Shown: piece by piece, positions 1 through 51,055 of the stretch
How the letters are laid out: every line of letters starts with the position of its first letter
Position numbering within the stretch: the stretch's first letter is position 1
From: Gammaproteobacteria bacterium
GTDB taxonomy: Bacteria > Pseudomonadota > Gammaproteobacteria > Pseudomonadales > Azotimanducaceae
Direction: 5' to 3'
DNA: 51,055 nucleotides
NCBI GenBank assembly: GCA_009846005.1
Contig: VXYL01000029.1
Coordinates: 1-51,055 of the forward strand
Notes under the pieces: model-generated
The model's database searches: none
Told to the model about the DNA's origin: nothing
What the model saw: only the letters and a program-made list of their open reading frames with translations
Program-made: the position numbers and the translations under genes

Positions 1-279
1 GCGCGGTGGGGCGCCTACGCGGTCTCGAAGTTTGCCCTCGAAGGGCTCATGGAGGTACTCGCCGACGAGACGGCGGGCGCGGGCCGCATTCGGGTCAATT
101 CGTTGAATCCAGGGGCGACGAGGACCGCGATGCGTGCCGCTGCCTATCCGGAGGAGGATCCCGCGACGTTGCCGCCGCCGGAGGACCACATGGGACTCTA
201 TCTCTACCTCATGGGGCCCGATTCGAAGGGCATCACCGGCCAACGTTTCGACGCGGCTGCATGGGCGAGACCTCACTGA
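1..279 (+). CDS. yciK: C-terminal part of a YciK-like short-chain dehydrogenase (runs off left edge)
   Basis: Only the last 92 residues are present, read in frame from base 1. They contain the SDR active-site motif YxxxK (Tyr-Ala-Val-Ser-Lys, right at the left edge), followed by RVNSLNPGATRTAMRA, the usual post-catalytic strand and PG loop. The tail LYLYLMGPDSKGITGQ closely resembles the C-terminus of enterobacterial YciK, an oxidoreductase of unknown physiological substrate. The Rossmann nucleotide-binding half lies outside the window. The gene is followed by about 150 bases without a gene and then by the Uma2-family gene on the same strand. The family call is strong. The YciK subfamily is inferred from the tail and from the nearby yciO/trpS neighbourhood. 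Confidence 0.8.
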   Translation, partial: ARWGAYAVSKFALEGLMEVLADETAGAGRIRVNSLNPGATRTAMRAAAYPEEDPATLPPPEDHMGLYLYLMGPDSKGITGQRFDAAAWARPH

Positions 280-427
280 TCGACCGTCGCCGGTAGCCCC
301 TTGGATACACACCAGGTGTAGGTCGAAACTCACGCCAGTTTCAGCCATTGCCCACAGATTCCCTGAAGCGCGATCCGCGAACATGGCGGTGTGCTACCGT
401 TCATTCACGAACCTACGGAGACCGCCC

Positions 428-1201
428 ATGGCCGAAGGTGGCTTGGCGTTGCCGATGCAGCCCGGTTCGACCTGCGATCCGCGTTGGCGTGCCCAGTTGG
501 AGGCACTCCTGGCGCTGGACGAGCGCAGTCTGCCGAGTTCGGACGACGAACCGATGGCTGACAGCGACACGCAGCTTTGGCCGTTGACCTACTCGATTCA
601 TGCCATCGCGGCGCGGTTCGCAGATCGGGAGGATGTCTACGTCAGCGGTGACCTGTTCGTTCACTACGTGGCTCGCAGGGAAGCCGGTATGCCGGTGCAC
701 GGCCAGATCGCGCCGGACGTGCTGGTGGTGTTCGGGGTAGAGGATCGGGTGCGGGATTCGTACGTGGTCTGGCGGGAGGGAAAGCCGCCGGACTTCGTGA
801 TGGAAATCTCATCGAACCGGTCGTGGCGGCGCGACCGAATCGAGAAGCGCACCATCTACGAGGCCATGGGGGTCAAGGAGTACTTCATCTACGACCCCCG
901 CGAGAAGTTCCGGCCGCCACGCCTCATCGGACTGCGACTTCAGCAAAGTCGGTACCGTGAGATTCCCTTCGAGCCCATGCCGAACGGCAAACGGGGCCTT
1001 CGGAGTACGACGCTGGGCTTGTACGCCCGCGTGGACGGCGGTGGCCGGCTGCGTTGGTTCGACCCGACAGGCGGCGGCTACTTGCGCACCTACGAGCAGC
1101 TGGATCGGGAACGGCGGGACGCCGAGCAGCGTCAGCGGGCGGCCGAAGCCGAATTGGCCCGGTTGCGTGAGGAACTCCGGCAGGGCGGGCGAAACGACTG
1201 A
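428..1201 (+). CDS. Uma2 family (DUF820) restriction-endonuclease-like protein
   Basis: This is a 257-residue protein. The middle carries the Uma2/DUF820 PD-(D/E)xK-like core: PDVLVVFGV, then PPDFVMEISSNRSWRRDRIEKRTIYEAMGV, then EYFIYDP. In the family these give the Asp and the Glu-x-Ser/Lys of a putative nuclease site. The last ~35 residues, rich in Glu, Arg and Gln, form a predicted coiled coil, common in this family. The ATG at 428 was chosen because GGAG lies just upstream and the longer open frame to 134 overlaps the dehydrogenase gene. Uma2 proteins are very abundant in cyanobacteria and some environmental bacteria and their role is unproven. The stop is directly followed by a palindromic repeat element. 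Confidence 0.8.
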   Translation: MAEGGLALPMQPGSTCDPRWRAQLEALLALDERSLPSSDDEPMADSDTQLWPLTYSIHAIAARFADREDVYVSGDLFVHYVARREAGMPVHGQIAPDVLVVFGVEDRVRDSYVVWREGKPPDFVMEISSNRSWRRDRIEKRTIYEAMGVKEYFIYDPREKFRPPRLIGLRLQQSRYREIPFEPMPNGKRGLRSTTLGLYARVDGGGRLRWFDPTGGGYLRTYEQLDRERRDAEQRQRAAEAELARLREELRQGGRND

Positions 1202-1206
1202 GCCGC

Positions 1207-1282
1207 CGTAGGGGCGACCCTTGTGGTCGCCCGCTCGCGGGTGTGTTCACGGCGACGGGACGGGACAGGCCCGTCCCCTACG
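1207..1282. repeat. REPIN-like pair of inverted GTAGGGG palindromes
   Basis: Two palindromic units face each other. The left begins CGTAGGGG and folds as GGGCGACC / CTTGT / GGTCGCCC (1212-1232). The right folds as GGGACGGG / acagg / CCCGTCCC (1257-1277) and ends CCCCTACG. The whole composite is therefore an imperfect inverted repeat of the kind called a REPIN. It fills the gap between convergent genes, and the TAG stop of the rluB-like gene (1278-1280) lies inside its outer CCCCTACG edge. Related copies occur at 4999, 19068, 28191, 37284-37413 and 41820. Confidence 0.75.
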
Positions 1283-2075
1283 CCAAGCTTGGATACGGAA
1301 TCAGCATCGACCGCGACGGTTGTTTGCGCCGGCTGGGCTGGTCCGGCGCCAGGCCGATGATGGCACGTAGCTTCGCGACGTCGGCGGCCCCCATCTCTTC
1401 CCAAGCTCCCCTCGGCAGCCAGGCAGGCAGGATCACCGGCCCGTAGCGCACGCGCTTTAGGCGGTTCACGGTAACGCCCTGGCTGGCGAACAGGTCGCGC
1501 ACTTCGCGGTTGCGGCCCTCCATGAGCACCACGTGGTACCAGTGATTGGTACCCGAGCCATCGTAGTAGCGAATGTCGCTGAAAGCCTCGGTGCGACCGC
1601 CCACGTCCACGCCGCTCCTGAGGCGTGCGAGTGCGTCGTCATCCAGCAGACCGGCGACCCGTACCGCGTATTCCCGATCGATGCCCGTGCTTGGATGGCT
1701 GAGCCGATGCGCCAAGGCGCCGTCGTTGGTGAACAGAAGAAGCCCCGTCGTTTGCAGATCCAACCGCCCGACGGAAATCCAGCGACCGGTCCTTAAGCCC
1801 GGCAGGTCCTCGAACACCGTCGATCGGCCCTCGGGGTCTCGGCGCGATACGATGACGCCGGCGCGCTTGTTGAGGGCGATGACGCGGCAGCTTGCACCGG
1901 ACGCCTTGGCCACCCTGTGCCCGTCGACGACGATGTCGTCGGTGTCGGCTACGCGCGTTCCGACCCCCGCGACTTGCCCGTTTACCGTCACCCGACCGGC
2001 GGCTATCCATCGCTCCATCTGCCGGCGAGAGCCGAAGCCCTTGTCGGCGAGTGTCTTTTGCAGTTTCTCCGTCAT
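1278..2075 (-). CDS. rluB: 23S rRNA pseudouridine synthase, RluB type
   Basis: The protein has 265 residues. An N-terminal S4 RNA-binding domain (about 3-55) is followed by the RsuA/RluB/E/F catalytic domain. The catalytic Asp is D106 in SVGRLDLQTTGLLLFTNDG, the family signature motif II, and EGRNREVRDLF is the conserved C-terminal motif. RluB makes pseudouridine 2605 in 23S rRNA. The RluB rather than RsuA/RluE assignment rests mainly on position, since rluB directly follows scpA-scpB in many Gammaproteobacteria. The C-terminal tail is short and basic, and the stop codon falls inside a REPIN-like element, so the last few residues may be encoded by repeat DNA. Confidence 0.88.
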   Translation of the reverse strand: MTEKLQKTLADKGFGSRRQMERWIAAGRVTVNGQVAGVGTRVADTDDIVVDGHRVAKASGASCRVIALNKRAGVIVSRRDPEGRSTVFEDLPGLRTGRWISVGRLDLQTTGLLLFTNDGALAHRLSHPSTGIDREYAVRVAGLLDDDALARLRSGVDVGGRTEAFSDIRYYDGSGTNHWYHVVLMEGRNREVRDLFASQGVTVNRLKRVRYGPVILPAWLPRGAWEEMGAADVAKLRAIIGLAPDQPSRRKQPSRSMLIPYPSLA

Positions 2076-2083
2076 GGATGGAG

Positions 2084-2129
2084 CTCTCGGCTAGGGAGCG
2101 CGAGCGGTTTGCCCCTGGCAGGAAAGAGC
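2084..2129. repeat. Second-type short repeat (GAGCGCGAG-TTGCCCCT motif)
   Basis: The intergenic bases between scpB and rluB carry GGGAGCGCGAG, then GTTTGCCCCT and a short A/G-rich stretch. The reverse strand of 14809-14850, inside the YcaO gene, shows the same order of motifs: GGGAGCGCGAG, GGGCTTGCCCCTCG, then an A-run. Two copies are few, but the match is long enough to suggest a second small repeat family distinct from the GTAGGGG one. Confidence 0.4.
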
Positions 2130-2145
2130 CGGCGGCTAGACGCCT

Positions 2146-2826
2146 TCAGCGATCCGGGCGATCGGCCGGGCGTGGCAGTTGGATGATCTCGGCCACCGGC
2201 CGGGGACGTGGCGCTTCGGCCTTTTCCTGGTCGGGACTCTCCTCGTCCCCGGTCTCCTGCGTTAGCGTAGCGTGGTCGAGCGCAGGCTTCATCAAGGACT
2301 CGATCTCGCCCATCGGGGGCAGATCGTCGAGGCTTTTCAGGTTGAAGTAGTCGAGAAACGTGCGCGTCGTTCCGTAGAGCGCGGGCCGTCCGGGGGTTTC
2401 GCGTTCGCCGACGACACGCACCCAGCCACGCTCCAAAAGCGTGCGCATGATGGACTGGCTTACGGACACGCCGCGGATTTGCTCGATATCGCCCCGGGTC
2501 ACGGGTTGGCGATAGACGATCAGTGCCAACGTCTCGAACAACGCGCGCGAGTAGCGCGGCGGGCGTTCCTCGAACAGGCGGCTGACCCAGGGGCTGAATT
2601 GCTGCCGCACTTGGAACCGAAAGCCGCTTGCGACGCGGACAAGCTCGAACCCCCGGTTCGCCGTGGCATCGCCAATCGCGTCGAGAGCCACCCGAATTGC
2701 CCCTCGCGGATTCTCATCCGGAAGTTCGCCGGGGGCAAACAGCTTGATCAGCCGGTCCAAGCTGACCGGTTCGTCCGCTGCGAGCAGGGTCGCTTCGACG
2801 ATGCGCTCGATCTGATCAGCCTCCAT
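2146..2826 (-). CDS. scpB: Segregation and condensation protein B
   Basis: This 226-residue protein is the kleisin-partner subunit of the SMC-ScpAB chromosome condensation complex. Two winged-helix domains are recognisable: the first starts IERIVEATLLAADEPVSLDRL, the second contains FETLALIVYRQPVTRGDIEQIRGV and GRPALYGTTRTFLDYFNL, the ScpB hallmark. The C-terminal ~45 residues are acidic and then Pro/Arg rich, and look disordered. Its ATG overlaps the TAA of scpA by one base (TAATG), so the two are translationally coupled, as expected for partners made in fixed ratio. Confidence 0.95.
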   Translation of the reverse strand: MEADQIERIVEATLLAADEPVSLDRLIKLFAPGELPDENPRGAIRVALDAIGDATANRGFELVRVASGFRFQVRQQFSPWVSRLFEERPPRYSRALFETLALIVYRQPVTRGDIEQIRGVSVSQSIMRTLLERGWVRVVGERETPGRPALYGTTRTFLDYFNLKSLDDLPPMGEIESLMKPALDHATLTQETGDEESPDQEKAEAPRPRPVAEIIQLPRPADRPDR

Positions 2827-3764
2827 TACACGTCCTCCCCGGATTCTGCGCCCGTCTCCGCCAGGTGCGCTGTGGGATCTGCTTGCGGGGCGCGAACGTA
2901 GATGGGCGCGAAAGGCGCGCTCTGAACCAGGTCGATCAACGCATCGCGGAGCAGTTCCATGAGCGCGAGGAAGGTCACGACGATGCCGCTGCGTCCCTCT
3001 TTGAGATCGAACAGGGCGTCGAACGGCACCAGGTCGGGTTGACCGTTGACGCGGGCCAGCACGTCGGTCATGCGCTCACGAACCGACAGTCCCTCGCGTG
3101 CAACGGTGTGGCGCTTGTGCAACTCGGCGCGCTTGAGTACGTCCGCCAGGGCGACCAGCACCTCCTTGAGGTCGACGGCGGGATGCGCGTGACGCTTCAC
3201 CGGGTCCGGCTTCACGGCGTGGGCGGTATGCAGGTCGCGCTCGAGTCTCGGCAGTTCGTCTAGCCGCCCCGCAGCCTCCTTGAGGCGCTCGTAGTCTCTC
3301 AAACGCCGAATGAGCGTCTCGCGGGGATCCTCCTCGTCCTCGTCCTCGTCTCCCGGTTGACTAAGGAGCATGCGCGATTTGATCTCTGCGAGCGTCGCCG
3401 CCATCACCAGGTACTCGCCCGCGAGTTCGAGTTTCAGCACCTTCATCAAGTCGATGTGGCGCATGTACTGTTCGGTGATCTCGGACACCCGGATGTCCAG
3501 GATGTCGATGTTCTGGCGACGGATCAGGTACAGCAGCAGATCCATGGGCCCTTCGAACGCTTCGAGGAACACCTCGAGTGCATCCGGCGGAACGTACAGG
3601 TCCGTCGGAAGGTCGCGATACACCTTGCCGCCGACGAGGGCGACGATCTTGTCGTCGCGCCGTTTGGCGTCGTGGAGCCGGTACGTGCCTAGCGGGTCTG
3701 TCGTGGGCTGCGGGTCGCCCGCGGTGTCGGGTCGTCGATCTTCGCCGTCGCCCGGGGCCGTCAT
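2826..3764 (-). CDS. scpA: Segregation and condensation protein A (kleisin)
   Basis: This 312-residue kleisin bridges the SMC heads and binds ScpB. The N-terminal signature FEGPMDLLLYLIRRQNIDILDIRVSEIT is clear from about residue 70, and the C-terminal winged-helix part contains RSGIVVTFLALMELLRDALIDLVQ. It has a ~60-residue N-terminal extension before the kleisin core (common in gammaproteobacterial ScpA) and an acidic stretch EDEDEEDP in the linker. The ATG overlaps the TGA of trpS by four bases (ATGA), and the gene is coupled downstream to scpB. Confidence 0.95.
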   Translation of the reverse strand: MTAPGDGEDRRPDTAGDPQPTTDPLGTYRLHDAKRRDDKIVALVGGKVYRDLPTDLYVPPDALEVFLEAFEGPMDLLLYLIRRQNIDILDIRVSEITEQYMRHIDLMKVLKLELAGEYLVMAATLAEIKSRMLLSQPGDEDEDEEDPRETLIRRLRDYERLKEAAGRLDELPRLERDLHTAHAVKPDPVKRHAHPAVDLKEVLVALADVLKRAELHKRHTVAREGLSVRERMTDVLARVNGQPDLVPFDALFDLKEGRSGIVVTFLALMELLRDALIDLVQSAPFAPIYVRAPQADPTAHLAETGAESGEDV

Positions 3765-4975
3765 CGGTGCGCGATGCCCACGGCGGCCTTGACGTCTTCC
3801 AGGGTCTCACGCGCCTCCTCACGGGCGGCTTCGGACCCCTCGATGAGGACGGTTCGGACCAGGTCGGGGTTGTTCTCGAACTGCTCGGCACGTTCGATGA
3901 ACGGTGTCTGCTCGCGGTTGATGGCGTCGATCAACGGCCCCTTGCAGTCGATGCAGCCGATGGTCGCGCGCCGACATCCGTCAGCGGCCCAGGCCTTGGT
4001 GTCGTCGTCCGAGTAGATTTCGTGCAGTTCGAACACCGGGCACTTGTCCGGATCGCCCGGATCTTCGCGACGTACGCGCGCCGGGTCGGTGACCATCGTG
4101 CGCACTTTCTGCTCGACCACCTCGGGGCTCTCGCGCAGCCGGATTGCGTTGTTGTAGGACTTCGACATCTTGCGCCCGTCGATGCCGGGTACCTGCGGCG
4201 CCTCGGTCAGGAGCGCTTGCGGCTCGGGCAGGATTATGCGCCCGCTGCCCTCAAGGTAGCCGAACAGGCGCTCGCGGTTGCCGATGGAGAGGTTCTGCTG
4301 CTCGGCCAGCAAGGCCTGGGCGCGGGACAGGGCCTCGGTGTCGCCGCGTTCGAGATAGTCCTTGCGGGCCTGTCGGTACAGGCGGGCCGGTTTCTTGCCC
4401 ATCTGGGCGATCGCCCGCTCGGCGTGCATCTCGAACTGCGGCTCCCGTCCGAAGATGTGGTTGAAGCGGCGCGCGATCTCGCGCGACAGTTCCAGGTGCG
4501 AGACCTGGTCTCCGCCCACCGGCACGTGGCCGGCGCGGTACATCAGGATGTCCGCAGCCTGCAGCACTGGATAGCCCAGGAAGCCGTAGGTGCCGAGATC
4601 CCGGTCGCCGAGATTCGCCAACTGGTCCTTGTAGGTCGGCACGCGTTCGAGCCAAGGCACCGGCGTGATCATCGACAGCAGGAGATGCAGTTCCGCGTGT
4701 TCCGGAACCTTGCTCTGCACGAAGATTGTCGCCGCCCCGGGGCTCAACCCCACGGCAAGCCAGTCGACCACGGTGTCGAACGTGAACTGCTCGATGTGCT
4801 CGGTGTCCTGGTAGCCAGTGGTCAGGGCGTGGTAGTCCGCCACGAAGAAGTAGCAGTCGTATTGATGCTGAAGCTGTACCCAGTTCTTCAGGGCACCATG
4901 GTAGTGGCCGATGTGCATGCGACCCGTGGGCCGCATCCCCGACAATACGCGCTGATCGGAGTCGCTGCTGCTCAA
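3761..4975 (-). CDS. trpS: Tryptophanyl-tRNA synthetase
   Basis: This class I aminoacyl-tRNA synthetase charges tRNA(Trp). The HIGH motif is at residues 21-24 (MHIGHYHGAL) and KMSKS at 269-273. At 404 residues it is longer than the ~335-residue E. coli enzyme. Much of the difference is an insertion at about 185-245, before KMSKS, as in the longer TrpS of Pseudomonas-like bacteria. A Cys-containing segment (CRRATIGCIDCKG) lies near the C-terminus. The gene heads the trpS-scpA-scpB-rluB series, with overlapping junctions to scpA and scpB. Upstream are two tandem palindromic repeats. Confidence 0.95.
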   Translation of the reverse strand: MSSSDSDQRVLSGMRPTGRMHIGHYHGALKNWVQLQHQYDCYFFVADYHALTTGYQDTEHIEQFTFDTVVDWLAVGLSPGAATIFVQSKVPEHAELHLLLSMITPVPWLERVPTYKDQLANLGDRDLGTYGFLGYPVLQAADILMYRAGHVPVGGDQVSHLELSREIARRFNHIFGREPQFEMHAERAIAQMGKKPARLYRQARKDYLERGDTEALSRAQALLAEQQNLSIGNRERLFGYLEGSGRIILPEPQALLTEAPQVPGIDGRKMSKSYNNAIRLRESPEVVEQKVRTMVTDPARVRREDPGDPDKCPVFELHEIYSDDDTKAWAADGCRRATIGCIDCKGPLIDAINREQTPFIERAEQFENNPDLVRTVLIEGSEAAREEARETLEDVKAAVGIAHR

Positions 4976-4998
4976 GGTTGGTCAGGCTGCCTCTTAAC

Positions 4999-5057
4999 CG
5001 TAGGGGACGGGCTCGCCCCGTCCCGAATCGCCGTAGGGGACGGGCTTGTCCCGTCCC
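4999..5057. repeat. Two tandem direct GTAGGGG palindromes
   Basis: Units at 4999-5024 and 5032-5057 share the start CGTAGGGGACGGG and the 3' arm CCGTCCC. The second unit folds perfectly as GGGACGGG / CTTGT / CCCGTCCC; the first has a slightly altered loop. They lie in the ~225-base gap between yciO and trpS, which otherwise shows no gene. Unlike the copies at 1207 and 19068 they are direct, not inverted. Confidence 0.75.
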
Positions 5058-5200
5058 GACTCGGGCCGAGCCCCAGGCTGGCGGGGACAAGGCCCCGACG
5101 ATGCTGTTGCGACGGTCTCTGGGGTTTGCCGCTGTCGTGGAATCATGCCGACGTCAACCGTCGCCCGGCGGACTGGTCCATATGCAGCAGTATAGCGTGG

Positions 5201-5815
5201 TCAGATATCCAGCGTACCGACGCCTTCCCGCACCACCTGGACGTCGCCGGATGTGAGATCAACGACGGTGGTGGGCTGCACGCCACCGATGCCGCCGTCG
5301 ACGATGACGTCCACGGCGTGTTCGAGCGTGCCGCGTTCCATCTCCATGTCCGTCAGCGGCAAGCTGGCCCCGGGCAGGAGCGCCGTGGTCGACATGACCG
5401 GCTCGCCGAGCGCGGTCAGAATGGCCTGCGCGATGACATTGTCCGGCACGCGCAAGCCGATGGTCCGGCGCTGCCGGTGTACGAGCCGGCGGGGAACCTC
5501 GCGGGTGGCCGTGAGTACGAATGTCATGGGCCCCGGCAGGTGGCGCCTGATGATCCGGTAGCTGGTGTTGTCCACGCGGGCGTAGGTCGCCAGTTCGGAC
5601 AGGTCGCGGCACACCAGGGTGAGGTAGTGGTCCTTGGGCAACTGCCGCAGGGACCGAATCCGGTCCGCGGCATCCTTGTCCCCGAGTCGGCACCCGAGGG
5701 CGTAGGTGGAGTCGGTCGGATAGACGATTACGCCGCCGCTGGCCACGATCTCGGCAGCGCGATTGACCAGCCGCGGTTGCGGATGCGTGGGATGGACGAC
5801 GAGATACTGGCTCAA
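5201..5815 (-). CDS. yciO: YciO-type Sua5/YrdC/YwlC family protein (L-threonylcarbamoyladenylate synthase-like)
   Basis: The protein contains the YrdC-type fold with the family motif VIVYPTDSTYALGC and the later motif LPGPMTFVLTAT, which form the ATP/threonine-carbamate pocket in TsaC/Sua5. YciO itself is a paralogue with weak or uncertain TC-AMP synthase activity. Known YciO proteins begin MSQFF-x-IHPENPQPRL. Here the matching segment LSQYLVVHPTHPQPRL begins with a TTG codon at 5815, so that start is preferred (204 residues). An ATG at 5887 would add 24 residues without family similarity. It lies upstream of trpS on the same strand and diverges from the ABC-F gene. Confidence 0.85.
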   Translation of the reverse strand: MSQYLVVHPTHPQPRLVNRAAEIVASGGVIVYPTDSTYALGCRLGDKDAADRIRSLRQLPKDHYLTLVCRDLSELATYARVDNTSYRIIRRHLPGPMTFVLTATREVPRRLVHRQRRTIGLRVPDNVIAQAILTALGEPVMSTTALLPGASLPLTDMEMERGTLEHAVDVIVDGGIGGVQPTTVVDLTSGDVQVVREGVGTLDI

Positions 5816-5950
5816 AGGTCGACGATCGTGCGTTATGATGGCGGCGCATGATACGACAGTGGGGTCGGCCTTTGGCCCCGCCATCAATGTGCTTGGGCAG
5901 TATCAGGTTCAACCGCCGCCTACCCGAAAAACTATCTTCCCCGTAGCACC

Positions 5951-7798
5951 GTGCTTCAGTTCATCGACGTAATGCTGCGCCGTGGCGAGAGGATGCTGTT
6001 CGACGGCCTCAGTCTCACGATCCACGCTGGCCACAAGGCGGGGGTTGTGGGGCGCAACGGGATCGGCAAGTCGACGCTGTTCGAGTTGGTTCGGCACCGG
6101 CTGCTCCCCGAGGAGGGCGAGGTCCTCTGGCCGAACGCCTGGCGGCTCTCGTGCCTCGAACAGTCGATTGAGCCGTCGCCCCGTTCCGCCCTTGACTTCG
6201 TACTGGATGGCGATAACCGGTTGCGATCCATTGAGGCATCCATCGCGAAGGCCGAAAGGGCGGGTGACGACGACGCCCTCGGCCACCTCTACTCCGACTT
6301 CGAGGATGTCGGAGGCTACGATGCCCATGCCCGTGCCGGTGAAATCCTCTCCGGGCTCGGCTTTGGCGCGGCCGACTTCGCGAAGCCCCACGGCGCGTTT
6401 TCCGGCGGCTGGCGCATCAGCCTCAACCTCGCCCGGGCGTTGATGGCTCCCTCGGACCTTTTGTTGCTCGACGAGCCGACCAACCATCTGGATCTCGACG
6501 CGACGCTATGGCTCGAGAACTGGGTGCGCAAGTACGAGGGGACGCTGCTCCTGATCGCCCACGACCGCGATTTCCTCGACCGCAGCATGGGCGAGATCGT
6601 GCACTTGGACGACGGCAAGGCCACGGCCTACGCTGGCAACTACAGCGCCTTCGAGCGGCAACGTGCCGAGGCGCTGGAACGCCGGGCCGCGGTGTACAAG
6701 AAACAGCAAAGGCGCGTCGCCGAGATCCATGCCTTCGTGGACCGGTTCCGCGCCAAGGCGAGCAAGGCGCGTCAGGCCCAGAGCCGGTTGAAGGAGCTCG
6801 AACGGATGGACCTGGTCGCCCCCGTCCACGCCGAACTCCCCTATCGGTTCGCCTTCACCCAGCCGAAGAAGATCTCCAACCCGACGCTCATGTTGGACGA
6901 TGCGGCGATCGGCTACGACGGCAAGGCCGTGCTCGACGACGTCACATTGCGGGTCTATCCGAACGACCGCATCGGCGTGCTCGGCGCCAACGGCGCGGGC
7001 AAGACCACGCTGCTGCGCTGCCTTGCCGGCGAACTAGCCCCGATGGCGGGATCGTCGACTCGCGGCCAACACGCCGCCGTCGGCTACTTTGCGCAACACC
7101 AACTGGAGTCGCTGGATCTCGACGCCTCGCCGCTCGACCATTTTGCAGATCCCGAAGGCAACGGGCTGCCGGTTTGGACGGACCAGCGGGTCCGGGACTA
7201 CCTCGGTGGCTGGGGCTTCCACGGCGACGACGTGGGCCGGCCGGCGCGGACGTTCTCCGGCGGCGAGAAAGCGCGGCTGGTGCTCGCGCTGCTGGCCTGT
7301 CGGCAGCCGGCCGTGCTGGTGCTCGACGAACCGACCAACCACCTCGATCTCGACATGCGCCAGGCGCTCGCCATCGCCTTGCAGGAATACCGTGGCGCGG
7401 TGCTCCTGGTCTCCCACGACCGGCACCTGCTTAGGCAATGCGCCGACGACTTCTGGCTGGTCGCCGACGGCACCGTTAGCCGTTTCCGCGACGACCTCGA
7501 CGCGTACACCGCGCTGCGCAGGAAACGCTCGGCCGGCGAGCGTCCAGCCAGCGGCCGCACACGGTCTCGGGACAATCGCAGTTCGTTGAACCGGGAACAG
7601 GCGCGCCTCGAACGTCGGCTTGAGCACCTGAACGGCCGCCTCGAGGATATCGACGCGAGCCTCGGCGATCCGGAGGTGCATCGCAGACGCGACGAACTGG
7701 CGCGCCTGGTGGCGGAACGTAGCCGCACCGCGGAGGACGTGGAACGGGCAGAGGCGGCTTGGCTAGCCGTTCAAGGGGAAATCGACCGATTGGAGTAA
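5951..7798 (+). CDS. ABC-F family ATPase (YheS/Uup-like)
   Basis: This soluble 615-residue protein has two ABC ATPase domains and no membrane segment. Walker A motifs are GRNGIGKST and GANGAGKTT, signatures SGGWR and SGGEKAR, and both halves carry LDEPTNHLDLD, the ABC-F hallmark. A charged linker (about residues 240-290) joins the domains, and the C-terminal ~80 residues are a predicted coiled coil. ABC-F proteins bind the ribosomal E site and modulate translation; YheS and Uup are the likely relatives, YheS being favoured by length and the C-terminal arm. The start is GTG. No link to antibiotic resistance is shown by the sequence, although self-protection for the neighbouring peptide locus is a possibility. 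Confidence 0.9.
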   Translation: MLQFIDVMLRRGERMLFDGLSLTIHAGHKAGVVGRNGIGKSTLFELVRHRLLPEEGEVLWPNAWRLSCLEQSIEPSPRSALDFVLDGDNRLRSIEASIAKAERAGDDDALGHLYSDFEDVGGYDAHARAGEILSGLGFGAADFAKPHGAFSGGWRISLNLARALMAPSDLLLLDEPTNHLDLDATLWLENWVRKYEGTLLLIAHDRDFLDRSMGEIVHLDDGKATAYAGNYSAFERQRAEALERRAAVYKKQQRRVAEIHAFVDRFRAKASKARQAQSRLKELERMDLVAPVHAELPYRFAFTQPKKISNPTLMLDDAAIGYDGKAVLDDVTLRVYPNDRIGVLGANGAGKTTLLRCLAGELAPMAGSSTRGQHAAVGYFAQHQLESLDLDASPLDHFADPEGNGLPVWTDQRVRDYLGGWGFHGDDVGRPARTFSGGEKARLVLALLACRQPAVLVLDEPTNHLDLDMRQALAIALQEYRGAVLLVSHDRHLLRQCADDFWLVADGTVSRFRDDLDAYTALRRKRSAGERPASGRTRSRDNRSSLNREQARLERRLEHLNGRLEDIDASLGDPEVHRRRDELARLVAERSRTAEDVERAEAAWLAVQGEIDRLE

Positions 7799-7908
7799 CT
7801 GGGCAAATCGAAAGCGTCGCCATGGAACGACAGGGCATCGGCGGTGTTGCCGTTGGAGATGCGCTCCGCAAGCGTGTTCAAGACGCGAAGTCGTTCAGGC
7901 TTGTCCAT
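7771..7908 (-). CDS. Possible small protein coupled to the halogenase gene
   Basis: A 45-codon frame starts with an ATG that overlaps the TGA of the halogenase gene (TGATG) and ends inside the 3' end of the convergent ABC-F gene, overlapping it by 28 bases. The product begins MDKPERLRVLNTLAERISNG and contains DALSFHGDAFDLPSY; it is soluble and mixed in charge. I recognise no family. The stop-start overlap is the main argument that it is translated. It could equally be a chance frame in GC-rich DNA or the eroded end of a longer gene. Confidence 0.4.
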   Translation of the reverse strand: MDKPERLRVLNTLAERISNGNTADALSFHGDAFDLPSYSNRSISP

Positions 7909-9194
7909 CAGTTCGCGGCCTGGCAGCCAAGACCTTGGGACATTTGCGCGTAGCTAGTGAGCGGCACGGCGCACATCCGATTCCAGTCCGCCTTGTCGAT
8001 GACGGATTGGTTTACCAGGTTCATCATGTCGTCGAATTTTTGTAGCGCGTCGCAGTCGACGACCTCGGGGTCCGCCGCCTTGCGGCGCTGCGGCCAGGTG
8101 TGGTCACGGGCGTGGCGCCAGAATTCACTGTTGTAGTTCGAGCCACAGGAATAGTGCCAGCCCACGAACAGGCCGTAGCAGAGCATGTTGCTGATGAGAA
8201 ATCGATTGACCACCGGAGCGTCCCGCTCAAGGTGCTCTATCGGGCGGTTCAACCGTATCTGAAGGACCATCCCGATCTGCAACTGCGCGGATACGATCGC
8301 CGTCGCTTCCAACGGCTCCATGAACGCTGCGGCGTTTCCCACCCGGGCGATCGCGCCGTCGAAGACGCGGCGGTGCACGAAATTGGGAAACCGAAGCACG
8401 GCTCGTTGTTCGAATTCCGACACGCCATCGGCTTCAAGGAACGCGTCGAAGTCTGCCTCGACCTCCGCGAGGTCTGTTACGTGGCGGTTGAAAATGTACC
8501 CGTAGGATGTGTGCGCGGTAAGGGGAATGACGAACACCCAACCGTGCGGACGAGCAACGGCGCGCGTATAGGTGTGTTGCACGACCGGCCCACGCTGCGG
8601 CTCATCGATGATCGAGGGACAGCGGCGTATGACGGCGGTATTGGTGGGGATGAAGGAAATGTCGATGTGCTCCTCGGCATCGAGTTCGCTGGGAAATCCG
8701 CGGGCGTCGAAGACTAGGTCGTAGCGTTCCGGCGCCCGGCCTTCGAACTCCACCTTGGCACCGCCATCCACACGGGTGATGTCGCGAACGTTCGCGTCGA
8801 CATGGTGTGCACGTGTGCTTTCGTGCAGCAGTTCCCCCATCAGGTCGGCAGACAGGTGGTAGGCGTAGGAAACTTGCTGCGGCGTGAAGTAGTGCGTGAA
8901 GTCTCGGTTGCGCCGACCCCACCCCTCGAAGGCGACGCCGTACTTGCGAGTTCCCTTCAGACGCTGCTGGACGGTTTCGTGGGGCAAATCCGTGAGCTTG
9001 TGCAGCTCCTGGACGAGACTCGGCCAACTGCCTTCGCCCACGCCGATGACCGGGATGCGCGAATCGTATATGTGGTGCAGTTCGTGATCGCTGTCGGGGT
9101 GCAGGCGCGTGACGCTGGCGGCGGCGAGCGCCCCGGCGGTTCCGCGTCCAACCACGGCGATCTTTCGTAGCGACTTGCTGCCTGGCTGAATCAC
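7908..9194 (-). CDS. Flavin-dependent tryptophan-halogenase family protein
   Basis: This 428-residue protein matches the Trp halogenase family (PF04820). Residues 16-21 (GRGTAG) give the FAD-binding GxGxxG. GVGEGSWP at 51-58 and GTRKYGVAFEGW follow; K84 corresponds in position to the catalytic Lys that forms the chloramine-type intermediate. WVFVIP (219-224) is the WxWxIP motif with Phe for the second Trp. FMEPLEAT (291-298) matches the FxEPLxST motif. Start is GTG. It is the last large gene of a three-gene set behind the LolA-like and barrel genes. Family enzymes act on free Trp, on carrier-bound substrates, or on peptides. The adjacent precursor ends in Trp, which makes that residue a plausible target. 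Halogenation is not proven by sequence. Confidence 0.8.
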   Translation of the reverse strand: MIQPGSKSLRKIAVVGRGTAGALAAASVTRLHPDSDHELHHIYDSRIPVIGVGEGSWPSLVQELHKLTDLPHETVQQRLKGTRKYGVAFEGWGRRNRDFTHYFTPQQVSYAYHLSADLMGELLHESTRAHHVDANVRDITRVDGGAKVEFEGRAPERYDLVFDARGFPSELDAEEHIDISFIPTNTAVIRRCPSIIDEPQRGPVVQHTYTRAVARPHGWVFVIPLTAHTSYGYIFNRHVTDLAEVEADFDAFLEADGVSEFEQRAVLRFPNFVHRRVFDGAIARVGNAAAFMEPLEATAIVSAQLQIGMVLQIRLNRPIEHLERDAPVVNRFLISNMLCYGLFVGWHYSCGSNYNSEFWRHARDHTWPQRRKAADPEVVDCDALQKFDDMMNLVNQSVIDKADWNRMCAVPLTSYAQMSQGLGCQAAN

Positions 9195-9230
9195 CCGGGG
9201 TGCCTCGGTCAGTTGCCGTCTTGGATGGGA

Positions 9231-10451
9231 TCAGAAGCTGAACGTGAAGTCCACGCCCAGCAAGCTGTCGCGGCGGCCGTCGTAGGTCAGGTCCCGGGGA
9301 TCGGCGCTTAGGTTCGCGATCGCTTCGAGGCGCATCGACCAACTGTCGGACAGGCGGCGCTTCAGTTCGACGTTCAACGCCCGATAGTCGTGGCTGAGGT
9401 CGGCGAGGATGCCCGCCGCGAGCTCGGTTCCCGGTACATCGTTGAATGCCAGGAAGCCCGCGACGTACAGGTCGTTCTGCCAGACGCTCCTCGCCCGGCG
9501 TTTGCGCGCGTCGTAGTGCCATTCGGCGAGGACGGTCAAGTCCGCCCGGGAACCGAACAGCGCGTCGATACCGCGTTCCAATCCGAAGACAACAGCCGCG
9601 TAGTCCTCGTCCTGGCCCAGCAGATTGCGCGTTCCGCCGCGGCGAATCGCTTCCATCTTGTAGAGGACAAGCCCGGTGGTAAGCTGCGCGTCGACCCCGA
9701 GTTGCTGCATCTGCTCGTAGTACGGGCGCAAGGTTGCTGCCTGCGCGGGTTCGGATTGACGGCCCACGAGAAACAAGGGTTCGCGGCTGGTCCCGACGAA
9801 GGCGCTCAGCCCGAAGTCAAGCAAGCCCACGCTATGGCTGTACCGGAACGCGAGATCCACATGGCGTTCTTCGGCGCCATCCTCGTAGGTGGCGGCCTCG
9901 TCGATGAGGTGGCGCGCGCGAAGACGCCCGGCGCGGCCGGGAAACGACCGTTTGCGGTGGTACGGCAGGACGAACGACTCGGCGATGCCCCAGTCGCCGG
10001 ATAGGGTCAGGTGCGCCATAGGTTGGCCCAGTTTGGGTCGGTCGCGGGGGTGCTCGATGAGATCCAACTGGTTGACGACGTCGACGAGGTTGTGCAGCTC
10101 GGCGACGCCCCAGAACACCCGGTCGAGTCCCAGCCGAAGCTCCCAGAGATTCTCGCCCCAATCTCCGTGCATCAACAGGTAGGCCTCGCGAACGTCCGCA
10201 TGGGTGCGCCGCGAGTCGGCGCTGTCGTACCGGTAGAGCGCGGTTAGGGTGACGCTGGTTGTGTGGGCGATGTCCGCGTACAGCGTCGGCTCGACGACCA
10301 GCCCAGCCGTGCTTGAACGCTGACCGGAGAAGGCGGGCGATTCCGGATACCACCGCGCCTGTAGGCTAACGTCCCCGGAAAAATCCAGTGTCTGTGCTGC
10401 GACACCCGCAGCGGCGATGGCGAAGGCCGCGATTGCGCCGCCGGTTCTCAT
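9231..10451 (-). CDS. Outer-membrane beta-barrel protein
   Basis: The protein has 406 residues with a signal peptide (MRTGGAIAAFAIAAAGVAAQ, cleavage near Ala-Gln). The rest is rich in alternating hydrophobic strands with Tyr, Trp and Phe, and it ends FTFSF, the terminal aromatic typical of BAM-inserted barrels. It somewhat resembles DUF1302-like barrels found beside RND pumps, but I cannot name a family with confidence. Its ATG overlaps the TGA of the LolA-like gene by one base, and the halogenase starts 36 bases downstream, so the three are probably co-transcribed. A role as outer-membrane exit or receptor for the product of this locus is inferred from context only. Confidence 0.65.
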   Translation of the reverse strand: MRTGGAIAAFAIAAAGVAAQTLDFSGDVSLQARWYPESPAFSGQRSSTAGLVVEPTLYADIAHTTSVTLTALYRYDSADSRRTHADVREAYLLMHGDWGENLWELRLGLDRVFWGVAELHNLVDVVNQLDLIEHPRDRPKLGQPMAHLTLSGDWGIAESFVLPYHRKRSFPGRAGRLRARHLIDEAATYEDGAEERHVDLAFRYSHSVGLLDFGLSAFVGTSREPLFLVGRQSEPAQAATLRPYYEQMQQLGVDAQLTTGLVLYKMEAIRRGGTRNLLGQDEDYAAVVFGLERGIDALFGSRADLTVLAEWHYDARKRRARSVWQNDLYVAGFLAFNDVPGTELAAGILADLSHDYRALNVELKRRLSDSWSMRLEAIANLSADPRDLTYDGRRDSLLGVDFTFSF

Positions 10452-11323
10452 CAGCGCACACGTCGAAGGGCCGTTTGGGTGAACTCGCTCTCGTCAATGT
10501 TGGTGCGGAACCGGAAATCCGTCCACTTTAGCGTCGTGCTGGCGCCTGTCAGGTGATTCACCATCGTCTGTTGTTCCGCCCGCCAGTACCGATCCAGGTA
10601 TTGCTGATAGTTCGCGAAAGTGAGCGTTTTGAGGTGCGAGCCTCTCCGGTCGTGGAGTTCCACCCTCCAGGTTCTAAGTTCGCCGCTGTCCTGCCAAATG
10701 ACCTTGCGGCTGTAGCCGGATTTCTCGTCCAAGGGGAATTGTTCCGTCACGGTACACAAAAGGTCGCCGCAGGGTTCGTCGCGCAGGTACCTGTAGGTGT
10801 ATTCCTCCACCGCGGGCAGGCTCATGTCCTCGTACGAGAACTCGCTACCCATGAACGAGCCGGAACGCCGTGAAGCGCTTATTCGTTTCACCCTCTTCAG
10901 GGCGGGAAGATACAACCACTGATCGTCCTCGGTGTTGACGTGGGCGTGGGTCAGGAGCGCGGTTCCCTGTACGTCCCGCGGCTGGTCGAACACAAACAGG
11001 CTCTTGTCGCCGTTCTCCGGTACCTCGAGCACCTTGAAGCGCATCTGGCGGACGCTCTCCCGACCTTGTCGGTCACGCAGCACCATCGTCATCCCGGCGG
11101 TGAAGTCCCCGAAGCCGTCATTGCGGGCACTTGACTCAAGTGCGAGCCTGAGACCCTTTTCCTCCGCGGTTTCCTCGGCGGCCAGTGCCTGTGTTTGAAG
11201 CAAGGAGAAGCACGCTAGCGCAAGCACGCGGCACGAAGCGCTTCGGCGGCGGGGGCAGTCCCTAGACCAACCTTGGCTGCTAGGCGTTCTTTCGGCGGTC
11301 TCGTGATGAATTAGCACTCGCAC
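10451..11323 (-). CDS. Outer membrane lipoprotein-sorting (LolA-like) periplasmic protein
   Basis: After a signal sequence (ACFSLLQTQALAAEE) the protein shows the pattern of the PF17131-type LolA-like family: MTMVLRDRQGRESVRQMRFK, SLFVFDQPRDVQGTALLTH, WLYLPALKRVKRISASRRSGSFMGSEFSYEDM, and a C-terminal LKWTDFRFRTNIDESEFT. Such proteins are commonly encoded near MMPL/RND exporters and are thought to ferry hydrophobic cargo through the periplasm. No ATG precedes the signal region. GTG codons at 11323 or 11317 are plausible starts, and a TTG at 11401 would give a longer form. It diverges from the precursor gene, so the two may share a promoter region at about 11324-11489. The fusion-free spacing to the barrel gene implies co-translation. 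Confidence 0.75.
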   Translation of the reverse strand: MRVLIHHETAERTPSSQGWSRDCPRRRSASCRVLALACFSLLQTQALAAEETAEEKGLRLALESSARNDGFGDFTAGMTMVLRDRQGRESVRQMRFKVLEVPENGDKSLFVFDQPRDVQGTALLTHAHVNTEDDQWLYLPALKRVKRISASRRSGSFMGSEFSYEDMSLPAVEEYTYRYLRDEPCGDLLCTVTEQFPLDEKSGYSRKVIWQDSGELRTWRVELHDRRGSHLKTLTFANYQQYLDRYWRAEQQTMVNHLTGASTTLKWTDFRFRTNIDESEFTQTALRRVR

Positions 11324-11477
11324 AGGTCCGGTGATGGACGCCTCGCATTGTACCTTGACTCCCGATGAAACCCGGAGAGTTCGAGTTGGTTCAGATTTCA
11401 AACTGATACACGAGCATGGGGCATTGCGCGTCCCGGTTCGCTAGTGCTAGTGTCGAGACCGATGGCACCGACGCAAT

Positions 11478-11483
11478 AGGAGG
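11478..11483 (+). promoter_or_regulatory. Strong ribosome binding site of the precursor gene
   Basis: A perfect AGGAGG sits six bases before the ATG at 11490. It is among the strongest Shine-Dalgarno sequences in the window, as expected for a precursor peptide made in excess over its enzymes. I could not identify convincing -35/-10 boxes in the short gap to the divergent gene. Confidence 0.8.
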
Positions 11484-11489
11484 ATTGCC

Positions 11490-11741
11490 ATGAGAAGCGG
11501 CGATGAAATGCTGCAGCAGATCGTTGAGAAGTCGGCCTTGGACGCGGCGTTCAGGGAACAGCTTCTTGCCGATCCGAAGACGACGATCAGCGCCGAATTG
11601 GGCATTACGATTCCCGAGTCGATGACGATCAAGATCCACGAGAGCGATATGCAGACGGTGCATCTCGCGTTGCCTCCGGATCCCAACATCACCGAGGAGC
11701 AACTCGAAGCCATCTCGGCTGGCCTCTGCTGCTGCTGGTAG
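11490..11741 (+). CDS. NHLP-leader RiPP precursor peptide with LCCCW core
   Basis: This 83-residue peptide has a nitrile-hydratase-alpha-like (NHLP) leader: FREQLLADPK, then ELGITIPESMTIKIHE, then the TVHLALPP motif, then ITEEQLEAISAG. The leader ends in Ala77-Gly78, the place where C39 peptidases cut. What remains is Leu79-Cys80-Cys81-Cys82-Trp83, an extremely small core. Three adjacent cysteines next to a YcaO gene argue for heterocyclisation to thiazoline or thiazole. The gene has a strong RBS, lies on the opposite strand to the biosynthetic operon and converges with its last gene. A leader of the same type is fused to the enzyme at 17754-19052. Family assignment is clear; core boundary and modification are inferred. 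Confidence 0.88.
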   Translation: MRSGDEMLQQIVEKSALDAAFREQLLADPKTTISAELGITIPESMTIKIHESDMQTVHLALPPDPNITEEQLEAISAGLCCCW

Positions 11742-11772
11742 GTCCTCAACCGGCGAAAGCTGGCACGCAGCT

Positions 11773-11792
11773 GCGGCCTGAAACGAGGCCGC
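11773..11792. terminator. Hairpin between convergent genes
   Basis: GCGGCCT / gaaacg / AGGCCGC forms a perfect 7-bp stem with a 6-base loop, extendable by G-U pairs. It lies between the precursor stop and the convergent end of the biosynthetic operon. There is no immediate T-run on either strand, so it may be a weak bidirectional terminator or an mRNA-stabilising 3' structure. Confidence 0.4.
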
Positions 11793-11840
11793 GGTTGCTG
11801 GTCGTGCGTGGTGGTTTTGCATGCTCGTCTTCAACCGGTG

Positions 11841-12959
11841 TCAGAGAGGGACGGCGCCGGAAAGCACCATGAAGACGTAGGCTTTCGCCTTTTGTAGCTG
11901 GTCTTCGGATATGACCAGCTTGATGTGGTGAATGCCGCGTAGCAACACGAAACGGCCGGACTTCCCGAACAGGGCTGTCGGCTTCGTTACCCAGTCGGCA
12001 AGCACCGCCAGCTTCTTCGGCACGACTAGGTCTTCATGGCCCAGGGCGTCGAGAAACGGATCCCAATCGGTCAGGCCGTCGAGCCAGTAGCGCGAGTCCT
12101 TGGTATACCTCTGCTTGACGATCAGGGTAAGGCCGAGGGTTGGCCCGAGACCATCCTCCTGTACGTCGATGTTCGCCCCGGTGCGGACAATGTCGGCGCG
12201 TTCCTTGAAACGCGAGATCACGGCGTCGACCGCCGAGGTCTCGCCCGGCCAACCCGTGTTCTTCAAATAGGAACAGGTCTCCTTGGCGGATCTAAAGCCC
12301 ATAACCGCCAAGCGGATCGACCGTGAGCGGGATGGAAAGACACCGAACGAATCCATGCGCGTGTCTTGGGGCTGCGCCAGGTAGGCTTGCTGGACGTTGT
12401 CGCGCTCGGCCTTGTTCATCTCCCAGCCCACGCTAGAGACGAGCGCGTCAACCACCGTGCCGACGTCGTTCTCCTGACCACGTACACCGAGAATCGGCCG
12501 TTCGCCCGGACGGAGGAACATTCCCGGCAACGAACTCCTGCCACCGTCCGCCGAACCGATGTCGTACTCGAGCATCAACTTGCGGCCGACAATCTGACGC
12601 AGCGGCGAGTCTCCAGTTGCCATTTGCTCAAACAGCCGGCTGATGGCCATCGCCGTCATATCGGTCTTGTCTGTTCGTGCGATCGCTTGAAAAAACGTAG
12701 CCGGTGCGGTTCCGCTTGCCAGAGACGCACCGAAGTCAGCCACTGGCTTGGGTTCATGAAGCGGCAGTTCGAAGCCGAACGGCAGCGCACCCATTGTGAT
12801 CGGCAGTTTCCCGGCACATGCAAGGACACGCTCCCATTCGGGGTCGCCGATGAGAACGGGGGAGACCCGGTCTCGAAAGTTCCCGAGCAGGTCACCCATG
12901 GTGCTGCCCTCTTGGGCGAGTCGGTCCTGGGTTTGTGTGACGGCCTCGTCAATGTCCAT
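11841..12959 (-). CDS. Unrecognised protein, last gene of the RiPP operon
   Basis: I do not recognise this 372-residue protein. It has no signal peptide or membrane segment. Distinct segments are LMLEYDIG, then MFLRPGERPILGVRG, then a middle part with SIRLAVMGFRSAKET, and a C-terminal block with YTKDSRYWLDGLTDWDPFL and GRFVLLRGIHHIKLVISE. The last block looks like the most conserved part. The gene starts nine bases after the YcaO stop and is therefore probably made with the cyclodehydratase. A role in maturation, as a scaffold or an unknown tailoring enzyme, is a guess from position alone. Confidence 0.7.
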   Translation of the reverse strand: MDIDEAVTQTQDRLAQEGSTMGDLLGNFRDRVSPVLIGDPEWERVLACAGKLPITMGALPFGFELPLHEPKPVADFGASLASGTAPATFFQAIARTDKTDMTAMAISRLFEQMATGDSPLRQIVGRKLMLEYDIGSADGGRSSLPGMFLRPGERPILGVRGQENDVGTVVDALVSSVGWEMNKAERDNVQQAYLAQPQDTRMDSFGVFPSRSRSIRLAVMGFRSAKETCSYLKNTGWPGETSAVDAVISRFKERADIVRTGANIDVQEDGLGPTLGLTLIVKQRYTKDSRYWLDGLTDWDPFLDALGHEDLVVPKKLAVLADWVTKPTALFGKSGRFVLLRGIHHIKLVISEDQLQKAKAYVFMVLSGAVPL

Positions 12960-12968
12960 GTCGTCTGC

Positions 12969-15290
12969 TCACGCGATTACCGGTGCCGGGTTCAGGTCGG
13001 CTTCAAGGAGGGGTTTCTTCCGGCGACCCATGCTGACCGGCACATCGTACAGTCGCCCGGGCGCAAATCGAGCCCAGAAATGCCGCATGCCGGGCACGAT
13101 GACCCGGACCACCGGCATGCCGATATCGGGCCGGGTCTGATCCAGCACCATGAACTCCATGCCCTTGGCTTCGACGAGGGCGCGGCAGTGCTCCACGTCC
13201 TCGCGCGTGTCCGTCGACTCGATCACCGGATAGTGCGACCTGTCCCGTGGCGGCCCGTCGGCCGCTGGCGCAAGCCAGATACAATCGGCGAGCCGGGCGG
13301 TTCGCCACCACCACAGCGCCATCGGATCGTCGATCATCGGTCGACCATCTCTCGAACCGGGACGGGGCAGCCAGCTAAGGCACTGGTTCAACTCGCAAAT
13401 CGCCCGCAAGGCCGCGATTCGCGGGTCGGCATGGGCACCGGCGCCATAGATGATGTCCTCCGTTGCGGCGTCCGGTCGGCGTGAGATGGCAACGAACGTG
13501 GGTATGTCGATATCGGCGGTGACGTCGAGCATCCAGACTTCCCGCTCGTAGCGGGCGTACTGGTCACAGGCAGAGGCTAGGTATTCGTCTTCGAAACCCG
13601 CAAGGTCGACACCGGGCGTTCGCAACCGGTTGTACCACCAGATGGCGAACGCATCGCGCTCGACCAGTTCGTAGAAACCCTGCACGATGGCCTCTTCCAA
13701 TGTGTTGCCCGCGGCGCAGCCGCTGGAGTCGGCGATCAAGTCCCGGGGGCCACGCTGTTCGGCCGACATGCCGTAGAGCATCGATGTCGGCAGGTGGCGA
13801 TGCCGCTCGTTTGTCAACGACCACACCGGTGTCCAGTCGATGTCGGCGTCGGGTTCGAGTCGCGGCGGAACGATATTGTAGGGGTGGCCCTTCGCGTTGA
13901 TGCTCGTGGCATTGTCTAGCTGATTGTCGCTGAACAGCTGCGCATCGTTTGGGTGGATTGCCTCTCCCTTCGCGAACTCGGCGAACCGCCTGCGGATGCG
14001 GATCTCGTCGCCATGGTAGGCGCCCGAATAACGCTCGACGGCTTCGCAGAGCGCGCTGACCTCGGATTGCTCGCGGGTGCTGCCTTTCCCCGCGCTCTTG
14101 CTGCGCAGGCTGCGCCTCAACGAACTCAAGCTCCGGCTCCGCATGGCGAGATTGCTCCCGGCCCAATGGACGTGCAGCCAGGAATCGTCCGCGGCGGTGG
14201 TGCGCTTGAGCCAAGTCACGACACCGCTGATCGGACTCACCAGGTGGCGGTACCTGGCCAGGGTGACCGCCGGTGTCACGCTGCGCGAGCCGCCGCTGTT
14301 GTGGTGGACCTTGGGACTTGCGCCCAGACACACGGGAACCGGCGGCCGGTCGGGTCGATGCAACGCTGCGTCGCCGCAGGCGGGGCATTGGGGTCGGCGC
14401 ATTACCGGGTGTCGCGAACTGGCGAACGAGCCGACGTTCATGGCGATCGCATGGTCGTGGATCGGGGCCGCATCCCCGAGCACGACCCATTTGACGATCT
14501 CCGCCGCGATCAGACCGTACAGCGCGGTGAGCACGGCGGGTTCTGTGGCGAACGGCTTGAACGCGGCCCCCTCACCGGCGACATTGCGCAGGAAACCATG
14601 GACCTCCTGGTGGTTGCGCAGGCGGTAGGCGAGGCAGTCCCAGCAAGGTCCTTGCTCATGGGCGCGAAACACCGGGCCGAACAGTGCTTCCATGCCGTGC
14701 GGTCGCACCAACACCCACGGTTCCCTCGCTTCAATGCGGCGCCGGTTCTCCTCGGCGAGGTGTGAATCGAGATAGTCACCGCAGACGACGACAGCGAGGC
14801 GTTTTTTCCGAGGGGCAAGCCCCTCGCGCTCCCCCGCTGAGGGCTCTCCGGTCCCCAATCGGGCGCCTGCACTTGCCAAATGCCTCGTCAAATGGCCGTC
14901 GTCGCCTTCAACCGCAATTAGCGAGTCCTTGAGCCGCTGTTCGACCCACCGAGGCGATGCGCCCAGCGACGACCAGTAGGCCGCCCGGCGACGCTCCATG
15001 CCGTGATCGCCTGATACGACATAGCCCTTGGCGGAGAGCGAAGCGACCGCCGCCGGAATGTCGTCGGCACCGTGCGAGCCCTCCAGCGCCGCCACGATCG
15101 CCTCCATGGAATGCCGACCGTCGAGCAGCGGCAGCAGATCGCGATTGAGCTTGCCGTGCAGCAGGGTATTGAACGCCTCGGAAACCAGGAGCGTCTGCGC
15201 CTCGCCGATAGCGTGAAACTGCAGGTGCGGGGCAAGTGCGGGAAGCTCAACGAAACCCTGGTCCGCAGGGGTCGTCCTGGTCAATGTCAT
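12969..15290 (-). CDS. Fused TOMM cyclodehydratase (leader-binding ThiF-like domain + YcaO)
   Basis: The 773-residue protein combines both halves of an azoline-forming cyclodehydratase. Residues 1-100 resemble the small winged-helix leader-binding domain. About 165-320 is the ocin-ThiF-like part with two zinc-ligand pairs, C216/C219 and C302/C305. About 335-773 is YcaO, with GKGSTREQSEVSALCEAVER (401-420) and GCAAGNTLEEA (524-534) plus ELVERDAFAIWWYN, which bind ATP/Mg in the family. It uses ATP to cyclise Cys/Ser/Thr side chains onto the backbone; the three Cys of the precursor are the obvious targets. The C-terminus NPAPVIA only partly resembles the usual PxPxP. A small palindrome is embedded in the linker (residues ~150-163). 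The ATG overlaps the upstream TGA (ATGA). Confidence 0.92.
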   Translation of the reverse strand: MTLTRTTPADQGFVELPALAPHLQFHAIGEAQTLLVSEAFNTLLHGKLNRDLLPLLDGRHSMEAIVAALEGSHGADDIPAAVASLSAKGYVVSGDHGMERRRAAYWSSLGASPRWVEQRLKDSLIAVEGDDGHLTRHLASAGARLGTGEPSAGEREGLAPRKKRLAVVVCGDYLDSHLAEENRRRIEAREPWVLVRPHGMEALFGPVFRAHEQGPCWDCLAYRLRNHQEVHGFLRNVAGEGAAFKPFATEPAVLTALYGLIAAEIVKWVVLGDAAPIHDHAIAMNVGSFASSRHPVMRRPQCPACGDAALHRPDRPPVPVCLGASPKVHHNSGGSRSVTPAVTLARYRHLVSPISGVVTWLKRTTAADDSWLHVHWAGSNLAMRSRSLSSLRRSLRSKSAGKGSTREQSEVSALCEAVERYSGAYHGDEIRIRRRFAEFAKGEAIHPNDAQLFSDNQLDNATSINAKGHPYNIVPPRLEPDADIDWTPVWSLTNERHRHLPTSMLYGMSAEQRGPRDLIADSSGCAAGNTLEEAIVQGFYELVERDAFAIWWYNRLRTPGVDLAGFEDEYLASACDQYARYEREVWMLDVTADIDIPTFVAISRRPDAATEDIIYGAGAHADPRIAALRAICELNQCLSWLPRPGSRDGRPMIDDPMALWWWRTARLADCIWLAPAADGPPRDRSHYPVIESTDTREDVEHCRALVEAKGMEFMVLDQTRPDIGMPVVRVIVPGMRHFWARFAPGRLYDVPVSMGRRKKPLLEADLNPAPVIA
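14809..14850. repeat. Palindromic repeat inside the YcaO linker
   Basis: CGAGGGG / CAAG / CCCCTCG at 14809-14826 is a perfect 7-bp hairpin followed by CGCTCCCCCGCTGAGGG. The same motif order occurs between scpB and rluB (2084-2129). Here it is translated in frame as SAGEREGLAPRKK between the leader-binding and ThiF-like domains, a place that tolerates insertions. Confidence 0.5.
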
Positions 15291-17683
15291 GCGTGCGACA
15301 GAAGCGTGTCGATCTCTGCGGCAGCCCGCGCTGCGGTTTCCGAGACCGCCGAGGCCAACGCGTCGAAGTCCTCGTGCCCGCACGCGTTCGCAACAAGGGC
15401 CTGCACCTTCGACCCCGCCGCGGCCGCGTCGAATCCTTCCTCGCCGATGAGACGCGTGATGCCCTGCAGATCCCGCCACATGGCCGCGGCTTGCGCCAGC
15501 GATTCCCTACCCGCGCCATCGAACACTTGAGACGCGGTTGGTGCCAGTTCGCCCTGGCCGGCATCGGCATCCGTCAATTGCAGGAGTCGCGCGGTCCGCT
15601 CGATGTCGTTGAGCCCGCCTCGCATTTGCGCATACGCGGACACGCCGGCATCGCCAGGGTTCTCGGACGGTTGGCGCAACCGGGCGACGAGGGTCTCGTC
15701 CGCACTCCACCGGGCGACGACTTCGCGCCACGCTTCGTCGGCGCGTTTCGCGACTCCGGCGTCGCCGCATTCGAACACGCAGCGTGCCCTGGCGACGACA
15801 GGGATTTGATCCGGAGGAGGGTTCCCGCAGCTCTCGGCGAGTTCGGAAAGCGGCACTGCCAAGAGGAAATCCGCATCGGGCGGGATCGGCGAGAACAACA
15901 GGCTGTCCTGCGCCAAGTCGGTCAGCGCCTCACGAAAACGCCGGCACAGGCGTTCGTTCTCGCCAAACTGTCGGCCGTCGTGCGCGAACAACATGTGGAT
16001 TTCAACGCCGGGATAGGCCTCCTGGCTGGCGAGGTCGCCTAAACACATGACGGCGACGCCGTGCCCCTGCAGGTGTCCGAGGCGTTCGGCGAAATCCTCC
16101 ACCACGGCGGCCAGCACGGTGGAAATCGATGCTTCGGCAAGATTCGACAGCGCGGTCTTCGCCTCGGCCGGGGAGAGGTTCCCACGCAACACGTGCATGC
16201 CGATCTGAAATGCCTTGTCGTTCGAGAAGTTTCGGACGATCTCGGCGGAGTCCTTCGCATCGGCCGTCGGTAGCTCCGCAATCAGGTCCTTCATTTCCTG
16301 AACGCCCATCTCGCGCGTCCAATAGAGTCTCGCAAGCCCACGTCGCGCGATCGACTCGCTCTCCTCGTCCGGTCCGAATCCTTTCGGCAGATCCAGATCG
16401 GTGAATTCTCGGTCCTGCAGGTTGTCGAGGAGCTCCGAATGGCGTTCGATCCACTTGGCGAACCGAGGCGCGGCACCGAAGATCTCGACGATCGCCTCGA
16501 AGGCGTCGGGCCGCGCCGCCGTGATCGGGCTGTCGTAGGCGCTCCAGTCGTCGATCTCGGGATAGAAGTGCTTGCGCCATTGGTCCACCAAGGGATCCAT
16601 CTTCTCGAACCAGCGCTTCGGTCGCAGCACGATGTTCATCATGTCGGCGTAGGTTCCCGGCAGTTCCGGGGACTCGGCGGGATCACGGATTTGCAGCAGC
16701 GGATAGTGGCGGCTCGCCATCGCATGGTGGTCCGCATGGCGCTGCATGTTGAAGAACATCCAGTTGCTGAACTTCCAGTCGGCGCTCCATGAATGCCGTG
16801 GCATCACTTTTTCCCAACGACCGTTGGGCAGGCGGATCCGGCGCAGACCGTAGTGCTGGAAGTAGTTGCTGATCTTCATGGAGAACACGCAGGAGAGGCC
16901 GAGCAGGACAAAGACCAGGACCGCCCAGATTCCGCTCATCGAGAACACCAGCGCCCACCAGAAGGCGACAAAGATGCCGTAGCGCCAGAACTGATTGCTG
17001 TAGTGCCAAATGGGCAGGCGCCGCCTTGCTAGGCGTTCGCCCGCGGACTTCCATGCATTGATCAGATTGCTGGCGATTTCCTTGGGAAAATACTGCCAGA
17101 AACTCTCTCCCTTGGGAGCGGATCCCACATCGTGCGGCGTGCCGACCTTGGCGTGGTGGATATAGAGATGCTCCGTGGCGTATTGCGGATAGGAGGCTGA
17201 CGCAAGCAGGAATTCGCCGATCCGTCTTTCCCAGGTAGTGCGCCGGTGGATCATTTCGTGACCGACGACGAACACGGCCTGTGCCTCCATGGTCAACAGA
17301 ATCGCCAGGACGATGTCCTCCCAGATTGCGAACTGATTGGCGACGAGTATTTGCCACAGGCCGAAGATCAATGTCGGCGGCCAAAGAAACGCCCAGGTCC
17401 ACACCGGGATGTTGTGCCACAGGAGGCGGCGTTCCGGCGTTTTCGCCGGGTCCATGTTGCGACCGTCGAGTCCTAGTACCTTGTCGAGCGGGCCCGCGAC
17501 ACTCATGAAGAGGAATGCAGGCAACAACCACCAGCCACCATGGATCGCGGCGAGGAAAAGCAATGGGAAAATACCCAATGGCAGATAATGCGGAAGAGCG
17601 TTCTTGATCGACGGCTGGATATACTGCGGGCTATCAGCCTTGTTCGGGTCTATGCCACCACCTACGACGGAGTCTCCCGACAT
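15287..17683 (-). CDS. AlkB-type membrane hydroxylase fused to a GlnE-like domain
   Basis: The 798-residue protein has two parts. Residues ~30-335 are an integral-membrane di-iron hydroxylase of the AlkB type: HEMIH (142-146), HLYIHH (172-177), NYFQHYG (273-279) and QRHADHHAMASRHY (314-327), with several membrane helices between. Residues ~395-798 resemble glutamine-synthetase adenylyltransferase GlnE: an IVRNFSNDKAFQIG segment, a helix AEASISTVLAAVVEDFAERLG, a strand VAVMCLGDLASQEAYPGVEIHMLF where GlnE has a GMGKLGG...SDxDLIF pattern, then GGLNDIERTARLLQLTD. The catalytic SDxD appears replaced by GVEIH, suggesting a non-catalytic binding module. The ATG at 17683 is preceded by a GAGG-like site. 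It lies between the toroid enzyme and YcaO, so oxidation of the peptide or an attached group is plausible. Substrate unknown. Confidence 0.8.
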   Translation of the reverse strand: MSGDSVVGGGIDPNKADSPQYIQPSIKNALPHYLPLGIFPLLFLAAIHGGWWLLPAFLFMSVAGPLDKVLGLDGRNMDPAKTPERRLLWHNIPVWTWAFLWPPTLIFGLWQILVANQFAIWEDIVLAILLTMEAQAVFVVGHEMIHRRTTWERRIGEFLLASASYPQYATEHLYIHHAKVGTPHDVGSAPKGESFWQYFPKEIASNLINAWKSAGERLARRRLPIWHYSNQFWRYGIFVAFWWALVFSMSGIWAVLVFVLLGLSCVFSMKISNYFQHYGLRRIRLPNGRWEKVMPRHSWSADWKFSNWMFFNMQRHADHHAMASRHYPLLQIRDPAESPELPGTYADMMNIVLRPKRWFEKMDPLVDQWRKHFYPEIDDWSAYDSPITAARPDAFEAIVEIFGAAPRFAKWIERHSELLDNLQDREFTDLDLPKGFGPDEESESIARRGLARLYWTREMGVQEMKDLIAELPTADAKDSAEIVRNFSNDKAFQIGMHVLRGNLSPAEAKTALSNLAEASISTVLAAVVEDFAERLGHLQGHGVAVMCLGDLASQEAYPGVEIHMLFAHDGRQFGENERLCRRFREALTDLAQDSLLFSPIPPDADFLLAVPLSELAESCGNPPPDQIPVVARARCVFECGDAGVAKRADEAWREVVARWSADETLVARLRQPSENPGDAGVSAYAQMRGGLNDIERTARLLQLTDADAGQGELAPTASQVFDGAGRESLAQAAAMWRDLQGITRLIGEEGFDAAAAGSKVQALVANACGHEDFDALASAVSETAARAAAEIDTLLSHA

Positions 17684-17753
17684 GGAAGCGCCTCGTTGAT
17701 CGCCCGAATCGATGCTAGCACCGGGCAGGGGGACCGGCAAACCGTAGGGCGAC

Positions 17754-19052
17754 CTATCGCACCCGGAGCCCGGCGTGCCCGGCGAGACGCTCCAGGGCCT
17801 CGATGCAGAACGCAGAGGTAACGGCCTCGGAGCCATGTCCGATCTGCCCGATCTGACCCCACTTCAAGGACTGGTCGCCGAACGCCAGAATTTCCGGCCA
17901 GCTCCCGTCGTCACGTTGGGAACCCAGGATCCGTTCCACTTGGCGTTTCGCGTCGATGCGTCCAAGACCGCCGACATCGGAGAGGGCCGACACGGCTTGT
18001 GCAGTCCGCAGGACATGGCCGAAATCCCCCTCGGCGTCGCAGAGGTCCAGGATTCGCGCGGCAAGTACGGGGCGCAGGTTCCCGAGCGCGCCTTGTGCTC
18101 GAACCGCGGCACGGGCTAGCGCGTAGTAGATCGCGACGGTGTCGGGATACCATTTGGAGGAGCCCTCAAGGCGCCCTTCGGTGACCAAGCCCTCGAGCCA
18201 GCGTTGCGCCTCCCGGGTGGCGGGGTGGTCGCCCAGGTAGGCGATTACATTCGCGTTGACGACCGGATCGGCTTCGATTCGGAACGGCGCCACCACATTG
18301 GGCTCGTCTTCGTCCAGCACCCAGGTCATGAAACGCCCTTCCTCGTCCCGGTTCGCGAGTATTCGCGGAACGTTCCTTCCGAGCGATATCCAGGGGTGTG
18401 CGCCAACCACCAATGAACAAAGGGTGCTGCTGTCTAGGTCCTGGGGCAGATGGAGGTAGTAGCGCCAGAGTCCGGGGTATTCGATCGTCTCGGCAAGATA
18501 CGCCTTGGTGGTGGAGCGGATCGCCTCGGCCTTGGGTTCGTTGGAACTTTCGAGGGCAAGTGCGCAAAGCGCCGAGATGAAAGGGGGTCTTTCGAAATGC
18601 CGGGGAATGTCGGGGTTTCCGACGTTGAAACGGATGCAGTGCCACGCCCCGTTTTCGTCGATAGTGGATTCTAGGAATCCGAGGCCGCGGCGGATGCTCT
18701 CCCTAGCCGCCTCGACGACGGTCTCACAGGCAATCGCGCTCGCTCGCGCAGGTACGGGGGGACGCATCGGCGGTGCCGGGTCGTGCATGGTCTTCTTGAG
18801 AAACTCGAGCGAGGTCGCACCCCGTCTCGCTGCCTCGCGTTCGGCGTCGCTGAGTTTGCTGCGGGGCGGAAGTACGACATGCGTTTCAGCATGGGATTCC
18901 TCGTGAGCATGGAACCCATGGTCATCGGGGAGCGTCACGCCGAATTCGCGCTCGATCGTGTCTTTGGGGTTGCGAAGGAGACGTTCGCGAAAGTTGCTGT
19001 CCTTGCCAGCCCTCTTCACGAGGGCATCGGATAGGTCAAAGCGTCTCTTCAT
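17754..19052 (-). CDS. NHLP leader domain fused to a toroid (squalene-cyclase/prenyltransferase-repeat-like) protein
   Basis: The 432-residue protein starts with a full NHLP-type leader (1-~80): FRERLLRNPKDTIEREFGVT, a His-rich stretch, VVLPPRSKLSDAEREAARRGA. It aligns throughout with the precursor leader, including the LPP motif, but has Arg-Arg-Gly-Ala where the Ala-Gly cut site would be. After a Pro-rich linker (90-102), residues ~110-432 are all-helical, with NGAWHCIRF, DLDSST (205-210), SSKWYPDTVAIYYALA and SQRDDGSWPE, the last resembling a QW-type repeat of alpha/alpha-toroid enzymes. Catalysis is unproven. The ATG at 19052 was chosen because the leader homology starts there; codons upstream lie in repeat DNA. 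Neighbours are the exporters upstream and the AlkB-type fusion 70 bases downstream. Confidence 0.8.
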   Translation of the reverse strand: MKRRFDLSDALVKRAGKDSNFRERLLRNPKDTIEREFGVTLPDDHGFHAHEESHAETHVVLPPRSKLSDAEREAARRGATSLEFLKKTMHDPAPPMRPPVPARASAIACETVVEAARESIRRGLGFLESTIDENGAWHCIRFNVGNPDIPRHFERPPFISALCALALESSNEPKAEAIRSTTKAYLAETIEYPGLWRYYLHLPQDLDSSTLCSLVVGAHPWISLGRNVPRILANRDEEGRFMTWVLDEDEPNVVAPFRIEADPVVNANVIAYLGDHPATREAQRWLEGLVTEGRLEGSSKWYPDTVAIYYALARAAVRAQGALGNLRPVLAARILDLCDAEGDFGHVLRTAQAVSALSDVGGLGRIDAKRQVERILGSQRDDGSWPEILAFGDQSLKWGQIGQIGHGSEAVTSAFCIEALERLAGHAGLRVR

Positions 19053-19067
19053 TGCTTCGCTGTTTCC

Positions 19068-19162
19068 CGTAGGGGCGACCCTGTCGCGCCCGCGACGACG
19101 CGCGGTCGCCCGGGCCAACGTCCCGACTGTGGCGGCGGGACGGGACAAGCCCGTCCCCTACG
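19068..19162. repeat. REPIN-like inverted pair in the RiPP operon
   Basis: A composite of two palindromic units starts CGTAGGGGCGACC and ends CGTCCCCTACG, matching the layout at 1207-1282. The right unit folds as GGGACGGG / acaag / CCCGTCCC. It sits between the second ABC exporter gene and the leader-toroid gene and occupies most of that 150-base gap, so it may act as an mRNA processing or stability element within the operon. Confidence 0.75.
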
Positions 19163-19202
19163 GTCGTTCCTTTTCACGTCCGCCAACCGGTCGCGTCTCC
19201 AA

Positions 19203-22130
19203 TCAGGCGATCTGCCTTCTGACGAGCTCCCGGAACACCCCGTCGACCTCCATGAGTTCCGTAAACGAGCCGCTTTGTACGACTTTCCCGGCCTGTAACA
19301 CGTAGATCCGGTCAGCCTGTTCCAGCGTGGACAGACGGTGGGCGATGACGATCCGGGTGGAGGTGAGTGCGGTCAGGTTCTCCATCACCTTGGCCTGGCT
19401 CTCGTTGTCCAGCCAGTTGGTCGCCTCGTCGAACATCATGACCCGGGGACTGCCGATCACCGAGCGGGCGATCGTGATCCGCTGGCTCTCGCCCCCCGAC
19501 AGTACGGATCCACTGGTGCCGACCATGGTCATCATGCCCATCGGCATGGCCTTGATCTGGTCTTCCATCTCGGCGGTCCGTGCCGCCTTCCAAACGTCCT
19601 CGGTGGCCACGTCGTCGTGGTGGCCGACCATGTTGTCCCAGAGATCCTGGGGATGGAGACCGACCGATTGCGGCACCGCGCCGATCTGCCGTCTCACCTG
19701 CTTCAGGTTCAGGTGGCGAAGGTCGCGCCCGTCGTAGTAGACCGCGCCGGCGCCGGGCCGGTCGATTCCAAGGGCGAGCCGGAACAGGGTGCTCTTGCCG
19801 GCACCGGACTCGCCGGCGATCGCCACGAACTCGCCGGGGCGGGCGCGAATCGTGACATCGTCGAGAATCAACGGGCCGTCGGGATCGTAGCGGAAGGAAA
19901 TGCGGTCGAAGAGGATCTCGCCGGCGAGATAGTCGACCGGCTCTCCGTCCACCTCGGTCTCGGGAACGGCGGCGAGCAGGGGGCGCATCTGTTCGAACGC
20001 CGGCAGCGTGGCGGCCACGGTGCCGATGGACTCGCCGAGCCGGGCGACGGCGGATTGGAAGGCGATGAAAACGGTGTAGACGACAAGGAAATCGCCGACC
20101 GGTACCGTGCGCTCGCCCACTGTGACAACGGCCAGGAGAAGCACGCCCGCGGCGACGAAGGGGAGGGCGGCGCCAAATGCCCGGGAGTGACCCTCGAGCG
20201 CGGCGAGGTCGAGTTCCGCGCGCTTCTGCTCCCGGTAGTCACCCGCCCAAATCGCGAAAGCCGATCCTTCCGCATTCTCGACCCGCAGCTTGGTGATGCC
20301 GCCGACGATCTGGAAAAGCCGCCCGGCGACGCGACGCCCGGCGCTGATCATCCGCCCGTAGGGGGAAATCTGGCGCATCCCCAGGCCGACGGTGACGACC
20401 AGCGAAGCGAGGCTGAAGACGAGGGTGGCGACCCCGAGGGCGGCATCGTAGAAGAAGATGACGCCGAACACCGGCAGCAGGAAAACAACCGACAGCAGGC
20501 TGTCCGCGACGACTCCCTGCAAGCCGTCCCGCAGGTTCTGGAATGTCATTCCCGCCATGGCAAGGTCGCCGGACGGGTGGCGGTGCATGACGCTTGGCGG
20601 AAGGCGCAGGAGGCGGTCCCAGAACGCGGCTTCGACGCGGGACGCCGAGCGACCCTCGAGTCTCATCATCGCGGTGCTTTGAAGGACGTGCAGCATGGCT
20701 CCGAGCAGACCAAAGCCCGCCACCGCGATGGCCACTGCGTAGAGCGCACCGGCGCTGCCGCCCCCCGCTACATGATTCGCGACGAAGCCAAGCGCCAGCG
20801 CGGGCAGAAGCTTGATCAGACCGCCGGGAAGTCCGGCGATCACCAACCGCGCCAGTTCCGCGGCCGATCCATGAAGAGCCATCGCGACGAGATCCGCCGG
20901 CTTCGCAGCGCCAGCCGGCAGTGGCCGGTAGAACATCCACGCGTCCCCTGATAGTGCTTCGACGCGAGCGGCCGTCACCCGAGTGCTGCGCTTGGTGACC
21001 GGGTCGACCATCCGGTAGCGCCCGAACATCCCCGGCAGTAGGGCGACGGGCTGGCCGTCCTCGCGGAAGGCCAGCATCGCGTTGCTGTCTGTGCGCCACC
21101 AGTTCTCCTCGCCGTTCAACCGGATGCGCCGCGCCCGTACGCCCGATGCATCGAGCACGTCGACGAGGCCGATGGGAGCGTCGGAAACCCCCGGACGTGC
21201 CGGGATCCTGAATTCGATGCCTTCGCGGTGGCCGATGATCTTCAGGGCGTCCGCGAGGGCCGTGTCCTGGACGTCGGCGTCCCCGTCAATCGGCAGGTCG
21301 TACATGTTGAACAGACGCTGCCGTGCAACCTTCTCGGCCGTGTGCCGGCTCATCGTCCGCGCACGCTCGAGATTCGCCTCGTCGACGACGGCCAGTCGCC
21401 GATTGAGGCGTTCCAATGTGAACGCGACCGCGCGAAACGCGGCGAGCGCCGGCAGCAGCACGCCCTCCGCGGCTAGCGTCTCGGTCGACTTGCCCTCCAG
21501 CGTGGCCTCCTCGAACAAGGTGAGCCAGCTTGTCCGCGTCAGCGGTATCGGCGCGTCCGCAGAGCCGCTCCCGGCAAGGTCCGCGGAGTCGACGATGTCC
21601 ATGAACGCGCTTGTGCCCCGCGGCGGTTGGGGAACCCAGACCACGTCGCGGCGAACCGATAGCGTACAAGGTGGCGCTAGGTCGAGCGTCAAGCCAGATT
21701 CTGCCAGCGCCGTTGGACGCGGAATGCGACCGACGAACCGCGACAGCGCGTCGGTGATTTCGGTCAGCCAGGTATCGACCTGTTCCGCGAGCTCTGCTGG
21801 GTCAACCTCGGATAGCTTGGATGCCGGTAGTCGCCGGAGCACGGTACCCGGTAGTCCCTTGGCGACAAGGCTCAAGGTCGTGCCTTCGTCACCGTCCTGT
21901 TCGTCCGGTGCCACCCCGAGCAGCAACCCGCCGGTCTCCCGGCGCATCATATGCTGCGGGGCCGCCTGCTCCACGCCGTCCTTGAACTCGACCAGGAACA
22001 GGTTGACGGTGCCCTGCTCGATGAACCACACGCTATCCGGATCGTCCGGTGCCACCGGCCGGTTGCCGGCACAGGGTACGGATGTCCCGGATCGAGCGGC
22101 GAGTTTCGCGATCGACGTGTACTCTCGCAT
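19203..22130 (-). CDS. NHLP-type bacteriocin export ABC transporter, permease/ATPase without peptidase
   Basis: The 975-residue protein has an N-terminal region (about 1-330) with VWFIEQGTVNLFLVEF, resembling the cyclic-nucleotide-binding-like domain usual in this NHLP exporter subfamily (TIGR03797 type). Next is a six-helix ABC exporter membrane domain (~430-700) and an ATPase with GESGAGKST, VLSGGESQRITIARS and MMFDEATNWLD. No C39 peptidase is present; that activity is in the partner encoded just upstream. The start at 22130 overlaps the partner's TGA by one base (TGATG), so the two are probably made as a heterodimer. The open frame extends further upstream, but only the coupled start fits. 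Confidence 0.9.
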   Translation of the reverse strand: MREYTSIAKLAARSGTSVPCAGNRPVAPDDPDSVWFIEQGTVNLFLVEFKDGVEQAAPQHMMRRETGGLLLGVAPDEQDGDEGTTLSLVAKGLPGTVLRRLPASKLSEVDPAELAEQVDTWLTEITDALSRFVGRIPRPTALAESGLTLDLAPPCTLSVRRDVVWVPQPPRGTSAFMDIVDSADLAGSGSADAPIPLTRTSWLTLFEEATLEGKSTETLAAEGVLLPALAAFRAVAFTLERLNRRLAVVDEANLERARTMSRHTAEKVARQRLFNMYDLPIDGDADVQDTALADALKIIGHREGIEFRIPARPGVSDAPIGLVDVLDASGVRARRIRLNGEENWWRTDSNAMLAFREDGQPVALLPGMFGRYRMVDPVTKRSTRVTAARVEALSGDAWMFYRPLPAGAAKPADLVAMALHGSAAELARLVIAGLPGGLIKLLPALALGFVANHVAGGGSAGALYAVAIAVAGFGLLGAMLHVLQSTAMMRLEGRSASRVEAAFWDRLLRLPPSVMHRHPSGDLAMAGMTFQNLRDGLQGVVADSLLSVVFLLPVFGVIFFYDAALGVATLVFSLASLVVTVGLGMRQISPYGRMISAGRRVAGRLFQIVGGITKLRVENAEGSAFAIWAGDYREQKRAELDLAALEGHSRAFGAALPFVAAGVLLLAVVTVGERTVPVGDFLVVYTVFIAFQSAVARLGESIGTVAATLPAFEQMRPLLAAVPETEVDGEPVDYLAGEILFDRISFRYDPDGPLILDDVTIRARPGEFVAIAGESGAGKSTLFRLALGIDRPGAGAVYYDGRDLRHLNLKQVRRQIGAVPQSVGLHPQDLWDNMVGHHDDVATEDVWKAARTAEMEDQIKAMPMGMMTMVGTSGSVLSGGESQRITIARSVIGSPRVMMFDEATNWLDNESQAKVMENLTALTSTRIVIAHRLSTLEQADRIYVLQAGKVVQSGSFTELMEVDGVFRELVRRQIA

Positions 22131-24340
22131 CAGCCCGACTTCGCCAGCTTGTAGTAGGTGCCATTCTCGTCGGCGATCAACTCGTCGTGCGTACCGCGCT
22201 GAATTTCGACGCCCGCCTCGAGTACGACGATCTCGTCGCAATCGCGCACGGTGGAGAGCCGGTGCGCCACGATCAGGCAGGTGACCCCGCGCCGCCGCAA
22301 CGCATCATCGACAAACTCTTCCGTCGCCGCATCGAGTGCACTGGTCGCCTCGTCCAGGATGAGGACCGTCGGGTTGCCCACCAGCGCCCGGGCTATCTCC
22401 AGGCGTTGCCGCTGACCACCGCTGAAGTTCACCCCGCCTTCCTCGACGAGCGTCGAATAACCCTGCGGCCTAAGGAGGATTTCATGGTGGATGCGGGCAT
22501 CTCGCGTCGCGGAGAAAATGGCTTCGTCCGGAACAGCCGGGTTCCACAAGGTGATGTTGTCGCGCAGGGACGCGGAAAACAGCACGATGTCCTGATCCAC
22601 CATGGAAATGGACCGTCTAAGCACCTCCTCGGGAACGGTGTCCCGCCGATGGCCATCGAAGAGGATCTCCCCCGACCACGGCTGGTAGATCCCCGAAACC
22701 AGGCGGGCAAGGGTCGACTTGCCGGACCCGCTGGGACCGACCACGGCAACGCGCTGGCCCGGATGGATTGCAAGGTTGAAGTCCTTGATCAGCGGCGGTT
22801 TGCTCCTGTTGAACCCGAAGGTGACGTTTTTCAGTTCAATCGCCCCGGCAAGCTGAAGGCGGCCCCTGAACGTGGGGATTGATACCGAGTCCTGACTTCG
22901 GCGCGCGAAAGCCGGGTCCTCGGCGGCCTTGGCGATGTCCTGCAGGCGTTGCAGGTCGGTTTCGAGCGCCTGGCGTTTATCGGCGAATTCCAGGAACCGC
23001 CCGATCGGCGCGAGGAACATCTCGGCGAGGATGTAGAACCCCACCAGCGTTCCGAGGCTCATTGCCCCCGTCATGACGAAACCGCCCCCGACGCCAAGGA
23101 TGGCCGCGGCGCGAAGCGCCCCGATCAGGCCGGGAAGTGCAGTATTGGCGGCGCCCAGTTCGGAATAGCGCTGGCGCGCGGTGAGTTCGCGTGCCTGCTG
23201 ACCCGCCCAGCGCGAAAAGAACCGGTCGTCGGCGCCCGTCATGCGTAGGTTGTCGGCTGATTGCAGCATCTGCATGCCGACGCCGATCAGCAGGCCCTGT
23301 TCGCGCCGCATCGCTTGGCTTCGAACCGCCCGGAACGCGTTGAGATAGTGGGCCAGCACGCCATGTAGGAGGGCCAGAAACACGACGAGGAGCGTGAGCA
23401 GTGCATCGTAGGCCAACATGGCGATGAGCAGCACGGCACTCATCGCCATGTCGACAAGAAGGACCAGGAACTGATCCGTCAGGTTCTTCGCGACGCGGTC
23501 GGTGGACGAGACGCGGTCGGTGAGATCCCCGACCAGGCGGTGCTCGAAGAAGTCCACCGGCAACCGCAAGAGCTTTGACAGACCTTGGCTGTAGCCGATC
23601 ACCGATATGCGGACCGCGAGTCGTTTGAGGAATCGGTGCTTCAAGAGGGACAGGATGTAGACGAGGACACCGGCGCCAAGCAGGGCCGCCATTATTCCGC
23701 TCCAAGGCCCGTGGTTGTGGAGAACGTCGTCCACGAAAGCACGCAAGGAAACAGGCACAGCCAGGGACAGCAACGTCAGCATGAGCCCGCAGGCGACCAT
23801 AGCCGCAAGCACCCGCCATGACCCGGCGAGCAAGGCGTGCAATTGGCTGAACAGGCCGGGCGGCTCGCCACCGGGTTCGAAGGCGTCGCCGGGCTTGAAC
23901 CGCAACGCGATTCCACTGTAGCCCTTGTTGAACTCCTCCGCGGAGAGCCTGCGTCGTCCCGTGGACGGGTCGTTAAGATAGAAGTACCGTGAGTCGAAGC
24001 CTTCGACGATCAGGAAATGGCTGAACTGCCAGAACACGATCACCGGCAGGTCCACCTTCTTCAGTGCCTCGGCACGTACGCTCAAGCCATTGCATTCAAG
24101 GCCAAAGTGTCTCGACGCGCGCATGATGCTCGCGGCGCTGCTGCCGTCGCGGCTCACCTCGCATTTCTCGCGCAGTTCGGTAAGAGGGGCCCAGCGACCG
24201 AAGTGGCCCAATATGCTGCCGAGGCAGGCGGCACCGCATTCCGAGGCGTGCATCTGCAACAGGACCGGCGTGGTTACCCGTTTCTTGGCGGGTTCCGATA
24301 CGCCGTTCTGCTTCGCCCGATTCGAAGCGCCCGCCGGCAT
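22130..24340 (-). CDS. NHLP-type bacteriocin export ABC transporter with C39 leader peptidase
   Basis: This 736-residue protein is a peptidase-containing ABC transporter. The N-terminal C39 domain has Gln29 and Cys35 in QMHASECGAACL, His108 in FSHFLIVEG and Asp124 in YLNDPSTGRR, so the catalytic residues are intact. A six-helix membrane domain follows (~180-460), then an ATPase with GPSGSGKST, NFSGGQRQRLEIARAL and VLILDEATSALD. It should cut the precursor after Ala-Gly and move the core across the inner membrane. It starts one base after the HlyD-like gene and overlaps the second ABC gene. Confidence 0.95.
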   Translation of the reverse strand: MPAGASNRAKQNGVSEPAKKRVTTPVLLQMHASECGAACLGSILGHFGRWAPLTELREKCEVSRDGSSAASIMRASRHFGLECNGLSVRAEALKKVDLPVIVFWQFSHFLIVEGFDSRYFYLNDPSTGRRRLSAEEFNKGYSGIALRFKPGDAFEPGGEPPGLFSQLHALLAGSWRVLAAMVACGLMLTLLSLAVPVSLRAFVDDVLHNHGPWSGIMAALLGAGVLVYILSLLKHRFLKRLAVRISVIGYSQGLSKLLRLPVDFFEHRLVGDLTDRVSSTDRVAKNLTDQFLVLLVDMAMSAVLLIAMLAYDALLTLLVVFLALLHGVLAHYLNAFRAVRSQAMRREQGLLIGVGMQMLQSADNLRMTGADDRFFSRWAGQQARELTARQRYSELGAANTALPGLIGALRAAAILGVGGGFVMTGAMSLGTLVGFYILAEMFLAPIGRFLEFADKRQALETDLQRLQDIAKAAEDPAFARRSQDSVSIPTFRGRLQLAGAIELKNVTFGFNRSKPPLIKDFNLAIHPGQRVAVVGPSGSGKSTLARLVSGIYQPWSGEILFDGHRRDTVPEEVLRRSISMVDQDIVLFSASLRDNITLWNPAVPDEAIFSATRDARIHHEILLRPQGYSTLVEEGGVNFSGGQRQRLEIARALVGNPTVLILDEATSALDAATEEFVDDALRRRGVTCLIVAHRLSTVRDCDEIVVLEAGVEIQRGTHDELIADENGTYYKLAKSG

Positions 24341-24341
24341 C

Positions 24342-24917
24342 CTACGATTGCCTCATTCCCGCCGTTCTGAGTAGCGCGAGCGGAGATTGTCTGCCGACCT
24401 CGATGACGACCCGGCATTCCATTGCCGCAATGGATCCGAAATCAAGGCTCTCATCGAGGGCGATATCGACGCGGTGTATGGACACCGGTGCTGATGATCC
24501 GAACGCGGGCACCTCGGATAGTGCTACGGCAGAAATCGCCGCGACCTCGCCCTCCAGGCCGTTGGCGGTGCCGCCTTCAACCGCTAGCTCTAGCAATGCA
24601 GGCATACCGATGGCAATGTCCGGCGCGACGCCCCGGTGTATCCAGACGAGCGCTTGCACGGAGCGGTTCCCCTCGGAAATCTCGGCTGGCTCGATCAGCA
24701 CACCCTCCAAGGCAACGCTACGGTGTACGTTGCCGAACAAGACCCACGCCGCGAGGATGACCAACAACGCCGCGATTGCCCCGACAAGCAGACGTTCCCG
24801 GGGTGTGGAAATCGTCAGCAGTCGGTCGAGTTGCTCGCGCTCTTCCTTTGCCTCGGCGACGGTATCGTGAAACGAGTCGAATGGGTTGTTGAACACGACC
24901 GCGCTAAGCCTCCTCAT
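24342..24917 (-). CDS. Short HlyD-like secretion protein of the NHLP exporter
   Basis: The 191-residue protein begins like NHLP-system membrane-fusion proteins: EQLDRLLTISTPRERLLVGAIAA followed by one membrane helix (about 43-63) and a periplasmic beta-rich part starting SVALEGVLIEPAEI. It is less than half the usual ~420 residues and lacks the long coiled-coil hairpin that normally contacts an outer-membrane channel. The frame is intact and stops one base before the C39 ABC gene, so this looks like a genuine compact form, not a recent truncation. It may only couple the exporter to periplasmic partners. Confidence 0.8.
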   Translation of the reverse strand: MRRLSAVVFNNPFDSFHDTVAEAKEEREQLDRLLTISTPRERLLVGAIAALLVILAAWVLFGNVHRSVALEGVLIEPAEISEGNRSVQALVWIHRGVAPDIAIGMPALLELAVEGGTANGLEGEVAAISAVALSEVPAFGSSAPVSIHRVDIALDESLDFGSIAAMECRVVIEVGRQSPLALLRTAGMRQS

Positions 24918-24959
24918 GGACTAGCCCAAGGAGATTATCTGTTTTTCTGCTTGCCTGGG

Positions 24960-27266
24960 CTATGCGGAATCCCGGTCCACCGTCGTCAACAGCGCCGGCA
25001 GGAGCGAGAGGTCGGCAATGAGCGCGAAACCGATGATCATCGCGGTGAGGACTCCAACCTGGGCCGTGGGAACGAACGGCGAAAAGGCGAATATCAAGAA
25101 CCCGGCCACCAGCACGACAGTCGTCGTGACCAGCGCCCGGCCTGCGGTGTCGAAGGCGTAGCGCACAGCCTCTTCGGCGTTCCGCCCGTATTCCCGCCGT
25201 GCACGGCGGTACTTGCTCAGAAAATGCACGGTATCGTCCACGACGATGCCGATGGTCATGGCGACCACAACCGAAAGCGAAAGGCCCACTTGTCCCACGG
25301 TCAGCCCCCAGACCCCGAAGCCCAACACGGCGGGAAGCAGATTGGGAACGATGCTTATCAAGCCGAGCCGCAACGATCTCAGAGCGAACAGCAGAATGGC
25401 GGATATCGCGACCAGTACGACCACGGTCCCGATCAGCATGGCGCGAATGTTGCGCTGCCCGATGTAGGCGAACAGCGTTGCGGGACCGGTGCTGCTGACG
25501 GCCGCTACGTGCGATGCGTTTTCCGCAAGCCACGTCTCGGCGCGGGCATTCAGGTCGAGCAACTGCTGCGAATAGAGGGTCTCTGCCGACACCGACACCC
25601 GTGTGGCTGATCTGGAACGGTCGATCTGATTGTTGACATCGAGCCCCTGGGGAAGCGACAGCTCGTAGAGCAACAGGTACTGGGCGGCCAGCTCCTGGCT
25701 ATCGGGGATCCGGTATTGGGCCGGGTCGTCGCCGTGCATGCTCTTGTTGAGTTGCTGGAAGGTGTCGGTGATGACCGCCACGTGGCGCACCGGGGGCTGC
25801 TCGCGATACCACTCGGCGAAGTCCGCTACCTCGGCAAGGAACAGAGGATCGGTGGCGCCGCCCTCCCCAGATGCGTGCAGCGAGTATTCCAGCAGGGTAT
25901 TGCCGGAGAGGTGCTCGTCCATGAAATCCGTGTCCTGTCGAAACTCGACGCTCTCGTCGAAGAAATGCACCAGGACGTCGTTGAGCTCGTTGCGCGGGAT
26001 CGCCAGGATCATCGCCGGGACAACCACGAGCCAGCCGCAAAACAGCGCTTTTTTGTGGCGCAGCGCGAAGTCGGCAAAGACGTTCACCGAAGGCAAACGG
26101 AGCCGTCGTTCCTTGGCGGCGCGAACCGGCAGAAGCGAGAGCAACGCCGGCAGAAAGGTCACGGACAGAATGAAGGACGCGGCGATACCGAAGGCGACGA
26201 AGTTGCCGAGGTGACGGTAGGGGGGCACCTCGGAGAAGTTCATGCTCAGGAACCCGAGCGCCGTCGTGAGGCTCGCGAGGAACACCGGATGCAGGTTGAT
26301 TCGCAAGGCTTCGACGATGGCGTCGTGCTTGGAATCCCCGGCGCGCAGCCGCTGCTGCAACGCCACCAGCACATGGACGCAGTTCGCCACCACGATCATC
26401 AGCACGATGGTCGGTGCCGGCGAGATGGGCGGGGAGAACGGCATGCCGGCCCAGATCCCGAGGCCCAGCGAGGCGAGAATGGAGAACACGATGACGAGCC
26501 CGGTGGCCCCCACGCCCGCCGCGCTGCGGGTGAGGAAGCCGAGGATCAACGCCATGAGCAGCAGGCTGGCGGGCAGGAAGATCATCTGGCTTTCCAGCGA
26601 CGCTTCCACGAAGGTCTGGTTGACGATGACCGTGCCGACAGTGCGCAGGTCTATGCCGGGGAATCGTTGTTCTGCCTCGTTGGCGATGGATCGCGCGAAT
26701 TCGGCGACTTCGCCTACCGCATCCAGAAGCCCCTCCTGCGGCAGTTCGATGGTGACGTTGACGATGCTGACATCGCCGTTCCGACCCAGGATGCTGCCCG
26801 CGATACGCGGGTCGGAACTGGCGATGTCACGGATTCGCGACCGCGCCTCGGCTCGGTCCAATTCCTGCGGGTCGACAAGATCCCGCACGTACAAGTCGTC
26901 GCCGTCGGCGGTCGTGTACTGGAAATTCGCCAGCGAGTCGACGCGCCTCGTATACGGTGTCTGCCAGGCGGCTTCGGTGAGCCAGACGGCGGCGGACAAG
27001 GCGTCCTGCGACGTGGCGTCACCATCGTCGGGAACGATCAGGAACGCGATGTTCTCGCTCTTGCCGTAGGTGTTCTCCAGCGCTTCCAATGCCAGTAGCT
27101 GCGGATTGTGTTCGTCGAAGAAAACGCGGTAGTCGGCGGTGAATTCGAGCCGGGCAATGCCGCTTGACGCGACGGCGACGAACAAGAGCGAGGCGCATAT
27201 GACCAGCCAACGGGAAGCCAGCACCCGTTCGGCGAATCGCTTTGCTAATGGATCATTAGCTTGCAT
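24960..27266 (-). CDS. RND/MMPL-family exporter
   Basis: The 768-residue protein has the RND layout: an N-terminal helix, a periplasmic loop (FTADYRVFFDEHNPQLLALEAL), a bundle of membrane helices, a second periplasmic loop and a second bundle. The motif IGIVVDDTVHFLSKYRRARRE is typical of the MMPL branch (SSD-like part). Its relatives (HpnN and similar) move lipids or hydrophobic small molecules. The gene starts 22 bases inside the end of the alpha/beta hydrolase gene and is followed by the HlyD-like gene after 42 bases. With the LolA-like protein and the barrel at 9-11 kb it could form an export path for the mature product. Confidence 0.9.
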   Translation of the reverse strand: MQANDPLAKRFAERVLASRWLVICASLLFVAVASSGIARLEFTADYRVFFDEHNPQLLALEALENTYGKSENIAFLIVPDDGDATSQDALSAAVWLTEAAWQTPYTRRVDSLANFQYTTADGDDLYVRDLVDPQELDRAEARSRIRDIASSDPRIAGSILGRNGDVSIVNVTIELPQEGLLDAVGEVAEFARSIANEAEQRFPGIDLRTVGTVIVNQTFVEASLESQMIFLPASLLLMALILGFLTRSAAGVGATGLVIVFSILASLGLGIWAGMPFSPPISPAPTIVLMIVVANCVHVLVALQQRLRAGDSKHDAIVEALRINLHPVFLASLTTALGFLSMNFSEVPPYRHLGNFVAFGIAASFILSVTFLPALLSLLPVRAAKERRLRLPSVNVFADFALRHKKALFCGWLVVVPAMILAIPRNELNDVLVHFFDESVEFRQDTDFMDEHLSGNTLLEYSLHASGEGGATDPLFLAEVADFAEWYREQPPVRHVAVITDTFQQLNKSMHGDDPAQYRIPDSQELAAQYLLLYELSLPQGLDVNNQIDRSRSATRVSVSAETLYSQQLLDLNARAETWLAENASHVAAVSSTGPATLFAYIGQRNIRAMLIGTVVVLVAISAILLFALRSLRLGLISIVPNLLPAVLGFGVWGLTVGQVGLSLSVVVAMTIGIVVDDTVHFLSKYRRARREYGRNAEEAVRYAFDTAGRALVTTTVVLVAGFLIFAFSPFVPTAQVGVLTAMIIGFALIADLSLLPALLTTVDRDSA

Positions 27267-28165
27267 TTGCTTTCCGCGACGGCTAGTTCGCGAATGTAGC
27301 GGGCCACGAGATCGGGCGCTTGCATTGGCATGAAGTGCGTCAGTTCCGGGTGATAGACGTCGCGTCCGTTGGGAAATGCCGCCGCCAATCCGGGCCAGGT
27401 CGGGGAACGGGCGAAGTCCATCGCACCGGCGTCGGGTGCATCCCGGCGATGCCGCGAAACTCGTCGCGCTTCGGAAGGAGCGACCCGTGCCCTCAGTACG
27501 ACCACGGGTTTGGATACCTTGGCGACGGTTTCACGGATGTCGCGACCGGCACTCCCGGTGTATATGGCGGCTTCCACGTGCGGCGGACAGCCGAGCACGA
27601 AGCCGTCGCCGTCGGGGACGATGCCGAAGCGGCAGTAGTCCATGAGGATCTCGGGAATCCACACCCGGAAAGGATGCCGGTCCTTGAATCGTTCGAACAT
27701 CTCCTCGGCAGACGTCCAGCGGTTGCGTCGACGAGAAACCGGGTGTTCCTCGGCAGCGGGGAACATGCCCCGCCTGGTGTAGGCGGCGGGATCCAGGATC
27801 ACGGGATCCACAAGTAGCAATGCCCTGAACCGGTCCGCATGCGCGCCGGCGGCCTGCACCGTGGCATGGCCGCCCATGGAATGGCCGACGCCGATGACAT
27901 CGACAAGATCGAGCGCCTCGACAAGTGCGGCCGCGTCGGCGCCGAATTCATTCCAACCGTAGGGAGGCGCTTTCGCGGACCGCCCGTGCCCGCGCTGGTC
28001 GACGGCGACGACATGCACGCTATTCGTAAGCTCCCGGATCACACCGTCCCAGCACCGGGCATGGAAGCCTGTGGCGTGCAGCATGAGGACCGTGGGCCCG
28101 ACTCGCGGTCCCCATTCAAAGTAGGCGAGTTCGATGCCGCGAACCGCGACACGGTTTTCCCTCAC
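27245..28165 (-). CDS. Alpha/beta-fold hydrolase
   Basis: The 306-residue protein is a typical alpha/beta hydrolase: TVLMLHATGFHARCWD carries the oxyanion region, VDQRGHGRS is the conserved strand-turn, VGHSMGG is the nucleophile elbow with Ser, and the distal His is probably in HPELTHFMPM near the C-terminus. The GTG at 28165 was chosen because it overlaps the TGA of the DUF418 gene (GTGA) and fits the family start; the frame is open upstream, but only through other coding DNA. A role in the peptide pathway (ester or peptide cleavage, editing, or resistance) is possible but unsupported beyond its place in the operon. Confidence 0.85.
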   Translation of the reverse strand: MRENRVAVRGIELAYFEWGPRVGPTVLMLHATGFHARCWDGVIRELTNSVHVVAVDQRGHGRSAKAPPYGWNEFGADAAALVEALDLVDVIGVGHSMGGHATVQAAGAHADRFRALLLVDPVILDPAAYTRRGMFPAAEEHPVSRRRNRWTSAEEMFERFKDRHPFRVWIPEILMDYCRFGIVPDGDGFVLGCPPHVEAAIYTGSAGRDIRETVAKVSKPVVVLRARVAPSEARRVSRHRRDAPDAGAMDFARSPTWPGLAAAFPNGRDVYHPELTHFMPMQAPDLVARYIRELAVAESKCKLMIH

Positions 28166-29499
28166 GCCCGGCCCCCGTCTGCGCCATCGCCGTAGGGGAC
28201 GGGCTTGTCCCGTCCCCCGCCGTTCACAAGCGCCATGGGCTGCCTGCGCCCGTAGGTGAGCGTCCGCCACACCCACTCCAGGGGACCGAACCGGTAGCGA
28301 TCGAGCCACCACACGCTGAACGCGATCATCACCGCCCATTGCCCGAACACCACGTAGTAGAGCTGGTGCCGGTCGAGATCGCTCCACAGACCGAATCCCA
28401 TGTCGTGGAAGATCACGATCCCGAAGACGCTCTGCAGGATGTAGTTCGAGAGCGCCATGCGGCCCACGGCCGCGAGTCCCCGCCGGAGTTTCCCCAGGTA
28501 GCCGCGCGCGTTGGCGATCATGACCACCGACACGAAACCCAATGCCATGCAAACCCGCCCGAGGTCGTTGGTGGGAACGGACGCCCCGGACACCCACTCG
28601 TAGGCGTAGTCGGTGGCGATCTTCATGGCCATCTCGAAGCCGTTGACGGCAAGGCCAACGCCGAAACCGAGGATGGCCGTCACGACATAGAAGCGCTGGC
28701 TGCGTCGTCCGGTAAGGAAGCCGACCTTGTAGAGCGCCATGCCGAGGAGCATGCACGCGATGGCGTCCCAGATAATGAAATACGGCAGCGCGAATACATA
28801 GAGTCCGACGACTTCCCCCGCGTTGGCGAGCACGGATTGCCAGTACGTTCCCTGGAACTTGAGCCGCTCCCGCTCAAGCAGACGCGGGGTGGGCTCGATG
28901 TTGACCTCGAGCTCGCGCCATTCGTCGAGCATGGCCCGTTCGTCGGCCGATACGGACTCGCCGGCGTCCAACCGCACCTGTACGGCTTCGGCCTGTTCGG
29001 GCAAGAACGTCAGAATGCCGAAGAACGCGCTGTACACGATCACCAGGTAGGCGAAGGCAACGGCGGAGGCGACAAACAGGGCTCGAGGCTGCCAGTTGCG
29101 TGCGAAGTACAGGACCATCCCGGCCAGCGCATAGGGCACGAGGATGTCGCCCGTCCACAGCAGCACGAAGGCATCGATCAGGCCGATGCCGAGCAGCAGC
29201 AACTGGCGCCGGTAGTGGATCGCCGCGCCCTTGCCGCTTGCGGCCACCATGGCGATGCCGGCCCCGAACAGCATGGAAAACAGTCCACGCATCGCGCCCT
29301 CGAAGACGAATCCCATTGCGAAGTAGGCGGCGAAGTCGACACCGGTGGTCGACCCGTCGACGGTGGGATCGAACACGGCCCGGAACGGCAAGCCGAAAGC
29401 GAGGATGTTGATGATCAGGATGCCGAGCAGCGCGAGGCCCCGGATGGTGTCGATGGCCTCGATACGCTCGTTCGGGGCGGCCGGAGCAAGGTCGGTCAT
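28162..29499 (-). CDS. DUF418 family membrane protein
   Basis: The 445-residue protein begins RIEAIDTIRGLALLGILIINI, the DUF418/YeiB signature, and has about ten membrane helices. The C-terminal part contains FGPLEWVWRTLTYG, the conserved end of the family. After that come ~25 residues including GGGRDKPVPYG, which are the translation of a GTAGGGG palindromic repeat lying in the last codons (28191-28216). Function of DUF418 proteins is unknown. It is the probable first gene of the ten-gene biosynthetic operon, coupled by GTGA to the hydrolase. Confidence 0.88.
   Translation of the reverse strand: MTDLAPAAPNERIEAIDTIRGLALLGILIINILAFGLPFRAVFDPTVDGSTTGVDFAAYFAMGFVFEGAMRGLFSMLFGAGIAMVAASGKGAAIHYRRQLLLLGIGLIDAFVLLWTGDILVPYALAGMVLYFARNWQPRALFVASAVAFAYLVIVYSAFFGILTFLPEQAEAVQVRLDAGESVSADERAMLDEWRELEVNIEPTPRLLERERLKFQGTYWQSVLANAGEVVGLYVFALPYFIIWDAIACMLLGMALYKVGFLTGRRSQRFYVVTAILGFGVGLAVNGFEMAMKIATDYAYEWVSGASVPTNDLGRVCMALGFVSVVMIANARGYLGKLRRGLAAVGRMALSNYILQSVFGIVIFHDMGFGLWSDLDRHQLYYVVFGQWAVMIAFSVWWLDRYRFGPLEWVWRTLTYGRRQPMALVNGGGRDKPVPYGDGADGGRA
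28191..28216. repeat. GTAGGGG palindrome inside the 3' end of the DUF418 gene
   Basis: CGTAGGGGACGGG / CTTGT / CCCGTCCC forms a perfect 8-bp stem. It is read through in frame by the DUF418 gene (giving GRDKPVPYG) and ends just before the overlapping hydrolase start. It shows that these elements can add C-terminal residues to a protein. Confidence 0.75.
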
Positions 29500-29529
29500 G
29501 GCGGCACTATAACAGTGCCAGGACGTCGC

Positions 29530-29546
29530 GACGGGGCGAGCCCGTC
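29530..29546. repeat. Degenerate GTAGGGG-family palindrome
   Basis: GACGGG / gcgag / CCCGTC followed by TCCTAA is a decayed copy of the repeat. It lies in the 111-base gap upstream of the DUF418 gene, where the promoter of the long operon is expected. I see no convincing promoter boxes. Confidence 0.45.
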
Positions 29547-29610
29547 TCCTAAGTGTGGTGTCGAGGTGACGGTCGGTAAGCGGATTGCCTGCAAGGAACT
29601 GACGGTGCCC

Positions 29611-32600
29611 TCAATCGCAGCGCCACACGCAGCCCTGTATGTTGTCGCCCCCTTCCAGCACGCAGTCTCTTTGACACAACTGGACCGCGGTCTCTGCGGC
29701 CTTTGCTTTCGAGAAGAATCTCGCGCCCCGCGTCGGCAGGTCGCGGTCGATTTGCATGCAGACGACGGTGATTCGCACGAAGTGCGCATCGGACCCGGTC
29801 TGCGACGGGGCTGTCGCCTTGATCTTGATGGCGGCGGGCAGCTCGAATTGCGACCGCACATACGTCGCGGGACCGGCCCGCTTGGCGACGGCGGAAGCCT
29901 GGTGCGCGTGGACCGCATCCGGCTGCGGTGTCGACGTTGAACTCGCCGCCTCGCTGGTTGCCACGATCATCATCCGCTGGTTGCCGCCATCCTTCGGCTC
30001 GAGCCAGTCGCCGGGTTCGAAGTCCGCGCCCGAGGCGCTTGCCAGCATGGTCTGCAAGTCGTTCGTACCGATGCTGTCGACACTTGCCGCGGCAGCGACC
30101 TCGACCTCGGCAACGTCCTCGCCCGCTGCCTGGGGCCCTTCGTCCGGCAACTGTAGTTCCTCGGGGAACTCGTCCAGGTCGATGCCGTCCCCGGTGAAGT
30201 CGACGAATCCCTCGACCACGACGGGCAGATGGCCGTCCCTGGTGATGGTGAGCACGTAGTTGGCCGCGTCCTCCGACGTGAAGGTCAGGTCGAAGAACCA
30301 CTTGCTTCCGTTCAGCTCAAGCCGTCGCGCCCGCTGCGGGGCCGGCAGTCCGTCGAAGACGCGGATCTCCCGTCGCGGGAACTCGATGGATAGCACCGCG
30401 CGGTTTCGACCGACCGGCCGGACCCCCCGGTTTCGGTAGTCGAGACCGCTCGCCGAATCCCCCACCAATGTCGCGAAGTCGGGAAAGAACCGGTCGAGCA
30501 ACCTATCGGTAATTGGCAGTGCCTCGATGTTCGAATGGTCGGCCTCCACGGCGATCGCGGTCGACCACGATGGCGGTATTGGCAGCAGAACCGTCTGCGC
30601 GCCGAGCGCAAGGTCCAGATGGGGCATTCCGGGCCACTCGGAAGCCGTCCCGTCGGGATCGCTGATGGTTGCGCGGACGCTGCCGCCGGGTTCGAACTCG
30701 ACGATGATCTCGAAACCCCCGCCCGCGTCGCCACGGAACACGAGCTTTCCGCTGGACGGCCCTGTGCTCTCGTAGCTGTATTTCCCTAGCGTCCATAGCG
30801 GCAGACCGGTTTCCGGGTCGCGCCCGATCGTGTAGCCGCGGCCAGAGCCGAACTCGCAGGTCTGGAATGCCGGTGGGCACCCGAATCCGAAACCCGGAAT
30901 CAGATCGTCCCGGCCCCACGCCAACACGTCGAACTCCTCCTGGGTCCGCGGTGCTCGCGCGTCATCGTCTGGAACCCCGTCCGGGGTTTCGACCCACATG
31001 CGGAAGCTCCGGTCGAATGAAACCTCGGTACTAACGCCCGCGTCGAAGCAGCCGTCGACGAACGAACCCGCCGTCAGCGACGAATACGCCAGGTTGATGT
31101 CGCAGGATCCCTTGGACGGGTCGTCGAATTCCAGGGAGATCGTCGCGGCGTCGGGTGCTGTGCGTTGGTACGTGCAATTGGCATACAGGCTCGCCTCGCC
31201 CAGCGTGTGTCGGCACCGTCCCGGTGTCAGCAGACGGTAGCTGCGGTGAGCGGATCCGATCCGGTGCGGGCCGAACCGGTCCCGGTGTTCGCGGTCGTCC
31301 TTGGGGGCAAGGTCGCCGGTCGGCGTCCCCGACACTGGCGTCGTCCAGCCGCATTCGCGTTCGGCGTTGATCGAACGCACCCGGACCTGGTAGTCCGTCC
31401 CGTTGTCGAGACCGTCGTAGACCGCGCCACCGATGCTGCGGCCGATGAACGTGCGGCGGTCATCCCAGGTGCCCGTGTCGCCCTGTCGGATCTCGGTTTC
31501 GTAGCCTTGGATCTGCGCGTAGCCCTCCCGGTTCGGCAAGGGATTCCAGCGCAGCGTCAGCCGGCCGTCCCCCGCCGTGGTCGAAAGGTCGAAATCGCCG
31601 AAGCCGCAGCTGGCAACCAGGTCGATGAGGTCGATCGTTACGTCGATGACGTCCAGCGTGTCGTCGTCGTACGCCACGGCGACCTCCACCGAATACCGGT
31701 TCTTCGTCTCGTAGTCGTAGACGACGCCTTCCCGAGTGCGGATTTGGCCGGTCGCGGCGACGATGTCGAAGCTCTCCGCATCTGCCCCCGCGAGGCTGTA
31801 GCGAAGCGTTTCGCCGCCGGTGGCAGTCACGGGATCGCCGACATTGATACCGGGCGGGGTGTTCTCCGGGATCGTCCGGGTGGTCGCCATCCCTTCCCCG
31901 AAGCAGGGTTCCGCCTGCGCTGCGTCTGCACGGTCGGGGTAGACGAAAATCTGACCGGCAGAGTCGACGACATGGAAGTGCGTCCCGTCGTGCGCGATCC
32001 CGGCGGGATATTCGTTTGCCCGATGAAGATCGAAGTCCAATCCGGAATCGCGCTCGCCGAAAGTCAAGTAGGCGTAGACCTTGCGATCCAGTTCGTCGAC
32101 CACGAAGAAGCGGCCAGCGGCATGCGTAATGCCAACCGGCCTGGAGTTGTACGCGCCGAGCGAGATATCCGCCTCGGCATGGCGGTCTCCCGACAAGGTG
32201 TATGCGAGTACGCGCTCGAGGTCGTCGTCGGGCAGGTAGAAGCGATCATCGGCGAAGGCGATTCCTGCATTGTCGCGGCCGTCCGTCGCCAGGTCGAAGT
32301 CGGCGCCAGCATCGCGCTCGCCCGAAAACGCGTAGGCGTAGACCTTGTGATCGGTGCGGTCCAGGACGTACAGCAGGTCGTCGGCGCTGGCGATCCGACC
32401 AGGGCTCCCGCTGTCTGCGTCCAGTTCGAAGTCCGAATCGGCATCGCGGACCCCGGAGGTCGCGTAGCCGAAGACCTTCCGCAGGTATCCGCCGTTCGGC
32501 ACGTAGAGGGTCCCGTTGGCGTGGGCGACTCCCGTGGCGCGGTCGTTGTCGGTGTCCAGATCGAAGGCGCACCCCTCCACCCTCGCCGACACCGTGACCG

Positions 32601-35600
32601 CGATGCCGTTCGAACAGTTGTTCCCCGTCTCGGGCTCGTCCGCAACGGCATCCACGCAAGCACCGAAGTAGTACGTGCCGGACTCCCGAGGCGCCGGAAG
32701 CCGTACCGGATGCCCGCTGGACAATCCGGGCGCCAAGCCGTCAACCGTTGTCGCGGCCACCTCCGCATCGTCGGTCGTAATGGCGGCATCCGGCGAGCGG
32801 TAGTAGCGCAAGGTGGTCTCGCCGGCGTCCCCGTCCCCTTGGTTGCGGACCGACGCCTCGAGCCCGAAGGAATAGCGCACCCACGCCTCGCGTCGGCCCC
32901 CCGGGGACTCGACGACAAGATCGGGGCCACCGCTCGTTTCGACAACGACCCGCATGCCGGCGGAACAGTTGTTGCCCGTCGCCCGCTCGCCATCCACGGG
33001 GTCGACGCAGGCACCGTAGTAGTAGGTCCCGCGCTCGGCAGGTACCGCGATTTCCAGCGGGTGTTCGGTCGATGACGACGACTCCAGCCCTGCCACCGCG
33101 ACGGAACCGATCTCCGAGTCCGCGGTATCGATCGTCGAATCAGCCGACCGGTAGTAGTGAAGCGAGGTCGCGGGCGAGGCTTCGTCGCCTCGGTTCAGTA
33201 TGGTTGCGCGCAGCGTCAACGCCCTCCCGGCGCCCATTCTCCTGGCTGCCGAGGGAACATCCACGGCGAGGTCCGGTGCCGTCACGCCCGCGCCGGATTC
33301 GAACGTGTAGACGAATACCGCCTCGAAGTCGGTGACGAAGAAGCTGCCGTCGCCGTAGGCCATCCCCCGGGGCGAGGCGTTGCCGCCGTGCAGGCCGAAG
33401 TCCAGGTCCGGAACGCGCTCGCCGGCAGTCGTGTATGCGAAGACTTTGTGATCGAAAACGTCGACCACGAAGAGGCGGCCGTTGGCGTGCGCCACGCCGA
33501 CTGCGCCGCCGTTGTCGTCGTGCAGGTCGAAGTCGGCTTCCGGTGCCCGTTCGCCAGTGGTCGTGTAGGCGAGGATACGATCCGGGTAGAGCCGCTCGTC
33601 CACGACGTAGAACATGCCGTCGGCGTACGTGATTCCGTCCGGATCCGTATGCTCCGCATCCAGGGCGAAGTCCCGACCCATGGCGCGGCCACCGTTGGGG
33701 TGGTACGCGTAGACCCTGCCGTCCTCCTCGTCGATCACGTAGAACTCGCCGTCGGCATGAACGAGCCTCTCCGGATCGGCGTTGTCCGCATCCAGATCGA
33801 AATCGAGATCGGCGCGCCGTTCCCCCGACGCCGCGTAGCCATGGACGTCCCTCTGAATGGCCGCGCCGACACCACTGGGATCGAGGGCGTAGAGGTTGCC
33901 CTGCAGATACGCTATGCCGTTGTACCGTTCGAGGTAGTCGCCGTCGATGTCGCGGAGTTCGATCGAGCGCACCGCAGGTACCGTCGCCGATACCGTGACG
34001 GTGAGCGAGCTTGAGCAATTGTTCGCCGTGTCGGTCTCGGCGTCCACGGCGTCGACACAAGCGCCGTAGTAGTACGCACCCGGGTCCGACGGGGCAGTCA
34101 GTTCGACCTCGTACCACCGGGACTCCTCCGCCGCCAACTCGTCCACCTCCCGGGAACTCAACTCCGTGTCCTCCGACGTGATGGAGTCGTCCTCCGACAT
34201 GTAGAAGCTCACCACGGTCGCCGCCGCGGCTTGCTCTCCCTTGTTGACGACCGCAGCCGCGAGCGTGAACACGGACTCCGGCGAGACCGTGCGCCGGGAC
34301 TCCGCCAACAACACCGTCAGGTCCGGCGCGTCTCGTTCCGGGCGGCGTCCTTCCCCCGAATACACCCAGACCCTGTCCAGGATTTCGTCGACCACGAAGA
34401 ACCATCGACCGTCGTGCGCGATGCCTGCCGCGAAGCTGGCGTCCGGGTCCAGCGCGAAATCGAACGCCTCGGCGCGGTCTCCCGATGGCCGATAGGCGTA
34501 CACGATCCCATCGAGCCAGTCGACCACGTAGAACCGACCGTCGGCGTACGCTATTCCGGCCGGGAAAAGGTGCGAGGGGTCAAGCTCGAAGTCCCGGTCG
34601 GCATCCCGTTCGCCCCCCGGGAGATAGGCGAACACGTCGCCGAAATCGTCGACGACGTGAAACCGGCCGTCGGCGAAGGTCATGCCCTCGGGCCGGTCGT
34701 TGTCCTGGTCGAGGTCGAAGTCCGACCTCCCATCCCGGTCGCCCGAGACGCGGTACGCGTACACCTTGGCATCTTCGTCGTCCACCACGTAGAGCTTGCC
34801 GTCGGCATGGGCGATTCCGGTTGCATCGACGTTGTTCGCATCGAGGCCGAAGTCGGCCGCATCCAGTCGGTCGCCGTCGGTCGTGTAGACGTAGACCTTG
34901 CGGTCGACGGAGTCGGGCACGTAGAGCCGGCCGTCGGCGTGGGCAATTCCAACGGGGTCCTGGTTGTCGACATCGAGGTCGAACGGCGGCGGTTCGTCCT
35001 CGACCGCGCCAAACGGGTCCGCGTGCCACGTCGACTCGCCCGAATCCCCGTTGTCGCAGGTGTAGCTATGCGATCCCGCCATTCGCGAGGCGAAGTCGAT
35101 GGCGTAGGTGCAACGGTCGCCGTCGTCGAAGTCGAGCACCACGCTGGCCTCGTTCCTCCCTGCGCGCGTGTAGGTGTACCCGCCTTCCCGGCTACTGGTT
35201 CCCTCGGTCATCCTGAAGCGACCGTCGGCGAGGAACTCCACCCGGCTCTCCGGGGCCCTGGCGACGATCCAGCCGCCGCGGAACCGGTCGCGGAGTGCGG
35301 CGTCGCCCGGCGGCGCGAAGTCCTCGGCTGGCGCGGTCGACAGGTTTGTGAGGTGGCCCGTCGGACTCGATAGCAGGCTCAACACCGTGATCGGCTGTGC
35401 GGACTCGACATCGAGGCGCCATTTGCCGGAGCCGTCGCCGAGCATCCCGTCGAACGAGTCACCCCCGGCCTCCAGTTCCCGGGCGGTCAGCGACCGCGAT
35501 GTCCCCGGGGCAACCGTCAGCCACACTCGATCGGCGGACCTCTCGCCCGCGTCGTCGATGCCTTCGATGCTGACGTCGGCAGCGACGTCTCCCGCGTTGA

Positions 35601-36867
35601 CCAGCCGCAGTCGGCTCTCCTGGTTGGCGTTCGAACCGGGGTTGAAAACCGCCACCCGGTGCCGGACGCCCTCCAGCGGCACCGAGTCGTGCATTGCCGT
35701 GAGAAAGCCGTCCGGCGTGCGCATGTAGGAGAGCACCTCGGTGTCGAGATCGCTGGCCAGTTCGAGTCGCCAGTCGCCTACTCCGGCGCCGGTGCTTCCG
35801 GCCAGCCCCTTGCCGGCATTCCCCAGTTCCAGGTCCTCCGAGTTGAAGTGCTTCGCCTCGTTCGCCCCGATCGAAAGCGTCAGGGTGTCGTACTCGGTGT
35901 CGGTGTCGTCGAAAGCCTGGATCGATACCGAACCCGCCGTGTCGGAGCGATTGATCACACGGGCGAATCCCTGGCGTCCGTCCGGGTCCGAAGCCGCGGG
36001 GAACAGGGACACCCGGCGGATGCCGTCCGAGTCGTTCTCGGCCGGGGAGGTGGACAGGTTGGTCAGGTGCCCGGTCGGGCTAGACAGCAGGCTCATCGCG
36101 ATGATCTCCCGCGCCGACTCCACCGTCAGTCTCCACTTCCCCGCGCCGTCGCCGAGCGAGCCGTCTAGGACGACACCGGTTCCGGATTCCAGTTCGGCGG
36201 CCGTGTAGGTCCGCGACGCGCCCGCCGGGACGGTTGCCCTCACTTTGTCCGACGGGGTGCCGTCGTCGTCGACGCCGGAGATCGACACTTCAGCCGCCGC
36301 GTCGCCCGGGTTGGACAGCCGCAGCAGGCTCTCCTGGTTCCTGTTGCTTCCCGGATTGAAGATCGCCACGTCGTGCAGGCCGTTGACCACGGGTACCGTG
36401 TCGTGCATCGCCGTCAGAAAGCCGTCGTTGGTGCGGATGTACGACAACACCTCGATGTCCAGTCCGCTCAAGAGAACGAGACGCCAGTCACCTTGGCCGG
36501 AGCCCGCGCTCCCCGTTAACCCCTTGCCCGCGTTGCCGTGCTCGAGGTCGTCCGAATTGAAGTGGACGGTCTGTTCCGCGTCGAGTGAAATGGTGAGCGA
36601 TCGTTGCAGGCCTTCGTCGTCGTACGCCTCGATCGCGACTTCGCCGGCGTGCGACGAGTGGTTGATGATCCGGACGAAGCCTTGGCGCGTCGGGTTCGAC
36701 GCGGACATGAACAGCGGCACCCCGTGTTGGTGCGCCGGGGTATCGCCATTCTGCGCCACGGACGGGCCCACCATGAGGATCAGCGCGGCGGCGCTCGCGA
36801 GATGCACCGCCCGTCTGCCACCGCCCCCTTTAACAGGCCCCGTCCTGGCGGCGCCGCATCGATCCAT
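29611..36867 (-). CDS. Giant secreted repeat protein (propeller repeats, CARDB, cadherin-like, Fn3)
   Basis: The ~2418-residue protein has a signal peptide (HLASAAALILMVGPSVAQ). Two copies of a ~230-residue module follow (FVRIINHSSHAGEV...GDWRL...SSPTGHLTNLS). Then come fifteen ~44-residue repeats with the pattern GIAHADGRLYVVD...VYAY..SGER..DFDLD, in three blocks of five, separated by three CARDB-like domains (YYYGACVDAVD..T.NNCS). After these are a cadherin-like domain (LRYSLAGADAESFDI), an Fn3 domain (GDGRLTLRWNPLPN) and a Cys-containing C-terminal region. No catalytic motif, LPXTG or autotransporter barrel is visible. It is probably an exported adhesion or matrix protein. The ATG at 36867 gives a normal signal peptide; an ATG at 36900 is an alternative. 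Confidence 0.8.
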   Translation of the reverse strand: MDRCGAARTGPVKGGGGRRAVHLASAAALILMVGPSVAQNGDTPAHQHGVPLFMSASNPTRQGFVRIINHSSHAGEVAIEAYDDEGLQRSLTISLDAEQTVHFNSDDLEHGNAGKGLTGSAGSGQGDWRLVLLSGLDIEVLSYIRTNDGFLTAMHDTVPVVNGLHDVAIFNPGSNRNQESLLRLSNPGDAAAEVSISGVDDDGTPSDKVRATVPAGASRTYTAAELESGTGVVLDGSLGDGAGKWRLTVESAREIIAMSLLSSPTGHLTNLSTSPAENDSDGIRRVSLFPAASDPDGRQGFARVINRSDTAGSVSIQAFDDTDTEYDTLTLSIGANEAKHFNSEDLELGNAGKGLAGSTGAGVGDWRLELASDLDTEVLSYMRTPDGFLTAMHDSVPLEGVRHRVAVFNPGSNANQESRLRLVNAGDVAADVSIEGIDDAGERSADRVWLTVAPGTSRSLTARELEAGGDSFDGMLGDGSGKWRLDVESAQPITVLSLLSSPTGHLTNLSTAPAEDFAPPGDAALRDRFRGGWIVARAPESRVEFLADGRFRMTEGTSSREGGYTYTRAGRNEASVVLDFDDGDRCTYAIDFASRMAGSHSYTCDNGDSGESTWHADPFGAVEDEPPPFDLDVDNQDPVGIAHADGRLYVPDSVDRKVYVYTTDGDRLDAADFGLDANNVDATGIAHADGKLYVVDDEDAKVYAYRVSGDRDGRSDFDLDQDNDRPEGMTFADGRFHVVDDFGDVFAYLPGGERDADRDFELDPSHLFPAGIAYADGRFYVVDWLDGIVYAYRPSGDRAEAFDFALDPDASFAAGIAHDGRWFFVVDEILDRVWVYSGEGRRPERDAPDLTVLLAESRRTVSPESVFTLAAAVVNKGEQAAAATVVSFYMSEDDSITSEDTELSSREVDELAAEESRWYEVELTAPSDPGAYYYGACVDAVDAETDTANNCSSSLTVTVSATVPAVRSIELRDIDGDYLERYNGIAYLQGNLYALDPSGVGAAIQRDVHGYAASGERRADLDFDLDADNADPERLVHADGEFYVIDEEDGRVYAYHPNGGRAMGRDFALDAEHTDPDGITYADGMFYVVDERLYPDRILAYTTTGERAPEADFDLHDDNGGAVGVAHANGRLFVVDVFDHKVFAYTTAGERVPDLDFGLHGGNASPRGMAYGDGSFFVTDFEAVFVYTFESGAGVTAPDLAVDVPSAARRMGAGRALTLRATILNRGDEASPATSLHYYRSADSTIDTADSEIGSVAVAGLESSSSTEHPLEIAVPAERGTYYYGACVDPVDGERATGNNCSAGMRVVVETSGGPDLVVESPGGRREAWVRYSFGLEASVRNQGDGDAGETTLRYYRSPDAAITTDDAEVAATTVDGLAPGLSSGHPVRLPAPRESGTYYFGACVDAVADEPETGNNCSNGIAVTVSARVEGCAFDLDTDNDRATGVAHANGTLYVPNGGYLRKVFGYATSGVRDADSDFELDADSGSPGRIASADDLLYVLDRTDHKVYAYAFSGERDAGADFDLATDGRDNAGIAFADDRFYLPDDDLERVLAYTLSGDRHAEADISLGAYNSRPVGITHAAGRFFVVDELDRKVYAYLTFGERDSGLDFDLHRANEYPAGIAHDGTHFHVVDSAGQIFVYPDRADAAQAEPCFGEGMATTRTIPENTPPGINVGDPVTATGGETLRYSLAGADAESFDIVAATGQIRTREGVVYDYETKNRYSVEVAVAYDDDTLDVIDVTIDLIDLVASCGFGDFDLSTTAGDGRLTLRWNPLPNREGYAQIQGYETEIRQGDTGTWDDRRTFIGRSIGGAVYDGLDNGTDYQVRVRSINAERECGWTTPVSGTPTGDLAPKDDREHRDRFGPHRIGSAHRSYRLLTPGRCRHTLGEASLYANCTYQRTAPDAATISLEFDDPSKGSCDINLAYSSLTAGSFVDGCFDAGVSTEVSFDRSFRMWVETPDGVPDDDARAPRTQEEFDVLAWGRDDLIPGFGFGCPPAFQTCEFGSGRGYTIGRDPETGLPLWTLGKYSYESTGPSSGKLVFRGDAGGGFEIIVEFEPGGSVRATISDPDGTASEWPGMPHLDLALGAQTVLLPIPPSWSTAIAVEADHSNIEALPITDRLLDRFFPDFATLVGDSASGLDYRNRGVRPVGRNRAVLSIEFPRREIRVFDGLPAPQRARRLELNGSKWFFDLTFTSEDAANYVLTITRDGHLPVVVEGFVDFTGDGIDLDEFPEELQLPDEGPQAAGEDVAEVEVAAAASVDSIGTNDLQTMLASASGADFEPGDWLEPKDGGNQRMMIVATSEAASSTSTPQPDAVHAHQASAVAKRAGPATYVRSQFELPAAIKIKATAPSQTGSDAHFVRITVVCMQIDRDLPTRGARFFSKAKAAETAVQLCQRDCVLEGGDNIQGCVWRCD
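31900..34990 (-). repeat. Fifteen coding repeats of about 132 bp in three blocks of five
   Basis: Blocks lie at roughly 34330-34990, 33300-33970 and 31900-32570. Each unit encodes about 44 residues with the core GIAHADGRFYVVD and a closing VYAY..GER. CARDB-like domains fill the spaces (one after block one, two after block two). Units are diverged, so they are old protein repeats and not recent DNA amplifications. They fit beta-propeller blades (NHL-like). Confidence 0.75.
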
Positions 36868-36919
36868 ATCGCCGGAAGACCCCGCGATAACCGAGACCAT
36901 GCAGTTAGTCGTGGACAGC

Positions 36920-37280
36920 AATGGGCTTTCGGTTCCGGCGCCGTCGCTCCGGTGTCGACGCGGGGGAAGCCGCGGCGCTCTCGAAGCGCCTACCGTGCGC
37001 CAGCTCGTTGCCCCGGGCCAGTTCATTCACGTCACCGACCCCGTCTCCATCGGAATCCTTCAGGCCGCCGAAGAAGCGCGGCAAACACCGACGACCGTTC
37101 AGAACACAGCGCGTCTGCCCTTCCTTCCCGCGCCGCGTACTCAAGCAAACGAACCGTATTCGAATTGCGCAACCTGCGCTTCCCCAACATTGGGGATAGT
37201 CGAGATGGCCGTCTTCCCACGAGGCTGCGTGGCCAAATGCGAACCCGCGTCGCTCCCCCATTCCCTTTTGCGGCACGGAA
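36920..37280 (-). pseudogene. Possible remnant with a calcium-binding TSP3-like motif
   Basis: This stretch lies in the ~540-base gap between the giant-protein gene and the enoyl-CoA hydratase. Read on the minus strand it contains FFGGLKDSDGDGVGDVNELA, a good match to thrombospondin type 3 / dockerin-like Asp-rich calcium loops, within a frame that has no good start and runs into palindromic repeats upstream. It may be the wreck of an exported protein gene. The rest of the gap holds only the repeat cluster at 37284-37413. Confidence 0.25.
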
Positions 37281-37283
37281 CGC

Positions 37284-37413
37284 GGGACGGGACAAGCCCG
37301 TCCCCTACGCCCTTTCGGCGGTGCAGGCTCGTAGGGGCGGGGCTCGTCCCCGCCCGTTGTTCCCGAATTCCCTTGCGGCCCGGGAGCGTGGACGGGACAA
37401 GCCCGTCCCCTAC
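37284..37413. repeat. Cluster of three GTAGGGG palindromes
   Basis: Units at 37284-37309 (GGGACGGG / acaag / CCCGTCCC, ending CCTACG), 37330-37355 (opposite orientation, a variant with GGGGCGGG arms) and 37391-37413 (GACGGG / acaag / CCCGTC, ending CCTAC). The third contains the TAG stop of the enoyl-CoA hydratase gene at 37410-37412. This is the densest group of the family in the window. Confidence 0.75.
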
Positions 37414-38132
37414 TGGACGGCCTGCGGCCGGACCCGGGGGCCTGTTTGCCGTGTGGCGCGGTCGAACCAGTCGTCCGCGGGTATGTCGTTGTAGGCGCGC
37501 AGCAGCGCCTTGTTCCTCGCCAACGCGCCGTCGGGGTAGGCGGCCAGTTCCTCCACGAGGCGGCGGGCGTCGGCTGCCACGTCGTCATCGGGAACGGCCG
37601 CGTAGGCGATGCCGAGGGAGGCGAGTTGCGATCCCGCGAAGCGACGCCCGGTCAGCGTCAGTTGCGCTGCGGTGCTTTCGCCGTGCCGCAGGCGAAGCCA
37701 AGCCATGTTGTACGGTGCGGCCAGACCCTGCCTCACCTCGCCGACCTGCAGGAAAGCGGTCTCGCCGGTGACGAGCAGGTCCGCTGCGAGTGCCAGGGCG
37801 GCCCCGCCGTTGATGGCGAAGCGCTCCAGGGCGACGACGATGGGTTTGCGGCATTCGAAGATCGCCTTGTGGGCACGTCGCCAGATGGCGGGGAAACGCG
37901 GCATCCAGTCGGGGGGCGGATCGGCATTGAACGCCTTCAGATCGAGGCCGGAGCAGAATGCGCCGTCGGCACCGCGGAGCAGTACCGCTTGGATGCCGTC
38001 GTCGTCACCGGCACGTTTGATCGCCGCAGCGAGCGCTTCGCCCAGGGGACCGTTGATGGCGTTTCGCCGCTCCGGTCGGTTGAGGACGACCTCCGCCCAC
38101 CGTCCGTGATCGAGGTACTCCACTACCGCCAT
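37410..38132 (-). CDS. Enoyl-CoA hydratase/isomerase family protein
   Basis: The 240-residue protein is a crotonase-fold enzyme. LNRPERRNAINGPLG is the N-terminal family motif, GADGAFCSGLDLKAF forms the first oxyanion-hole segment, and ALERFAINGGAALALAADLLV the second, followed by FLQVGEVRQGLAAP. The usual Glu of the first catalytic position is not obvious in FAINGGAAL, so the reaction could be hydration, isomerisation or another crotonase chemistry. The ATG at 38132 (MAVVEYL) was chosen because the upstream codons lack family similarity. The stop lies in a palindromic repeat. It is separated from katG by 125 bases and may be transcribed with it. Confidence 0.85.
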   Translation of the reverse strand: MAVVEYLDHGRWAEVVLNRPERRNAINGPLGEALAAAIKRAGDDDGIQAVLLRGADGAFCSGLDLKAFNADPPPDWMPRFPAIWRRAHKAIFECRKPIVVALERFAINGGAALALAADLLVTGETAFLQVGEVRQGLAAPYNMAWLRLRHGESTAAQLTLTGRRFAGSQLASLGIAYAAVPDDDVAADARRLVEELAAYPDGALARNKALLRAYNDIPADDWFDRATRQTGPRVRPQAVQ

Positions 38133-38257
38133 CGGACGCCCCAGTTCGCCCCATCGACGCCAAAGCATACTCCACCCGTCGGGACGCAACGGCAGTCTGG
38201 CGGGCGGTTCCGCGCGGCGGCCGTCGCTAGACGACTACCGCGCGTCCGTTATGGGGA

Positions 38258-40534
<2,277 letters not shown>

Positions 40535-40545
40535 CTAGTGTCTAA

Positions 40546-40571
40546 CGATTATTATTTCAAGACAATGATCG
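40546..40571. promoter_or_regulatory. Inverted repeat in the katG divergent region
   Basis: CGATTATT and AATGATCG (7 of 8 positions pair) are separated by 10 bases in an AT-rich patch, unusual for this DNA. It lies about 95 bases upstream of the katG start and just upstream of the M28-like gene. A peroxide-responsive or Fur-family operator is possible, but neither consensus fits well. Confidence 0.3.
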
Positions 40572-40602
40572 CGCGGGTTTTGCTTGGGACAGGTAACTCT
40601 CG

Positions 40603-41751
40603 ATGAGCGAGTTGGCCGGGAACATCGCCGCCGACATCGAGGGCTGGGACGCCATCGACGACCACCGCACGGGAACGGCGGGCGATCGACTGACATCCGA
40701 TTGGTTGGCCGGGCGCGTGAAGTCCGCAGGACTCGAACCGCGCCGGGACGATTTCGCGCTGTCCCGGTGGGTGCTGAAGCGGTGCGCGCTCGACGTTGAC
40801 GGGACCGTGGTCGAGGGCGTGCCCATGTTCGACGGCGGGACGACGGGCCCCGAAGGCGTCGTCGGGAATCTCGGCCTGCTCGGCGAGAGCCGGGGCGATG
40901 CCGGGATCGGGGTCGGCGCGTTCGGCAACGCCGCCGGCGGAGCTGCCGGCGCGCTTGCCGCATCCCGTCGAGCCAACGAGTACCGGGCCATCGTCGCGGT
41001 CTCCAAGATGGATGAGCGGGTGACGGGCCTTGCCCTGCAGAACGCGGATCGGTTCAGCGAGCCCTTCGGGCCGCCCGTCCTGCAGGTGGCGACCGAGCAC
41101 GACAAGTGGCTCCACGACCGGGTGGCGGTCGGCGCCACGGCGCGTCTGACAGCGCACGCGACCCGGGCGACTGCGACCGGGTCGAACGTGGTCTGCCGGG
41201 TGCCCGGGCGTGATCCGGCCCTTGCGCCGTTGACCGTGGTAACCCCGAAGAGCGCCTGGTGGGTTTGTACGGCGGAGCGCGGCGGTGGCATCGCGGTGTG
41301 GTTGGCGTTGCTGCGTCACTTCGCGGCGAATCGGCCGGCGCGGGATGTCGTGTTCATCGCGACCAGCGGACATGAACTCGGCCACCTCGGGCTGGACCAC
41401 TTCCTAGCCACCAAGGACACGCCGCCCGGCCACGCCTGGATCCACCTAGGCGCCAACTTCGCCGCCGTGGAATCCCGAATCCGGCTGCAGGCATCGGATG
41501 CCGAACTCATGGACATGGCGCAACGCACGTTCTCGACGCACGGCGTGACCGTGTCGACGCGCACGCCTCTCGGCGAGCGTCCCGGCGGCGAGGCGCGCAA
41601 CGTCCACGATTTGGGTGAACGCTACGTGTCGCTACTCGGAAGCAATCGCTGGTTCCACCACCCCGACGATCGTTGGCCGACCACCATCGACCTGGACAGC
41701 GCCGAGCGCATCGTGCGGGCGGTGCTCGTCATCGCGACGCGCTTGGCGTAG
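40603..41751 (+). CDS. M28-like peptidase-fold protein with altered metal site
   Basis: The 382-residue protein follows the layout of M28 aminopeptidases: an N-terminal segment DHRTGTAGDRLTSDWLAGRVKSAGL, a PA-like insert, and a catalytic-type core with VVFIATSGHELGHLGLDHFL. In active M28 enzymes the core reads HxD...GAxDNASG and EExGLxGS. Here the matching part is TPKSAWWVCTAERGGG, so the first His and the bridging Asp seem to be missing, while the Glu of SGHELG and a His in WFHHPDDRW remain. It may be inactive or use another metal arrangement. No signal peptide. It diverges from katG. Confidence 0.65.
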   Translation: MSELAGNIAADIEGWDAIDDHRTGTAGDRLTSDWLAGRVKSAGLEPRRDDFALSRWVLKRCALDVDGTVVEGVPMFDGGTTGPEGVVGNLGLLGESRGDAGIGVGAFGNAAGGAAGALAASRRANEYRAIVAVSKMDERVTGLALQNADRFSEPFGPPVLQVATEHDKWLHDRVAVGATARLTAHATRATATGSNVVCRVPGRDPALAPLTVVTPKSAWWVCTAERGGGIAVWLALLRHFAANRPARDVVFIATSGHELGHLGLDHFLATKDTPPGHAWIHLGANFAAVESRIRLQASDAELMDMAQRTFSTHGVTVSTRTPLGERPGGEARNVHDLGERYVSLLGSNRWFHHPDDRWPTTIDLDSAERIVRAVLVIATRLA

Positions 41752-41819
41752 GCGACGCCCACGCGCCCAGCCGGACGCGCCGTCGCGCGTCAAGGCGCGC
41801 CGTCGCCCGCCCGGCCAAC

Positions 41820-41845
41820 GGGACGGGACAAGCCCGTCCCCTACG
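41820..41845. repeat. GTAGGGG palindrome between convergent genes
   Basis: GGGACGGG / acaag / CCCGTCCC followed by CTACG, a perfect copy, lies in the 133-base gap between the M28-like gene and the 3' end of the subtilase gene. GGCGCGCCGTCG-type short repeats precede it. Confidence 0.75.
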
Positions 41846-41884
41846 GGATGCCCGGCACACGGTGGGAACCCCGTTACGTTCGCG

Positions 41885-44800
41885 TCAACCGCCTGCCCGG
41901 CGTTCGAACACCGCGATCTGGTGTCGTTCTACGACGCCGAAGTCCGGGAAGAACACGAACTCCTGCGACCGACCGGCGAGGTAGACGTGCCGGCCATCCG
42001 GGCTGGCGACGAACGACCACACGTCGTCGATGCTCGGCAGTTCGTTTCCGAACGAGTCCGAGGCAAACCCGTCCAACGACAGCAGGTCGCCCGGGAACAG
42101 CGAACGGGCACCGCTGGCCTGAACGGTATAGACGTAGCGCGACGAACGGCAGGCGACGTCCACGGCCGGCGTGTCGTGCCGGGCCAGCGAATGGGCACAG
42201 TTCGCGAAGAAGGACAGGAACGGCACGAACGAATTGCGCTTGCCGACGAATACTGGATTGCCCGGGTCCGAGAGATCGAACGCCGCCGTGTCGCCACCGC
42301 CTCTTCCCGACGACACGAAGAGATGGGACGTATGCACGGCGAGCCCCCGGGCCTGGGAGAGCCCTTCCACGACCGTTCCATCGTCGCCGACGGGACTCGC
42401 CTCGGCGACCGTCGACACCACACTTAGTGACCCGGTCTCGGCGTCCCGTTCGAACGCAATCAACGTCGGACTGCTAAAGAATCCACCAGTGACGGCGTAC
42501 ACGTGCGTCCCGTCCGCGTTCATCGCCGCTGTCCCGACGCCGTCGATCATCACCTGCTCGACGGGGGTCAACGCCGTGTGCTCGTCGTTGAACTGGAAGG
42601 TCTCGATCATGAAAGGCGGCATTACGCTGTGTACGAACGAACCCTCTATCAGTAGCCTGGAGGCCGGGCATGGGCCACCGTCCACTGTGCCGGCGTACTC
42701 GATTCCACCCCCGTCGACGGGCGTGAACCGCGACCAGCCGTCGCAGGAAGCGACGAGCAGCGCCGAACCCGCCTCGTCCCACAGCAACTGGATGCCGGGA
42801 TCTTCGAGGGGGTACTCGGCGAGCGTCTGCAGGTGGGTCAACTCGCCGGTGTCCCCGTCCCGTGCGAACACCACGATGCCGGACTCGGAGGCGACGTAGA
42901 GCTCGGTTCCATCGGCGTTGAAGGCTTGGCTGCCCAACCCGTCGAACTGGATTTCCGGACCTTCGGGGCCCGTCTGGTCGTCGGGAACAATCGCGACGAA
43001 ACGCAGCAGCGCGGGTGGGTTTCCAGGACCCCAGGACAATTCGAAGGGGCCGCGTTCGCCGCCGCCGAAACCGCTGCTGTCGCGGATGAAGCTTCCAAGG
43101 CGAATGACGTAACGAACACCGGCTTCGGCCTCGAAGTTCATGGCGACCTCGCCGCCGGCGAAGCTGCGGCTCGTGTGCAGCAACTCGAGGTTGCCGTTGT
43201 CGCCAATCCGGTAGATGGCGAGCTTGAGACCTTCGCTCCCGTTCACCACGAACCGCATCCAACCGCTTTGCGGGGGTTCGAAGGTCCACCACAGCGACGA
43301 GTCGCCCAACGATCCGGTGCGCTCGCCGGGTTCGTTGGTCGCGAACTCGTTCGAGCCGGTAACCGACCCGGACATGCCGAGGAGCGCAATGGCGTTGGCG
43401 AAGTCGTCGTTCTCGGGTGTTGGGCCCCACTGCATGACCAGTTCCGCCGAGTCCACGGACGCGTGCGCGGCGTCCCTCGGCAACCCCAGTGCGAACGCGT
43501 ACGGTTCGCCCGCCTCGGTGTCGAACGCTATGCGCAGATCGGCGACTTCGCCGCTATTCATGGCCACGGGTTCGAGTGCGGCGAGTTCCGCGCCCTTGAA
43601 CACGGACATCTGCACGGGCGCGTCGCCCAGGGCCCGGAAGAACTCGTTGAGATCCACCTGCCAGGTGAAACGTCCACCTCGGGCCGGTTGCAGCCAAACG
43701 TACCAGGCTGTCCGGACGCCGGACTCGACCGGCTCGCCGTGCTCCACCGTCAGGGCGTTGAAGTTCACGACGGTGGGGGCGAACTCGGCGAACACCGCCT
43801 GGGCGGCGGCGAAGTCGTCGTTCTGTGGATCTTCCCGCATGCCCGGTGCCCAGGACAGCGTGAACTCGGTGCCGGAAAAATATCCGGAGGCCGACGCCAC
43901 GGCGATGTAGTACTCGGCACCCTCCGCCGCCGGAAACACCGCCTCGTCCGGGAACTTGGTCGCCGGCGCACCGGACATCAGCCTGGCGTCCGACACGTTG
44001 TCGCCGGTGAAGACCGATATCGACAAACCGCGCCGGTTGACCGAGAAACGCCAGTCGCCTGTCGCCGGTGCGATCCACCGGTACCAGACGCTGGCGCCCC
44101 AACCGTCGAGGAACACGGGCGTGAACGCACTCCCGGCGCCGATGAACTCGCCGGGCTCGGTTGTCGCAGCCTGGTTGTTGCCGACAACGCCGCCGATCTC
44201 GCCTTCGATGATGGCGGCGTGGGCAAAGTGGTCGTTCTCGGGCGCTGCAGCCGGCCCCCATTTCAGGGTGAGTTGGGGCGTCGACGCGGCGCGGGATTCC
44301 ACGCCGCCTTCGTCGTCCGGCTCTCGGTGTGTGAGTCCCGAGGGGTGCATCGACAGCCGGACCCGGTAGGTTTCGCCCCGTTCGGCATGAAAGGTCGTAC
44401 CGCCGCCGAGTTGCCCGGTGCCGATCGCGTCGAGACCGGCCAAGGGTCCGTTGGGAAAGGCCTCGACCACCACCGAGTCCGAATAGTCCTCCACGTCCGA
44501 TTGCACAATCGTGAACCGGGCCAGGCCATGGTCCGGCGCGGTCCACCGATACCACAGCGATCGGTGCCGTTGTGGATGGGCGCGGCGGAGGGCGAACGGC
44601 GGTTCGCCCTGGTCGGGGGTTGCCGCCACGAGGTCGAAGGTGGTTGCGCCACCTTCGCCGGCCAGCGTGATGGGCGACTCGTAGTCGTCGTTCGGGGGTC
44701 GTTGAATCGGGGCCGGGGAATCCGCATCGGCATCGCCGACGATGACCGGCACCGACGTTGTGGCGCTGTGCGCATTCCAGGCGCTGGCCGCCAGGTAGAG

Positions 44801-47410
44801 CTGGAAGCTGCCGGCGGGCTGGCCCGGAAAGCGGAGCGTGACGACCTGCTGTTCGTCGGGCCCGATCTCGCCGACTTCGATGTGCAGGACATCCGCTTCG
44901 AGAGACCGTTCGAGGGCGTCCTCGCGTCGGGCCGAACTCTCCTCTCCGACGAAGGACACACCCTCGCACGCATTGGAACCCGTCTCGGCGCGGCAGTCGA
45001 CCCGCAGCTTGGCGCCGGCGGCGACGTAGGCGTCGGTGGTCATCGTGACCTCGATCTCGAAGGGTTCGTCTTGGGCGACGTCGATGCGCCGGACGTTCGC
45101 CGCGACGTCCAAGCGTGGCGTCGAGTCGCCGCGGATGACTGTCCACGCCAGGCCGGCCCGCGGGGGCGTGCCGATGACCCGGTTGGGCGTGACCTTCATG
45201 CGGTACACGCCGGGCGGCGGATTGGGGACGATGACCCATTCCACATTGTCGACCGGCGACAGGGAATGGAACTCGCCACAGGCGGCGATCGACCGGCAGG
45301 ACGCCTGCCAGTCGACCCACAGGTCGAGGTCGTGCAGCACGGTGTTGGCGATCGTCTCCGCTGGCGGCTCGTCCCAGGTCAGCACCACCTCGAGGCGACT
45401 GGCGCCTTCCGGCACCACGATGTCGTGGGACAGGAAGCTGTCCGGATCGACGTCGAAGGCGGTCGTGCCGCCCACCCAGCCGTCCTCCGCGTCGCGGTTC
45501 AGGATGGCGGTCCGGGCGGACACCTTGCCGAGTCCGTAGCGGTTCTGCAGCGACCCGGGCCCGCGGGTGTTGTCGAGGGCGAACACCGAGGAGACGCCCA
45601 GGAAGCCGTCCGGTTTGATCGCGCTTGCCATCAGCCGGGCCCGCAACGCCGCCGGCTCCTCCTTGAGTTCCGGCACGGCATCCATCACCAGGGCGGCGAC
45701 GCCGACCACGGCGGGCGACGAGAAGCTGGTCCCGGACAGGGGAGCGTAGCCGTCCCGGCTTCCTCGACCGACGGGCATGTCGATGGCAACTCCGGAGCCC
45801 ACCACCTTGGGATTCAGCCGGCCGTCGAGCGTCGGACCGGAACTGCTGAAACCGGCGATGTCGCCGGCATGCTGTGACGCGCCGACCGCAAGCGCGTTCT
45901 TGGCACCGGACATGCTTGATTGGACGGGGTAGTCCAGACCGACGTTGCCCACCGACGTGACGAACAGGTAGCGGCCCGACCAGACGGCGGCGTCGATCTT
46001 GCGTTCGAGGTACGACCGCGACTCCCAGACGTCGGCGGTAACGCCTAGGCTCGAGTTGACGACGAGCGGTTTGCGCGGGATGTCGTCGCCGCAGGACGTG
46101 GGTTTCGCGAACCAGTCCAGGGCGCGTCCCCAACCGAGAGCCGAGGCGAACCCGACGCTGCTCAACGCCTTGGCGAAGCGGATGTCCTGTACCAGCGGAG
46201 CCATGCCGGCACGTGCCGGGTCGGCGGTGCCTGTCCCCGCCACGACGCCCGTGACGGCGGTGCCGTGGCCGTCGGCGTCGAACCAGAGATCCTGGTCTTC
46301 CTCGCGCGGTTGGCCACGGGCGATGAAGTTCGCGCCGCAGATGCTGCGGCGGTTCGTGGCAATGTCGAGGTGGTCGATGTTGAGTCCCGTGTCCATCACG
46401 CCGATCGGGACGGACGCGCCGCCTACGCCGGTGAACAGGCCCGAGGCATCGTCGTAGCTGCGCATGGCGTCGGCGCCCATCGCGGCGGCGGCGATGTCGA
46501 GCGCGGTTCGAAGCCGGCCGATGGGCTCAACCGCCAGGACGTAGTCGGCGCGGGAAACGGCCTCTAGGGACGCAAGGGGAATGGTGGCGGCGTAGGCCCG
46601 CACCGCCGCGTCGAACCGACCGACCACCGCACCTAGGCTCTGCAGTTCACGACGCCACCTGCCGTCGGGATCCTCGTCCATCAAGGTGATCCACACGGGT
46701 GCCTCCTGCGAGCCATCGGCAAGCGAGCGTTGCGCCAAGGTGTCGGACACCTTCCGCTCCTGGGGAACGGCGCCGATTGCCATCACTGCATCCGCCGAAG
46801 CGATCGCCTCGAGACGGACGGGGTCGGCGGGCAGTCGCACCCGAACGAGATCGCCGACCTGCCCGATGGCCTCGCCCGCCTCGGCGGTCAGTACCCTTGC
46901 CAGTGCGCTGAGATCGGCACCATCGGCCAGCTTGACCCAGCCGTATGTCCAATCGCGCCCGTGCCGTGCGGCTTGGTCTGCAAGCGCATCGACGCCGGGG
47001 CTCATCCACCCGGGGACCGGTGTCGCTTTGCGCAGATCCTGGCGGTCGTCGACGGTCAGCGCCGATCGGACGACCTCATGGTACGAGGTGAACGAATAGC
47101 CCTCGGGCGGCGTCGGCTCGTGTTCGGCGACCGGAGCTGGCCTAAACCCGGGCGGCGCCACGGCCACCGCGGTGTGCGTGTCCGCATCGGGCCCCTGGGC
47201 AGCGGACCCTGCGGCCCGCGCGTCCATGGTCTTGCTCTCCGCGGCGATCTGGCGGATCGCCGCTTCGCTCGCCAGCCGGCCTTGGGCGGTTTCGTCGAGT
47301 TCTTCGTCAAGCCTGTCGTCGACGCCGAGGTCCGCAAGGAGCAACAGCACGCCGATAGCCACCGCGACGAACGTGATGGCAACGACCAAGGCGTTGGCTT
47401 TGTTGGACAT
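41885..47410 (-). CDS. Large membrane-anchored subtilisin-like serine protease
   Basis: The 1841-residue protein starts with one hydrophobic helix (about 7-27) that is an anchor or uncleaved signal. Residues ~330-620 are an S8 peptidase domain with the intact triad D340 (GVMDTGLN), H382 (DGHGTAVTG) and S562 (LSGTSFSSPAVVG), plus N489 in SVGNVG for the oxyanion hole. The preceding ~300 residues look like a propeptide. After the protease come at least four ~115-residue modules that each begin with an NDD/NDH-F-A motif (pre-peptidase-like beta domains), then a C-terminal lactonase-like beta-propeller (DGTELYVASESGIVVF). The ATG at 47410 has a GGTGAG site. Probably acts outside or in the periplasm as a degradative protease. 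Confidence 0.88.
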   Translation of the reverse strand: MSNKANALVVAITFVAVAIGVLLLLADLGVDDRLDEELDETAQGRLASEAAIRQIAAESKTMDARAAGSAAQGPDADTHTAVAVAPPGFRPAPVAEHEPTPPEGYSFTSYHEVVRSALTVDDRQDLRKATPVPGWMSPGVDALADQAARHGRDWTYGWVKLADGADLSALARVLTAEAGEAIGQVGDLVRVRLPADPVRLEAIASADAVMAIGAVPQERKVSDTLAQRSLADGSQEAPVWITLMDEDPDGRWRRELQSLGAVVGRFDAAVRAYAATIPLASLEAVSRADYVLAVEPIGRLRTALDIAAAAMGADAMRSYDDASGLFTGVGGASVPIGVMDTGLNIDHLDIATNRRSICGANFIARGQPREEDQDLWFDADGHGTAVTGVVAGTGTADPARAGMAPLVQDIRFAKALSSVGFASALGWGRALDWFAKPTSCGDDIPRKPLVVNSSLGVTADVWESRSYLERKIDAAVWSGRYLFVTSVGNVGLDYPVQSSMSGAKNALAVGASQHAGDIAGFSSSGPTLDGRLNPKVVGSGVAIDMPVGRGSRDGYAPLSGTSFSSPAVVGVAALVMDAVPELKEEPAALRARLMASAIKPDGFLGVSSVFALDNTRGPGSLQNRYGLGKVSARTAILNRDAEDGWVGGTTAFDVDPDSFLSHDIVVPEGASRLEVVLTWDEPPAETIANTVLHDLDLWVDWQASCRSIAACGEFHSLSPVDNVEWVIVPNPPPGVYRMKVTPNRVIGTPPRAGLAWTVIRGDSTPRLDVAANVRRIDVAQDEPFEIEVTMTTDAYVAAGAKLRVDCRAETGSNACEGVSFVGEESSARREDALERSLEADVLHIEVGEIGPDEQQVVTLRFPGQPAGSFQLYLAASAWNAHSATTSVPVIVGDADADSPAPIQRPPNDDYESPITLAGEGGATTFDLVAATPDQGEPPFALRRAHPQRHRSLWYRWTAPDHGLARFTIVQSDVEDYSDSVVVEAFPNGPLAGLDAIGTGQLGGGTTFHAERGETYRVRLSMHPSGLTHREPDDEGGVESRAASTPQLTLKWGPAAAPENDHFAHAAIIEGEIGGVVGNNQAATTEPGEFIGAGSAFTPVFLDGWGASVWYRWIAPATGDWRFSVNRRGLSISVFTGDNVSDARLMSGAPATKFPDEAVFPAAEGAEYYIAVASASGYFSGTEFTLSWAPGMREDPQNDDFAAAQAVFAEFAPTVVNFNALTVEHGEPVESGVRTAWYVWLQPARGGRFTWQVDLNEFFRALGDAPVQMSVFKGAELAALEPVAMNSGEVADLRIAFDTEAGEPYAFALGLPRDAAHASVDSAELVMQWGPTPENDDFANAIALLGMSGSVTGSNEFATNEPGERTGSLGDSSLWWTFEPPQSGWMRFVVNGSEGLKLAIYRIGDNGNLELLHTSRSFAGGEVAMNFEAEAGVRYVIRLGSFIRDSSGFGGGERGPFELSWGPGNPPALLRFVAIVPDDQTGPEGPEIQFDGLGSQAFNADGTELYVASESGIVVFARDGDTGELTHLQTLAEYPLEDPGIQLLWDEAGSALLVASCDGWSRFTPVDGGGIEYAGTVDGGPCPASRLLIEGSFVHSVMPPFMIETFQFNDEHTALTPVEQVMIDGVGTAAMNADGTHVYAVTGGFFSSPTLIAFERDAETGSLSVVSTVAEASPVGDDGTVVEGLSQARGLAVHTSHLFVSSGRGGGDTAAFDLSDPGNPVFVGKRNSFVPFLSFFANCAHSLARHDTPAVDVACRSSRYVYTVQASGARSLFPGDLLSLDGFASDSFGNELPSIDDVWSFVASPDGRHVYLAGRSQEFVFFPDFGVVERHQIAVFERRAGG

Positions 47411-47588
47411 CTCACCGCCCGAATGCAAACAAGAATGGTCTGATACTCGTCGCGTCATTCGTACACTGTCAAACGAATTCTCCCGAGCCCGACTGCTGGC
47501 GCTAACGATTCGATCGATCGCCGACAGTCAGCGACCGAGACCGCACCCCGACGCCGCCGCCTCGGTTCACGCGGAACCGCGAGGCGCG

Positions 47589-50261
47589 CTAGTCGGTGGC
47601 GCCGGCCGCCGGAACGGAGTCCCTGGCCTCGTCGTCCACATCGTGGTCCGGGGGAAGCGCCGAGAGGTTTGCGAGATGGCCCGTGGGCGCCTCCAGCAGG
47701 CTCATGACGAAGATCGGTTCCGTCGACGAGACGAACAACCGCCATTTGCCCACGCCGCGACCCAGGTAGCCGTCGAAACCCGTCGCGCCCGCCTCCAGGC
47801 GCGCCGCGTCCAGCGTGGTCGCGGCGAAGCCGCCGATCCGCATCTCGATCTCCCAGGAGTCCATGCCCTCGTCGTCCACGCCCGAGATCGTGACCTCCGC
47901 ATCCGCATCGCCCAGATTCCCGATCCGTAGCAGGCTCCGTTGAGTGGTATTGCGCCCCGGGTTGAACGTGGGAACCAGATAACCGCCGCGGTACGGTGGC
48001 GCGACCGCGGACATGGGTGCGACGAACCCGTCCGCTGCACGAATGTAGCCGAGCACGAGCATCCTCAGTGCGCTGCTCAGTTCCAGCCGCCAGTCGCCCC
48101 GGCCCGGCCCGACACCTTGCGGCAGGCCCTTGGCGGCGTTGCCGTTCTCGAGGTCGGCCGAGTTGAACTGAACCGCTTCGCGCGCGCCGAGCGAAAGCGT
48201 CGTTGGTTCGAAACGGTTGCCATCGTCGTCCACCGCAACGATGTCCACGTCACCGCCGCGGTCGGACAGGTTGACAACCCTGACGAACCCTTCGCGCCCG
48301 CCCTCGCTGTGCTCCGGAAACAGCGGCACGAGGAGGTAGGGCCCCTCGCGATCGACCGGCAGCACGGTCGTGCCCCCCGTCCGCAGCCACGTCTGCCACG
48401 CATCCGAGTAGAACTCCACCTCGCCTTCCAGGAAGGCCCGATACTCCTCGAACTCCCCGCGGCGCAGGTGGCCGACGACGATGTCGACGAAGGATCGGTG
48501 ATTCTCCATGAAGAAGCGGACCGCGAGATGACGGTAACGGTAGCGGGTCCGCAACGAATCGGAGTGCAGCAGGATCTCTGCCAGGGAGTAGGGCGATTCA
48601 AACGACGGCGGACCCTTGTAGGGCAGAACCAGAGCGGCAACATACTCGGCGATCCCCTCGCTCCACCAGTGGATGCTGTCGATGTCGCCCCGATAGCCGT
48701 CAAAGCGGTTGTACCGGCCGTCGAGATAGTGGACGTACTCGTGCTCGAAATTCCAGATGCTCAACACCGGGTCGGGCGGGTTCTCCCATGCCTCGTATTC
48801 GGTCGCGACGAAGTACGGCCGGGTGCTGCGGTCCGCGGGGTTCCACTCGTAGTAGATGCCGCTGCAGGTGTCCGCGTTGCGGAAGAACGCCGCCGAGGAG
48901 TAGTCCTCGCACGAACTGATGTCGTGAAAGACGTACGCATCCAGATGGTTGTTGAAGTCGTAGGCCACGGGGCGGCAGCCGGTGTCGAACAGGGGGTGGA
49001 ACCTCTCGGCAACGCGATCGAGTCGTTCGCATGCAAGTGCGAGCTGGCCGTCGTCGAAGCCCTGCGCGTGTATGGTCACCCGATCGTCGGGGCAGTAGCT
49101 CGCGGGACATTCGAGGGTCGCCGTGAACACCTCGTGCCTGAAATTGGCGTTGAAGCCCGCTCCCGCGTACCAGCCGCACGTTTTGTAGTGCGTGCAGTTC
49201 TGGGCGTCGTGATAGTCGAGTTCCGCGATCACGCGCAGGAAGACCGGTTTCATGGCCTCGTCGTCCAGGTAGGCCTCGCGAATCGAGTCCACGGCATCGC
49301 GGACGCGAACGTAGTTGGTGGTTTCGGGGTAGAGGCTGAACCGGCCGATCTCGATGGCACTCCGGGTCGCGATGAACTGCCAGCCCGTGCCCAGCAGCGA
49401 CGACTCAAGTGCACGCGCGTGGAGCGAATCCAGAAGCTCGCGGTGCTCGCCGAACGCAGGGCCGAAACGCGGACGGTTTGCTTGCCGGTGCCCCGTGCGC
49501 AGCATATCGAACATGGCGTGCATGACGTCCTCGAACGTCTCGCTCCGGTAGAGCTCGCCCCAGTGCGTCAGCCACCAGACGACGATCTCCAGGTGATCCG
49601 CGGATTGTCCGTAGTCCCTGATTAGACGGGTCAGTTCGATCAGGTTGCTGCCATGCTCGTCGTGGGGGTCGCCGAAATGCGGACTCAAGCGAACGGCCTC
49701 CACGGCGTCGGCAACGGCTTGGTGGACGGCGGAACCCGGGGCGGTGTCCCAGCGCTCAGACGACTGCCACACCTCGTCCCGGCACGTGCCCCCCGAGGCC
49801 GGCCCCCTCTGGATGCACCAAAGGTGGATGTCCTCGACGACAATCAGGAATCTCATCAGGTTCCTAAGCCTCGCCTTGCCGGTACCGTCGTATCCGTCGA
49901 CGATGGCGGGGAACGCGTGCGCAACGTCCAGGACCCTGGCTTCCTTGGCAATCGCGTACTGCAACTGCGCATCGTCCACCCGCTCGAGCACGGAGATGCA
50001 TCCGAAGTCGGCCGATTGGAGGAGGGCCACAAGATCGTCCCCTGTTGCAGCAGGAAGAGCCTGGTGCAACGAAGCGCAGTTGGCCGCCTTGGCGGTTGCA
50101 GGCTGCCCGTTGGCGGCCGCCTTGCGTTGCGCCTCCCGTTCCAGGTTGGGCGGGGGTAGCTGCACGTTCGCGCTTGTGTGATCGGGCACTGCGGCAGACA
50201 CCACGGTCGCGGCGAGCATGGTTGACACCGCGAGTGCGCGCCGCACCAACGCGCAACTCAT
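47589..50261 (-). CDS. Secreted M9 family collagenase-like metallopeptidase
   Basis: The 890-residue protein has a signal peptide (ALAVSTMLAATVVSAAVPD). Residues ~60-330 resemble the activator part and ~370-620 the peptidase of M9 (Vibrio-type) collagenases. The zinc site is H507-E508-Y-V-H511 in FEHEYVHYLDGRYN, with E535 in WWSEGIAEYVA as third ligand. The C-terminal ~230 residues are the same module (FVRVVNLSDRGGDVDIVAVDDDG...GDWRL...APTGHLANLS) that occurs twice in the giant protein at 29.6-36.9 kb, replacing the usual PKD/PPC collagen-binding domains. The ATG at 50261 was chosen for its GAGGG site and the signal peptide. Confidence 0.9.
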   Translation of the reverse strand: MSCALVRRALAVSTMLAATVVSAAVPDHTSANVQLPPPNLEREAQRKAAANGQPATAKAANCASLHQALPAATGDDLVALLQSADFGCISVLERVDDAQLQYAIAKEARVLDVAHAFPAIVDGYDGTGKARLRNLMRFLIVVEDIHLWCIQRGPASGGTCRDEVWQSSERWDTAPGSAVHQAVADAVEAVRLSPHFGDPHDEHGSNLIELTRLIRDYGQSADHLEIVVWWLTHWGELYRSETFEDVMHAMFDMLRTGHRQANRPRFGPAFGEHRELLDSLHARALESSLLGTGWQFIATRSAIEIGRFSLYPETTNYVRVRDAVDSIREAYLDDEAMKPVFLRVIAELDYHDAQNCTHYKTCGWYAGAGFNANFRHEVFTATLECPASYCPDDRVTIHAQGFDDGQLALACERLDRVAERFHPLFDTGCRPVAYDFNNHLDAYVFHDISSCEDYSSAAFFRNADTCSGIYYEWNPADRSTRPYFVATEYEAWENPPDPVLSIWNFEHEYVHYLDGRYNRFDGYRGDIDSIHWWSEGIAEYVAALVLPYKGPPSFESPYSLAEILLHSDSLRTRYRYRHLAVRFFMENHRSFVDIVVGHLRRGEFEEYRAFLEGEVEFYSDAWQTWLRTGGTTVLPVDREGPYLLVPLFPEHSEGGREGFVRVVNLSDRGGDVDIVAVDDDGNRFEPTTLSLGAREAVQFNSADLENGNAAKGLPQGVGPGRGDWRLELSSALRMLVLGYIRAADGFVAPMSAVAPPYRGGYLVPTFNPGRNTTQRSLLRIGNLGDADAEVTISGVDDEGMDSWEIEMRIGGFAATTLDAARLEAGATGFDGYLGRGVGKWRLFVSSTEPIFVMSLLEAPTGHLANLSALPPDHDVDDEARDSVPAAGATD

Positions 50262-50525
50262 TGCACGGCCCTCGTCGGCGGTGACCGTTTCGTCGTACGC
50301 GGACAACCTGCGCTTCTCCTGATGGTCCCTGAGTCCCATCGACATCCGGTGTCCTGTGCGGACCACGCCTAGTCAGTCAGCTAAGCTGGACGTTTTTTGG
50401 ACGCTACACGAATTTTCATAATGTTTGCCTTTTGACATTGATGTTCTACATAAATTTTCCGTATGGTTGAGTGCGGCGGGTTCTAAGCGAAAACCGCCAC
50501 GGAACAATCCGCAGTGAGGTTGCCC
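50262..50525. promoter_or_regulatory. AT-rich divergent intergenic region
   Basis: The gap between the collagenase and the GAF-domain gene contains an AT-rich stretch (about 50393-50470), the clearest in the window. It includes TTGACA at 50432-50437, but no -10 box at proper spacing follows on the plus strand. Promoters for both genes are likely here, though I cannot place them. Confidence 0.4.
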
Positions 50526-51055
50526 ATGCCGCCGCGCGACACGCCGAAACCTGACCAACTGGCCGACGCCGCCGCGCTCGCCGCCGCGATCCTGCGCATC
50601 AGCGCGAGCCTCGACCTCGACTATGTCCTGCGCGAGGCGGTCGACGCCGCCCGGGAACTGACCGGCGCTCGCCTCGGCATGATCGCCACCGTCGACGAGG
50701 CGGGCGCGGTCGACGCCGTGTTCGAGTCCGGCTTCACCCCGGCGGAGGAGGCGGAGCTCGCTGCGTGGTCAGACAGGGAACGCCTGCTGGCACATCTTCG
50801 CGAGCTGCCCGCGACGCTGCGCGTGGACGACCTCGCGGCCTACGTCGGGGGGCTGGGGTTGACTCGCACGCCGGCGCTGTCGCGAGCCTTCCAGGGCACG
50901 CCGATGCACTACCGCGGCGTCGACTTCGGCAGCTTCTTCCTCGCCGAGAAGGCGGACGGCGCCGCGTTCACCGACGCCGACGAGGCGGTGCTGGTGCTCT
51001 TCGCCTCGCAGGCGGCGGCCGCCATCGCCAACGCGCGCACGCACCGCGCCGAGCA
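50526..51055 (+). CDS. GAF-domain protein, N-terminal part (runs off right edge)
   Basis: An ATG at 50526 with GAGG just upstream opens a frame that stays open to the window end (176 codons). It begins MPPRDTPKPDQLADAAAL and contains LDLDYVLREAVDAARELTGARLGMIA, then VDFGSFFLAEKADGAAFTDADEAVLVLFASQAAAAIANAR, a typical GAF domain of bacterial sensor proteins. The output domain (histidine kinase, cyclase or transcription factor) lies outside the window. It could regulate the divergent collagenase gene, but nothing here shows that. Confidence 0.82.
   Translation, partial: MPPRDTPKPDQLADAAALAAAILRISASLDLDYVLREAVDAARELTGARLGMIATVDEAGAVDAVFESGFTPAEEAELAAWSDRERLLAHLRELPATLRVDDLAAYVGGLGLTRTPALSRAFQGTPMHYRGVDFGSFFLAEKADGAAFTDADEAVLVLFASQAAAAIANARTHRAE

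Follow-up and report, generated by a model that had tools for sequence, protein, structure and literature searches.

The precursor gene and its neighbors

The window, meaning the whole stretch of 51,055 nucleotides that was analyzed, carries on its forward strand an 83-codon frame whose translation reads ...NITEEQLEAISAGLCCCW and ends in ...EAISAGLCCCW (Table 1). Residues 6-78 match the NCBIfam model leader_NHLP (nitrile-hydratase-like leader, TIGR03793) with an E-value of 1.2e-18 and 66.7 bits, above the cut-off of 50.9. The peptide also matches the NHLP structure 8TB1 (9.7e-11), and the leader motif NITEEQL occupies residues 66-72. A chance open reading frame is ruled out by the NHLP score together with a core that is conserved, under purifying selection, in 80 of 80 relatives kept as the best of 164; the frame is a real precursor gene. 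The hairpin that follows it may be a terminator or an attenuator, and the scan found neither a T run nor a terminator match at this hairpin. Stems of at least 7 bp lie 3' of 67 of 81 precursors, as a raw count without a shuffled control, and scans for promoter and terminator consensus sequences gave no match. The same genome contains a second NHLP precursor (G000:C5:287767-287991), whose Cys-free tail ends DTDWQNHPIFHD and which has relatives in several members of the genus.

Table 1. Features of the precursor locus, in order of position in the window.
Feature	Position	Strand	Evidence
SrpI-type flavin-dependent Trp brominase, Lys84, loop PQQVS at 105-109	7908..9194	-	PF04820 5.6e-45
406-aa protein without Pfam match, in 23/80 srp loci	9231..10451	-	
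LolA-like outer-membrane lipoprotein-sorting protein, in 30/80 srp loci	10451..11401	-	PF17131 1.5e-57
Shine-Dalgarno AGGAGG, 5' of the precursor ATG	11478..11483	+	sequence
SrpE-type NHLP precursor, 83 aa, core LCCCW after Gly78	11490..11741	+	translation, TIGR03793
13-bp hairpin 3' of the precursor, possible terminator or attenuator	11767..11798	+	z -3.08
372-aa protein, predicted ABBA-fold aromatic prenyltransferase	11841..12959	-	predicted model
SrpC-type YcaO cyclodehydratase fused to leader-binding E1-like domain	12969..15290	-	TIGR03604 273.9 bits (cut-off 219.25); TIGR03882 141.8 bits (cut-off 36.9); PF02624 4.3e-96
AlkB-type alkane monooxygenase fused to GlnE-like domain	15287..17683	-	8f6t E 2.7e-46
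NHLP domain fused to class II terpene-cyclase-like domain, invariant DLDS	17754..19052	-	NHLP 48.5 bits (cut-off 50.9)
NHLM ABC2 export protein	19203..22130	-	TIGR03797 674.3 bits (cut-off 709.4)
NHLM ABC1 export protein with C39 peptidase	22130..24340	-	TIGR03796 837.7 bits (cut-off 853.3); PF03412 4.6e-33
Short HlyD-like secretion protein	24342..24917	-	TIGR03794 E 6.1e-7, 28.7 bits, far below cut-off 156.2
MMPL/RND-type exporter	24960..27266	-	PF03176 1.9e-34

All annotated neighbors from 7908 to 27266 are encoded on the reverse strand, opposite to the precursor. The YcaO protein belongs to the SagD family and has its likely start at 15290, while the true start of the LolA-like gene is probably further inside its frame. 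Both NHLM ABC proteins score just below the curated cut-offs of their models. To the right of the cluster lie genes for a 2471-aa CARDB-domain protein (29611-37026) and a 1857-aa subtilase (41885-47458).

An earlier, sequence-only reading of the precursor had called an NHLP leader, a five-residue core LCCCW, a YcaO enzyme for Cys cyclization and a C39-type ABC exporter. The leader, which scores above the TIGR03793 cut-off, and the core, which follows from the translation and is the same as that of published SrpE, are both borne out, and the window indeed holds genes for a YcaO cyclodehydratase and for an NHLM ABC1 protein with a C39 peptidase. What that reading overlooked is the flavin halogenase at 7908-9194.

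Identification as an srp cluster

According to the accessible parts of two reports, the core of SrpE is LCCCW, the YcaO enzyme SrpC converts the three SrpE Cys to thiazolines, and bromination of the C-terminal Trp, at indole C6, is carried out by the flavin enzyme SrpI and depends on the leader (PMC10858898; PMC10286304). The available text of the former places the SrpE leader motif NLTEEQL at residues 66-72 and assigns to SrpI a catalytic Lys84 and a PQQVS substrate loop (PMC10858898). That of the latter describes a mixture of partly modified products upon co-expression of srpC and srpE in E. coli; MprC/MprD, given a chimeric leader, formed the complete set of rings on LCCCW (PMC10286304). 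The srp clusters come from marine-sponge microbiomes and are reported to be shared between sponge species.

Measured against these accessible descriptions, the window locus has the same LCCCW core, a leader motif at the same residues 66-72 (NITEEQL versus NLTEEQL in published SrpE), a SagD-family YcaO and a brominase with both Lys84 and the PQQVS loop, numbered as in SrpI. In an alignment of 16 halogenases, Lys84, P105 and S109 are invariant and Q106, Q107 and V108 vary in a few. Given this combination, we conclude that the locus is an srp cluster, very probably a gammaproteobacterial srp proteusin cluster with a product containing a bromo-tri-thiazoline. The precursor and the two known enzymes are members of an already published family. 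The thiazoline pentapeptide put forward by the sequence-only reading stands in outline, but it is not new, as the core and its thiazolines have been published as SrpE/SrpC/SrpI. No srp product was found reported in the literature, and to our knowledge none is known from any host.

Conservation, gene content and spread

A scan of genome contigs yielded 164 relatives, and the analysis went on with the best 80; hence, the other 84 loci could hold other cores. Among these best 80, every precursor has 83 residues and ends in AGLCCCW; all 80 differ in DNA sequence, and 69 different protein sequences are represented. The core codons differ by synonymous changes, and the median dN/dS among the kept relatives is 0.062 (250 of 300 random pairs, the other 50 being saturated or failed). 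Homologues without a conserved Cys tail would have counted against the earlier reading, yet the tail is present in all of these 80 and in 19 of 19 new loci from the own family, again the best matches, which end in GLCCCW.

The kept loci are assigned, by the submitters' naming of the records, to Pseudomonadota (50), Acidobacteriota (19), Gemmatimonadota (8), Rhodothermota (1), Binatota (1) and Myxococcota (1). The genomes concerned are presumably sponge-derived, judging in part from isolate names; a literature search linking one of the organisms to sponges found no paper. That the core stays constant in six phyla speaks for a single conserved role and not for an arms race. Matches to an SrpE profile occur in 45 of 200 genomes of the own family, with weaker leader-only matches counted, and in 2 of 398 genomes of a phylum sample, one being the own genome and the other a weak match. 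A plasmid search returned six records with distant NHLP-like proteins of less than 60% identity. The Acidobacteriota (16 of 56 rows) do not stay together in the YcaO tree, where grouping them in one clade is rejected (AU p 0.0067), the group having been picked after the first tree; transfer could explain the split, but mis-binned contigs could give the same result. The genomes G830 and G869 have 14 and 16 SrpE-leader-like matches, respectively, and on contig C1 several of these form tandem arrays, near 3.01 Mb in the first and 2.56 Mb in the second.

Gene content was counted in the 41 loci with both 10-kb flanks, using identity thresholds; partial genes were included and genes more than 10 kb away were missed. 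The YcaO and ABC2 genes are each present in 39 of these loci, the cyclase-like gene in 38, the prenyltransferase-like gene in 36, AlkB-GlnE in 34 and the halogenase in 28, followed by LolA and ABC1 (20 each), the 406-aa protein (17), HlyD (12) and MMPL (12). Where the prenyltransferase-like gene is missing from the flanks, it is present elsewhere in all five genomes, two of these copies having one in-frame TAG. The TAG-bearing genes are G979:C21:48872-49984 and G981:C51:254838-255950, in the genomes of L073 and L091, which are titled Gemmatimonadetes. In 11 of 13 cases a halogenase missing from the flanks is found at full length elsewhere, one of these copies containing a TAG; of the other two genomes, one has a fragment and one has no match.

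A predicted terpene module

The predicted model of the 372-aa protein has an ABBA fold and gives a high-confidence, full-length match to aromatic prenyltransferases (VIA-align on Foldseek's top chains), with 6-13% identity to the solved enzymes compared. At the sequence level, a PDB search found no match above chance, and Pfam (28 family members scanned) and NCBIfam (window protein) gave chance-level matches only, with E-values up to 1 and no prenyltransferase among them. We describe the protein as a predicted ABBA-fold aromatic prenyltransferase.

The model of the NHLP-fused protein has an alpha-alpha toroid fold (E 2.5e-12, TM 0.59 by query length). An acidic DxD(T/D) motif plays a role in class II terpene cyclases. 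In the 28 aligned cyclase-like proteins DLDS is invariant, and it aligns to DDLDTT with S replacing T. Model confidence is low in the NHLP part, which has Arg at residue 72 in place of Leu. Two apparent cases of a cyclase-like gene without SrpE (G916 and G011) lie on contigs that end before the precursor side. The fusion partner of the AlkB-type monooxygenase is a GlnE-like adenylyltransferase domain, and this fusion recurs in 34 of the 41 full-flank srp loci.

The combination of prenyltransferase-like, cyclase-like and AlkB-type hydroxylase proteins predicts a prenylated, perhaps terpene-cyclized, brominated tri-thiazoline peptide. That prenylation, cyclization and hydroxylation take place on the srp peptide is a tentative proposal, which we rate as possible and slightly short of probable. 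A terpene module was not found reported for srp in the literature searched, and its prediction would be the new part of the srp picture, although the 2021 JACS srp paper or the 2024 paper on polycyclic-isoprenoid RiPPs may already describe these neighbors.

Relatives with other cores

Six more distant precursors have other cores, namely LCCCL, MCCCL, LCCC, VCQC, GGECIC and LCACM. The LCCC, LCCCL and MCCCL blocks have no brominase or cyclase of their own and retain the prenyltransferase-like protein. Prenyltransferase-like relatives thus remain beside cores that lack Trp, so that the prenyl acceptor is not necessarily Trp. The LCCC cluster of G236 consists of YcaO, AlkB-GlnE, exporters, MMPL and the prenyltransferase-like gene; no halogenase match was found in the genome and no cyclase-like protein within 20 kb of the cluster. 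In the LCCCL and MCCCL loci (L114:1102-12302 and L116:1293-10255), the prenyltransferase-like gene and the precursor are separated by a gene for an FAD-linked, cytokinin dehydrogenase-type oxidase, which in L116 is spread over two overlapping frames.

SrpI is missing from G001 and G236, two genomes with Trp-less cores, of which G001 is only 81% complete. G008 has both an LCCCW and an LCCCL precursor, with one full-length SrpI match between the two blocks. Strict coupling of Trp and brominase is thus mostly upheld, the exceptions being two LCCCW genomes without an intact SrpI: none was found in G427, and only a 127-position fragment in G437. At G021:C63:2562-3769, the halogenase of an LCCCW cluster is split in two, through a break in the gene or through an error in the assembly.

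The two-Cys cores VCQC, GGECIC and LCACM belong to three NHLP precursors in a single locus (L115; G021:C21:25001-45000). Their neighbors are an MNIO maturase of the HvfB/BufB type, an HvfC-like protein, a methyltransferase, two paralogues of the 372-aa protein and NHLM exporters; no YcaO match was found within 20 kb. The accessible part of a paper on MNIO enzymes describes an NHLP-like precursor in Pseudomonas clusters (PMC12636437), and the NHLP-MNIO pairing is for this reason not claimed as new.

Proposed pathway and alternatives

By analogy with the steps reported for published homologues, the SrpC-type YcaO would convert the Cys of LCCCW to thiazolines, and the SrpI-type enzyme would brominate indole C6 of the C-terminal Trp with the leader still attached. 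The C39 domain of the NHLM exporter would cut after Gly78, and the pentapeptide would be exported. Fold and gene context suggest that the peptide may be prenylated by the 372-aa protein, that the class II cyclase-like protein with the NHLP fusion may cyclize the prenyl chain and that the AlkB-type enzyme may hydroxylate it. The srp product could then be a ribosomal meroterpenoid: a tri-thiazoline with a bromo-Trp that is prenylated by a new ABBA family, cyclized by an NHLP-docked class II cyclase and hydroxylated by the AlkB-type enzyme. We give this reading somewhat less than an even chance. If it is true, the prenyltransferase family would also serve Trp-less cores and an MNIO-type pathway, and the product of the two known steps would be incomplete, with other masses to look for. 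Given that the core is fixed across six phyla, the meroterpenoid would be a molecule common to sponge microbiomes.

The 372-aa protein might instead have the ABBA fold without prenyl transfer, and serve as a leader-binding chaperone or partner of SrpE-like precursors. Its relatives accompany YcaO clusters and the MNIO locus alike, and no sequence-level match ties it to known prenyltransferases. Moreover, its gene and a CCC-core SrpE occur in the same 10 of 16 genomes of the genus, where G011, among the other six, is probably an assembly gap and not a true absence, because its contig ends before the precursor side. However, the full-length structural match at high confidence and the class II cyclase-like partner, present in 38 of 41 loci, make such a role less likely than not. 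The accessible accounts of the published homologues report no step beyond thiazoline formation and bromination, and the product could be just that brominated tri-thiazoline, with the terpene-type genes making a separate lipid. This, too, we consider unlikely, since the leader fold of the precursor itself recurs in the cyclase-like protein and the genes stay together in loci of several phyla.

An exported tri-thiazoline peptide could also bind Cu, Zn or Fe as a ribosomal metallophore, an idea put forward by the sequence-only reading, with bromination as an add-on. The CCC block is constant where the last residue varies (LCCCW, LCCCL, MCCCL, LCCC), and the related three-precursor locus has two-Cys cores near an HvfB/BufB-type MNIO, bufferins being copper chelators according to the accessible literature. 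Nevertheless, no metal uptake, receptor or regulator gene is present among the window ORFs scanned (47589-50366, for instance, lies outside the scan), and the conserved tailoring enzymes, that is, the brominase, the AlkB-type enzyme and the predicted prenyltransferase and cyclase, point to a lipophilic decorated peptide. A metallophore is accordingly the interpretation that we regard as quite improbable. A search for literature joining metallophore, thiazoline, RiPP and YcaO found none.

The window locus can be compared with known systems. The azol(in)e proteusins of the MprC/MprE system likewise have an NHLP leader and a YcaO, but they comprise ten precursors and the azoline oxidase MprD; an oxidase of this kind was not seen among the scanned window ORFs. 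From what is accessible on PalQ/PalX of Paenibacillus alvei, this system shares an NHLP precursor with a C-terminal Trp and a prenyltransferase; PalQ, however, belongs to the isoprene synthase superfamily, and its three-gene cluster (kinase, precursor, PalQ) is without YcaO, halogenase and cyclase. NctPC, in the part of its description available, acts in a RiPP pathway and combines an ABBA-like barrel prenyltransferase with a class II cyclase similar to MstE, and the proposed terpene steps would parallel its attachment of a C20 unit to a RiPP Trp followed by cyclization. Unlike NctPC, the window encodes two separate proteins of predicted activity, the cyclase-like one with an NHLP domain, and its pathway would also include azolines and a brominase.
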